Shown one piece after another: positions 1 to 64,000 of a DNA stretch of 64,000 nt. The stretch is from positions 63,891 to 127,890 of the forward strand of contig PDUO01000003.1 of the NCBI GenBank assembly GCA_003008705.1, in the 5' to 3' direction. The notes beneath the pieces are model-generated. The model was given only the letters and a program-made list of their open reading frames with translations. It was not told where the DNA came from and ran no database searches. The position numbers and the translations under genes were made by a program. The stretch is from Pezicula radicicola (taxonomy: Eukaryota; Ascomycota; Leotiomycetes; Helotiales; Dermateaceae). Each line of letters opens with the position of its first letter. Position 1 is the stretch's first letter.

Positions 1-237
1 CAAAAAAGTAATAGAGACTGTAAATAAAATACGAATGAGAAACTCCGTTGCATTATTAATGGGCAATAATAGTGTATTAATAATGGAGAGCTAGCTTGAA
101 CAATTATTAACCACCCCGACTTTGAGGTGCTCACCTGCTTCTCTCTGTTTGGGCAGGCACTACCAAGATGCTTACTAAACCCGAGTCATTCAAAATCTGA
201 AAATTGAATATTATCAATCAGTAGTCGTGTGCCACTG

Positions 238-290
238 ACCTCCGAACCACTAAACTCCGAACCACGTACCTCCGAACCACAAACCTCCGG
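238..290. repeat. Short direct repeat of CTCCGAACCAC
   Basis: The unit CTCCGAACCAC occurs three times (near 240, 255 and 270), spaced about 15 bp, followed by a partial fourth copy (CTCCGG) that runs into the inverted repeat starting near 283. It is non-coding. Confidence 0.7.
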
Positions 291-634
291 AATAATGGTT
301 CTCATTCCTTGCCTCACTACCTCTGGTTGTGCCTGATCAAAAGGAAACACTGGCCATAATGTTACACCTCTTCAGGGCAAGGAATGCCTTTTTTTATGCA
401 GTATTGTATACAAATTTGTATACTTTTATACAATTGGGATCAAAAGCAGGGGTCTTTCTGGGTGCTAAGCGACAGGGAGAATCATTGGATTATGTGTTCA
501 TAATCGCTAATATTCATAAACTCGTCAGCACATATGGCTTAATCAGCTGTAACGTCATAGCCAGTGTTTTGTTTTAACCAGGCACATTACCAGAGGTAGT
601 GAGGTGAAGAACGAGACCCAGCTATTCCGGAGTT
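283..634. repeat. Fold-back (long inverted repeat) element
   Basis: The left arm, about 283-373, matches the reverse complement of the right arm, about 546-634. Both arms share CTCCGGAATA at the outer edge, then CCTCACTACCTCTGG, GTGCCTG, AACACTGGC and GTTACA in the same order. The spacer is about 170 bp. The open frame at 329-577 lies within this structure and resembles nothing known, so I do not call it a gene. The arms are imperfect, as in an old fold-back or MITE-like element. I could not identify a clean target-site duplication. Confidence 0.7.
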
Positions 635-850
635 TAGGGGTACATGATTAGCGCCATCAATGTTAACAACTACCGTTTACTAATATTCTCCTCTAATGGA
701 GTTAGCTTAGCTTTGCAGGTACAAAAGAATGTAGAAATAAGACAAGTATAAAGTCATGTCCAGCCTCTACCGTATTCCTCTGTACCTGGACTCATCTTAA
801 TTCTAGATTAAATCAAAGGAATCAGCACCAGCAAGTAACCTACAGTCAGA

Positions 851-1928
851 ATGTCGTCCGATCCATCCCTTCAATACACGCTGCCTTTTCAGCTCACCAA
901 GAACATCAATCGAGATGTTTACGATTTGGTGTCGCCAGACAATCCAGCAAACTCTCAGAAGGGAAAGGTTATTATCATCACAGGAGGTGGGAGCGGTATC
1001 GGTGCGGTATGTTCTTCCGATGCTCTCACATGCGTAGTGGTTCTAGTTCTGATACCAAGCAGGCTGCAGCCAACGTATGGGTTCGGGCAGGTGCCGAGGG
1101 CGTTGTGATCGCAGGCAGACGCAAGGACGTTCTTGAAAAGACTGTGAAATCCTTGGAGGTTATCAGCAAGGGCACCAAGATCCTCGGCGTCCCAACGGAT
1201 TTGAAGATTGAAAAAGACGTGCAGAAACTATTCGAAGAAGTCAAGAAGGTCTTTGGCAGATCCGCAGATGTTGTGCTTGCAAACGCTGGAGCAGTTTCAG
1301 ACCTCAAGCCCGTTGCGGAAGAAAGTATTGACACTTGGTGGGGTATTCACGTCAGTCCTTCCTTCCACCTTGCCATTCTATGTATCTTCTGTTCACACAT
1401 CCCTTAGGAGATCAATGTCCTGGGACTTCATAACACTGTTGCTGGGTTTATCAGAAGCCAGCCTGATCCAAAAAAGCCAGTCGGAACTGTGATCAATGTC
1501 AATTCTGGCTTGGCCGGAATCATAGCACCAGGAAATTCTGCCTACGGAACTGCCAAGCTTGCAGCTCACAGGTACATGGAGTTTGTTGCCACTGGTAAGT
1601 AGAGTCTATACATTAAGCAGTAAGCTTAGCTCACTTTGCATACCTAGAATATCCAACCCTACGGGCTTTCACTCTCTTACCTGGCATTGTGAAGACAGAC
1701 CTCTTGGTGGATGCTTTTGAGCCATATGCAAAAGATTCCCCAGAACTTACCGGAGGGCTTGCGCTGTATCTCGCCCAAGATCGTGCCGATTACCTCAAGG
1801 GCCAGCTGACAAGTATCAACTGGGACTATGAATATTTGGAAGCATTTAAGGAGGAGATTGCGGAGAAGAAATTGCTCACTATCAAGTGGGTGTCGCCTTT
1901 GCCATGCAGTGGCGGTAGCGGACTCTAA
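851..1928 (+). CDS. Short-chain dehydrogenase/reductase (SDR), 4 exons, 303 aa
   Basis: Exons are 851-1006, 1063-1350, 1408-1594 and 1648-1928, with introns of 53-57 nt (donors GTATGT, GTCAGT and GTAAGT). The frame is continuous across all junctions. The product is a classical NAD(P)-dependent SDR. The cofactor loop TGGGSGIG lies at residues 44-51, the structural LANAG motif about 40 residues before the second intron, and the catalytic Ser at about 181 with Tyr194 and Lys198 (YGTAK). Length is slightly above the usual 250-280 because of an N-terminal extension of about 35 residues. No signal peptide is evident, so it is probably cytosolic. The substrate cannot be deduced. The 3' end is short after the catalytic domain but not obviously truncated. 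Confidence 0.9.
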
Positions 1929-2943
1929 ATCACGAACCAATGTCAATATAAGGATGTATGCAATTTGAGTTTCTAGCCTTTTAGGAGTAGAAGTTAGCTT
2001 AGCTTATATGACAATACAGAGTTATAGTACCTAAAATGATAACTTCAGGTTTCTACGCTTACGGTACAAAGTCTGAACCATCTTCCCAATGTGTACGAAC
2101 ACCAACACACACATAATATCCCGAGTACAAATTTGAGCAGCTACTCTTGATACCGCATTCCACTTGAAAAAGGCCGACAACACGTGATGTGCTATCTTCT
2201 CTATCAACGTCCTGCGTGTCTAAGTACCTAGCTAGTCAGAGCTCTTCACCAGAATACAGACATTAAAATTGCAACACCCGTCCATTTATTGTCAAAATCA
2301 AAGCATAGAAGAGTATCATGTAAGATCACATGTTGTCGCCTGTACCTCGCGTCTCATTTATCGGCTACAGTAGTTGCGTCACGTCCCTCGAACTCAATCC
2401 TAACCTCCAAAAACTCTCATCTCTCCACCCAACAACAAACAACGAAAGAATTCCTCTTACTTCACCAAGTATCTACCACTATTGCCTCACATTATACAGA
2501 ATTCATCACCAATATACCTCTAAGAAGCAAATCCGAAACCCCAACTGCTGCGTTTGCTAGCAAGAAAGTGCGCACCGCCGCAACAGCTGATCTCCCTATC
2601 GCTCAACTTCTTGGTCTTACAGCGGACACGCTGCTGGGTCTTGTTTCACTCATTACATCTCCAACCCCTAGCATGCTTACCGTAAGCTCATGTCCCAAGC
2701 CGATGCAGTGACTGGGCCCATTTGCGATTTCATCCAGAAACGCGGCGTCTCCAAATATAGGCATAGATTCTAGGGAGATCCGGGGTGGCACACCATCGGA
2801 TTACGTTAATGATTAATTGCATCTTGCTTTAAGCAAGGAGTTCGAGGTAAATTTTATCGGCGGGTATCTACTCTCATTTCCTATATTATATATGCTTAAA
2901 GTATCCAAGCAGGATACTATACGATATGACCCATCTCCTTCCC
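1929..2943. other. Intergenic, no supported gene
   Basis: This is the gap between the convergent SDR and DUF7580 genes. A plus-strand open frame (2289-2711) has low-complexity Ser/Thr-rich composition, no recognisable domain and no clear splice structure. I see no RNA gene or repeat here. Confidence 0.5.
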
Positions 2944-4845
2944 CTACCCGCACAAAATCGGCGGAGCTAACGAATTAAACGCTCTATACTGCTGGATGCA
3001 TACATCCAACTCATTTACAACATGTACAACAACCGCACTCTGCAACTCAGCATCATCCAACTTCGTCGCAACACCAAAATTACAATTCAAGCACTTCTCA
3101 ACAAGTCTGCCATACGTCATATTCAACTTCTTATGGACCGATTCACCAAGTCTGCGGGCTGCAATGAAGTCCGCGACTTGGTTCAGGGTATCTCCACGAC
3201 TTGGATCTTTGTCATAGAGGCTTTCAAATGGTGCATCGTTGCCAAGTTCTATCAGTACAACGCCAAGGTTGAAGAGTGTTGCGTTTGCTGCTAAACTCGA
3301 GGCATTGCCGCTAGGTCGTGATATTAGGCGTGATGAAGTGGCTGCCGAGAGCTGGGCCTCCACGTAGGGATCCTCAAGCAATAGCTTAGATTGAGAGGCG
3401 CATCCGTCGCCAAACAAGTGCACATCGCTGCTGGTCCAAGTTTCAGACAGCCAAGGTGTTGAGTGAAATCGCAGCACGGCTAAGGATAATAGTTTTGCTA
3501 GCCTCAACTTCGCTATCCAGTCTTGCTCCTTCTTCTCATCCGCAGCCTTCTGCAGGACGTCCTTCAAGGATGGCAATTTCGACGTACCAAGGGGTGACTT
3601 TGGGCCTTGATTGGGATAGACAAAATGTCTAAATGTCTTCGTCTTCTCTAAGAATCCGATACATGGCTCTTCAGCTGATCGAACGGCTTGGATCTGCACT
3701 TGTCGGAAGTACCGACAAAGCTTACCTATAGTACAGAGGTCTAGCTGTGGGCCTATCTGAGTATGGGAATTACTCGATGAAGCCGATGAAGAGCCCATGC
3801 TAATGGATGTGAGATCAAATTTTACACTTCGCTTTACGGCACCCATCTTCTGTAGTGCCGATTGAAGTCCAGCGGAAGGCTTGGGCGTTGCAGCTATGGG
3901 ATTTTGCAATGAGTCACTTGGAGCAGATTCAATTGCAAGCCAGAGCGGCTCTGCTCGAACCCTTTCCTGAGTGCAAGCCACAGACATGTTAAAACGCACC
4001 TTCGAGGCAGTATGTCGACAAGGTTGTTCCACTCTCAAAGACATTGTCGCAACATGTTCTGTACAATCATCAGATGTCCATCCAGAAGCCAGGACGTCAT
4101 ATAACCGTATTGACGCTTGTTGCGTTGTCTTTATATTACATATCGTCGTATTTTCTACAGTCGTCGAAGTTGATGTGGGAGTAAGTGTACCTAATTTTCG
4201 TATTTGTGCAGATATTCTACCGAGGTCTTCGTTATAATCTCGTAATTCGTTGGTAATTTCGTTTAGTCGTGTCTTTGAGAAGCTGATCTTGATTTTCTGA
4301 CGGAACATGGACCAGGTGCCTTTGCCTTTTGATTTCTAAGAAATTGTCAGTTATGGATCCTTTTGGATGCTCATACAAATAAGGATCCGAGAATTTACAT
4401 CCGCCCTATGTAGGTGGCATGAGGTGTTGGGATATGGAATTGGCTTTGTACTCACATTCCCTTCCAGAAGATCCTTGAACCCCGCTGCCTCTTCCAAAAC
4501 CTCTTCCAAAGTATCGTTAATCAGATTCAAAGTCGATACGCAAGTATTATATGAAGTTCCCAAAAGCCCCTCCAGTCGCCGAGACAAGGGACCATCATTT
4601 CGACAAGGATGATTCGGATCTCCAAGTATATCTCCGAGGTTTTGTCCAACGGCCACTAGCAATAGTTGGCACTCGTTATGAAATATCGCCCTCTGCGTAT
4701 CAAGTCTAGCCGTGAATCTTCGGATCTCTTTGACATGCCGTCTGTACGTGACGAATGGTTGGAAGGTAACTTCGTAGTTCTCGACTGCTGAGATGATGAG
4801 GGGTACTATGCCGAGAGCGAGACTGGCGATTGTAACTGGATCCAT
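2944..4845 (-). CDS. DUF7580-type fungal protein, 2 exons, 593 aa
   Basis: Exons on the minus strand are 4845-4456 and 4335-2944, with an intron donor GTGAGT and an acceptor TTAG. I chose the start at 4845 because MDPVTIASLALGIVPL is the usual beginning of this family; an upstream in-frame Met adds only 11 residues. The N-terminal 130 residues are a hydrophobic helix plus a helical segment typical of NLR-associated fungal proteins. The C-terminal part carries the DUF7580 pattern: a region with LLSLAVLRFHSTPWL, then DPYVEAQLS, then a helical end with FNLGVVLIELG, reminiscent of a degenerate protein-kinase C-lobe. These proteins are frequent near fungal NLR and ankyrin genes; their biochemical role is unknown. 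The gene is divergent from the C2H2-ankyrin-LIM gene about 520 bp away. Confidence 0.82.
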
Positions 4846-5365
4846 TGGTACACTGGCACAGACTAGCCGAGTTAGCATATTGCCAGACGTTACATATTCG
4901 GTTGCAACTCATATTTTACCTTACTTTGTTAACCAGGCTGCGGCTAGCTATAGCTACACGAGAGATAGCCACAGCCTCGTCGAGGATGTTAAGCAACAAG
5001 CGGATGCGCGAGTGATATTGAGATGATGCGACTGCTCTCGTGCCGGTATGCGAACAGGAGTCATGATTTTTCATAGACTACCATGACCTTCGAGAGCTGC
5101 GGGAGAGGTGAAGTCTGGAGGGGGGTGTGCGAGAAAGTGAGGCTGAGCTACAGTCTGCAGCATAGCTAAATAGGCTAGACCGGGCGCTAATAGGTTGCAG
5201 GGAAGTTCAGCTCCAGCTTGTCGACCTTCAGCCTTCTCAGTTCTATTCATCTCCACGATACCCACCTATGCACCGTCTATATCTTGTACCTATATATCAT
5301 TATGCTGCCCCATCGCTATCTATGGAAACTAGACCGTCCTTCTGTGTCATTATTTTGATGCCACC
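4846..5365. promoter_or_regulatory. Shared intergenic promoter between divergent genes
   Basis: These 520 bp lie between the start codons of the DUF7580 gene (minus) and the C2H2-ankyrin-LIM gene (plus) and must hold both promoters. I could not assign a TATA box or a factor site with confidence. Confidence 0.45.
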
Positions 5366-8300
5366 ATGGACCACGAAGTCGCCCTGTGGCAGCGAGGCGT
5401 TGAGAACGATGATGATCAACCAGACCTTGGGCCAGCAGGCTATCTATTCGAAGCATCTACAACAACATTTTCGGCCATGCTACAGCTACTTGCCTCTAAT
5501 TCGGATCTTCTTGATCCAGGAGCCTACCAAAGACTTAGAAATGAGTTCCGAAAGTTCTACATGTGGAATGAGGGGTTTTCCACCCGGTCTGGGGAATTAG
5601 ATTATATCCTTGCTTCGTCTAAAAACCTCAAGAGCACTGTACTTGGCCTTCTAGTACAGTGGGTGACAGCAGTATCAAAAGGTAGGTTTCTCTAGTTGGA
5701 AACACCCTCGGCTAGCGTTGGCTCTTGGATCACATGATGTTGACATGCTGAACCCTCCAAGTTCCTTCGACACTGTCAGAATACGATTGGTCTGCTATCG
5801 TCCCAGCACTAGCAGAGCTAGAAGTGCTTGCTCACAAAGCTGATCAAGTAGCGAAGGCGGTCATGATAGACTTGAAATCACAATGTTTCGCATTGAGGGA
5901 TGCAAAGGTCAACTACGATTCCGACTCTGACTCGGAGTCTATATCTTCACTAAGTGATACGACGTTTGAGGATCTGATTGAGGATCTAAGCACTTATATG
6001 GAGGGTTTAGAGGACCTTGCTCCATCACTCGAACATCCCGCTGCCGATATTTTCATCCACGACACTGGTACAAGTCCGATAGATGACCTTTCATCAGTCC
6101 CCGAAGCTGCGCGTCCTTTTGTAATCATTCTCAAGGACCGGTTCCCCTCCATTGAGCCTGGCTTGGGCAGGAAACTTGGAGAAGCAAACTGGCTGCGGCG
6201 TGAGCGACTAAGGCAGAAACTTGCTTCGGCTCCTCCAGTAGATAGTACTCCTACTGCTTTCACGGACGATCGCAGCGATGGGGATACAGTAATAGCTCCT
6301 AACAATCAATCAGCACAATATCCAGCACCATCTGTCCACTCAACTGTCAGACCTCCAAGTCATTACCAATCTGTTACCACACAATCGACGTTCTCAGATC
6401 CATCTTTGTTCGATAGCGATTCCATAGCCGCGCCTCGCTACAGGAGGAATATTCCTGTGGCCGAATCGGTAACTTCCTTTGTAACGTCCTTAGCTGAAGG
6501 CCCTGAACATGGCCAGCGGCGAATACCCCACTTACCTGACAATCACAATTTCGATGCGCCTTTCCAATGCCAGGTCTGTGGAGAGACTCAGCTGAACATA
6601 CGAAATAGGGCAGATTGGAAGTGAGTTGACCCGCAGAATTCTAATGCATTTATTTAAGCTTACCATCCTTCCAGGAACCATGTCTACCATGATCTTGAGC
6701 CATATGTATGCCTTTTTACGGACTGTAACCTTGGCATCCGTACATTCAGATCTAGACGAGAGTGGATGGAACATGAGTTCCAAGTACATCGAGTCATTGA
6801 GCAATGGCGCTGCAACTTGTGCAATGATACCTTCTATACCCAAGATCTTTTTCGCAATCATATCCATCGGGTCCATGAAGAGCACTCTGCAGCATCTCAA
6901 AACGAAGAGGTGGTATCCGCCGCAAGAAGGGTCGTGGCGCGTAATGCTAGCCTCGAAACATGCCCATTTTGTCTTACATCACCAGCTCAAACTCAGAAGG
7001 GATTTGCTAGTCACGTCGGGAGACATCAGCAAGAGATTTCACTTGCGGCACTTCCGAATTTAGAAATGGAATCTGAACAGGGCGATAGTGATGATGACAG
7101 TGATGACAATGATGACGATGATGACGGAAGTAGATCAAATAGCTCGGTCAGAACAGATGCTAGTAACCAGACTCTACAGCTTCGTCCTTCAGACGACAGC
7201 GCCAATGGACCGTCAACTGGCTCTGGGAATCCCAGTGGAGCAAGCAAAGACCAATTTGGTGATGAACACACCAAAGAAATGCCCAGGGATGCGCAGCTTG
7301 AAGAAGAGGTACGAGCCTCATGTTCCTTTCTAGAAGTTACTAATAACATCTCTGTCATAGATCCAAGATATCCCATTAGACCTCTCACGATTCCCTCTAC
7401 ACGAAGCGGCGTATGAAGGAGATAATAATAGAATGGCGACGCTTTTAGCGTCTGCTGACTACGATATTGATCAACCAATAGGACAATATGACACGCCACT
7501 GCAAGTTGCTTCCCTCAATGGTCACGCATCTGTCGTTCGGTGTCTGCTTGATAATTCAGCAGATGTGGATGTCCATGCCGGAAAATATGGAACCGCACTC
7601 CAAGCTGCAGCTGCTGAAGGGCACGTCGAGATTGCGAGAACTTTGCTCGATGCCGGGGCTAGTGTTAACAAACGTGCAGGGATGTATAGAAATGCACTTC
7701 AAGCCGCCGCAAGCAATGGGCAAGAGTCAATGTTTAAGCTACTGCTTGATCGTGGGGCCAGAACCGATGGCGTCTACTTTCCAGATGGTAAGCCTGCACG
7801 GCGGTCTGAGGATCTAGCTAGCAATCGGCCGGCATCAATTACAAGCATAGAGGCACGGACTAGTAGTGATTCTATCTCCGTTGAGAGAAAGTTTGCCCTG
7901 GATAAAGTAACAGCTGCAGGACCTAATATTGATGAGGAAATAAAGGACAGACTGACACCACCTGCAATATCTACTCTAAAGACTGATGAGCTTCTGCTGG
8001 AGGATGACAGCGACGAAGAAGTGTATCCTTGCAAAGGATGCGGTGAAATTGTAAGTTGTTGACTAGTTTATCGTTTAGGGACTTTGACTAATGGTATCAA
8101 TTAGCTTGAGGAAGGGAAAGCATTCGAACTGGGTACGTTACAATTCCTCGCCTGAATGTGAACTTGGTCTGACTTTTGCTAGCTGATAATCGATGGCATG
8201 TTTATTGTTTTCGTTGTCATACATGCGGCATCCTTTTGGATGGGGAGGCAAACCTTCTTCTTCTCGGAGATGGAAGTCTCATCTGCAACAACTGCACATA

Positions 8301-8955
8301 TTCATGCTCGTCATGCGGCAACAAGATTGAAGATCTTGCAATTTTGACGGGAGATCAAGCTTTCTGTGCAACTTGCTTTAGATGCCGCAATTGTAAGAGA
8401 AAGATTGAAAACCTACGCTACGCAAAGACGTCTCAGGGTATCTTTTGTATGTCTTGTCATGAGTCTCTGATGGCGAGAAGAAGGAAGAAAAGTCAATTGG
8501 CAGCACGGACTTCGAAGAACTCCCAACCTGAGCCATATTCTTTAGACAAAACTCTACCGGCCTTGCCTCCTAACTTTGAGTTCCCGGAGCCACTCTCGGA
8601 CGAATCTTCCCGTCATTCTATACCAACCAGCGCAGAACCCAGAATTGGAGAATCTCTAATCGATTCACCATCAAGGGCGGTGTCGATTACACATTCCTCA
8701 TCATCGATGCACGCTCAGTCAGGTTCCATTGCCTCTGCGGAGAAACCGGAAAGGGAAACGATAAGGATATATAAGGAGAGCTCTCTATTCCCTAAGCAAC
8801 CTGAAGTCACCACAATACCTCCGCACACTTCAAGAGCCCCCCCAAGCTTAGCAGATAACAACCCCAGGCTATTTTCCCAGCCGGAAACACCAGAGAAACG
8901 AAAACGCTTTTCAGCGAGAGATTTATTGTTCGGGAGGGGAAATCGTTCTAAATGA
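5366..8955 (+). CDS. Chimeric C2H2 zinc finger - ankyrin - LIM protein, 6 exons, 1099 aa
   Basis: Exons are 5366-5681, 5762-6620, 6675-7308, 7361-8050, 8105-8132 and 8183-8955; the summed length is 3300 nt with one frame throughout. Domain order: a helical N-terminal domain (about 1-200); a Ser/Pro-rich linker; C2H2 fingers ending in the CPFC...HVGRHQQEISLAALP block; an acidic Asp-rich stretch; three to four ankyrin repeats (exon 4; ALQAAAAEGHVEIARTLLDA); then paired LIM domains starting at CKGCGEI and continuing through the 28-nt exon 5 into exon 6 (CFRCHTCG, CNNC, CSSCGNK, CFRCRNCKRK, CMSCHES). The first half is the common fungal NLR-associated C2H2/ankyrin architecture. The LIM part closely resembles the N-terminus of fungal Rga-type Rho GTPase-activating proteins, including the SLDKTLPALPPN tail, but the RhoGAP domain is absent. 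The ankyrin and LIM parts share exon 4, so this is a real fusion rather than two genes. Confidence 0.85.
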
Positions 8956-9496
8956 TAACAACTCGATAGTGCTCTTGCGCTGGAGGACGTAAGGGTACAT
9001 AGTTCTTGGTGAGCACTTGAAGTTCAATATCATGTGTAACTAGGGGAGGTCTTAAGGGGCTAAGCGACTTACTAATTTACTACTTCTGTGTGCTGCTAGT
9101 TATTAATAAAAACAACCTAGACGTGACTTTAATTCCTTTGCTATTATAGAGCTCTTAGTTATTTATAGTAATTCTAAGTCCTACGTATAATTATAACGGG
9201 ATAGACTTATTAACACGTGATCTATTGGGAGTCTGGTGTGCGGTTGCACTAACGATAAACTTAAACAAATAAGTAATAAATTTCTCCTTCTAGTAACGCG
9301 AAGCTCGCGAATCACCATTTCTCTAGAGCTAGATCATGGCGAATCATCGGGCTATAGAGCCAGCGACACAATCTCCATATCCTCCTAGCCCGAGCCACGT
9401 GATGGCGCAAGAGGAAATCGAAAAAGTAGCTCGCCAACAAACGGCTGACCAGGACGAGACCATCCAAGAATGCCGACAAGTCATTGAGGCAATGTA
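8956..9496. other. Intergenic, AT-rich
   Basis: AT-rich sequence follows the chimeric gene. A short open frame (about 9335-9496) reads in the same direction as, and stops just before, the TPR-like relic, so it may be part of that dead gene. Nothing else was recognised. Confidence 0.4.
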
Positions 9497-9640
9497 GATG
9501 ATATGAACGAGGCAATCTACTGTTACCATCAAGCTGTTAAAGCTACTCCAGACAAACATCCAGACTGGGTGAGCCGCTTCCAGAACCTTAGAGCTAAATT
9601 ACGTGGTCGTTATCATCGACAACAACCCAGATGCAACGTC
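9497..9640 (+). pseudogene. TPR-repeat relic
   Basis: A short reading frame encodes DDMNEAIYCYHQAVKATPD followed by HPDWVSRFQNLRAKLRGRY. This matches the fungal TPR pattern in which a helix with EAI..Y.QAV..TPD.HPD is followed by S.L.NLG..L..RY. Upstream and downstream frames are closed by stops. It is probably the remains of an NLR or TPR-rich protein. Confidence 0.5.
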
Positions 9641-9709
9641 AATTCCTTCGTTATCTCGCTTTTCTCGGCTAGGTACATGAAAATATAAAGCTACGTAGTG
9701 CGGATGTTC

Positions 9710-10178
9710 CGTCGAAGTCAATCTGTTTCCATAGAATGCCCATGTATCTCATCGTAAATTAGCTCAGGAACAACTTGGCTGGCAATAAAGATTCTCGTCA
9801 TCCACTTAGGATTACTGGCATTCACTATTAGATGCAATTTTTGCAAGTCCGTTCGTTCGCATTCATCCAAACCGTCCAAGATACAGCAGCGTAAGACGTT
9901 CGTGATAATATTTTTGAATAGAGACCACTAGCCCGGAAAGCGTTGTTTGGGAGCCTACACATCATGACTCTCAGGGTCGTACAAGTCAGACTTACTTCTC
10001 CAGAATCGTGCTTCGGAGCATTTGAATGATCGATCTTCTTTCTGGCCTACTCTATCATAGAAAAACTGAAGGTGCAGAACCTCAGTTGACACTCACATCG
10101 TGCTGCATGACGCTCTCGCACCATGAATGTTATTCCTGTCTTTCCTCCGCCCAGTTTGCTAAAAAGCCATAGCAGGTC
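9710..10178 (-). pseudogene. NACHT NTPase relic
   Basis: Read on the minus strand, a degenerate P-loop (LLWLFSKLGGGKT) lies near 10175-10123. A segment like the FF.R....ED...K..EA. part of NACHT proteins lies near 10065-10000, and a clear Walker B block (CILDGLDECERTDLQKLHLI) near 9890-9830 is followed by the TRIFIASQVVPEL sensor-like strand. These pieces sit in different frames with stops between them, so the gene is dead. It is probably a former NLR, in the same neighbourhood as the live NLR at 19-22.5 kb. Confidence 0.7.
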
Positions 10179-10561
10179 AGCGCTTGGGCTGTTCAGTCAG
10201 ATTTTGTGTGTAAAGTAAGCGTTTAAATAAGTGCGGCGAAGAGAGTAAAATCGTGTGGTTGTGAGGAGGTTTCCTGTCTACAACCGTTTTCTCCTGACCA
10301 GAGCGCTAGTGATTTGTGGTGGGATTCGTTTGCTCCTGTCCACGTGATTATGTTATCAACCTTTCTCCTTGCTTCATCTTGTAGAGCCCGCATCTTGTAA
10401 CACAAATTGAACGGCTTGCTGCCTAGTAACCATCACGTGCTCTGGTGCCTGCACCTGGTGTATAAGAACCCATCTCGTCGCCCCTCTACATCTCCATCTC
10501 CTCCTCGTAAAAAGAATAGTGCCAAAGGTTTCATATCCGTTCTTTACTCAACCCTTCCATC
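10179..10561. other. Intergenic upstream of the small conserved gene
   Basis: No gene was recognised. The pyrimidine-rich stretch near 10480-10510 (CCCCTCTACATCTCCATCTC) just before the next start codon is typical of a fungal 5' leader or transcription start region. Confidence 0.4.
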
Positions 10562-11207
10562 ATGGGAACTCGTGGTCTCCTTGGCTTTGTAATAAAGGGT
10601 AAACGACTTGGTGGTTACAATCACTTTGATTCGTACCCAACTGCTCTTGGTAAGGGAGTCGCCAAGTTCATTGCTGGACTTAAACCGGAAGACCATGCTG
10701 CAATGATTGCCCTCACCAAGGAAATTACTGTAAGTTACCCAGCATTAACCTACACATTATGCGATGGTTCTCTTCATAACAGCGAACTGATTGTACAGTG
10801 GGTTGAAAATGGCGCACCATCAAGCCCAGTGCTCCAGGAGAAATACCCCAAGCTTCAGAAGTCTGATATCGGCGACAGCTATCAATTATTGCAAGATTGG
10901 TACGACCGCATGCGCAAAGTCGACGGCGCTCAGTTATTGCCTGTTATCGACGAAGGTCTTGAGCACCTCATTGATTATAGTAAGTTGTAAAGTCTAGGAC
11001 TAGCACACGAGACTTATTTATGCGACAGTTAACTTTTTGGATGATGGTCTCTTTTGCGAATGGGCATACTTCATCGATTTCGAAAATTCAAAGCTTGAGA
11101 TCTGGAGCTCGGGAAATTTGATGGCTGAGGCTTCGTTTGAGACGCTGAGGGAGGAGGGAATGAAATACATGGAAGAATTGGAAGAATTGAAGAATGGAGA
11201 GGAGTAG
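10562..11207 (+). CDS. Conserved hypothetical protein, MGTRGL-type, 3 exons, 175 aa
   Basis: Exons are 10562-10729, 10799-10979 and 11029-11207. The frame stays open through the first intron, but the strong GTAAGT donor and the TACAG acceptor remove a 69-nt insert and join EIT to WVENGAP. The second intron (GTAAGT..GACAG) restores the frame into a clear C-terminal segment with FLDDGLFCEWAYFIDFEN. The N-terminus MGTRGLLGFVIKGK..GGYNHFDSYPTALG resembles a widespread family of small eukaryotic proteins of unknown function that begin MGTRGL and contain YNH.DSYP. No signal peptide, membrane segment or known catalytic motif is visible. It is probably soluble. Function unknown. Confidence 0.75.
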
Positions 11208-12590
11208 AGTCAGTTGATGGCAGAGTCCGGGCATCTCAATGTAGACTGAGAATGAAATTGAGAGTGAACAATTGTGCTGTTGATTGTGTTGAAAGTGGTC
11301 ATTTTCAGTAGCTACATATCAAGATATGGTAGTAAACTTGAGTAATGTATTTGATTTGTTTAACTCATTTGTCTCAATATTAACTTTCGTACGTGAATAT
11401 AGCAATTATTCGGACTTGAGAACAACCGCTTTTGGTGTCGCATTTTAAATAAACAGTTAAGCGAGTCACCCCTATTCTCGTAACCGAGTCGCTTAGGTAA
11501 CCCCCTTAGAGACATGCACTTCCCAATTCGAACCAAGTCACCTAAAGTTAGAGTTCTAGAGGCGAGTAGTATGAAAGAAATACGCTTATTAGCAAGAGAC
11601 CAAATTTTGTATGGGTTCCAAAAGTCCCTATCTAACAGATTTGTCCTAACAGTCCCGAAAACATCGTTCGCCTCGACGCCCCTTTTCTCTTTAGTTTAGA
11701 ATCCTTGTATATAGGCATTGACTATACTTAATCTTATCTTACAATCCTTCTAGCTAGAACAATCCGAACCACTTCGTCGTTTTCACTTCACTTACACTTC
11801 GAAAGGCTTCACAATGATCATATGCCAAGAATCCAGTCCCTTCCCAACAGCCAACATACTCGCATTTCATCTCCTCGTCTTTTAGAATACAAGTTTCAAC
11901 CCACAATAGTAGCTTCCCAATTTGGCCCATCAATCCGGCTAGACAATAGCTTTTCATGTAATTTGATCTTAAATTTACATGTCCCCTATCCTTCCGACCA
12001 CTACACTCCATATATCCATGATCCAGGAAGTAAAAGAGCTGAATCTTACGATTATAGTTTAGAGTCTTAAGCACCGCATCATGATATTGGCCTGACGAGG
12101 GAGAGTAGCAGATACGAGGCTTGAGCATACCAGCGTTATGGCCACCTGGTCCAGTAAGGTGGCTAATTTAGTTGGTCACTAGGCCGTCGAAATTCTCAAA
12201 CCAGTGATCTTTCTCGTTTTGAGCAACAGTAGAGTTGCTGGCCTACTTGCCCTATATGGCGCTGCACTCGATAATGAAGCACTTGGATGGGTTTATGCTA
12301 GGATTCACCCATGGCATTTAGCCTTGATCTTCATTCAGACTGTACCTCCTACATTCCACGAGGGATACTTTCTGCCGACGATGCAGATGCACGCAACGTC
12401 AGATAGTAGGAAGTGTATGTGATAGACAGGTATAGCACTCTCAGTGAACATTCTCGAGATTAAAACTGATATGAGCTTGAAGACTCTTTGGTCTTGGATA
12501 TAGAAGGCCAGCATGTATTCAAGAATACAACGTGACTGCAGCAAAACCCTTAGTATTAGTAGATAGCCAATCCTTGATTTTTCTACTAAA
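11208..12590. other. AT-rich intergenic region, no supported gene
   Basis: Several small open frames on both strands lack domain signatures. One fragment near 12250-12340 reads LGWVYARIHPWHLAL, faintly like the ..WH..A.. segment of fungal Zn2Cys6 regulator middle regions. It is too short to call. Confidence 0.35.
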
Positions 12591-12598
12591 AATTCAAG

Positions 12599-13171
12599 CA
12601 GTGTTGGTAACAATACTAACAATACGATATGGGCCACCTTGATATCATATTGCAACAATACGATATGGGATTCGAAATATTATATTGCAACGATATATAT
12701 TGCGATATTACTATATTAAATGATATTACTATACAAAATTAAGAAACCTCTAATACCTTACTATATATAGTGCTCTTATTCTTATTTATTTTATCTATTT
12801 AGGAGCCATATTAGGTGTTTGATGTTATTATATTACTTACTATATATGTTATAAATAGATAAAGATCTAACTAAATTATCTGAATTAATGAAGCTATTTA
12901 GATGTAGGGTATTGTTTACACCGAAGGGAATAATTATTTACCGGACCTATTATGGGCTTCTAGGCCAGTTAGAGCCCTAGAAAAGACTATTACAAACTAG
13001 ACAAATCTTACTAATCGATATCACGATATAGTAATATTATTACGATACGGGAGGTCTGATATCATAATATATTGCTACAATATAGGAAGTCAAATATCAT
13101 ATCATATTGCCAATATAGTATTAGCAATATCACGATCGATATGATATATCGTCATATTGTTACCAACACTG
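12599..13171. mobile_element. hAT-type MITE (573 bp) with 8-bp target duplication
   Basis: The termini are perfect 17-bp inverted repeats (CAGTGTTGGTAACAATA), with further imperfect pairing inward. The element is flanked by an identical 8-bp direct repeat AATTCAAG at 12591-12598 and 13172-13179. Eight-base duplications and CAGTG-like ends are the hallmark of hAT transposons. The interior is very AT-rich with many ATATCG/CGATAT units and encodes no transposase, so it is non-autonomous. A shorter relative lies at 50141-50439. Confidence 0.85.
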
Positions 13172-13179
13172 AATTCAAG

Positions 13180-13789
13180 ATACCCATACCCCGGCTATTC
13201 CTATCTTTCATATGTCAACAAATGTCATATATACCTGTGAGCTATTTCAAATCACATCGGAAGTTCTTGATAAATTGTAAGATGAGATTGACTCTTAACC
13301 TGGAGATATGAACTGAAATATTACAGATACGCCAGGCAACCCGGGTGGGCTAACATCGAGAGAGACGATTGCATCATGCAGACTCATCTACGCCTAGTAG
13401 CATTCCACGAATGTCTTCCTAGGGTTTTGAAGATATAACCATCGGCACTCCAATCGGCTATGCCACACGTGTACCGACTTCAGTGTGTGTAAACTCATAT
13501 ATGGTACAAAACGAAACCTGCTGACTGAATACACCCAGTCTCCAATATCATGTCCAGATGATATTACTACATCGTCAATTTTTGAGAGAACTTGGCACAG
13601 AACAAAGTAGCGAAGACGCGTGGAGTGGTGATGACATCCATACACGCTTGTGCCGAATCTCCGTAGAGAAAATATCCAGTATCTTTCGAATTTATAGCTT
13701 AAACTACGGCCTGGTGAGTTAACCTAGGGGCATCTGGAAAAAAAATAGTCAACTGGTCTACTACGTGCTAGCGGAGAATTCCAATTTCT
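13180..13789. other. Intergenic, no supported gene
   Basis: This stretch lies between the MITE and a regulator relic. The small open frames have no recognisable content. Confidence 0.35.
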
Positions 13790-14272
13790 GCAGTCCACCC
13801 AGCTTACACGGCCGCTGTCATACACATGGCAGATATGAAGAGTGCAAAGAATGCCTCCCCGGCCAAGACAATGAAATGACTTCAAGCTGTGGTCAAAATT
13901 CTGTACGATATGAATATAGCCTGGAGCAATCGATCAATTCGCGCTATGGAAGCCTTGGCTAAAGAGTGGAACATAGATCTATGGGCTGGCGGGCTGAAGA
14001 GTGAAATTAGCGAAGCCTCATTAAAGTCATTCGAGAGATATATGACGGGAGATGTGAACAACAGAAAGGACCAACTTGCCATACCTCCTCCCCAGCCCGT
14101 CTGGCCTGACGTTATAAATGATGAATTTTTCAATGATAGTTGGGCTTTTGACCCGAATTTTGATTTCGAGACGAACGCGATACAATCAAATTTGCTCGAT
14201 GAGCAGGGCTACTTGGCTCCCCTGTATATATCTGATAATCAACAAGCACGAAGTACACATATTGATTGGTAA
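13790..14272 (+). pseudogene. C-terminal relic of a Zn2Cys6-type transcription factor
   Basis: The frame starting in AVHPAYTAAVIHMADMKSAK continues through an in-frame TGA (near 13878) into LQAVVKILYDMNIAWSNRSI and EALAKEWNIDLW. It ends with an acidic, aromatic-rich tail (SWAFDPNFDFE). This succession (helix, conserved IAW, short linker, acidic tail) is typical of the end of fungal-specific transcription factor domains. No DNA-binding domain or start lies nearby. The stop and missing front mark it as a truncated pseudogene. Confidence 0.55.
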
Positions 14273-14867
14273 GCAAGCACAGAATCGCTGCGATCACGAA
14301 AATCATAGCTATATGAGATAGCGAGGACCGAATGAGAATGAATAAATCGGTTAGGGGAGCCAATCTGAGGCTTTCATGTGTTTATCAGCCCGGAAATATC
14401 TCGCTTGAATTATCCAGATACACCAGATACTTGCCGATCTTCAAAGCAGCTCCCGACCCCGCAAACCCTATTTTATAAGACCATCTACCGTGTGAGTGGT
14501 CAGATCAAGCCATGCGCTAGAACCAATAAAAGGAAGATTGGCATAGTCCAGTCCCAACAACTGGTACAAGACTGCGTTGAAACTTGAAATTGCTTTAATG
14601 CCACATGTATAGGTTAGGACGAGTCTTAATATGGGGCAAGATAGTCGTCTTACATAGTGATTTCTGCAGAAGGATAAACTAAGTATGGGATATTTAGCAT
14701 CCGGATATCAAGCAGGCACAAGGAAACAAATCCCGGATAACGCGTGACTGAGCCCCTCACTTTCGGTATTTCAATACGTCCACTTCCCAGTGGTACAGAC
14801 TTATCTGTATCACTCGTCACTTACAAACTCATCATTATTCAAGCTTTGAAGACCAATCTTCTAAACT
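14273..14867. other. Intergenic; contains the nitrilase promoter
   Basis: No gene was recognised. The last 150 bp before the nitrilase start are moderately pyrimidine-rich. Confidence 0.35.
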
Positions 14868-15935
14868 ATGTCTACCCCAAAGGTTGTTCGCGTTGCTGCG
14901 GTCCAAGCCGAATCTGTAGACTTTGACCTCCAAGCAAATGTTGCAAAAGTAGTCAAGTATATCGCTGAAGCTGCAGAAAAAGGCGCAAGCCTCGTTGGCT
15001 TCTCCGAATGTTTCGTCCCTGGATATCCATATTGGATCTGGTATGTTGGAAGTCCTCAAACTTGAGAGCCAGAGATCTTATTCGTGATAGGGCTCGTACT
15101 GTCGACACGGTGTCAATCCAAAAGTACATGGAGAACGCCCTGAAAATTGACTCTCAGGAGATGCGACTGATATGTGCTACTGCCAAGAAGAACAACATCG
15201 CCGTCTTTCTTGGATTTGTCGAGAATTCCAACCGCTCCCTGTACATTGCCCAGGCTCTGATCGGAGCTGATGGTGAGATAAAGATGACGAGAAGAAAAAT
15301 CAAGCCCACTCACATGGAACGTACCGTCTTCGGAGATGGCAGTGGTGAATCGCTCATGAACGTCGTTGACATTCCCGGTGTCGGAAAAGTCGGGGGTCTC
15401 TGCTGCTGGGAGCACAGCCAGCCCTTGTTGAGACATCACACCCACAATCTTGGAGAGGAAATTCATGTCGCTGCATGGCCTCCGATGCTTCCTTTCACGA
15501 AAGGCAGGGACCTTTGGAGCACATCAGCTGAAGGTAAATCCCCTACCACCTTTTATAGGGGAGGAATAGTAATAAACATTTAATCTAGGCGCGAAGAACT
15601 TAACCCGAACTCACTGCATTGAAGGTGGCTGTTTCTCTCTCTATATCAATGCTGTGATCTCCAAGAAAAATGTTGAAGTACAAGACCTTGAAAAAGCTGC
15701 AATATTCTACACGACCGGAGGCGGGCTTACCGCTATCTATGGTCCCGATGGAGATTGCATTTCGGAAAGCACACTAGGAGAAGAGGAGGAGGGATTAGTG
15801 ATGGCAGACTTGGACTTTAGCGAGATCAATCGCACCAAGCACTTTCTGGATACCACTGGCCAATACAGCCGTCCTGATTTGCTGTGGCTGGGTGCCGACA
15901 CACGCGAGAAGAAGCATGTCCGCCCTGAGAACTAA
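14868..15935 (+). CDS. Nitrilase-superfamily hydrolase (nitrilase/cyanide hydratase branch), 3 exons, 320 aa
   Basis: Exons are 14868-15040, 15091-15533 and 15589-15935. The first intron (GTATGT..GATAG, 50 nt) resolves an apparent frameshift and restores PYWIW to ARTVDTVSIQKYMENALKID. The catalytic triad is visible: Glu47 in GFSECFVPGYP, Lys129 in RRKIKPTHMER, and Cys163 in GLCCWEH. Members cleave the C-N bond of nitriles to acids (nitrilase) or hydrate cyanide. The PGYPYWIW and KPTHMER motifs and the length fit fungal nitrilases acting on aliphatic or aryl nitriles better than formamide-producing cyanide hydratases, but substrate cannot be settled by eye. FSE replaces the usual FPE before the catalytic Glu region. 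It looks intact and cytosolic, and stands alone among relics. Confidence 0.88.
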
Positions 15936-16712
15936 TTTTGAGTTATTATATGACTAATACTGGAATGCAACAGACCAAAGTCGGAAACTGCGAGTTTGGA
16001 TGAGCATTGGGAAGTTGTTAGTCATTCACTCAATGAATAGATGCTTATTATATGTTCGAATTGCCTAGGCTTGGTTTAAGGCTGAGAGTAACTTTTATTT
16101 CAATTATTTTAGCTTTTACTTGGACCCTGTTCGGGAGTAATGACTATTAGCGATTTCAGCTGTACTGTAGTCAGTAACTGTTCATTGAATTATTGATTCT
16201 ACGCAGCATCCAATAGGGTATGATAACTGACACGCCGGGTAGAAGTGAGGCAACGTTACATCTTACTCAAACGAAGTTAGGAAATGCTACAGTCTTTTCT
16301 ATAAAGCTTCTGCATTCTAGTTCTACTTTTCTGTTATGAGTTTCCGACATTCAGTTTTTTCGACATAGATTTACTCGAGTAGCGAGTCTGTCGCTTAGTC
16401 CAAAGTTGGAATCTTGCGCATGGGAAAATTATGAAGGCAATCTTAATAATATAGGTACCTCACTCCTACATTTGCTATTATAAAATTCGCATGCCTTAAG
16501 TATCAGGGGGCTAGATTCTAGAATCGGATCTTGTCACAAATCTTTCCAAAGGCGGTAAAAGACGGTCAGAATGGCACGGACAGCGGGCTTACAAAGCGAA
16601 AACCTAGCGTCAGAATAGAACGTTAGAACAGATAACATTGTCGGACTAAAAAGGGCTCCAGCTCTTATTATTATCATCATTCCAGGTGTAACAGAATCTG
16701 TCATTGTAAAAG
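15936..16712. other. Intergenic, no supported gene
   Basis: AT-rich 3' flank of the nitrilase gene. No domain, RNA or clear repeat was seen. Confidence 0.35.
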
Positions 16713-16865
16713 ATGAAGGCTGTCTGGATACCACAAATCATCCCTTCACAAGACGACTGGATAGGAGTGGAAGATCCTGTGGAGAGGAATCGAATTCAAG
16801 ATCGCCTAGCACAGCGAGCGAGGAGTGGGTCTTCTTTCATCCTTTCACTTTCCAGGTCACTTTAG
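16713..16865 (+). pseudogene. bZIP basic-region relic
   Basis: A 50-codon frame encodes IPSQDDWIGVEDPVERNRIQ followed by DRLAQRAR. This matches the fungal bZIP pattern DDW.G..DP.ERR..QNRL.QRA.RRR found in proteins with a DUF3425 C-terminus. The leucine zipper and the rest of the protein are absent, and a stop follows directly. It is a short orphan fragment next to the SNF2 relic. Confidence 0.55.
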
Positions 16866-16877
16866 TCGTGGTACCCA

Positions 16878-17567
16878 TTAACATATTATTAAATGGAGGA
16901 AACTATGCCGGAAGAAGTCATCCCGTGACTCTGAGATGCTCAACCGGTCAGACGCACACTCCCTCGTGTCAGCTACGAGATGTTCAAATAGCACAACGGA
17001 GTCTCTAACACGGGATGCATCATCGAGTAATGTAATTGTATGTCTCTTTGCAGCTTCATACACTTCACGTTCAGCAGATGAAAACTCGAGATGTATTTCG
17101 TTCACACGGGAATGAAGAATGACCACGGTCTTCGTCCGACTTATGGTGATAGCCTTGACTAAGGTCTTCAGTCTTAGGTAGCCTTGTGGATGCCCACGAT
17201 GCCACGGCCGAGAAATCTCCTCCTCGAAGATACTCTGTTCAGAATAGGGGTAGACGCCTAAGAACTGGACAATGCTCGCGAAGTTGGTGAGTTTGTTTTG
17301 TATAGGGGTGCCGGTTACTGCCCATCTTCTCTCTGAGCGCAGAGCGCCGCATGCTCGTGCCAGTTGACTTTGCCTACTTGTATAAGAATTGATTCCACTC
17401 CTGGTGATGCTGGTGGTAGCCGCCATCGAGTTTATCGGAAGGGCAAGGAAGTGTGAGGCTCTCTTCTGCTGAAGGCCGAGTCTCCGCATCGACAAGAAGC
17501 CGACAGATAAACTTGTGGCATGTGACAACGAAGTTTGTGTTGACGCTTTTACAGCAGAGGTCCTCAC
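16878..17567 (-). pseudogene. SNF2-family helicase fragment
   Basis: A 229-codon minus-strand frame contains ARACGALRSERRWAVTGTPI then QNKLTNFASIVQFLGVYPY, EEEISRPWHRG, LRLKTLVKAITISRTK and LEFSSAEREVYEAAKR. These are the motif III-IV region of Rad5/HLTF-like SNF2 ATPases. The P-loop, DEAH box and C-terminal helicase lobe are missing, so this is about a quarter of a gene. The residues before TGTP lack the expected DEAH-box sequence. Called a truncated pseudogene, probably carried in by duplication. Confidence 0.7.
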
Positions 17568-17734
17568 ATAGACCTCAAGGTGGCGTGTAATTTTGTGCTA
17601 AAATTAAATACGTCCAGAATAGCCCATCAGTGCTGAGGCGCTGGGTGTTTGCAGCTTTGTGCTTCATGATGTCAAGCAAGCGATGACAAGGACTGATTGT
17701 ACGTGGCAGTATTCTCATCTTCAGGATCTAGCTC

Positions 17735-18714
17735 CTACGTCTCCCTACTAACGTTGTCGCCGCCATGCCTACCTGGACGCAAGTCCTTAAAATCCACATT
17801 CTTAATGACTCCAGCAACTGCAACACCCCCATTATCGGCAGTGACATCCGAGATATCTTGATTCATCTTTAACTCTTCCCTAGAAGTGTTAATAAATCCC
17901 GTTAGAGCTAACCCGTTATTTATTGCCTTGATCCCTTTGATCTTCTGTCCCGTACGTTCATACACTGTTTTCGCGAGAGCTTCCTTACACATCTCCCTGA
18001 AGGCAGTATTGGCCGCTCGCTGTCTTCCAAGCTCTTGGAGAAGCTCCTGTCTGCTCTGCTCCGACTCATAGCTCTGCTCACTGGCCCCGTCCACTGTAAG
18101 TTGCTGTAGACTGCGTTCTATTTCCGTCGTTTCGTTGCCTGCTCGGGTGACCTGTTGCTGAAGGACGGCTTCATTCTGCTGAAGCATCATATCCTTCATC
18201 TCTTTCATCAGACTCTCCTGACGGGACGTGGTTATACTGTGGCAACGTGTTAGTATAATGGATACCCTTTCCCATCGAGGAAAAATAGGTACATCGTCGC
18301 CGTAGACAGCGCTATGCTGAGAGTGCCTTTGCAGTCACCGAGCTGCCCCTTGAATGTCTTGATCCTCTCCTGTCCGAACAGTCCAATCTTCCATCTATCA
18401 ACCCAAAACTTCTTTTCTTCTGTAGAGTGTCTCATCCAGTGATCCATCTGCGACTGAAATGCTACGCATGCTCTATCATAGTTTTCGACCGCATGCTTAA
18501 TCTGATCGCTCAGGATGATTTTAGAGGAATCACCATGGACTACCTTCTTCAGATTCTGCAGAACACGCTCGATAGCCCGAAGATCGGCACTGATGCTTTT
18601 GACTGTGTCTGGGGCATCTCTGATGCTGTCGATAGTCTTTGCAAGGAACTGGGCGCTCTGAAGAGCTGCCGTGGTGATACCTACAACTGAGGCGGTGAGG
18701 CTGAGAGGGTCCAT
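17735..18714 (-). CDS. Fungal N-terminal STAND-associated domain protein (PF17111-like) with C-terminal amyloid-like motif, 2 exons, 307 aa
   Basis: Exons on the minus strand are 18714-18293 and 18236-17735, with a 56-nt intron. The start at 18714 gives MDPLSLTASVVGITTAALQS, the standard beginning of this family. A longer in-frame start exists but adds an atypical leader. Residues 1-140 form a helical bundle domain often found at the N-terminus of fungal NLRs, here as a stand-alone protein. The middle is coiled (Gln/Glu-rich, residues about 145-220), followed by a conserved FREMCKEALAKTVYERTGQK block. Residues about 269-291 contain ISDVTADNGGVAVAG, which aligns with the N-terminus of the divergent NLR (ISGVSANNNSQVVTG). 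I infer that this is the effector half of an NLR-effector pair, switched by amyloid templating. Whether its bundle attacks membranes is unproven. Confidence 0.82.
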
Positions 18715-18973
18715 CACAAGTGAAATAATATTCCAAAGGAAATAGGTGAACGGATATTTGACCGAAGCGAAGGCAAGATAATTGTCGAGTGGAATTCGGG
18801 GGCTGAGTGGCTGCGCCCCAGCCAGATGCTGAGTGGTTGGTAACAAATCATCGCGCATGTCTTGCCGCCGCCGCTCCAGCAAGCCTGACGAGCCATTTAA
18901 TTACTTGTTGATTACAACCACTTATCCAAGCCGAATCGCGAAGGACAGTGTGTTTCTAAACATCCCAAGCTCG
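18715..18973. promoter_or_regulatory. 259-bp shared promoter of the effector-NLR pair
   Basis: Only 259 bp separate the two start codons, so both genes must be driven from this divergent promoter and are probably co-expressed. No clear TATA or factor site was assigned. Confidence 0.55.
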
Positions 18974-21900
18974 ATGTCCGGCAGCACTCAATTCATCAGC
19001 GGCGTGTCCGCCAACAATAATTCGCAGGTTGTCACAGGCACAGTCCAGGGATCTGTGTACTTTGGAAACAAGGAAAGTAAGTTGTATTCGGCCGGCTAGC
19101 GTTCTCAGTAACGGAGAGTTGACAGGTAGTCTAGATTTGAACGAAGTGCTGAGGACCTTACCTATCGCTGTGGACGCGCCGTTCAATGCGTACCAGCGAC
19201 AACACGACCCCACCTGCCTCCCCGATACCCGTGTCGACCTCCTCCATGAGATATACAACTGGGCTGATGGAGAAAACTCGCCGAGCATCTTCTGGCTGAG
19301 TGGTTTGGCCGGCACCGGCAAGTCCACGGTTGCGCGAACACTGGTCGCTAAATACTCAGACACGGGCAGTATTGCGGCTAGCTTCTTCTTCTCAAGAAGC
19401 GGCGGAGAGGGTGGTTATTTACGTCATGCTGAAAGATTTGTTACAAGCGTTGCAGTGCAACTTGCGAACAACGTAGAGCCTCTAAAGCGGTCCATATGCG
19501 ACGCTATTACCACGCATGGCGACATTGCCAACCGTGCTCTCCGGGAACAATGGCGCCATCTGATTCTTGGCCCACTATCGAAGACGGGCAGCAGCAGCCG
19601 ATCCCGGTATATTCTTGTCGTTGATGCGCTCGATGAATGCGAGGATGAGAACAATATCCACATCCTTCTGCAACTGTTAGCGGAAGCTCGGTTATTGGAG
19701 ACTGTTCAGCTTCGAGTGTTCATGACTAGCAGACCCGAGGTTCCAATCCGAAACGGCTTTATTCAAATGCCAAATGTAGCACATCAGAACTTTGTGCTCC
19801 ACAGTATATCATCGTCGATTGTAAATCATGACATTCGTATTTTCCTGGAACGCAATCTCCAACTTATCGCCCAGGAGCAATTTCTCGCGGTTGACTGGCC
19901 GGGCGAGCAGACTATCAAACGTCTTATCCAGAACGCAAGCGGGCTGTTTATCTGGGCGGCCACTGCATACCGCTTCATCCGCGAGGGTAAACGGTTTGCA
20001 GCAAAGAGACTAGACACGATCATGCAGCAAAGCAGCACAGCTATAAACGCGCCAGAGAAGCATCTTAATAAAATTTATGTCACTGTTCTTCGCAACTGCA
20101 TTTGTCCAGACTATTCAGATGAAGAGGCACAGGAGCTACGATTCATGTTGAAGGACCTACTTGGGAGCATTGTAACTCTGCTCTCTCCACTTCCTACTGT
20201 GTCCCTAAGCAACCTCCTTTTTATCCCCCAAAACGAAGTCGATCAGACACTAAACGATCTTCATGCGATTTTGGACATTCCAAATGACGCAAGTCGCCCG
20301 CTCCGTTTACACCATCCTTCATTCCGCGACTTCCTCCTTGACAGAAAGAGGTGTGGAGATTCAAATTTCTGGGTCGACGAGAAGCAAGCGCATCAAAGCC
20401 TTGCTACGAAATGCATTCAGCTCATATCTGCCTGTTTCAAGCAGAAAATATGCAGTACCGGCCGACCAGATGCGCTTGTTGCCATATGTGATGAGAGCCA
20501 GCCAGGTAAGCTTGTGACCGACGTTGACCAAAAGCAAGTAGAACAGCACCTTCCACCTGAGATGCAGTACGCATGCCTCTACTGGATCCAGCATCTTCAG
20601 AGAAGCGGGACCCAACTTCACGACGACGACCAAGTGCATCAGTTCTTGCAGGAGAATCTCCTTCATTGGCTTGAGGCACTTGGATGGATACAGAATGTCT
20701 CTGAAGGGATTCATTCCATCACTTCATTGGAGTCAGTTGCTCTTGTAAGCCAACCTTGCAGCGTATGGGAAGGTATCCAACTAAATTATTATTAGACTAG
20801 CGATTGTCCCAAGCTATTAGCGTTTATCCATGATATGAAGCGATTTACGCTTTACGGCCGGTCAGCGATCGAGCAGGCTCCCCTCCAAGTATATTGCAGT
20901 GCGCTTGTTTTCGCTCCAACAATGAGTATAGTGAAGAAGCAGTTTAAAGACCAGGTACTTAGATGTATCCAAAGATTACCCGTAGTCGAAAAGGATTGGA
21001 ATGCATTGTTGCAGACCCTCGAGGGCCATTCGGATTGGGTCACAGCCGTGGCATTCTCGCCTGACGGCAAGGTGCTGGCGTCGGCAGACGACAAGGCGAT
21101 CAAGCTGTGGGACGCCAACACAGGCGCGGTGCTGCAGACCCTCGAGGGCCTTTCGGATTGGGTCATAGCCGTGGCCTTCTCGCCCGACGGCAAAGTGCTG
21201 GCGTCGGCAAACGACATGACGGTCAAGCTGTGGGACGTCGGCATAGGCGTAGTACTACACACCCTTAAAGGCTGGGTTAGCGCTATAGCCTTCTCGCCGG
21301 ATGGTAAGGTGCTAGCATCGGTCTTGTACAATAAGATAATCCAGCTGTGGGACGTTAGTACAGGCGTAGTGCTGCAGACCCAGGGCTATTTGGATCAGGT
21401 TAGAGCCTTAACCTTCTCGTCAGACGGCAAGGTACTAGTATCGGCCTCACGCAATAAGATGGTCCAACTGTGGGACGTCAGTACAAGCACAGTGATGCAG
21501 ACCTTCGAGGGTCATTCGGATCAGGTTACCGCCTTAGCCCTCTCATCTAACGGCAAGGTGCTAGCGTTAGCAGACTACAAGATGGTCGAGCTGTGGGATA
21601 CTAGTACAGGCGTAGTGCTGCAGACCCTTAAGGGCCACTTGGGTCCAATCCAAGCCGTAGCCTTCTCCCCGGACGGTAAGGTGCTAGCGTCGGCGTCTTC
21701 CGATGAGACAGTCAAGCTATGGGACACTAGTATAGACGCAGTACTACAGACCCCTGAGGGCCATTTAGGTTCAGTTGACGTCTTAGCCTTTTCACTAGAC
21801 GGCAAGGTACTAGCATCAGCGTCCTTTAAGACAGTTAAGCTATGGGACGCTAGCACAGGCGTAGTACTATACACCCTTAAGGGCCATCTAGGCTGGGTTA

Positions 21901-22544
21901 ACACTATAGCCTTCTCGCCGGGTGGTAAGGTGCTAGCATCGGCGTCCTCCTCTGACGGGACAGTTCAGCTATGGGACGCCGGTATAGGCGTAGTGCTACA
22001 GACCCTTGAGTGCTATTTAGATGAGGCCCAAGCTATAGCCTTCTCGCCAGATGGTAAGGTACTAGCGTCAGCGTCTAATAATAAGACAGTTAAGCTATGG
22101 GATGCTAGTACAGGCGTAGTACTACAAACCCTTAAGGGCCATTCGGGTTGGGTCAACGCTGTGGCATTCTCGCCCGACGGCAAGGTGCTAGCGTTAGCGT
22201 CCGACGATAAGACGATCAAGCTGTGGGACACCGGCACAGGCGCGGTGCTGCAGACCCTCGAGGTTGACGCCGTTGTTCAAACCCTCTCGTTCTCCAATGA
22301 TGGGACGTTCCTAGAGACTGATATAGGAATGTTACGTACTACATCTCTTACCCCTGGTGAAGTTCTTTCTCAACAGATCCTTTCATACAAAATATTTGTT
22401 AAGGAGCAGTGGATAACCCATGGGATGGAAAATGTACTTTGGCTTCCTCCCGAGTATCGGCCGAATTGTGCTGCTACTCATGGCAGCATTGTTGCTCTCG
22501 GGCATAAGTCTAGTCGCTTGTCATTCTTGGGATTCGCTTTCTAA
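18974..22544 (+). CDS. NACHT-WD40 NLR with N-terminal amyloid-like motif, 3 exons, 1156 aa
   Basis: Exons are 18974-19076, 19126-20744 and 20796-22544; total 3471 nt in one frame. The short first exon encodes MSGSTQFISGVSANNNSQVV and the rest of a Gly/Asn/Gln-rich motif (residues about 8-30) that matches the C-terminus of the divergent PF17111-like protein. NACHT follows: P-loop GLAGTGKST at 94-102, Walker B YILVVDALDECED near 196, sensor strand VFMTSRPEV, then winged-helix/linker with LHHPSFRDFLLD. Exon 3 starts with TSDCPKLLAFIHDMKRF, the usual NACHT-to-WD40 connector. It then encodes ten WD40 repeats (about residues 645-1060) plus a degenerate eleventh and a tail with WLPPEYRP. This layout is that of the HET-D/E/R and NWD2 receptors, where WD40 sensing of a non-self ligand exposes the N-terminal motif and templates the partner. 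The ligand is unknown. Confidence 0.92.
21006..22270 (+). repeat. Tandem WD40-encoding array, ten near-identical units plus one degenerate
   Basis: Units of about 41-42 codons share the frame L.TL.GH...V.A.AFSPDGKVLAS...K..KLWD...G.V. Framework residues hardly change, while the residue before V and the residue after V in the first strand vary strongly (W,W,W,Q,Q,P,S,W,E,W and T,I,S,R,T,Q,D,N,Q,N). Outer units (1, 2 and 10) are GC-rich at third positions (GTGCTGGCG, CTGTGGGAC). Inner units carry many C-to-T or G-to-A changes (GTACTAGCA, CTATGGGAT). Unit 3 is shortened by about three residues. Confidence 0.85.
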
Positions 22545-25363
22545 GTTTCCCTGTACCTCCTCCCCGCTCACCTCCGTTGCAGTTAACGTCAATTTATACT
22601 CTTTTGAGAGCCGCAATGGCATGTAAATACTATTGAATTAGAAATGTAACTGCTTTGAAATCATAACCGCTAGGCTTTATATAGGTCCATGCCCTATGCT
22701 AGGTAAGTGAGTGGCAAGATGACCAACCAAGAGTGACAAATCCGACGTGTAGAGTAGGACAATCCGAAGGGCACTGTATTACATCCGTACGACGTGGTTG
22801 GGTGCAGTCCAAAAATAAAAGACTCAAGAGACTCAGACGCCACGGCATCAAATTGCTTCAATAATCCATCACTCGATGAGCCGTAACCTCAATCACATCA
22901 TCATTCCTCATGACTATCCTCTCCATAATAATGCCAACTCTCAAATTCAACACCTCGTCTTCCCCTCACCCCTCCCATAGAATGAATAAATACCATCTCT
23001 GCTCCCATCCACAGCCTCTTAAATCATACATTTTCTAACCACGAGGAATCCCCAACTCATATACGAACCCTTACTAACCCCATCTGAGGATCATCGAACG
23101 TTCTGATCTGGACCTGAATCGCAGTTCCTATTCTGGTTGGGTTCGCAAATGTGACAGCCTCCTAAGACAAGTTGACTTTCAAAATGTTTTCCTACTTCAA
23201 TTAATAAAGTTTAACGCTACAGCACTGCTGCCGGCGCTACAGCACTTACGCGAGGCGCTGCCGAGACGCTGCCGACGCTACAGCCTTACGCGAGATGCTG
23301 CCGACATTACACGAGCGCTAGAGCCCTTACGCGAGATGCTGCCGACATTAAACGACATGCTGCCGAGACGCTGCCGACACTACGCGAGATGCTGCCGAGA
23401 CTACCGAAGTTACGCGAGGTATTTTAGTGCCGGCAGCATTTTAGCGAGGGCTCGGCAGCGTTTACGCGAGATGCTGCCGAGGCTATAGAAGAACGTGACC
23501 TTGTAGTTTATCCCCATAATGTATTATCTACCTTAGTAACAAGAGCTCGGAAAGAGGCAGCAGTCCAAGATAGAGAAAGCTGTTGTTGTCAAAGATGAAC
23601 AGGTCAATTTACTTGGTCAAATTGCGAGTCAAAGTCACCGCTGCACGTCTCTGTCAATTTCTACTCTAGGAGGTTTCCTTACACATTGAATCCCTAGGGA
23701 AAGAAAGGTCGATGAGTCTAAAGTTTGATAGGTCTTAATTAGGGGAGAGCTCGTTCAAGGGATAGTAGTTAATAGTCGGGCTAGATTAAAATCCCAAAGC
23801 TAAGAAAATATTAATATCAGACAGTAAGTGATATTTCAACCCTAATCCTAGTAGAACTCAAGAGTTAACAAAAAAAAAGGCAGAACTACGTAGAACATCC
23901 CTTTTCCCACCTTATCAAGCCATTCATTCAGCCCTATAATCTTCTCTTCAAACCCCCTTTTCCCCTCTTACATCTAGCTCTAGAATCACAAACATACCAG
24001 TACCTACACTAAAAACTTCCAAGTTTCCAAATTTTCGAACCATTTAGTTCATTAGTCCTAAAATCTTTTAAGTATTCCTTTCTCCACTAGCTAGAATTAT
24101 ATAATCCAAGCCGTTTTTCTTATTCTTTCGGCTCTCAAGGCTCTAAGACTTCCGAAGGAACTACAATCTACTTCGAGCTCTGAAAATAGCTTCGGGAATT
24201 TTTGTCTCTAGAGTATAGCATATTCACTGCCCCTCTACATTTAACTATAATTAGTTCCGGCCCTGTCCTGTACCTACTTGTCCATGAAGCCCTAGCTCGA
24301 CCTTTAAAAACCAACCCCTTTTTATAACCGAAGGAGAAGGGTAGAGTAAAGAGCACAGTCAGCCAGGCAGCCTCGTAACACATTTCTCGTAGCTATTCTA
24401 TTGCTAGATAAATACAAATATCGTGATTTCTTAAACGTAGGCTTCTTGGTATGAATATGTCGAGAGTCTCGTAGTTTTATAAATGAGGTACTAGTACACA
24501 CATTTTGATTTTTAGGATGAGAAAGGGTACTTACTATACATGCACCCTATATATTAACTACAAGAAACACAATCATGTAATAAAATTCAAATGTGTTATA
24601 ATTATCCACATGTTAATATTTAATATTTTCACAAGGAAAAAACAGTACTATCCATCGATTGCCCTATAGCTAAGATTGCAGACAATTTACTATTGTTAGG
24701 AGATACGAACGTTACTGTATCGGTCCCTTTGTTCAGCCGTTGATAAAAATGTGTCGAAATTCACGATTTCGCTGTACAGTACTTACGAATTTTCATTATT
24801 TACCACTACAATAGTTCGTCTCTGGACTTACTGGGTAATATCTAATCTTGAGAAGAATGACCCCTTGGACGTTTCTCGCACGAGAACTCCCCAAAAACAA
24901 GAGATATAGAAGTCGCCATGCGATTCACGAGCCGCGATGTAACGTAATTCTTGTGATTCAGGAAGTTGAAAAATTGGACGCTCATGCAGTACTTTGCGAA
25001 TAGAAACAGGCAAGAACACTTCGCATTTTGAGCTAGCTAGCTAACGTCTGGTAGATGTGTATGTGATATTGAGTTTTTGTAGAAGGGATAAGGTATGCTA
25101 GGTATGGTAGGAGATCTATGCGAGCCCTTATATAAATAATTACATTATCATCTCTCCTGTAAAAGTAGGCGCCAATCTATTTAACAAGAATAAGAACATC
25201 TGCAATCGTACCTACCTACCAAACAACCAACCAACCAACCAACCAACCGAACGTTTCTTCATTCCACATTCCCATGTACATCATACATACATATCCCGCT
25301 ACCATAGCATTCCCAAAAGTTTCTCAATATACATTTCATCTCGTTTTCCATACGCAGGCTCCC
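22545..25363. other. Long AT-rich intergenic region
   Basis: Contains the GCTGCCGA repeat described separately. Otherwise I see no gene. Near 24,000-24,400 there is pyrimidine-rich sequence with no coding signal. A (CCAA)n run lies at about 25,225-25,248. Confidence 0.4.
23218..23490. repeat. Degenerate GCTGCCGA / TTACGCGAGATGCTGCCGA array
   Basis: About ten copies of GCTGCCGA with TTACGCGAGATGCTGCCGA as the longest common unit. Copies in the reverse direction follow near 23440 (GCCGGCAGC, CTCGGCAGC), which allow hairpins. This is a GC-rich island inside AT-rich surroundings. It has no open reading frame. Confidence 0.7.
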
Positions 25364-27394
25364 TTACAAAACAACACCCTTGTTCTGCTTCTTGTCCACC
25401 CGGTAATTCTTCCAGACGGCAATGGAAGGGATGGCAAGAACCAAAATGGCGGTCGATGCAATACAACCATACTTTTGACTGTAGCCCCAAGCATAGTTGA
25501 TCGCGTCTCTCGTCGGGGTGCCCATGGGGTAAGTCGCCTGTGCGTATGTATAACCACCGTCATTGATGGCGCGGAAGTCGGATTTGGTGTCCTCGGGCAA
25601 ATGTGACAAGAGAGCTCTTGGGAACGTGTTGTTGTAGATGGCAGCAGCGACCGCATATCCGATGGCTCCACCGAGAGAAGATGACAGTCCAATGAGGGAA
25701 AGCATCATCGGCACACCATCACGATCTGCGGCAGCCATGACAGCCATATCCTCACCAATGACGAGAGTTCCACCAGAGAAAGCAATGAAGATCTGGCACA
25801 TGACGATGAAACCAATGTTGCTATCTTGACCACGGAAATGAATCATAAGGCCTGCACCAAGGAACATGAGGGGGAGACCGAAGAAGAGACAAGTATACTT
25901 GAAGTGCTTGGTGTATCTGATCCATATACCAAAGATGACGGACCAGAAACAGGAGCCGACATTGTAGATTTGACTCATGTATCCAGCCATGGAAATGCTG
26001 AGGTCGTAGACGACGATGACGAAGTAGTAGTAGTATAGATCCCAGGTGTAAAAAGAGAAGTAGAGGATTGCTGCCAGGCAAAAGGCACCGAGGACGGTAC
26101 GCTGTTTGAAGAGTTCCCAACGAACAAAGTGGACCCTGGCAAAGTACTTCTCCCAGATAGCGAAGGCTGGGAAGAGAAGGATACCAATTACGACCATGGC
26201 GATGAAGGTGGCACTGTGGTACTCGGAGCCGCCGTAGGTTACAAGGGAGAATGGGAGGAGGAAGAGGAGGAAAGCAGCCATGAGCAAGAAGGCTCCAATG
26301 ACTGAGAACTTGTTAGCAGTGTAGGTTGAAGATTTGGGAGGTGGGGGTTCAACTTACTATCAAATTCGTGGGTGTAGTGGATAATGGACTGAATGGTGGT
26401 ACGTCCGCTAATGTCCTTCTTGTAGATGCCCAACTTGATGGCCTTTCTCTGGTAGTACTTGAAGGCGACGGCAAGAGGAACAAAGACGAAGGGCATGATG
26501 ATGGCAAACGCTCCGTATGCCCAACGCCAAGAGGTCATCTTGAGGAAAGACTGTGCGGCGAGAGGACCAACAAAGGCCGTCGCAATGAATGGGGTGCTTG
26601 CAAAGCCCCACGCAAAAGCCCGGTTGCGTAGACCGGTCAAATCGGCCATGAAGACATCCAAGATCAAGTAGATGGAGTCGTAGCCAATCCAGTACAAGGT
26701 GTAACCAGCAGCGTATCCGTTGGGACCATTGCAAGATGCGATGACGATGATGCCGAGAAGATAAACACCCACGAACAAGAGGAAGGCCTCGGCACGGCCC
26801 CAGATGTTGAGTAGTTTCGCAATGGGCAGTTTAATGACACCACCAATGACGGAGGCACAGATGCTGGCCGTCGAGACTTGCGAGGCTTTCGAGAAGTTGG
26901 AATAGGCGTAGTAGATGACATTGTTACCAATGGAGGATTGGAAAGCAAGCATGAAGAAGCATAGCCAGACCCTGAATGAGGAGGGAAAATTAGAATAACG
27001 GGACAAGGGAACCAGGACCAACAAAGCAATTGCAAGTCGAAGAAAGAAGATATATTATGTATGTGATGTGAGGTGAGGTGAGGTGAGAAACTTACCAAGC
27101 ATAGAGAAGCCAGACCGTCTTCTTGCCGTAGGTGAGAGCCGAAGCTTCAGCTTTGGCAACACCAGGTTGGGCACCCTCAGTGATGGTATCAGGATGTGCC
27201 TCGATCTCCTTCTCGTTTCTCGCCTCCAAGCTCAAGGTGTCGGTGTCGCTTCCGGCGTGGCCCAGCGAGGCGTCAGGGTCGGTCTTGTTTGTCACGGGCT
27301 GTTGAGTTGGATCTTCAGCTCCTGTTCCGGTTTCTGCAATTGATTGGGCGAGACGAGCGTCTTTACGACCTCGGACCATATCCAGGACACCCAT
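25364..27394 (-). CDS. Siderophore-iron transporter (MFS, SIT/MirB family), 3 exons, 616 aa
   Basis: Exons on the minus strand are 27394-27096, 26971-26358 and 26301-25364, with canonical GT..AG introns and one frame. The protein has a hydrophilic N-tail of about 90 residues, then about 14 hydrophobic segments (for example [20 protein letters not shown] and [20 protein letters not shown]). SIT-family marks include YAYSNF near the first helices, the long cytoplasmic stretch with [19 protein letters not shown], the [20 protein letters not shown] extracellular loop, and the C-terminal [14 protein letters not shown] region. It should import Fe(III)-siderophores by proton symport at the plasma membrane. 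The specific siderophore cannot be read from the sequence. No siderophore synthetase lies nearby, so it probably takes up foreign siderophores. Two iron-regulator sites lie upstream. Confidence 0.9.
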
Positions 27395-30293
27395 GTTGAC
27401 GTTGTTGACGCTGTAGTAGTTGGCGAACTAGAACTGGAATTGGCGAATAAGAGTCGGCGAGTAGTAAAGAATGTCAAGCGATAAGACGACTCTCGACTCT
27501 CAAGCACAGATTGGAGTGGTACAGTAAGTACTATACTGTCAGCGGAGGAGCGCGGGCTGGAGAGAAGAGAAGAAAGAGAGGCTGTCGACCTGGCGATCTC
27601 CTGTGCTTATATTCCTGGGCTTCGGCTGCTGGGGCCTGTGCTTGTGCTGGGTTGGCTACCTGCATACTTTGGGTGTATGTGGGTTGCGGGAGGAGCTGCT
27701 GCTGGTGGTAGTGGTGTATGGTTAGGGTTACCTGTACTACGGAGAACTTGCTGTCCTGTCCTGTCCTATCCAGTCCTGTACGATGTCCCTGCAAAGGGTT
27801 TTTTCCACTTTCCCACACACGCTACGTGGGCCCTGTTCAGTCCATCTCCATCGCCAATCACAGCGCATGGAGAGAGCCATGGTCAGGCCATTCCCGTCGG
27901 GGCTTGCCCCAATGCGGTTTATCAGATGGAGCCAAGATCAGATAAATGAGATAAAAAACGGCCACCAATAAAAGAAAGCAACAAAAGAGTGGGTTGTCAT
28001 GGGGATAATTGGCTGTGGTTGGCTGTGGCTGTTGCTGTGTGACTCGCTTGTGCCGTCATCCGATGGTCGGAGCAGAACGGGGGGGTCCTGAGGCCGAAGT
28101 GGCTGCGTGCTAATCTTATCAATCTAATCTTTCACAGCAGAGAAAAAGATTCTTCCCTGTCGCACCCCACATATCCAACGCGACAACTGGGAGAGAACTG
28201 GAAAAGAACTGGAAAAGAACTGGATCCTCGACCTATGAATTATGTAAAATCCCACTTTCAAGGCACGTCGTTGGTCGATCAGCCGCACTATAAAAATGCC
28301 AATATTAAGTGCAGGACCACCGCGTCTTGCGACCACCTGTGATTACCTGCGATCACTGGATGACGGTACTGTTGTTCAGTACCGAGTGTCTCGGAGCTTG
28401 ATGCAAGGACGATGCAGCTGTCGAGGGGATGACATGGTGATACTCAGAATAAATGTGATGAACGACGGTATCTACCGACCTACCTACCATTAGTACTACT
28501 GTACCTTTACACCCCTAGCAAGTATCACTGACAAAGTCTTCGTAAACTCGTTTAAAGTGGAGGTAGATCAATAGCGAAATATCTCCAAGGAGAAAACACC
28601 CAGGTGACCTGAACACGAAATATCGGTTTTGCTAGTACAGTACATAGTAGAGTAGCGCCATAACAACTTGCGTTACACCAGACCACTCTTTTCGGGATCG
28701 ACTACGAACGGGTAGTTCCTCCATATGCCAAGTGAACGACCACTCCAGAAGCCAGAGTCAGCCAGTAAAAAGCAAACGGAGCGCCACAAAATTCAAGAGA
28801 AGCTGACGCAGGTCAAGCACCAACGAATAAAAAGCCAAGCTTCTGACCCGAGTCCTCGGAGAACTTTGCAAGAAAGAGAAGCCTGGTCGGATGGAACCCG
28901 CGTGTCCTGCCGTGTACTGCATATGTCTGTCTGCATAATCTAATCAGATTGGAATTTCGATGGATGGATAATGGATGATGGATGATGGATGCTGTGAAAG
29001 ACTCATAGTTGTCGCGTCATCACAAAGGGGGGGGATGCGGGTACAGCCGAGATCGTTCATGGGGTTCGTGTTTATATTCATGTTCATGTTCTTTTTAAAT
29101 GTAATCATTGTTGGTTGGTACAGCGGCTAGCAATATCAGAAGCGGGAAGGAAAAAGAAAATGCTGCCCAACACTATCATGTAATCGAACAGAACAATCTT
29201 CCAATGTCGGAGCTTACGTCAATATGCGTTAATTAAGCATTGCACCGGAATACTGCAATAGGCCTTCACTTCCCTCCATGTGACATATCAAAGACTAAAC
29301 AACGCCTCGAATCCTGCAAATTTAAAAATGTGTTTGAAGAAGATCACACGGCAGAAGAACATCAAGGGAATAGAGAGCCGAAACCGGATTAGTGTTATAG
29401 AAGTGAAGCAATAACACAATATTCCTATATTCGCAAAACAAATCACTAAGCACTACTCCCAACTCCACAACTAGACAAGGTAGGAGTTTTATAACATCTG
29501 CTAAATCCGTTAACTAGATTATCTAACATGGATTGTGAAGCTAGAAGTTCTGTTCTGTACTTAATACCCATTAAAAGCATATTTCATCCATCCTTCCTAC
29601 AAAATTTAAAGAGTACATTTGAATGATACAAATCTAGTTATGTAGATACTAAATTGCCTCTCTAAAGAGGAAGAAGAACCGAGAACCGGGAATTATGTTT
29701 GGGGGCTGCGAGGCAGTCCTGCATTATTGCTATTTTAACAGACAAAGTCATTAAGGACCCCGAGCTCCACAACTAGAGCCAGGGTACAGGATTTTCGTAA
29801 CTAATAAATCATAAATAATAGGCTTGAGATAGGCTACATTGAATGGGGTTTTGAGGAGCCCATAACTTCTTTACTTAATGCTTATTATAGATCGGAGATG
29901 TATTTTTGTTCTTTGTTCTACGAGAGTAAATTTGATGGCGCGTCAATAAATTACTTAGAACTGAAATTAAAAAAACTTTCTCTGCGATATCGGGAGTCGC
30001 AAATGTATTTTTGAGAAGCAAAGATTTTTTCTTTAATTCATTGAATTTCGTTATGTTTTAATGTTAGAAGTTATCGCTATAGTCGAGGTTAAAATTATCA
30101 AGGGAGTCGGATGCTTATGATACCTTAATTTGGAGCGCGGAAGCTAAAGACTACTACAAAGGTTGGTAGGTGCGAATGATGCCTACCTAATATCAGAGTC
30201 CTCTTGCCCTCGTGACCGTGTTTCTAATCGTCAATCTTTCCGATTCTGTCAAAGCTTCCTTTACTGTAGCCTACTCAATATCTCGACGCCAAT
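27395..30293. other. Intergenic; promoter of the siderophore transporter and simple repeats
   Basis: Includes the transporter promoter. There are short simple repeats: (CCTGT)n near 27750, a GGAAAAGAACT direct repeat near 28200, and (GGATGAT)n near 28960-28990. Open frames here have no recognisable content. Confidence 0.4.
27919..27945. promoter_or_regulatory. Pair of SreA-type GATA sites upstream of the siderophore transporter
   Basis: TTATCAGAT at 27919-27927 (reverse complement ATCTGATAA) and ATCAGATAA at 27937-27945 both match ATCWGATAA, the consensus of fungal iron-responsive GATA repressors (SreA/SRE type), 525-550 bp before the transporter start codon. More GATA cores follow near 27950 and 28115, and a CCAAT box lies at 27965-27969. 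I infer repression in iron sufficiency. Confidence 0.7.
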
Positions 30294-31720
30294 ATGGACA
30301 ATGCATCAAGCTCGCAGTCACCGTCAGCAGCAGATGCCTCGTCGAATTCTAAGCGCTGGCCCCTTATACCGCGAGAGCCAGTGCCGTATCAGGGAGACTC
30401 GATGCACGGGATACTCCCAGACGAAGATGTCATCTCACACATCTCCCGTTTCTCTTCTAAGTTCAGCCAAGATATCGATGATTCTTAGATATCGAGCCTC
30501 AATTTCGATTGAACCAGTCTCTCGATCAGCATCGAAATGAATCCCTCTTGTTCATCTGAGCTCTCAAGAGACGCATCGGAGACTTCCTGTATCTAGGGAT
30601 GGGCCACTAACGTTATTTCAAGATCAGGTATCGAAAAATAAAGCCAATAACGATCGTTACAACTGGTTTCCAAAGACACTACGATGGCCCCATATGATCT
30701 TCTTATTTATTACATCTCTAGGCCTTGGTCTTCTCGTCATTGGACTGACAATTCGTAACGAAACCAAGGACTAGGTATGAACGAGAGCTCGTCGATCTTC
30801 TATTTGGTTGGTGGTTCAATCCTACTTTACGTGCTGTCATCTATACATTACTAGTCCTGGCTACGTTGAACGATATTAAACAGACAAAGGCGTACGCGAG
30901 ATTTTCCAGACCAAACACAGCTCCTGAATCGTCTACCATACTCTGGAAACCTGACTCTCTCCTCTTTAATGGTGATCGCGGTTGCTATAAACTCTTGGTT
31001 ACATAAAATACCCCTCAATTTGGCATACGATCCAGCTTCAGCTGAGGCTATTACTTCCCTGATCATCTTGGAACCAAATACGAGAGCCCTATTCGATGGC
31101 TCAGATCGATCCTCAGAGCATAAGATGGCAAAGCAACTTCAGAACCATGTATTCTCCATCATGAATGGTATTCTCTCCTCTTATGACTTCCAAGTTACCA
31201 GTGAGTTTCCACATCTCTTTGCCTACTTTGGGTGGAGTATTATCTAACGCTATTTCGAATGTAGTTGGGGAAGCTGAGCACCAGTATCCGAAATCGAAAT
31301 TAAAACTACAGAAAGCTAAGAGATCAGAGGACTAGCGACCGAAAGCACTTCATGGATCGCTTCTAATTACTGCAAACATATATGTATTTGCAAAATTCCG
31401 TCACTCTGGAATATATCGGTCTTTGCTTGGCTCAGGGCCTAATCTTACCATTGCAAGTACAACCGTTGCTTCACTAGCACTACACATTATACTACCAACT
31501 TTAATCGCTGTTGGGGTCAAGTTATGGTGGTCTTCCATCCATGAGGCCTTACGCGACCATGGCGACAAGTCCTACACAGACCGCCCGAGGAGTTTCACTC
31601 TTTTATATCAATACACCGTTATTATAGACTGTATCAAGGCAGGTAAATATCGCCACATGTTGTTCGCTCTTGTTGCGATGGGGCCTATTTTATCTCAAGT
31701 CTGTCATTGTCGACATTAAG
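30294..31720 (+). pseudogene. DUF3433-type membrane protein, degraded
   Basis: Recognisable blocks occur in order but in different frames. They are an N-terminal Ser-rich start (30294); YNWFPKTLRWPHMIFLFITS followed by LGLGLLVIGLTIRN (about 30650-30760); ELVDLLFGWWFNPTLRAVIY with KQTKAYARFSRP (about 30785-30925); and AYDPASAEAITSLIILEPNT (about 31024). A second membrane block follows, with LILPL, then HIILPTLIAVGVKLWW and SPTQTARGVSLFYINTPLL (about 31430-31620). This is the twice-repeated W-P..LR / hydrophobic layout of fungal DUF3433 proteins. Stops and frameshifts between blocks make it a pseudogene. Confidence 0.6.
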
Positions 31721-31738
31721 TTATAAGAAGCCATGAAA

Positions 31739-31773
31739 TGTGCTAACGCGTATATTCAGTCACTGTTAGCACA
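31739..31773. repeat. 9-bp inverted repeat (TGTGCTAAC ... GTTAGCACA)
   Basis: A perfect 9-bp palindromic pair separated by 17 bp. The stop codon that closes the truncated P450 frame lies within its right arm. It may mark a deletion or insertion junction. Confidence 0.6.
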
Positions 31774-32116
31774 TCGCCTTCACGTCCTTGTAACTATTGA
31801 GAACGACAATATTTGGCGGCCCCAATTTCAGACCGATGATTGAACCGTACTCGGCGCCCAGCTCTTGGAACATACTTTGTGTCAGTCTTCTGTTTCAAGG
31901 AAGTCAGTCTAACACGTACTTTAGGAAAGCTTTCGCTGTCGGCAGCTGATGGATGTTATCAATAAATGGAGCTGCTGGAGGACTAGGTGGGAAGTTCTTG
32001 GGCCGTAAGCTCGCAAGATAGTACTTCGGCAGGAACTTGACGAGCAGCGCAACCAACAGGCAAGGGCCACCTATCAATAGAATGCTGGAGTTGGTGAAGA
32101 GAGAAGACAGGGCCAT
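31766..32116 (-). pseudogene. Cytochrome P450, N-terminal fragment
   Basis: Two minus-strand exons (32116-31920 and 31874-31766) give about 101 residues. There is a membrane anchor (SILLIGGPCLLVALLVKFLP), the proline-rich hinge NFPPSPPAAPFIDNIHQLP, then FQELGAEYGSIIGLKLGPPN and VVLNSYKDVKAMC before a stop. Hinge and EYGSI-LKLGP are classic P450 N-terminal features. The I helix, ExxR and the haem-binding cysteine region are all absent. The break coincides with a short palindrome. It retains its splice sites, so truncation seems recent relative to decay elsewhere. Confidence 0.72.
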
Positions 32117-34313
32117 TGCTGTGGACTAGGAATCGTAGCTATGAGAGGCAACAAGTTCTGAAATATACAATGTGCGAACGTGAGTTCGAAGGAGTTTGCG
32201 AGGAGCATAATGACGAAGCATTAGATTTGGCAACGCAAGAGGCTATAAACGAGATGTTTGTAAAGGCAAGATCAACACAGCAACTAATTGTAGGATTAGT
32301 GCAGAGCGGAGAAATGGACTCGGATCTTTACTGACGTATGCTGCTGGCCTGTTTGATTGTTTCGTCTCATCCCGAGCTGGTGGTGGATGTGCCAGTACAG
32401 CATCGACCTGCCTGTGTTGCATCGGGACGGATTGTCCCACATTCGCCTACCTTACTCGTACCCCGCATCTGGGGCTCCCACATCCATTGGTACTCGTCCA
32501 AGGATGCTCTATCCATGAGACGCTGTGGCTAATTACTAAGTTTTCCTGCTCGAGAAGCGTCCCACAGCCCGAATATTACTTTCTTGAGATCAATGGTACT
32601 GTTAGATAACGAATCGGGTATGCTGTACAAGCATACTGCATCAAGGTAGACGCATCTTGGACTTTTTCAAATGAAGCCCCTTAACTGTAATGAGGTCATC
32701 TATTCAGGCTTCATACTAAAATTGATAAGCATTCCCACCAAAATTTTATCCACTATGACAGAAAAACGAGAGCCTGTACACAAAAGACCTTCGTCACACT
32801 CGTGTAGATCTTGAAGAGGTCGGTCAGCATCCTTGAGCCCACTACATAATTCCAAACTAAGTCTCGGTAGATTGAATGGTGAAGACCTTCTAGCAATCGA
32901 TCCGCTGTCTGAGAAACCTGTAGATTTCACGGGAATCAAGTTAGCCAAAGATGGTCGAGTAAGTTTACATCCACACATATCGAGTCGTTCTGGTCCTTGT
33001 TCTATAGACCATTCTTGTCCAGCAGACAATAGATAGCCCCGAGGACCCTCTGAATGGGTCCCCGTTCAAGAAACATATGATTCTTCTGTGCGTGGCATTT
33101 GGTGCATTCGCCGTCAGAGGCTGGTATTCCCGCCATCGTTAGCCGAGGAGCGCAATGGCATCTGCCACCACTATGGTAATAGTCGCTGGTACTCAAATGT
33201 ATGGAGGGAAACTGCGCCATCGGGCTTCACCTGTAAGCCGTTGTAGACAAGGGGGATGAATTTGTGAAGGTTGAACGTCAAGATATAGATGAAATTGCCG
33301 TCTGCTGGATCAAAGGAGGTAGCGACTTCTAATATCATTATATAAATCATACTTTGTACTATTTGCTCAAAATTCCTGATTGGTGCTGAAAATAGACTTT
33401 CCAACCCCCTTGAGAACAAAAGCGGTGTAGAATACATCAATCTGGCAAAGTCGCAAGTAGTTGGTATTTCGAAGATTCTCTTGTCATGTAAACGTCTCGT
33501 CGACTAGGACCGGGCGCGACGTAAGAGGCCCTTAAGCGAGGTCGACGATTATAGGTCGGTTTAAGGCGGGAGGCGTGACACTACTCTCCCCCCTAAATAA
33601 AGTTTTATGTGGTGGGCGGGTGGAACCAGCTGTCAGGGGGTCTAACAAATAGAAAGTACTGCTTTCGAAGCCTAACAGGAGGCAGACAGGCCACTTGAAC
33701 CTTCTACGTACGCCCTTGTTTTTACAATAGACCAGATTTTGGCCTGTGCAAAGGCAGGCAAGGGCTTCTCTAGGGCTTCTCAAGGGCTTGAACCACTCAG
33801 AGTGTACCGTCTATTGCTCCGACCCACCAGCCCACCGAATAAACCTTTATTTAGGGGGGGAGTACGACTTTTGGGCGTTGGCGGTGGGGAAGTGGGACGC
33901 CCGCCACATCCCCGCAAGCTCTCCACATTTGACGTCGGCAGTGAAACAATCGTTCCATTGAAATTGTTGTTTTTTGCACGCAGCGTTGATCCGGAGAGAT
34001 CTCTAGTAATTTCTCACGGTCTAGCCACTGCAATAGTATCACAATCCTCCTTAAGTAATTGAGCATCGGTTCCATGTGTTCCTAGACGTCCCTACGCAGT
34101 CTATGGTCCATTAGCGGATACGGCCTCCAACTTCCTCGCCATAAGGCACCTCAACATTGACAAGCTTGAAGTACTTACAGCGACACGCCTCTGTTACGCC
34201 GACTTCATCTTTCCACTTACCTCCAGATCTCTCTCCTTTAAATCTCCACGTCAACTCTTACAGAGCTTTCTTTTCCTCATCCCCTAACAAGCGAGAGTCT
34301 TGGAGCTATTGCC
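32117..34313. other. Intergenic with faint coding relics and a fold-back repeat
   Basis: Two unidentified coding-like stretches face each other. The plus-strand one near 32860-32970 reads DFTGIKLAKDGRVSLHP. The minus-strand one near 33240-33190 reads PLVYNGLQVKPDGAVSLHT. They look related to each other. A fold-back repeat at 33584-33863 is listed separately. No intact gene was found. Confidence 0.4.
33584..33863. repeat. Inverted-repeat (fold-back) element, about 280 bp
   Basis: The left arm (about 33584-33633, starting CTCTCCCCCCTAAATAAAG and ending in GGTGGGCGGGTGG) pairs with the right arm (about 33822-33863, CCCACCAGCCCACC..CTTTATTTAGGGGGGGAG). Arms are 40-50 bp and imperfect, with about 190 bp between them. 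No target duplication was identified. Confidence 0.65.
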
Positions 34314-36467
34314 ATGTTTGAGGACGGCGTGGAAGACTGCGATGTCATCATCTGCGGTTGCGGACCAACAGGCGCATTGCTATCTGCTCTACTCGGACGA
34401 TTACGGGTGAAGCACGTTGTGCTTGAAAGGGAGCTAGATATCACGACGGACCCGCGAGGAATTGTTCTCGACGAGGATGGCATTCGGATAGCCCAAGGTG
34501 TGGGCATATACAAGGATCTTTTTGAAGATGTCGGCAGCCGTGAGGGACCACCACCCCCTCCCCCCAAAGTTTGACCAAGTACGAAGTGTGGTTCTAATAT
34601 TTTGGCACAGCGATGACCATATTTAGATTCATCCAAGGAGGACAAGGACTGCATGTACGACCATTTCTGCAATTTGACAACAGAACCGTAAGATCGCCCT
34701 CGCCTGTGTCTAGACGAATCGTCTACTGATATCTGTTTTAGTTGGAAGGCGGAACCAGTCATGTTGGATTTATGTGCCACAAACAGCCAAGTTTAGAAAA
34801 GCATTTACGAAAAGCCATAGACTCACAATACGGGGAGATCAGAGCAGGTTGCACAGTGGTAGCCATTTCAGAAGACGAAGAACATGTTTTGGTGGAATAT
34901 GAAGATATTGAAAAGTTATCGCATAAGCTCCGAGGCAGATTTCTGGTGGGCGCTGATGGCAAAACTGGGTTTGTACGCAAGAAATTTCTAGAGCCTCGAG
35001 GCATCATCATGGAGAAAAGTCCAAAGTGCGTATGCCTAGAGCTGTGAATTTCGTTTGCTAACTAGTTCTCTAGATACCCTTATGAAGCAGTCTGGGTGGC
35101 ATTGAATTGGCGTCTCACCCTCCCAACTCCTACATCCCATCCCGACTTTCCATTATGGAGGCTAGGATATACTCCCGAAGAAGTATACGATATTTTCTTT
35201 CCCCGGGACTTCAATTTCATATGCGATCCTACACGTCCGTCTGTATGCGGCCGCTTTGGTCGGACGGAGGACCGTCTATGGCGGTTCGACTTCGTGGTCA
35301 AAGACGGAGAAGATGGCAACCTGATGGCAACTCAAAAGGAGGCGAGCAAGATTATCTTCCCGTATTTGACACATAAGGGGTCTCGATACCGGTAAGCAAT
35401 CCCTATATAGATATACAAAGATTTACTAAAGTAGACATAGTTTGTCTCACGATGTGATGTGGCCATCAGACTGCATTGAATGGATCCGCTCTCGACCCTT
35501 CTCCTTTTCCGCTCGGAGCTGCAACAAATGGTCTCTCAATCGCACCATCCTCTGCGGCGACGCTGCCCACGTCTTCCCACCCTTTGGCGGCCAAGGCATC
35601 GCCTCCGGCTTCCGGGACGCCATATCTCTCTCATGGCGCCTCAAGCTCGCTACTGATCCACAGAACACCGGTATTGACTACGAAGCCCTCTTCCGAGCCT
35701 GGTACGTCGAGCGCAAGCAGCAGCTTGAACGCTCACTCGCCTCGACGGTCGAAAACGGAAATTTCTGCAACGAGCCCTCCCGCCTGAAGGCCTTCATCCG
35801 AAACTGGTACCTCTGGATCATCCAACTGGTGCCTTCGTGGAAGCACGAGCTACAGCTTGGAGGTCGGCGGGAGGGCATGACGAAATACGACTGGGAGCCA
35901 GGACTTCCATTCCTTCTGCAATTTGGTGGCGGGAAATCCTTCCCGCAGGTCTTCAGCGCCACAATTGACGGTCCTGCTTCTCCGATTCCAGAATTCACCG
36001 ATGATGCAATCTTTGCACCACATAAAATGGGCGTCTTTCAGCTTGTCGCGCTCCTTGACTCCGTAGATGACATTCCCACGGTACGGAATGAGCTCGAATC
36101 CCTTTCCTTTTCGGCCGATAAATCCACGTTGCTGGATCTCTCAGAGGCAACCCTGATAGTGCACAACGTAGCTACTCCTCCAACGTCCATAATCAACCAC
36201 AGCAGAAATGGCTCGGCCTCGTCTGCTGAATCAATCATCCGTGTTCTAGAAGCAGCCGAGTACACGGCCGCGGGACTGATGCCCTCGGCCCTCGCAACCA
36301 AATTTCCTCGGCCAGAGCCATTGTTCTATGATCCGGACCGCATCCGAAGGGATTTGGGGTGGGACAAGAAATACGTGTTGGTGAGGTGGGATCGCTTTGT
36401 CTTTGCGTCTTGTAAGGATGTTGACGAGTTGAGAGAGGCAGTGGCGAAAATCAACGGATGCTTTTGA
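34314..36467 (+). CDS. FAD-dependent aromatic-ring monooxygenase (PF01494), 5 exons, 643 aa
   Basis: Exons are 34314-34539, 34611-34687, 34742-35025, 35074-35391 and 35441-36467. All splice sites are GT..AG and the frame is continuous. The N-terminal FAD fold has GCGPTG at residues 15-20, followed by VVLERE. The middle shows the FLVGADGKTG motif (DG box), and exon 5 opens into CGDAAHVFPPFGGQG, the GD motif binding the FAD ribityl chain. Size and layout resemble 3-(3-hydroxyphenyl)propionate or phenol 2-hydroxylases, with a thioredoxin-like C-terminal domain. It should hydroxylate a phenolic substrate with NAD(P)H. The gene is intact, although its neighbours on both sides (P450 and C2H2 regulator) are broken. 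Confidence 0.9.
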
Positions 36468-36782
36468 GAGCCAAAGAGCGCGCCGGGCCTATATGATAAA
36501 ATACGCTGGTACTAGACCTGAGTCTGGAGTTTGAAATTGAGTTCATGTTTTGAGTTTCTGCTCTGTTTCCTTTCTGTGTCTTGGGAGCTCGTCGTTCTGA
36601 AATTTTGATATCTGAAGCACTATATGCCATGATGAAATTTGAAGTGATTCTGATTCGGGTTCCCCTTCCTTAGATAAATAGTGGCATCTTAAACTTGGTT
36701 TCTCCCAATGACCTGTACACTTGTCGTTGAAGGTATCCGTAAGCTAGCATGAATCAAATCTGGGGTGTGTGCGACCACGATA
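36468..36782. other. Intergenic 3' flank of the monooxygenase
   Basis: Short AT-rich gap between the monooxygenase stop and the convergent C2H2 regulator pseudogene. Nothing else was recognised. Confidence 0.4.
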
Positions 36783-38701
36783 TTATGTTAACAGCCAATC
36801 CTCATCGGATTCAATATGTACCAAGGTCTCCAAGATGCCTGCAAACTTTCTCGCAATTCCCCAATGCCCAATCTGCTGCATCATATCCGTCAACGTCAAC
36901 AACATGCCTGCTCCAACAGGGATAATAAGTCTCGATTTGGGGGCTGCCGCCTTTGTTACGGCATGAAATTGATCATCTCCAGTACCCCCACGTCCGTCTG
37001 CTGCCGTAAATTCTGGAGGTGGCTTAAGTGAGCTGAAAAGATGGCTTGAAAATCTTAATGCCACGGAGAGAGAACTCTACGAAGTCTAGATTCTGGTCTT
37101 GGGCATTAGAGACTTGCGGCGCTTGCCGTCCTTGTGGGTTGGCAGACAGGGGGTCTGTAACTGAAGTTGGTGACTTGCGGAAGCGTGTATAGCAGTAGCT
37201 TGCAATACCAGCCAGAAAGAGGCAATGCGAGATGTGAATCGCAGGCTCAGCATCTAGGCGCATAGTTCCAAGAGCGTTTTGGAGGGCGTGGGCATGCAGG
37301 GTGCAGCGTTGGGTAGAAGCTGATGAGGCCCAATTACTGGCGTACAGCGTGTCTTCGATGTCTTGTGGGGAGGAGGTGTGGAGCATGGCGTACAATCCGT
37401 CATGACCGACTGCTCGTTCGAGGATATCAAAGTTCGCGAAGAGGTTCATAAATGCAGTGTGCCAAAGAACATGAGGCAAAAGGCATCTGTAGGACCCTGG
37501 TGGCTTAAGGCTCGGCCTGGCGGTGAGGGCTCAAAGGTGAAGTATCAGCACATAAGGGCCTTGATGTAAATATCCGATGCACGCGAGTCAAGATCGAGGA
37601 GGCCTAGTTGTCGCTTTTCGCAAATGTTGGCGATGAGACCATGGAGGACTACATAAGCTGTGAATCCGCTCTGTTTGAGTAGAAGTTCGTTCGGAAGGGG
37701 TTGGGAATAGCTGTGGCATTCGAGGTTGCTATGAAAACAGGTATGTACAACTACTTCGGGATTGGGTTGACGCTTCAGCAGGTCTCGCCATGCGACTGCA
37801 GTATCCTTACTCCTTGTGCCGCAGCTCCCTTGGATCCAATGAGCAAGCTTCCTATCGAGCATATGGAAAGAAGGAGAAGAGAGTTTTGGTGTGTGGGTAT
37901 AAAGGTTTGGCCATGTATGACTGGGAAAATCGGATTGAACTTGGCGAAGTAAATTTGTAAGGACAGGTTCTGTCAAGCATCAGAAGCATTGTCGTAGCTG
38001 GAAAGGATGATACTGACAAGATATTTGGTCGAGGGCAAGGAATCATCTTTCGTGCGAGGTCTGAGGTTTAAGGAGACTCTAGTTCGGAAAGTGTCATTGA
38101 CATCGTAGTGATCTCCGCATATTGCTGGGGTTATTGCTCCCGTTGAAACAATGGCTCCGTCAAATCTATTTGTGCAGAAACAGATGTGTTGAAGACATTC
38201 TATTGACTCCGGACTGTCAACTACGGCATGTGCCAGCTGTTTATCGTCGGGCTTCTCGCGACCATCGTCATGGACTTTCCAATGCTGCAGCAAAGTATCG
38301 CTGGTAACATCTTCAGCGTTCGAGTCGTGATCATATGGGAAAGATACTCGCCGGTGACTGTACACCTTACCACATCTTGTGCACGAAAATGCCTTCTCTT
38401 TCGTATGGCTGCGCTTGTGCCTGACAAGATACTCCGTCTTTGTGAAGCTCCTTTTGCAGAAGCAAAACCTTCGCTGCACCGCATGGCTTTGCTTTTCCCG
38501 TTGGTCATTTACAGTTACCTCCTCGCTCCTTGCTGTCCGACTGGGTTGTGCTCTGGTGTGTTCTAGCGTTTGCAGCCATGGGAGATACAGGATTTGATCA
38601 TCGAGAAGAATTGTGGGAGTCTTAAGAGTCTCTATTCTAGTCGTCTGTTGCCGAAACTGTAATTTGCAGCAGTGATTGTGAAGACGTCCAAGTGGAGGCA
38701 A
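36783..38701 (-). pseudogene. C2H2 - fungal transcription factor domain regulator, broken
   Basis: The start region carries one good C2H2 finger (CFCKRSFTKTEYLVRHKRSH) and the beginning of a second (CTRCGK) interrupted by an intron-like insert. A canonical intron (GTCAGT..TGACAG, about 38019-37972) then joins to IYFAKFNPIFPVIHGQTF and LLLLSICSIGSLLIGSKGAA, typical of the middle region of these regulators. Beyond that the frame is broken. About 100 residues appear lost. A TGA stands where Trp is expected before YFTFEP (about 37557). A one-base loss follows near LWHTAFMNLFANFDILERAV. The end (MMQQIGHWGIARKFAGIL) is in yet another frame. At least three lesions make this a pseudogene. It was probably the local pathway regulator for the flanking oxidoreductases. 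Confidence 0.75.
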
Positions 38702-39897
38702 TCGAAGTCTGGTTGATTGGCTGGAATAGACTTTGTCATTACGTTACGAGTAGTGTGGGTCAAAGTCGGGTGGGATTCAGTATCATAACGCTACAACGCG
38801 CATTTCGAGAAGTGTTTCATTAGTCCAAGAAATTTTGCGGTAGGTCAGGGCCCTAAATTGCGAGTGATCCGCTCCCAGCTGACCCAAGGGGGTTTTGTCA
38901 TTCACCGTATCGCCGTAAGATGCAGTTGGGACAATCAAGTGTAGGCCTACTTCGACCATGAATCCTGTCGTATCCCATCAGTAGTCGAAGATCCAGCTCC
39001 AAAGGATATGTCTGCCGACACTCCATACACTTTCGTGCTCTTTCCTAGCAAGCTACTTTTGGCCTAGCAATTGCGTGTCAAAGTCATGCACTTCGAATGA
39101 GCAATGATGTACGTGAGTTGTTGGGTTTGAGCCCATGAAGAAAGAATGATGATCCACAAATTCGTTTCCCTTATCAATGTGGCCAAAGTAGGCGACCTCT
39201 TCCTTCCGCTCTCCTCATCTAGTGAGGGGATAAACATAAAGTCTGAGGGGACGATATTGAAGTTGCGAGTTTCGGTTTGGAGATCAAGCACGCACAGGGC
39301 CAAGCTGAGGAAAGTGAGCATCAGTCTGGTGAAAGTATACACGATGACTCCCGGGCATACTTTGTGGACAGCTGCAGGCCGTCATAGAATCTCTGAAAAG
39401 CGCCTTCTCTCACTTTTTCCGACTCTGAATTGTAGATCAATTTCTAAGGAAGTTTGCCGGGCTCTGCTGCTTCTTAGCCATACACCAGGTTCACAGGGAA
39501 GCCTTTCAGATCCGTGAACAAGACGCAGAGATGCGGTTTCGTCTTTGATGAGTTTTAGTATTCACCCATAAAGGCAGTTGACGTGGAGAGGGTAAGATAT
39601 TCATGAAGGCGCAAAGAATGCAGTCGTGATTAGCAGATAATCAAGTTCCAATTAGGAGCGACATCAATCTGCGACAAGGACAAGCTTCCGTGGTCTTCAA
39701 CACCTGTACAGCCACAATCTAATTACACTGGTTTCTGCAAATAAGGCAGAGACTCGGTAAATGTGGGACGTAATGGTCCCACATTATATCCTACACACCC
39801 TAACCTCAGACTTTTCTTATATTACAGTATAACAAATTTCATCCAACCTCTAAACTCCGCTAATTGTAGCATATTTTGATTAAGATTTCCAGAAAAC
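38702..39897. other. Intergenic; possible small secreted peptide
   Basis: A minus-strand frame at 39064-39342 begins with a hydrophobic leader (LMLTFLSLALCVLDLQ) and could be a small secreted protein, but it has no homology I recognise and only moderate coding signal. Otherwise nothing was seen. Confidence 0.3.
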
Positions 39898-40879
39898 ATG
39901 CCAGCCTCTTATGTCGAAGTTTTTGCGCTGCTAACTGGCAAACTCTATCTCCCAGACCGGTGGCTGTTCGAAGATGGCGATGACAACATGCTTCACGCGC
40001 GGCAATTGTCGCCCGATTTCAGCTTTCTGATACGCCATCCGTCGGGAAAGAACATTTTGTTTGACCTGGGCCTGCGAAAGGTTCGTCGACATTGGCAGTA
40101 CCAACACGATATGCTGATATGTGCAGGAATTGGAGAACAACCCAGACGTGATCAAAAGTGACTATCGCTATATTGATCCGATTGTCCCAAAGGACGCCGT
40201 CGACCTACTTGAGGAAGGGCCGGTTTCGCCCTCGTCTATCAGTACTGTCATCTGTAGTCATCTTCACTTCGACCACACCGGTGACTGCACCAAGTTTCCC
40301 CAGGCGGAGATCATTGTTGGCCCTGGGAGTTCGGAAGCTACGTATCCAGGATGGCCAGTGGCACCGAAGTCCCCATTTGGGAGTGACATTCTTCAGCATC
40401 CCAAACTTCGCGAGCTCAGCTTTGAGAAGGATCCTTGGGCGCCTCTCCGTCACTTCCCTCATACCCACGATTTCTTTGGTGATGGGAGCTTCTACCTTAT
40501 TGATACCCCAGGTCACATGCCTGGCCATCTAGGCGCGATAGCGAAGCTCAGAGAAGACGAATGGGTCTTTATGGGAGGAGATTGCTGTCATCATAGAGCG
40601 CTACTTACGGGTCATCGCCCGATTAGTGTAACTGTCGGTCCGGGCCCAGCTCCTAGCTTTCACAGCGATCCAGTAGTGGCGTCGGAGACGATTAAGAAGA
40701 TACGGCTGTTGGAGAAGGCTGGGGATGTCTTGGTTGCTTTGGCCCACGATGCTATGTTGGACGGGAGGATGCCGGAATATCCTGAGCGGTTGAATGGATG
40801 GAGGACAAGCTCGTGGAAGAAAGATTTGGACAAAGCTTTAGAGAAGCAATATCCCCGGCCGTGTAGCAAAAAGGACTGA
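39898..40879 (+). CDS. Metallo-beta-lactamase-fold hydrolase (lactonase-like), 2 exons, 311 aa
   Basis: Exons are 39898-40080 and 40127-40879, joined by a 46-nt intron with a less common GTTCGT donor. Keeping the intron as coding would break the frame. The metal site is clear: HLHFDH at residues 106-111, DTPGHMPGHLG in the second half, GGDCCHH further on, and LAHDAM near the end. Together these supply the two-zinc ligands of the glyoxalase II/AHL-lactonase type. The N-terminus lacks a signal peptide. Fungal members are often lactone- or thioester-hydrolysing enzymes in secondary-metabolite clusters, but the substrate here is unknown. It looks intact and lies downstream of the broken regulator. 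Confidence 0.87.
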
Positions 40880-42874
40880 GCAGACAATTTTGAAACCATG
40901 AAGTTTATGACCTAAACCCACTATGCTATGTGTCCAGAGCTGTGCTGACCACGAGTCCCCAACGGAGCGAGCAGTAAGGATAGTCCACATCTCATGGTAT
41001 TCGATTTTGAGTTCATTGCACTAGACTTTTAGTTTCCCGTGTCGGAAATGCCATGTATATATCGCAATATAACTGACTCACCACTCCCTGTGTGTCACTT
41101 GGGCAACTCAAGGTCCTTGAGTATAAAACACCAACCAAGCTTCGGCTACTCATGGAGGTGAAGCCAAACTGCTCTCAGGCCACGGGCTCGGGGAGGCTAG
41201 CTCGGGGGCCTTAGTTTTGATTTTATATCTTATGCAGCGACTTTTAGCGCGAAAGAGGTCTTAGTGGCAAGAATACAAAACTATAACTTACTTGTTTTCT
41301 TATTAATTAAGGGTAATATAAGGCTTTTATATAATAAAAGTTAAATAAAATTAATAATAAGTATACTTTTTATATAGTTTTCATTCTTGTATGGCTCAAC
41401 ATACTCAGCTTTCATTCTGCATTCGTAAAGTTATGAGGAATTAGTTTATGGTGATATGATGAGCTATTCCAAACGGTCTAGGAGATGGAAATGAAATCGA
41501 GGGTCTTCCGTTTGTGGCTGTCTGAAGATAGAGTGGCTATTGGCGTTATACATATATTGTAGCACCATCGAGCTTGATGTACTCACACCAAGTAAGCTAT
41601 ATATATTATAGTACGGAGGTTCCGGTCAAAAGTTATAAGAATATAGGCTATAAAGCCTATAGTAGCCTATAGCTATAGTGTCCTCTTATAGGCCTATGGC
41701 CTGTATTCTCGCGACTTTTGACCGGAACCTCTGTAGCACCTCTTTGATTCAATGCAGGAAGGCGCGTTCAGGCTTTATCGAGTCTACATCGCTTATGCAG
41801 CCTGCTTACGCTTGCAAAGGGCGCTAAGTTGACATTTTAGGACGAAACAAAGTTAAGCGATATGCAGTCTGCTTATCCTGCAAGGCCTAGCCTGCAGGGA
41901 TGCATGTGACCTCGGCTATCTGCCCGCCTATGCATTACTATTACTGTCTCCAAGCTCAATTTAATTTTGTATAAAGAGACAGGAAAGTACATCCTGGAGA
42001 AGTTATACGTAACGATATAAATGATCACCTTATGACTGGTTGTCGAATAATTGTTTACGTCTGTGGTGGACCCTACATACAGCCCCCTATTCTCGTCGCT
42101 TGGAGACCCGCTACCCTTGACCGAACCTGGTACAAGGACCGCAGTCGCTCAAACGACCATTGTCATCGCAATTTGATGGTTCAACCCTGTAGATACGGCC
42201 TGCCTTTACGGCAGTCCTCCTTATAAACTCTTTTTTGGGGTTTGTGGTATTCATTCATTTATTTCATATCCCGACCCATGAATATTAGACATTTCGGCAG
42301 GGATTTAACACTGTTCTCGTCTACAATCGCTTAACGAGTCTTAGAGGCAAATAAGGAAGTTTATCGGCCAGAATTATACTATTCGATCAATACCTTATCG
42401 CACGTCCCTATGGCCCAAGCGTTGGCCAATATTCATGGGTAGGGATAATTTTCCTGTTCAGGCGTTGCTGTTGTCGCCAAGGTGCTGTTTCTTACCCCCG
42501 TAGTCCTAACTAGTAAGGTCCAAAAACATCAACCCCTGAAATCCTTTGATATCTCTCTGGACGGCGACGAGGCTTCTGCTACAATCACTCAGAAAATACA
42601 GATGCCTAAAAGTCTGAATTTGCGATAACCGTTTCGCAATGCCTTATAGTTAAAGTGGGAGGAGATTAGAAAGGCAATTTAGACTAATATTTCAAGAGGA
42701 AGTTTAGACAGTCAATGGATCAAGTGCTAGTAGTTCAATTTGAGATCTGACATGCTATGACGCCTTATGAGCTTACAGCGAACATAATACTCAGACCTTA
42801 GCACAAGATCTAGAACTCAAAATATCACCACAGAAGAATTTTTCCCAAATCAATTTCCTCCACCCCTCCCACAT
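40880..42874. other. AT-rich intergenic region with a TA-flanked MITE
   Basis: Holds the 41614-41733 MITE and, just after it, a loose direct repeat of a CGCTTATGCAGCCTGCTTA-like unit near 41790 and 41860. No gene was recognised. Confidence 0.45.
41614..41733. mobile_element. Tc1/mariner-type MITE, about 120 bp, TA target duplication
   Basis: The ends are imperfect inverted repeats: left CGGAGGTTCCGGTCAAAAGT, right (reverse complement) CAGAGGTTCCGGTCAAAAGT, then A(G)AATA(T/C)AGG. Immediate flanks are TA on both sides (41612-41613 and 41734-41735), the Tc1/mariner signature. The interior is itself palindromic (repeated TAGCCTATAG/CTATAGGC). There is no coding capacity. Confidence 0.75.
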
Positions 42875-44133
42875 CTAACCTGAAGCTGTTGGTCCAGCAG
42901 CGCTGGATGTTCCGCTGGAGCTAGAGTTGCTTGACTTCATATTCGTGTAGAAAGGATCATCAGCGTTGACCACCCCGCCATCCTCGGTCCAATAAGACGC
43001 AATATAAGCCAAATCGGTGTAGTTTGCAGTGGTGTTGACACCGATGGAAATCCAAACCAGAAGACCATCAGACACAGAGTCTCCAAGCATGACATACTCT
43101 ACGAAGGGGTCATATTCAGCGCTCGCAGCAGAGGGTGCCCACGAGTCATCGTCATTGCTAACGATAGCTTGGGTATTGGTGTTGTATGGATATGTGGCCT
43201 CAACTTCATCACGCAAAGTAGTGTCAAAGAAGAGTTGTCCGATATGGTTGACAGTTCCGCCTGTGTAGGAGCCGTTTGGAAGGATCGTTGAGTTGATGTG
43301 AGTGACAACGTGTTCGTGAGTAGCACGACCAACGTAATGGCCAGGGAAGATGGTATCGAACTGGACAACGCCGTCGCTGTCCGTTACTTGAACTCCTCGG
43401 AGGAATGTGCTGTTCAAACCACCTTCTCCAGCCGCTTGATCAGGATCAATGCCGGAGTATACACCGGTAGCGTTGCAGGACCAGATATCGGCCACGAGAT
43501 CTTGGAGTGGCTCGCAGGTGCTAGTGTCAATGAACTGCATTTCTAAGTGCATTGGGACCTGTTAATACTATTAGACACCTTGTCATTTGTGGTCAAGGGC
43601 GAAAGTCCTTACTCCAGGTTCAAGTTCAGTAACATTGGATCGAATCAGCTCTCCATAAACGTAATAAGGACCAACGGTATCCTCAGGCGTCAGCACACAG
43701 GAAGTGTTGGCACCAAAGATCGTTGATTCCGATGTATCCAGAGTATACCCAGTGTTATTTTGTTGGTGAGATTTTGCTTCCCATGCCTCAAGCTCCGAAA
43801 GGTCGCGCCTGTACGGCTCTACAATGCCAATTTGTTAGCACATCGGGCGTTTGAAATAATTTTAGACTTACTGTTTGTTGAGAGTCCTCGTTCCTGGCGC
43901 AGAGAATTTGCAGTCGCAGCACGTCGCGCAATTGCTCGTTCCTTTAAAGCGCGAGCTTTTGCAGAATTTTCGCAAGTCTCAAGAGCGCGTTTGGAATGGC
44001 TAGTAAGGTGATTGCGCATAGCTAACTCGCGCTTGACATGTGCTGCATCATGCGCTTCACCAGGATGGGCGAGAGCTGGTTGAATGACAGACCAGGCGGC
44101 CAATGCCGTGGCGATGTTGAAGAGGTTGACCAT
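42875..44133 (-). CDS. Secreted intradiol ring-cleavage dioxygenase-like protein, 3 exons, 383 aa
   Basis: Exons on the minus strand are 44133-43872, 43818-43613 and 43558-42875. The N-terminus MVNLFNIATALAAWSVIQPA followed by LAHPGE is a classical signal peptide. A basic pro-region-like stretch (residues about 25-85) precedes the core. The core has TVGPYYVYGELIRSNVTE, the hallmark entry strand of intradiol dioxygenases, then YSGIDPD and FPGHYVGRATHEHV, which supply the Tyr/His ligands of the non-haem Fe(III). Several N-glycosylation sequons are visible (NST, NGS, NTT). The Ser/Gly-rich tail ends in GPTASG. Fungal secreted members are linked to oxidation of catechols from plant or lignin material. 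The organism probably secretes it. The structure is intact. Confidence 0.88.
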
Positions 44134-46798
44134 TTTGACAAATGTAATTGAGAAGGCTGTACGACAAGAAATGACTGGAGGTGTAAAGAAAGTGTTCTGG
44201 GTGCAGAAGTGAAGATACTTCTCGAGAATCCACGGAAGTATAAATACTTGCCATTCTCACTTCGTTTATCCCTTTTCTGGGAAGCATACGACGACTGTGT
44301 CCGCAGCCTTTGGAAGAAAGAGTGAACTGAACAATAATCCTCGACACCCACCACATTCCCCTGTTTGCGGTGTGGAGTCGGCTATGGGATGAACTGGCAT
44401 TAGGATCTCTATACCTGTGGAGAGTCTCACAGAAAAGGGGTACTTAACTCGGTGTAGCATAAGCCTGAAGTGAACAATAGAATTGATAGTACTAGGCTAT
44501 AATTATACGTGGACTGCCGATTTTACACCAAAACTCACTTCGTAATCTAGTATATTTCTCTACTAAATTATTCAACAACTATATCTAATTTCAAGATATA
44601 TTATTATTTCGAATAAAATACCTAGACTTTACTAAGATCAATTAACTGTTTTTATAGAATTAAAGACTAGAGATGATTTTAAGCGATTTTAGGTATAAAA
44701 TTATAATTTCCTCTACTTATATTAATTTAAGACTAAATAAAAATATAACCTAAGGGAATAAAATATTTTCGAAGAGTATAAATAAAAGATATCTTTAAAA
44801 AGTATAAATATATTAAATTTTTATATTAATTATATACATTTAATACTAAATTTTTTTAAAGTGTTTGGGATGAATTTTAGTGTAAAATCGGCAACCCACG
44901 GATAATCATAGACGGACGGTCACTAGCTACGCGAATTCCCGGCCACAAATAGCTGTCGAATCACACCTCGTGCATTACTCCGCATCCAAGATCTACCATG
45001 GAAATTTGAAACAGGCTTTTAATGACTTTGTCATCAGTTTATTCAATCGCACACCCATTCTGCTGACGTATTTTTGTCGTCTTGTGTCTTGGACTTGCGA
45101 GGTCGATTCTAGAACGCGAATGGGAGTTGTTTGATTTGCTGATCTTGAGGTGGTGACCTCAATTAGGAATACCCATTTTTTGCCGAGTAACCCTTTGACT
45201 TCCCTTATCATGAGCCTCATTTTACATCTGAACTGTGTGAGATCTGTTCGGGTCAACACCAGACAAGAGAGTGCGATAACCAGGACAACCCGAAATGCGC
45301 CCCCCTGCTAAGGCCCGCACAGAGTGCCAGATGATGCGTCTGTACCAAGCGAAAAGAGCCAAGTTGCGAGAGGGAGTGAGCAATAGAGAAGGTAGATAGC
45401 AAGGCCAGTCTCATGCCTGTAAACTCTTTACGAATCCTTCAGTAGAACTCTGCGAGACAGATGGAAGTACAACAGAGTCTAATCAACGATTAAGCGACAG
45501 ACGGCTTCGACATTTTACTAATTTCAGAGCCATACGTTAACACAAGTGGCGCCGATACGAACCGCACGGCTATACAACACCCACATAGGGAGCTAGTGCT
45601 GCCCTCTACTTTTCAGGGCAGGTATTACATGCATTCCGAGCACTCATCTAGATCAACGAGAGGATCCACGGAAGACAAATTGCAATTGACTCGTCAAACT
45701 TGGTGGCTTGCCTTAATCAAGATATAAAGTGGCAACAGCTGACTCTGGTATAAGCGTGATAGGATATCACGGGCTTGGTCCACACAGAGAAGCGCTAGAA
45801 ACAGTCATTCAAGATATATTTAGAAACTTGTGAGCTTCTGAATTATTCGTACCTAGCCTAAGCCTGGTTCCTTGGCAAGTAATAAATGGAAGGAATGTGG
45901 ATCAATTTAAGGCAAACGGGCTGGCAAAACTTCATAAAAAACTATAAACCGGTCAAAGAAAAAACGGGGGACAAGAAGGAAAACCCCCATTGGGTGCGAA
46001 ATGATTTTCTGAGAGAGGAGTTAGAAAAATTTACACTATGGGCAATAAACAGTGATTGCTAAGTCCCCTAAATGTCGAGGCAACTTGCTGTATTTCCGCT
46101 ACAAATACGCTAAGCGTGCGTCAGGCTCTACCGTCAGGCATCCCTATCCCCCTATCCTGCTCCTTTTAAACGTTATCGTCTATAAAACACTAACCCTCTT
46201 CACACGCCAGGGTCGCAGTACCGACTCTGGAAATATAAGGTGGAGCAGACATTAACATCGAAATGGATGATTATCTCAAGAAGTTCAATAGAAGCTCCTC
46301 GCTAAAAGCCAGCGTTGCGTAATAGTTACGGGGAAAAGGGACAGCAGCCAAAAGGGGGAGGCTGGAGAGTTACAAGCAGAACCTAGAGTTGAAATGACGT
46401 TTCTTATGAGGTGAGGAAAGTTGTAACGAGGGGCTGAGTGGCTTTTTAGTTCGAGTGATTGACAGCATGAAATCGCAGGAAATTAGAGACACAGAGCGAC
46501 ATTCTGTAACGAAGGCCGTCAAGGAGAATTCAAATATTCTCTCACAATTTGGTTCTTATTCTACAACCTAATAGTAAGTTTAATCGAAGTCAGAGCAGAG
46601 GGATATTGATTGCTGACGGAATCACAGCCTGAACGAGGTTATGTGCTAAACTAACTAGGGGACTATGGGCTGGGAACCCTTTGACTAGGCTTGTTGTAAC
46701 GGAATCAGTCGCCTCGGGCTACAATTATAAATCTGTCAGGGTCGCTGGTCGTTTAATTTACAATAGAGCACTATGAGCAAGAGACCTATCGTATTAGA
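44134..46798. other. Intergenic, very AT-rich, with an inverted-repeat element
   Basis: The element at 44508-44900 is listed separately. Sequence from 44540 to 44870 is extremely AT-rich. From 45,000 to 46,790 I see no gene, RNA or clear repeat. Confidence 0.4.
44508..44900. mobile_element. AT-rich MITE-like element with about 31-bp terminal inverted repeats
   Basis: The left end CGTGGACTGCCGATTTTACA continues CCAAAACTCAC and pairs with the right end CGTGGGTTGCCGATTTTACA continuing CTAAAATTCATC (reverse complement of 44869-44900). Almost all mismatches between the arms are C/T or A/G transitions. The roughly 330-bp interior is extremely AT-rich and non-coding, as in a RIP-degraded element. 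Pairing may continue outward through ATTAT, so the target duplication is uncertain. Confidence 0.65.
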
Positions 46799-47596
46799 AT
46801 GGCGAATCGCCTAAATTCAGCACTGGTAAGTCTTTATGCATCTATTCATTCGATTCCAATGCGCTCTAGGTGACTGTACTAACCATGTCAACAGAGCCAA
46901 GTCTTAGGACCGGAGGTCAATGACCAGCCGAGCAATTCCGAGTCAGAGCGCCAGGCCGAGCCGAGCTTAGCAGTTCCGGACCAAGTCAAACCGTTAGCAG
47001 ATATTAGCGGTAATCAGAATAACTTCGAGTCAGAGCACGAAGCCGAGCCGAGCGCATTCACTCCGGCCCAAGACCAAACCTCTGGGTCTTTTCAGGGCAT
47101 AACTTCGGAGCCTGGACAAGAATACTTCGGGCTTCAGGGTAAATATTTCAAGGCGGACTTCTACGCACCAGTTTATGGCTGGATACAAACAGTGCCACAT
47201 GCCGGGCTACCATATTACTGCTTGCCCGTGCAAGCTAGAAACTCCTGGGCACAAATGGTCGGGTACGGTAGGCCGATTCTTAGAGCGTTTAAGGATTTGT
47301 TTCCAGGGTACAAAGTCAGAGCTGCACGTGGCTTCCATCACCTATATCAGACCTGCCAGGTCACGTACATGTGGGTTGAAACGATACGCCCAGAGCATAT
47401 GACCGACCTAGCAGTGCAACAATACGCCGATCTTATCTTGGGCTTAATCGAACAATACAGGCTTGATATTCAGGACAATTTTATTCCAGGGCCCAACCTC
47501 TTTGAGTGGGCTAAGGACCGTTGTCAGATACTTGGGCCAATCCCAAGAATGTCACGAAGAAGAGTCTTTCCCAAGGCCAACACGAGGGAGACGTAA
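46799..47596 (+). CDS. Unrecognised protein with a Glu-Pro-rich N-terminal duplication, 2 exons, 242 aa
   Basis: Exon 1 (46799-46825, nine codons) joins exon 2 (46895-47596) through a GTAAGT..CAACAG intron. The upstream ATG at 46773 runs into a stop, so 46799 is the better start. The first 90 residues are polar and contain an internal duplication: NSESERQAEPS and NFESEHEAEPS. The rest is a compact domain of mixed composition with aromatic clusters (YFKADFYAPVYGWIQ, YCLPVQARNSWAQMVGYG, FKDLFPGYKVRAARGFHHLY, VTYMWVETIRPEHM) and ends in a basic tail. I recognise no family. No signal peptide or membrane segment is seen. It could be a lineage-specific gene or a repeat-derived one. Confidence 0.6.
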
Positions 47597-48959
47597 GGAG
47601 TATAGAAGACGGTGTACACAGAGTACGGTGGAGCAGTAGAGTACAATTGATGGGCGTGGTATTCAGGGCAAGGTCTTCTGGTGGTTGTTTGTACTCGTCT
47701 TAGGAACCTTTATGTATGTTGTGGCGTTCATGGACGTCGCGGTTGTGACATGACTAATGTTATTTGAACTGTGTCTTTGGGTTGTGTTTTTAGTCGGGGT
47801 ACCGTGTGATCTTTGGTATTTTTTCAGGGCGTTGTATTACGACCCATTAGTAGTTGTAATATAATACTAGCCAGGAACCTTTGGGAAGGAAGTAAAATTA
47901 TATATTAGAAACATACTGTGTCGGAAGATTGTACTGTACGTGTCGTAAATCTAGATGTGTCCAGACTTTCATGTCGAAAGCCGCACGTGTCAGACTGAAA
48001 ACCAAAATCAAAGTTACCGGAGAAATTCTCCGAGCACACCAGCTTTTTTAAGCGTAAAGATATGATTTGACAGTAAACGAAGTCTTCGGCAATGACTTCT
48101 CCTTCGAGATTACGTATAAATGGAGCACTAGGAGGAGCCTCCGTTCTTGAAACTAGTCCAAGTTTTCTGAAGGACTCGATTTATTACCAATCATGGCTCT
48201 TCCTTCGACATCTAGTGAAAAAGAAGAAGAAGAAGAAAATAAGGAAAATCAAATTTTGTAGATCGCCGCGGGCATGTCCGAAATAGTGAGGGCTGAAAGA
48301 GAGAGAAGTCAGTTTGAGGCATATCTCTCTCTGAATCAATAACTTGCCTCTTTACAAGACTCTTTGCTACACGTAGTATACTTATTGGCAGTGGACATGT
48401 GAACATGCAGCCACACATTCAAATGCAAATGCTTGCAAAAGCTGACACGAATCGCGAACAAGGAAGTCGGAATCAGCTTTCCCATCTTTTAGCGGACTGA
48501 CTTTCGGAACAATTTTGCTAACACCTGCAGTGTAGTAAGAGGCATGAACGGCCCCGTCGTGGGCCAGACGTTGATGGAGACGGCTATGGGATTTTCGTTC
48601 CGTGCTTACAGGTGGAGATAAGGTAGTGCAGGATTCTTTGCCTTAGCGGACTTGCCAGAAAATACTCCCTACCCTGAGGCTAGGCGCAGAAACGTGGTGA
48701 TAAGAGCCGTAGTCTACTGATTCCACTATAGCAATAGCGTATCCTTCCCCAAGTTCGTTAGTTGTGACCTGCACAGGCCACTAGGACGTGCACGACAAAA
48801 CCTATATATTTTTCAGTGGTAAAATTCTCGGGGTGTCGAATCCCTGTACAAAGTCACACCTAACGAACTAAGGGACAACACGGATTGGGCTGTTCTTGAA
48901 ATTTTCAGAGAACAATATTTATGCTTCTTAGCATGTAAAGTCCTCTACATCTTTATCTC

Positions 48960-48962
<3 letters not shown>

Positions 48963-48991
<29 letters not shown>
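48963..48991. repeat. 29-nt poly-C tract
   Basis: Uninterrupted run of C from 48963 to 48991. Homopolymer C/G of this length is rare in fungal genomes and is prone to length error in sequencing. The complementary strand is a poly-G tract able to form quadruplexes. Confidence 0.9.
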
Positions 48992-48993
<2 letters not shown>

Positions 48994-50140
48994 TCAATTT
49001 TTGGAGGTTATCTCCGCTAGAGATGGGCAAGGCCGCAGGGGCTAAGCTTCTTAGCTCCCGGTACAGTAATAGGACCGTGAAGACAAGTTTCAGCACGGGA
49101 GGCGATTTGGCTTAAAAAGCGTACTACTCGTACCGGTACTGTATGAGGAGCTTGAACAATGCGAAGGCCTAATAATCTGCCCGGAGATGCTCCACTTATG
49201 ACCAATTCCTATTGGCTCTTGCCTTGATCTACTCATGGAGCACTGCTGCAGCACGTGCTGACAGACTCGGCATTCGGAAGTATATCTTGGCTTAAATAGA
49301 CCCATGGGACCTTCCATATTAAGCTCCATTAGAGTATTGAGGGTTTAGAAATCTGGCTAATCAGAAGCTCTGTTTTGAGCACCGAATCCCATGTATGGGA
49401 GAAATCCACCCCCCAACTTTGGGCTCTTCAGTTTTCCAAAGACTACTATTGGTCCCCTGCTTTGAATGCTTATTTTAACCCCATAAGTGAGCCTCAAATG
49501 AGTTGGCATTATGTCTGACTGCCTTGAAAATCCCAGCCAACTTGTTCTCCTGTATGAGGCATTATTAAGAGGCAGAATGTGCTTGGAGTATCTGAAGCAG
49601 CAGTTCATGCGGAAGGTACTTGAACTACCATGAAAGCCTCACTAGAGGCCAAGGTGGGTGTCTGCAAGCGTGGCAGCAGTCCAGGTAATCAGTTAAGTTG
49701 ACAGGACTCCCCTAATATCTTACACGGGAGCCAAATGAAGGCAAGCCAGGTAGCTTCGAATAGCCGAGGATACTTGGAGTGGACGAGGCGTTAGCACGAT
49801 GCTCTGGATGGGCTGTGGGAGGTACTCACAAGCTCAACAAAATTCAAACTGACTCGTGGAGGTGTTCTGCACAAAATGGCGCACAAGATAAACGTCTATG
49901 TTCTCGATACAGTTCAGGAACTGTGCTGATGGTTCATCCGAAGCGGGCCTGCTTGCCTAAAGGAGCATCACTGTCAAAGGTGTAGCCGGACTCCTTTCCA
50001 AATTGGCCTTGCTTGCGACGTGCAAAGTCTCGTTCTTCGTTTCTGTGTTTCTGCACTGGGCGGCTGGAGAGAAGTGTAGGATGTAAGTATGAGCCGACTC
50101 TCTATTCAAGAAGATTGTCAGCTTGGATGAAGGATATCAC

Positions 50141-50439
50141 TAGTGTTGCTAACAATATGGCGATACCGTTTCCTTTGCGATATAGGCAATATGATATCAC
50201 GATTCTTATATTGTAGTGATATAATATGATATTAGGGTGCCTATATTGCTAGTATATTGTTATATTGTGATATTGTTTACAGATATTAGTAATGTCCTAT
50301 ACTAGGCCGCTAATTGGTTAGAACCACATACAATAGGCCGGGAAATAGTCATTCCATTCCCCAAATTATAAACTCGAAGTTAGGCTCTCATATAAGCTTC
50401 GAAATAGGCTCCTATATGGGCACATTGTTAACAACACTG
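50141..50439. mobile_element. hAT-type MITE, shorter relative (299 bp)
   Basis: The left end TAGTGTTGCTAACAATA and the right end (reverse complement) CAGTGTTGTTAACAATG match the termini of the 12599-13171 element. The flanks are GATATCAC (50133-50140) and GATATCGC (50440-50447), an 8-bp target duplication with one mismatch. An internal stretch near 50320 (ACAATAGGCCGGGAAATA) matches the reverse complement of 12918-12960 in the other copy, so the two are one family in opposite orientation. It is about half the length. Confidence 0.78.
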
Positions 50440-51723
50440 GATATCGCTGAAGTCCGTAGTCCGTAGTTCCTAGGTAGTGGTCGGCAGAGCCACGGACAAC
50501 AGGAAAGGTGCATCATCGAGCTGCGACCTGTAACGCAGCCACGGGGTTGAGAGAGCAACCCTTGATGAAGTCGTCAGCATGGTAGGTGGAGAGGTGGACG
50601 GGGTCAGTAAACTTAAATGTTCTGCAGCAGTACGGTTCTATAAGACTAACGAACGGCAGTAGTAGAGTGGTAGCACAGTAGCGTCAGTGCTCGTAGTGGG
50701 TAGTGGTGCACTGGTAGGCGAGAGCAACGTGCACGCTGAGAAATCGCCCTCGGCCCGACCCATCGATGGACCATGAGAAGTATACGAAGGTACTCGTACT
50801 CCATAATCAATTAAATTCCACCATTTGGAGCCAAGTTCACAACGGTAGCTACGGGTAGCTACTGTATAATAAGCATTGCAATGTGCAGTAGCGCAAGCTG
50901 GAATTGCGTGCTTTGCATCTGCACGCTCTTTCCAAGTTATCTTATGCCTTGGCCGGTGCATCACTTCTTGGTCCTTGTCAATTTGGCCTTTTTATTTTCC
51001 CAGGCTCTGGCGGAAGGACTCATGGCAATGCATAATCTAACCCTTAGATTAGCATACCTTAAACCTTAACCTACATTAACTAGTGTGGTGATTGAATGCG
51101 AAGAGTGGGAGAGAAGTAGAGGAGGGACTCCGTTCGGTAGGTTGAATATGGGTACACTGGGGTTCGTACATGTCACTTGAAACGCTGATAGTACATTGGT
51201 TGGCTACGGGGGGAAGATGATATACGTTTAGTCATTAGCCAAAGTCTAAAGGGCGTCGTCCTTGACCCTCTCTGCACGCTGCAGTAGCAGTACAGTAATA
51301 CAGGACAGTACAGTACAGTACCTAGCCTAGCCCAATATCATACGGGCCTTGCACAGTCCTTGTACTCTAGGCCTGTATAGTGACTGAATGCGGTGATACG
51401 GGATGTACCCGTACGGTAGTCCACACTTCCCCGATTCCCCGGGCGGTCAGTCACGCGAAAGCTGACCTCCGTAGGCTAACCCTAACCCATCCCGACAGGG
51501 GTGCAATCCTTCAACGACCGCCACAACGCGACGCGGCACTCGCAAATGGGATTGTCGTGATATGGAAACAGTACATATCTATGCCGGCACTGCAAACAAC
51601 GAACCGCGAATACTGTACATCCCTCCCTGCTGTCGCAACCACACCGAATTCACTGCTGCTAGCCCATCTGCTGGTAGGCTCCAAGTCACAAAGCCTCGGA
51701 GCCAAGCCTAGAAGCCTAGGTCC

Positions 51724-54607
51724 ATGAGTAGTAGTAGTAGTCAGATGGCGCCGCAGCAGGGACGCCCACGCCAGGAGGCTGCCAATTCCAATGCCCAGGC
51801 CCAGGATTCTGATGAGTCCCCTCCAGTAACTGCCGCCTGCGAGCAGTGCCGGTCGAGGAAGGTTCGATGCGATAGGCGTATTCCCCATTGCTCCAACTGC
51901 GAGAAGGCCGGAGTGGTGTGCGAGTTCCCTCATCGCGGGAAGAGAATCAATCAGGTCAAGCAACTGTATGTGCACCCTCAACCCAACCCTCTCTATCTTT
52001 TCCGTTCTCTTGGTCTAGAAGCTAATAAGCGTACGAGGTAGAACAGAGATAGTCTCGGGCCTTGCAGCCCGACTAGACTCGATTGATGGGTCAATCAACA
52101 ACTTGGTCCAGCACATGTCGATCCATTCTGCCTCTTCCCCGGAATCGACGAGAACATCCAAGACATCGAGATCGAGCTCAGCATGCCTGACAGACTTATC
52201 CATATCAGACGCCGAGGACATGGACATGATGTTCTATCCCGAACAAGGCAACGGAAAGAACTTCAATTCCGCAGACCGTGGACAGACTGACTCGACCCAA
52301 GGAGGGGCATGCGATATTGTTGACTCTGGAATTCCCTGGGGTCCTATTGGAGCACGAGCTCTCTTTGAAAATTCGAAGCGAGCACTGGGAGACCTAGTGG
52401 ACAAGCTAGCCAAGTCAACTTCCAGTTCAGATACATCGGATTCCGAGCACAATGCCTCCCTTACTGCGTCTGCGGCCCTGGCAAAATCAAACCCGGCGAT
52501 TGAATCGGAATTGAAAACAGCATATGGCATGTATCCGTTACAAAACTATCAAGAGCCTTCAATATATAGCGACAATGGACAAAAGGTTGCAAGCCCCCCG
52601 CGATCATTACTGGAAACTTCTATTCAGTATTTCCTTGATGAGTTTAACATCATCACACCAATATTCCAGGAATCCAAGTTACGACAGGCCATTGATATGC
52701 ATTACTCTGTTGCAGAGTCTAAAGGGGACGAAGCGTGGGATCTTTGTTTTAATAATATCATTGTCTTGACGTTGGGGCTGAAGTCTCGACTGGCTCGGAT
52801 GGACCCATCTTGTACACAGGGCATGAACGATGAGTTACTTCCTGCCTTTCTGAACAATTCTCTTAGAGCGTTCCAGCATCTTGATAGTTTTCTTCAACCT
52901 CGTCTGGTCAATGTTCAAGCCCTAGCTACCCTTGTAAGCCATTTCCATTCTTCAATTAAATCGACCAAATTGGCTGATTGTGCGTGAATACGAACAGGCC
53001 ATGGTCGCTCGGGAATATCATGAGAACAAAGTCTTTGACATGATTTGCCACATGGCTTCTCACGTGGTCAAATTCATGGGTCTTCAGCAATCCAGTGGCC
53101 TCAAGAGTAACATGCCAGATCTTAATGAGGAACGGAAAGATTTATACTGGGCCTTGTTCGTGATGGACAAGCAGCGAACGTATATCGCAGGCCGGCCTTT
53201 CGATATACATTTATACGATTCGGACATCCGATCAATGCCCACGGCGACACCACAATATACTCATCAATTTCGAACCGCCCATATTCACATGATGTCTATT
53301 TGGGAAGAGATTTATATCTCGCTCTACTCTCTGCGCGCCTTTCGGAAAGGACATTCGTACAGACAGAGTCAGGTGACCAAGCTTGACTACCTCTCTAGAA
53401 AATGGTGCGCCCGAAATGGCCATCTCTTTAGTGAGCTGTCCCCCGATGAGACACCTACTATTGCGAATTGGCGGATCGAATTGAAGTACTGCTTTCATGT
53501 TGGCAATGTTCTTATCCACAGATCCTGTGGTGAAGTGTCGAGTCAGCAGATTGAGACCCTTAACTCAAGAGCTGCACTGCAAATTATACAAGGGGTTTAC
53601 AAGACGAGTCCTACCGTCGGATCGGTGGCTCTTCTTTCCAGGTAAGTTTGAATATCCCTCCATAGGATCAATTTCTGATCACCTATCACAGATTAGTTCG
53701 GAATTACCCTTTGGTAGCTCTTCATGGGCTATTTGCTCGATTTCTAAGAAATCCAACTTGCGAATCACTTGGTGATCTGGATCTCCTGAACACCATCGGA
53801 GAAGCTCTAGGGGCAACCTGTGACCCATCTGTTCCATTCGCATGTCTCACAAGGATTTATGTAGGCATCTCATGGTACATTGATATCGCCAAAGTCCTCA
53901 GAACTGGTCTTGAAAATGTTCTTGAGACCCAGAAATCCCAAGAAGCTCAACAACCTCAACAGCAAGCCACCAAGCGAACCCAGGAGAGTTTCCCAACATC
54001 TCCTCGAGCTAGACGTCGAATTTCTGTTCAGCTTTCAAAGAAAGCTAAAAACTCTCCTCCCGCCATGACCGAAAGCAACACTAATGTTTCCTTCCCTTCG
54101 ACTACCCAAGCTAATCAAACAACGGCCCCTCCATGGTTTGTGTCCGAATCCGAAAGACCAGTGGCATTTGAAAGCGCTCCATTCAAACCACAGTGTTCAA
54201 CGGCACCAGCAAATAATTTCGCCAATCCTACCTTACCAGCCTTCGAGCCATACGCCGAGCCTAACTCATTTACTGACGACCTCTCACAATTCCTCCATAG
54301 CACCATGCCATTTACCCCAACTCTCCCTGTACAATCTCGGCCACCAGGCCAAGCACAAGCACAAGCACAGCAACAAATACAGTCACAATTCCAGCCTCCA
54401 TTATCACCAATACCATCCAAAGCACCTATGGCGTCATCCTGGCTCTCTTGTATGCCCAACGGAGGAAGAGATGTCTCACAGTGTGACATGCGAGATACGT
54501 CCATCTTCGACTCTTTTCTGGCATGCAACTCTGTCCCCGAAAGCTGGGAGGCTGATTTCACAGATCAACCAATGTTTGACGATTTTTATCGTGTAAAACC
54601 AACTTAA
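51724..54607 (+). CDS. Zn2Cys6 binuclear-cluster transcription factor, 4 exons, 897 aa
   Basis: Exons are 51724-51965, 52042-52933, 52998-53641 and 53692-54607, all GT..AG. The DNA-binding domain is near the N-terminus: C39-x2-C42-x6-C49-x6-C56-x2-C59-x6-C66, within [21 protein letters not shown] short leucine-containing coil follows ([20 protein letters not shown]). The middle homology region spans exons 2-4 with [35 protein letters not shown] and [20 protein letters not shown]. The last 250 residues are Gln/Pro/Ser-rich and low-complexity, and end in an acidic aromatic tail ([18 protein letters not shown]) that may activate transcription. It lies 1.35 kb beyond the 3' end of the FAS gene and is a candidate regulator of that locus, though this is inference. 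Confidence 0.9.
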
Positions 54608-55955
54608 AGTAACAAGGTTGAGTTTCAAGCGTGAGGAAGTTGAAGACTGAGGATATTTTCTGTTTATATCCTTTATATCTGTCCTTGCGAGAGGGGTTTT
54701 CATTTTGAGGCAGACATGCTTTTATAATAGAGGTTGGCTATCTTTACTGGAGCTGGAGTCAGCGGGTTTGGATTTAGGATGGAGTTTTTACCATTTATGG
54801 AGTGGAGTTTATAGATCTAGATATAGATGAGACGAGAACTTAGTCATGATTAATGAATTACCTGATGATAACTTACCTGTGTTTCAGTCCAGTTGTTTCC
54901 TACTTTAGATAGATTCTGTTCATTTTTTATGCAGGGGTAGTGGGAGTGTTGATATGTAGAGGGTATAGTATTTATATTTCAATGGACTGAATACAAGCTT
55001 TAATTCACAAATTCAAATTGATCGAGTTGCTCAAAAGGTAAGTTATTACCTCAAGTGAACTACTTAAATAAAAGACCTCGTGCTTTTATGTGACTGTTGA
55101 TTTAAACTCGCTATATACTCATGTAGTAGGGAGACCACATTCTAGGGAGGCTATTATACACAATACTACTAGGTACAATATAGTACTCCAAATCGGGAAT
55201 AGATAGACACTCACATGCATTTAACTCGCCTTAATCTTAATACGGTACAGTATTACCGATGAAATGTTAAGGAAGTTCGACTTTGAATTTGGAAACTTGG
55301 ATGTGAGAAGTGGGAAGTGGAACGTTGAGAACTGGGTTACAGTGGAGATTTAAGTTTTTGAAGTGGTGTGATCGTAGGATCGTAGGATCGTGGCGAATTG
55401 GTGAGGGGTGACTAAAGATAATGAATAGTCGATAGAAAGAAGGGAGAATGAGATTGGTTTCAAGGAGAGGTAGGTCAGGGAGTAGATGGGAGAGTATTTG
55501 GAATGTTGTATGATTGTTTGGTTGGTACGGGCTGTTATTTTGTAAATGACTTACTATAGATAAGCTTTAAATTAAATATAGGAGTTAAGTGTGTCACTCT
55601 GGCCAAGTTGGTAAGTCAAATGAAAATTAAAGGAGGTAGTACCCTATACGTAGCTATTAACTTTTTAGATATCGTCGCGTAGCGCTGCTGCATTCCACTG
55701 AACGTTTCTCGGTTTCTATGGAAAAGGAAGGACGCTAAGTTGGGTCTCTTACATATTCTACCTCATACTCCGGAGCCACAAAAAGTGAAGAGGTTTAGTT
55801 TGAATATGAGACAGTATGTGAAAGATAACGCTAAAGTCTAGAGCCAACAAATCTATCTATCACTCTATAAAATCAGAAACTAAAAACAAAGCAAAGGCAT
55901 CTAGTAAAAGTGTCTACAACACAAGCTGCATTACATCATAACAGTACTCTTCTCA
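54608..55955. other. Intergenic, between convergent regulator and FAS genes
   Basis: AT-rich 3' flanks of two convergent genes. A GATCGTAG short repeat lies near 55,370-55,390. No gene was recognised. Confidence 0.45.
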
Positions 55956-58900
55956 TTAAACCTCCGCAGCCAAAACATCCCTCAGGATCTCACTCCCAGT
56001 CCTCTCCTGAACTTTCTTTACAAACTCCCTCCCAACATCAAATAAGCTCCCCATTACATTCGGCATCCATCTACCCTCTAGCTTCTCAACTTGCACATCC
56101 TGTTCCCTGATTTTATCTTGCAAGAAGCGACGGTAGTGTCCTACGCCGGGACGTAGTAATGAGGAGTGGAATGGGACGTCGATTCCTGTTAGGGGGATGC
56201 TGGCTTTACCACGTGTGAGAGTGATGGGTTCCGTGAGTAGGGAGGAGGCGTGTAGAGACTTGGCGATTATTTGGGTGAGAGAGGGAGTAGAGGTTGTGGT
56301 GGAGTTTGTGTCGAGAAGTGTGGAGGATAAATTGGCTGGGGAAAGTTGTGAGAGGGCGTTAAGTGTGAGTGTCAAGGCGTGGATGTTGCGGAGCTAAATA
56401 TAGGAAAGTAAATTAGTTGATATAATTCAACGTTGCAGTGCAGCTGTTTGGAAGTAGATAAGGGAATATAGGAGGGAATAGCAAGAACATGACTTACGTG
56501 TCCAGCGCAGACATACTGCTCTCCTTCGACATTGAAATTGACGATTTCGAGGAGCTGCTTGCTCTCGTCGGCGATCATGCTTGTTACCCGCCGGATGGCA
56601 TCTTCGCCAAAGCCTGGATAGGTAGATTTGTGAGTATATAGTCGTAAACAAAGCCTTAGAGAGCTTAGGTTTGCCTGGGTAGGAGAGTCTTTTTACCTTT
56701 GCCCACGCGCTTTGGATTGACGGCTACCATGGAGTACCCAGTTTCTCCAAATTCATCTCTGGCCATTGCTGTCTGCATTGCCAATCCTCGGTAGAAGACA
56801 AGGTCCATCATGCTTTCGAAAGGCATGAACTCCGCGAGGGCGGACAAGACACCATACTCGCCAAGGGAATGCCCCGCAAATAAAGCGCCTTCCTGGACCA
56901 GTCCTTTTGCCCGTATATCTTCAAAGGCTGCCTTTTCAAGAAGACAGATTGCTGGTTGGGCGAACTGGGTAGAATAAAGAAGTCCACGTGCCTCTGTGAA
57001 AGTGAAGGACGGTGTGTTTGAGTCCAGGTCTTGGAGCACCGATCTCGAAATAGTGTTCCCATCTGGTGTAGTAGAATCGACTTTCATTGCCAGGTATTTT
57101 TCTCTGATTTTCTTTCCACGCTTGCCGCCGAAATGGATTGTGAGTTCCTTTGGGTTTTCGCGGACGATTTGAAGGATGGACCAGCCTAAGAATAATTAGT
57201 ACGGAGGACATTTGAGAGTGCATATGGAAACTTGCCGTAATTCTCAAACAAGTAAGCATCAGTATCATCCCAAATCTTCTTTGCCACAGGACTTGACTTA
57301 TAGAGATCCATTCCCATGCCGGGGGCTTGACTTCCTTGGCCAGTAAACACATATGCAGTAGGTAGTTGCTCAAACTCTGCCTCGCCTGCTAGAACCTTCT
57401 CATCTGAGTCCAGCTTGAAAGCCTCTACTTTGAAAATCATTCGTCCTTGAATCATGGCAACATGTTGAACTTTTACATTCAGCTCTTCTCCTGGTAAAAC
57501 CTTGGCTAGAAATGAGACGGAGTATCGCCGAGCACGAAGGCGATCTCCGTCGTCAAGAAGATGTTCTAGTACACTGCTGGCAACAGCTGATGTATACATT
57601 CCATGAACAATTGGACTAGATAGATTTGCAATGGTGGCGAAGATGGGCGAAACGTGGATTGGATTGTAATCTTTTGAGACTCGCCCATAATTTTGGCTGC
57701 TCAGAGGCATTTTGACAACCATAGAAGATTTACCCGACCATCCTGGATGCTCCAATTCATGACGCTGAACTGCCGGCTGCCCTTTCCGGGACAGGAAATC
57801 TATCACGAGATTGGCCCGGCAGTTTAAACTTTCAGACATCACCTCTCCGATGAGAATCAATGAATCATTTTGATCCTGAATAAAGACCTCTCCTGTCGTA
57901 CGTAGAGTCTTGAACGTTGTCCGATTCTTCCAGGTGGTATATGTGTACAAGCGAAAGAGAAGGCGTTTTCCAACAAGATTCAGAGAAGCCTTATCGAGAA
58001 GCAGCCATTCTCTATCGCGAAGTAGAGCTTCTTCTATATGCGATACGACATCGAAGATAATATCAGCCTCGTTCTTGCGTCTGAATGTGCTGCTGAAGTC
58101 TGAAAAGGAACCTTGAATGAGAAAGGTAGAGGTCACAGATACTACAGGCTGCTGTTCACGTTCGATGGTGGCACAAACGGCAATGCTCTTTCCGCTATCC
58201 TCAATGGTAACTGCTTGAATTCGAGACGAGACCTCAATAGAATCTCCAATCCGTAGTGGTGTAGCACCCGGCAGCAATTGGAAAGAGTTCGAGAGGTGCA
58301 CTAGCTTGAGGATATCGCCGTCTATATCCCGAACGAGGAGGGGCTTCATCAAACTTTCCCATGCAGGGACAATGCATGCGTTGATCGGAAAGATATCTGT
58401 GTCATGTGGTAATGTGGCATCGTTTGAGTAAGACAAGCCGACGGAGAGCATCCAGTCATTTAGCATCTCGGCTATGAGAACTGTTGGCTTGCCGCTAAAA
58501 GTGGAATGTAGACCATGGCCGATATTCAAATCTGTACCCAACCACAATTTACTGTAGAAAGATTGTACTTGGTGGTTTCTTCTCGCCATGATTTCGCTCA
58601 AAGGACATACTGAGTTGTCTGGGTTGTATCTGAATTCAAGCTCAAGGATGACCGGGACAGAATCCCGAGGTGTAATATGGCGAACATGAATAACGATTTT
58701 AGACTTATTTTTACTACTCATCTCGATAAGTGCGGGAGCGGACCCATTGGAAGTAGGAATAATCGAAACGGTAGACTGAGTAAAATCAATACGCATGATT
58801 TTATCGGCTGTGATCTCAAAGATTCGGCGTAGAAAGTTAGGCTGTCGGGTATTATTTCGAAGGATGTCCTGACTGGAGAACACGGCACGCATCCATCCAC

Positions 58901-61900
58901 TGGTTTGGCTGGCAAGATATTCGAACCATTCGCTCTGGCTCGGAATGATTTCTCCTGGAAGAAGTTGAAAGATTTTCGTGCCCAAGCTTTCCGTAGATTG
59001 GACACTATCCAGAGAAACAGAGCGTTCAAAAGGGGTATCCGCAGTGGCATCCAGAGGGATCTCAGCGTCATTGTAAAACTCCTGTTGGGTCATTGTAATG
59101 AGTCCATTATTTATTCCGTCAAGAATGTCCTTGACAGGCTCGTCCGTGCGCCGAGAATAGCTAGCGCCCACAGGACTGTGTAAAATGCACACTCGACCGG
59201 CGTCTTGATCAACAACCGCATCAACGTCTTCAGATTGCCATAAAGAGTCCTTTTTGAACCAGACGGCGAAGTTCTCGTCAAAAACAGGCACAAAATTGAC
59301 AGGTTTCTGACCGCGAGATCTACATCGATTGACAAACCAGGAGACATCTTCTGGATGAAGTTTGAGGAAGCTTGCTTGAGGACATGAAGTACAGAACTTT
59401 GTCTCCAAACTCTCTGGCTCAGATAACATTGAAGTGGCCATTTCAAAATTGGTGGGTATCCGTTCCATCGTTCGAATAATGAAGTCATGAACCAGAGCTG
59501 AATAGGACCTGTTTATCCATCTTTTCTGGTGAGAAACATACATTAGACTAATCAAGCGGTTAAGAACCTCCGAGTAAGTCATCTCTGAAAGGTCTACAAC
59601 GTCTCCAGCTGAATTTCGGCCGAACCAAGGCTTGGAAAAGTCAGCGTTGAGCCGGCGAATGATATAATCCTTCCGTTTCTCAATGGCTTCAAGTTGCTTT
59701 GCTCGTGGGAGGCTAAAGATCTGCTCGTCCATCTCCTTCCAAAAGAGGACCGCCCGAGTTGCTATCTTGTGGATTGGCTGCCCCATTTCTGACTGGACCG
59801 TTACAATACCACCAATTGGTTTACTGTAGCTCATAGTCCACTCAGAATTCTGGCATCCTGGTGCCTCGCAAATCAAAGCTTTGGCCTGTGGAGAGGTGTG
59901 GGCTTCTTTTGCGACCATTATTCGGCTTCCTAGGAGAATACCGTCGAAAGGCATCTTGGCATAGCCAAACTGGGTTGACCACGCACCGGTCAAATAAGGA
60001 TAGGAGTCCGCAGCGTCTCCAAATCCACTGCCAGCAACTAGCACAACATTTGAACATTGGCGAATCTTGCCGTAAAGATGTAAAATTGGAACATGAAAGT
60101 CCTCGAATGAATGATGGCCTCCTCCTCTTCCACCGGTCCACTGAAGAATAATTGGGAAAGAGGGATAAGCTTTTGCAAGTTCCAGAACATTCATGATTGC
60201 ATCTTCAGATCCAGGCTTCAAGGATAAGTGTCTCAACCCCAAAGTGTTGATATACTCCCCTGCAACCTCTAGATTTGGTACCCCAGCGCCAATTGTGAGT
60301 CCGTCTATAGGATGTCCTTTTTGAGCGAGCTGACGAAGCATCGCTATCTGCCATTTCATTGCATGAGGACTGGCGTATATCAAATTACACGTGATCCCTC
60401 TTCCTTGAGGCACATGGGCAGTGACGTTGGCAATCGCAGCGGACATGCTTTCAGAATTGTAATAACCTCCACCGGCAAGCTCTACATGATAGCCTGCATT
60501 CATAATAGACGAAACAAAATCCCAGGGGACTGTTGTAGGAGTCATACCGCCGATCATGATGGGAGGGGTTCCCAAAAGCTGGCTAAGTTTTGTCTTGAGC
60601 CCAATTTGGCCTGTTGTGGATTTGAAGAGTTGAGGTCTAAACTGCTCTTCCCAGCTTTGGATTCTCATCGAGTCCCTTGGTAGCTGGGGTGCAAATATCT
60701 CAGGCCTCGCTCCAGCACCCTCTTTCAGGGGAACTAGCTGCGTCCCAAAGATCACTCTCACGCCCTTCCCTTCTTTATTCTTCGAGACAATCTCGCCAAC
60801 TCCTTTTCCAAAAGCAAGAATATGAGTGCTCTTGGCTGACCTCAGAGTTGAAGGCCAATCAACATGTTGCGTCGTTACGGCGTCGATAAGCGAGCTGAGA
60901 ACATCAGCTACTCCATTCCTCATATCGGACCCGTCTTGAGAATGATAAACGGGAATTTTCAACTCTGTCGCCTCGAATTTCTCGTTGGAGAGCCGCTCTT
61001 TGATCTTTCGCGCCGCCTCGGTAAGATAAGGAGTGTGGAAAGGCGCACTTATGGGTAGAAACTGATTTTTCACTATGGGCTTCCGGCGGTCAAAAGGAAT
61101 GCGGGATTGATCTAGACCTTCACTGGCTTTCAGGTCCCTTAAGTGCGCATTCAATCCAATCAAAGACCGAGCTGGTCCAGCAACAACATAACTATCTCTA
61201 GTATTTGAGAGAGCTAGATGGAGCTGTTGTCCAAGAGGCAGTTCATTGTTGCATTTTGCAACAACGTCGTCGATCTGACTTCTCTGAAGGCCACCGATAT
61301 GAAGCATCGGTGAGGGCTTGCGTTCTTCATTCTCTTCACTCCCACTTACTAGACTAGCAGGCAAAGGACATTTAGGCGCCGCTCGATGACTTTCATACCC
61401 CAGCCAGAAGAGCATTCTGGTGACTGATCTTGCATTTTCGTAGAAAGATGACCATGAATCAGATCTTGCAATTCCAGCTGCAACAACGATTCCTTGAGAA
61501 TGCCCCGTCACTCCTTGAAGCAGTGATCGTATTTCTCCTGGACTCTTTTCCAATACTTTACACACAACACAAAAATGTGCTAAGCTGATAGCTCCAATGA
61601 TAGGGAAACTAACAGGAGCCGTGGCAAGATAATCTCCATTTGGCACAGTCTCGGGGTGGTCAAGCCAAGTTCTTAAACTGATTTCTCGTCCGTGATAGAA
61701 ATCCGAGGTTTCACTAAGTCGACAGCTTTCAGACAAGACACTGTCTATCGATTCAATCAAATCCTCCAAGAACGGTGAATAGGTGACATAAATATCTCGA
61801 AGTTCTTCAAAGCACCGCGGGTTGAATGCGCCTTGACCTCCAAATACCGCAAGAAGACTGGCGTTCCCTTGCTCGGCCTCCCTGAATAAGGCACTTTGCT

Positions 61901-62378
61901 CTGATCCTGATGATAGAAAGCAATGCGAGAGAGCTGTGTAGTAAGTCCTGAGTATGGACTTTTGTACAGCCGTTGAATCTGGCAAAGTTGATACCAAGGA
62001 ATGTATGTCGGTGACGACTAAAAAGTCTCTTCGGAATACTCTAACCAGCGATCTAATTGCTGACTTGGCGACTTGTCGTTCAAGAAGAAATTGTATGAAC
62101 TGTGCCAAAAGACAAACAGCTGACTCAGGGAGTGAGAACTGTACATTCGACTTTGTTTCAGGCGTCCAATTTGATAATGAGGTAAGAAAAATGGCTTTGT
62201 GGTGGTCTAACGAGTCTACCTGATCTCGTGAGACTGACGTCGTGTGCTCGATATCCTTGTAGTTTAGATAAAAGAAGGCTTGAGATGAGAAGTCATCCAT
62301 GGACTCCTCCACCGATGGGGTGAGGTTGACGAGGGAGGGAGAACTAGACATGTGACTAGAAGATGTGCGTGAAGGCAT
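55956..62378 (-). CDS. Fungal fatty acid synthase, beta subunit (secondary-metabolism type), 4 exons, 2061 aa
   Basis: Exons on the minus strand are 62378-57236, 57185-56697, 56613-56498 and 56393-55956. The summed frame is continuous and the length equals that of fungal FAS beta chains. Domains in order: acetyltransferase with VTGHSQG (Ser294), enoyl reductase with PPIMIGGMTPTTVPWDF and VLVAGSGFGDAADSYPYLTG, dehydratase hot-dog region with GRVSKDYNPIHVSPIFA, and malonyl/palmitoyl transferase with FTGQGSQAPGMGMDLY and AGHSLGEYG (Ser1821). The first intron uses a GC donor (G|GCAAGT) with a normal acceptor; no GT donor restores the frame. The N-terminus is divergent from the housekeeping FAS beta chain. 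Together with the adjacent 2-methylcitrate dehydratase-like gene this suggests a dedicated FAS making a starter acyl chain for an alkylcitrate-type metabolite. The alpha subunit must lie outside the window. Confidence 0.93.
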
Positions 62379-63736
62379 CGTGACACTTAGAGAGAGCGTG
62401 GTGTCTAATGATCAGGACCAACGTCTCGTTCTTCAAGCCCTCTATTCAGCGTTGTGTTTGTAGGTATGTAGTACGGTCGAAAGGAGGTCTCCTCACATCC
62501 AATGAGAATGATAATAACAAAGCCGAAGATCTCCCTCTTTCGTCTGCAAGTTCATGATACTTCTCGTGCTGTCGTTCACCCTGGATGGATACTATGGGGC
62601 TCCTGGGGAGCTTCTTTGCGTAGCAAGTGATGATGTGATCAGCACCTTCACTGCCGTAAGTGCAGCAGCCATGGAACATGCTATGGTGTCTACGACGCTA
62701 TCTCATCCTTCGGAGGGAGGAAAAGCGAGAGTTGTTTGCCCTGAGGGTCCAATCACCGGACGACGACATTATCGCTGACGGTGCCTATCTCGCAGGTCGG
62801 CTCTACTTGGGTGTTTCCCATACCAATATCCTCAAACCCGCCGTCAATGTCGCTCTCCCTTCTCCGACGACGAGGTGTCGCAATACTTCGTGTACCCACC
62901 GCGATCTCATCGCTCATACGGTAGTTCTTGCAAGACTGCCCCGGGGTGGCTGGAAGTTCGGGGCCGCCGCGTCTTTTAAGGAAAAGGCGCATAGGGTAGT
63001 GTCATGATAAGGAGTACTCGTGCAGTAGTAGGGAACTCTAATCGTGAACTCTAATTAAAGCTGGAAGGGATGGGAGAAAGTGACAGATGCCAAGATGACA
63101 GTTCGGAGAATTAAGACGGCCAAGGCGGGCGATATCCCTGTGCAAGGCCTGTCAACACTAAGACATACCAAGACATCTCACCGTTTTGGATATTATTCTG
63201 CCGGCAGAATCCTTTCAGCTAACATCCTGGATATCATTCCAGTCATCGCACAGGTTTCGCCCACGTTCGTCGTGCACGGCATGCACCCCAACTACGCCAT
63301 ACAACCACCGTATGATGCCGTAACAGCAGCCTAACTCTCTCTACGAGTATACCGAGTACCTGAATCTCGGCATATCTCGCCCGACTGATCGTTACTTCGA
63401 TCCACTTCCAGTCAAGCAAGCAAGGACCGAGAGCTGTCCTATCTTCTGTTGTGTAACTTCCCAATGCGTCCAACAGGTTTTGAGGGACCGCAATGGAGCG
63501 AGTGCTCTGTATGGGGCTCTAGCCTCTAGGTTTCTGTCACCGAACAGTATTCGTCTGGCATTTTGTTGGCTTACAAAGAATAGCTCTCGCCAAATGCGCT
63601 GTATTGCTAGATCTGTCGAAACTTTGAAAGTTCGAAAGTTTGAAAACGAAGAGTTGCAAACGCATCCAATTACTCGTATCTGAACCCTGATTATTGTCTC
63701 CAAATAAGTCCCATTTAGTACGCAGCAGCAGCAGAC
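62379..63736. promoter_or_regulatory. Divergent promoter region of FAS beta and the MmgE/PrpD-like gene
   Basis: These 1.36 kb lie between two outward-facing genes. Small open frames on both strands lack domains and I do not call them genes. CAG repeats (CGCAGCAGCAGCAGAC) directly precede the right-hand start codon. Confidence 0.5.
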
Positions 63737-64000
63737 ATGACGGAAGTCCAAGCCGACGACAACAGCGTCAAGCCCTACGACGAGGTCATCACCAAGATTG
63801 TTGACTATGCCTATGACTATGAAGTTGAAAGTCCTCTGGCATGGACGCGAGCAACTGCCACATTGCTAGATGCTCTTGGAGCTGCCTTCGAAAGTATCAC
63901 CACTAGCACTGAGTGTGTGCAGCTCATAGGACCAACCTTGCCTTCGCCTGACAAGATTCCAGGCGGTTTCAAGCTTCCGGGAACCTCTTATGAGCTCGAT
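63737..64000 (+). CDS. MmgE/PrpD family protein (2-methylcitrate dehydratase-like), 5' end, partial
   Basis: The ATG at 63737 opens a frame with no stop up to the window end (88 codons). It encodes YDEVITKIVDYAYDYEVESP, LAWTRATATLLDALGAAFES, CVQLIGPTLP, and GGFKLPGTSYELD. This is the characteristic N-terminus of 2-methylcitrate dehydratase / MmgE-PrpD proteins, where the first helices and the G.R.PG..Y.LD stretch are conserved. The enzyme dehydrates methyl- or alkylcitrate to the aconitate form. Its divergent arrangement with a FAS beta gene fits alkylcitrate natural-product clusters. Housekeeping propionate catabolism is the alternative. Confidence 0.85.
   Translation, partial: MTEVQADDNSVKPYDEVITKIVDYAYDYEVESPLAWTRATATLLDALGAAFESITTSTECVQLIGPTLPSPDKIPGGFKLPGTSYELD

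What the first reader, a model, noticed from the sequence alone, without database searches (positions are those of the whole stretch)
17735..22544. Divergent NLR-effector pair with matching amyloid-like motifs
The C-terminus of the PF17111-like protein (residues about 269-283, ISDVTADNGGVAVAG) and the N-terminus of the NACHT-WD40 protein (residues 8-22, ISGVSANNNSQVVTG) align without gaps: identical I, S, V, A, N, V and G at seven of fifteen positions, plus T/S and D/N replacements. The genes share a 259-bp promoter. In known fungal systems (HET-S/NWD2 and relatives) such shared motifs form a prion-like amyloid that transmits the NLR signal to its effector. The motif here is not an obvious HET-s-type sequence, so it may be a variant or new family.
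Basis: partly seen in the sequence, partly recalled or inferred. Interest (0 to 1): 0.88.

Follow-up and report, generated by a model that had tools for sequence, protein, structure and literature searches.

The report
Fungal cell-death amyloid signalling pair
Two neighbouring fungal genes, an immune-type receptor and a putative membrane-attacking protein, carry matching copies of an already described HET-s-related motif by which the receptor would likely switch on its partner in a prion-like way, so this is another member of a known class.

Summary
The effector (17735-18714, minus, 307 aa, PF17111) holds two motif copies, not one: R1 (residues 236-256) and R2 (265-285). The NACHT-WD40 receptor (18974-22544, plus, 1156 aa) holds one, R0 (residues 4-24). 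All three match the published HET-s-related amyloid motif (HRAM) register: Q at 3, hydrophobic or Ala/Thr at 5, 8, 10, 16 and 18, G at 19. In six frames of the window my pattern for it occurs exactly three times, at R0, R1 and R2. Two repeats on a HeLo-like effector plus one on the adjacent NLR is the published HRAM layout, and Q3 without Q16 or Q18 fits the published HRAM2 signature. The pair recurs in other ascomycetes, including taxa tabulated with HRAM2 in 2015. AlphaFold predicts equal strand pairs at both repeats; a family profile weakly matches 6eka_A (E 0.011). Templating, fibres and killing are inferred, not shown. Verdict: new member of a known kind.

The parts
17735..18714 (-). Effector gene: exon 1 18714-18293, intron 18292-18237, exon 2 18236-17738 plus stop; 307 aa, PF17111 (PigL_N, HeLo-like) residues 1-205
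   Evidence: gene model; PF17111, 97.8 bits, cut-off 27.2; the best homologs align over 96-100% of the spliced protein
17891..17953 (-). R1: first HRAM repeat of the effector, residues 236-256 (Q238, I240, I243, A245, A251, T253, G254)
   Evidence: Q238, I240 and A245 nearly invariant and G254 invariant in 52 aligned sequences
17804..17866 (-).
   Evidence: Q267 and G283 invariant, I269 and A274 nearly invariant in 52 aligned sequences
17738..17803 (-). C-terminal tail after R2 (residues 286-307) with an aromatic (F290) and a diglycine, like the post-R2 segment described for HRAM proteins
   Evidence: for the sequence; description of the segment in PMC4518210
18715..18973 (.). 259-bp shared intergenic (divergent promoter) region
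18974..22544 (+). NLR gene: exons 18974-19076, 19126-20744, 20796-22544; 1156 aa; R0, NPHP3_N/NACHT, WD40
   Evidence: (residues 1-692 scanned: NPHP3_N 102.7 bits, NACHT 31.2 bits, WD40 47.7 bits)
18983..19045 (+). R0: single HRAM copy at the NLR N-terminus, residues 4-24 (Q6, I8, V11, A13, V19, T21, G22), no charged residue
19248..19733 (+). NPHP3_N/NACHT nucleotide-binding region, residues 76-237
21006..22343 (+). WD40 array: ten repeats plus one degenerate unit, spacing 38-43 aa

Best explanation
This is a divergent NLR and effector gene pair that fits the described HRAM2 class: the NACHT-WD40 receptor carries one copy (R0) and the 307-residue PF17111 protein two copies (R1, R2) of a 21-residue HET-s-related motif, and the activated receptor would likely template the effector's repeats into an amyloid that is predicted to release its HeLo-like domain against the fungus's own membrane. 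Shown here: gene order, three motif copies in the published register, conservation of both repeats across fungi, co-occurrence with R0-bearing NLRs, and a predicted pair of equal strand pairs at R1 and R2. Inferred from HET-S/NWD2 and HELLF: ligand sensing by the WD40 end, NLR oligomerisation clustering R0, templating of R1/R2 into a two-rung beta-solenoid, and cell death. The ligand is unknown.
For: (1) My pattern Q3, h5, h8, h10, h16, h18, G19 occurs in six frames of 64 kb exactly three times: R0, R1, R2. (2) 64 of 103 effector homologs carry both repeats in strict form, 16 one, 23 none; of the 82 records that a loose test says reach that region, 64, 16 and 2. (3) In 52 aligned effectors (the window plus 51 of the 103) the invariant tail columns are G254, N257, Q267 and G283: G19 of R1, one loop residue, Q3 and G19 of R2. 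(4) 12 of 120 listed NLR homologs have the strict motif in their first 60 residues; elsewhere in the same proteins it occurs once in 112,105 positions (expectation 0.05), and shuffled heads give 0.055 on average, at most 2. (5) A profile built from effector repeats alone, without the window and without any NLR, ranks the window's NLR first of 121 NLRs, at residues 6-24, i-E 0.0014 for that small set; its 12 best domains all lie in the first 60 residues of NLRs. (6) Ten effector/NLR hits, matched by eye, share species and contig length; 8 of 10 NLRs have an HRAM-type N-terminus, 5 with Q3. (7) Window exon-2 model: strands 238-246, 250-256 and 267-275, 279-285, that is positions 3-11 and 15-21 of both repeats, block pLDDT 83-86; homolog P0007: positions 4-10 and 15-21 of both repeats. 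(8) A 46-homolog profile finds 6eka_A, a Podospora chain, E 0.011; a tail profile aligns both repeats in register. (9) Loop of 8 aa (published 6-18), R0 nearly uncharged (5% against 17-19%), R0 nearer R1 in 10 of 13 copies (8 of 11 distinct), the trend the paper reports for HRAM2.
Against: No experiment. The published preference for R/K at position 15 is not met (L15, V15, Q15). In-register R1/R2 charge complementarity is not specific: a shift of -2 scores lower (-1.68) than in-register (-1.46). The 6eka match is only suggestive (0.011 full-length profile; 0.78 tail-only profile, second behind an unrelated chain at 0.76). Among the 50 rows shown of 552 and of 501 Foldseek matches, and of the VIA-align rows, none is HET-s or HELLF; helices fill the lists. 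Three same-contig partner NLRs (P0111, P0121, P0124) lack Q3, and two (P0123, P0171) show no HRAM as annotated. My pattern allows Thr at 10, 16 and 18 and was written after seeing the window's motifs. Published HRAM2 sequences were not read (figures and supplements not held). AlphaFold strands do not prove an amyloid.
Confidence: 0.9

Rival explanations
1. The motif is a new amyloid family, convergent on an NLR/effector pair but not HET-s-related.
For: No Pfam model above its cut-off covers either motif; PF11558 is not among the 6 families listed for the effector or the 25 of 42 shown for the NLR piece; the R/K15 preference is not met; PP core GxQxG and PUASM patterns are absent from both proteins.
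Against: Two repeats plus one, register, loop length, Q3 and G19 all match the HRAM description; PF11558 caught only 38 of 155 published HRAM proteins; homologs come from taxa tabulated with HRAM2.
Confidence: 0.05
2. R0 and R1/R2 share a motif for ordinary, non-amyloid binding (a beta-strand docking tag), so signalling works by complex formation, not templating.
For: Nothing here shows fibres; sequence and AlphaFold strands fit any beta-augmentation contact.
Against: The closest characterised relatives with this layout, HET-S/NWD2 and HELLF, act by amyloid templating (PMC5485727, PMC7889193).
Confidence: 0.05
3. The locus is a decayed remnant: motifs persist but the pair no longer signals.
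For: The WD40 array shows RIP-like dinucleotide indices (1.61 and 0.91; thresholds recalled); the next frame, 16878-17597, matches only part of a SNF2 domain.
Against: Both spliced frames are open with short introns; all core motif positions intact; NACHT part has ordinary indices (0.66 and 1.35).
Confidence: 0.08

Closest known systems
HRAM2 HeLo-like/NLR pairs (Daskalov, Dyrka and Saupe 2015, PMC4518210; example named in PMC5485727: Penicillium roqueforti W6Q0M1 and W6PZN6)
   Same: HeLo-like effector under 310 aa, two C-terminal repeats with Q3 and G19, short loop, adjacent NLR with one weakly charged N-terminal copy, R0 closer to R1
   Different: No R/K at position 15; species not identified here; sequences of the published set not compared directly
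HELLF/FNT1 of Podospora anserina (HRAM5 in PMC7889193, passages; I take 6eka to be its fibre)
   Same: HeLo-like domain, two tail repeats with Q3 and G19, weak in-register profile match to 6eka_A
   Different: 6eka has Q at position 18 in both repeats of the alignment; the window has T and A there
HET-S/NWD2 of Podospora anserina (HRAM1)
   Same: Layout two repeats plus one, NACHT-WD40 receptor next to the effector
   Different: N rather than Q at position 3; PF11558 not listed for the effector; HeLo-like rather than HeLo domain

Membership tests
HRAM NLR/effector pair | Short (at most 310 aa) effector with HeLo, HeLo-like or sesA domain | tested here: met
   307 aa, PF17111 97.8 bits; that PF17111 is the former HeLo-like model is recalled
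HRAM NLR/effector pair | Two imperfect repeats within the last 80 residues, loop 6-18 aa | tested here: met
   R1 236-256 and R2 265-285 of 307, loop 8
HRAM NLR/effector pair | Hydrophobic (or T at 10) at 5, 8, 10, 16, 18 and G at 19 | tested here: met
HRAM NLR/effector pair | Adjacent NLR with a single copy at its N-terminus | tested here: met
   R0 residues 4-24, genes 259 bp apart
HRAM NLR/effector pair | Preference for R or K at position 15 (stated as a preference, not as defining) | tested here: not met
   L15, V15, Q15 (sequences)
HRAM NLR/effector pair | Beta-solenoid amyloid, templating and cell death | not testable with these tools
   Only AlphaFold strands and a weak 6eka match
HRAM2 subfamily | Q at position 3 (N in HRAM1, H in HRAM3) | tested here: met
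   Q238, Q267 and Q6
HRAM2 subfamily | No Q at 16 or 18 (marks of HRAM5 and HRAM4 in the 2015 text) | tested here: met
   A16/T18, A16/A18, V16/T18 (sequences)
HRAM2 subfamily | Clusters with the published HRAM2 repeats | not tested
Canonical HET-s prion domain (PF11558, HRAM1) | Match of the effector to PF11558 | tested here: not met
   Not among the 6 families listed for the effector at E up to 10
PP motif | Central GxQxG | tested here: not met
   Absent from both proteins
PUASM | FxGxGxQxxGxGxF, PNP_UDP effector | tested here: not met
   Pattern absent; effector is PF17111
Sigma motif | About 40-residue motif with threefold submotifs | not tested
   No sigma profile at hand

The most novel reading that the evidence does not exclude
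HRAM2 is its own insulated prion-like wire: a glutamine ladder at position 3 takes the place of the asparagine ladder of HET-s, so that this receptor can switch on only its own neighbour and neither HET-s nor HELLF fibres can cross-seed it; this locus, without a close paralog found in its genome, would be the first HRAM2 pair shown to run such a private channel.
Probability: 0.45. Interest if true: 0.5.

Novelty: new member of a known kind. Interest (0 to 1): 0.3.

Why it matters
It settles the lead: the motif pair is genuine, but fits a class described in 2015. It is a clean, minimal HRAM2-type pair (both repeats and R0 keep every core position) and therefore a good test case for whether HRAM subfamilies are separate, non-cross-seeding channels, a question PMC4518210 leaves open. 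It also shows that a reader holding one 15-mer can miss the second repeat that identifies the class.
Full report
Gene models and observation. The window lies in a 61-Mb assembly that its protein relatives show to be fungal. Two divergent genes lie 259 bp apart: a minus-strand effector of 307 aa with one intron and a plus-strand NLR of 1156 aa with two introns (models from splice signals, no transcripts). The effector matches PF17111 over residues 1-205 at 97.8 bits; the NLR (residues 1-692 scanned) matches NPHP3_N, NACHT and WD40.

The missed repeat. The effector tail has two copies, R1 TGQKIKGIKAINNGLALTGFI (236-256) and R2 MNQDISDVTADNGGVAVAGVI (265-285); the NLR has one, R0 STQFISGVSANNNSQVVTGTV (4-24). 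In the numbering of PMC4518210 (parts 1-4 of 5 of the text and the tables read) all have Q3, hydrophobic or Ala/Thr at 5, 8, 10, 16 and 18, and G19. That paper describes HRAM effectors with two tail repeats joined as a rule by 6-18 residues, and an adjacent NLR (98 of 155 cases) with a single N-terminal copy low in charge, and names Q at position 3 as the mark of HRAM2. Here the loop is 8 and R0 has no charged residue.

Chance. The strict pattern was written after seeing the motifs and allows Thr at 10, 16 and 18. It occurs three times in six frames of the window, at the three motifs and nowhere else. Of 331,740 ungapped 17-mer pairings between the two whole proteins, R1 with R0 is best (38); two pairings score 34 (R2 with R0, and an unrelated one at effector 60/NLR 165), so R2 alone would not stand out; 2 of 1000 shuffles of the NLR head reach 38, the highest 43.

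Conservation. 103 effector homologs were found. 64 of 103 hold both strict repeats, 16 one and 23 none; 21 of the 23 fail a loose test for reaching the tail at all, so of 82 that reach it the counts are 64, 16 and 2. Across 52 aligned sequences (the window and 51 of the 103 homologs, mostly full length) the tail's invariant residues are G254, N257, Q267 and G283; nearly invariant are R235, T236, G237, Q238, I240, A245 around R1 and D268, I269, S270, D271, A274, V284 around R2. So HRAM positions 3, 5, 10 and 19 are held in both repeats, and R2 is conserved at further positions.

Receptors. The NLR search listed 120 of 2341 hits. 12 of 120 have the strict motif within the first 60 residues and 4 more only a looser pattern, of which one (P0210) looks like chance; many of the others carry other N-terminal domains and serve as controls. 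Outside the first 60 residues the strict pattern occurs once in 112,105 positions. A profile from effector repeats only ranks the window's NLR first of 121 (i-E 0.0014 in that small set) and its best 12 domains all lie within the first 60 residues of NLRs.

Pairs elsewhere. Matching by eye on species and contig length between searches gives ten effector/NLR pairs. Eight NLRs have an HRAM-type N-terminus: five with Q3 (P0108, P0110, P0145, P0205, P0211) and three without (P0111, P0121, P0124; P0121 only if Ser is allowed at 16). Two have none as annotated (P0123, P0171). Adjacency is direct, or nearly so, only for contigs of 8,688 and 10,055 bases and for consecutive locus tags LY89DRAFT_687709 and 687710; in P0042 the annotated effector lacks R2.

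Structure. The window's exon 2, folded with 46 homologs, shows strands at 238-246 and 250-256 and at 267-275 and 279-285, the same positions 3-11 and 15-21 in each repeat, block pLDDT 83-86. Homolog P0007 shows strands 245-251, 256-262 and 274-280, 285-291, positions 4-10 and 15-21 of each repeat. A 46-homolog profile finds 6eka_A, a Podospora anserina chromosome-3 chain, at E 0.011; a 15-row tail profile gives 0.78, second in its list, with both repeats in register (one row was miscopied, and the corrected run agrees). I take 6eka to be the HELLF fibre; that name is recalled, hellf being Pa_3_9900, and passages of PMC7889193 describe HELLF as a two-repeat HRAM beta-solenoid. Foldseek and VIA-align added nothing.

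Known or new. PMC4518210 Table 1 lists HRAM2 for Aaosphaeria arxii, Aspergillus fumigatus, Cadophora and others; homologs found here include those three names, though that they are the same proteins is inferred. The trend that HRAM2 R0 resembles R1 holds for 10 of 13 R0 copies (8 of 11 distinct), the window's included (35.4 against 32.7). So the pair is filed as a new member of HRAM2, by stated signature and not by direct clustering. A search for 'HRAM2' or 'HRAM' listed 20 of 575 papers, 3 of them holding 'HRAM2'; in what I read of those three I saw no bench test of an HRAM2 motif (PMC4518210 as above; PMC9815663 outline, sections 19, 24, 33 and passages; PMC5485727 parts 1-2 of 4 and passages). 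Passages only were seen of PMC7885112 and PMC12881547. Subscription papers were not searched. The 2015 text calls the Podospora HeLo-like protein HRAM4 while later papers call HELLF HRAM5, so subfamily numbers seem to have shifted.

Mechanism. By analogy with HET-S/NWD2 and HELLF: unknown ligand, NLR oligomerisation, clustering of R0, nucleation of a beta-solenoid, templating of R1 and R2, release of the HeLo-like domain, membrane damage. Every step after the sequence layout is inferred.

Results against. R/K15 is absent; charge complementarity is not register-specific; the 6eka match is weak; three partner NLRs lack Q3 and two show no motif; no experiment. None of these removes the layout and register match, which carry the verdict.

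Noticed in passing
21000-22400: The WD40 array has RIP-like dinucleotide indices (TA/AT 1.61; CA+TG over AC+GT 0.91) while the NACHT part (0.66, 1.35) and effector (0.73, 1.30) do not (usual thresholds recalled). Repeat-targeted mutation of the receptor's sensor end would fit.
   Followed up: partly
23215-23404: Imperfect minisatellite-like array of units around CGAGACGCTGCCGACACTACG just downstream of the NLR.
   Followed up: no
16878-17597: Minus-strand open frame matching part of the SNF2-related domain (positions 140-267 of 290), perhaps a helicase fragment or one exon.
   Followed up: no
57186-62411: Fatty-acid synthase beta subunit of the Fas1/AflB type with a starter-unit SAT domain; MFS-transporter frames at 25364-27054 and a FAD-binding frame at 35430-36467 lie in the same window. 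A secondary-metabolite cluster is possible.
   Followed up: no
2944-4335: 463-aa frame with DUF7580 (PF24476, 58.4 bits).
   Followed up: no
P0111, P0121, P0124 (same-contig partners of P0004, P0007, P0035): These NLRs (Alternaria, Lentithecium, Aaosphaeria) carry an R0 of the form LxhxGxSATxGxQxFAG without Q3, although their effectors have Q3 in both repeats: an R0 that has drifted from its partner.
   Followed up: partly
G000:C65:48040-48567 and 9772-10194: Further PF17111 matches on the same contig outside the window; the locus at 9772-10194 (L003, L015) shows no strict HRAM2 pattern; the other was not fetched.
   Followed up: partly
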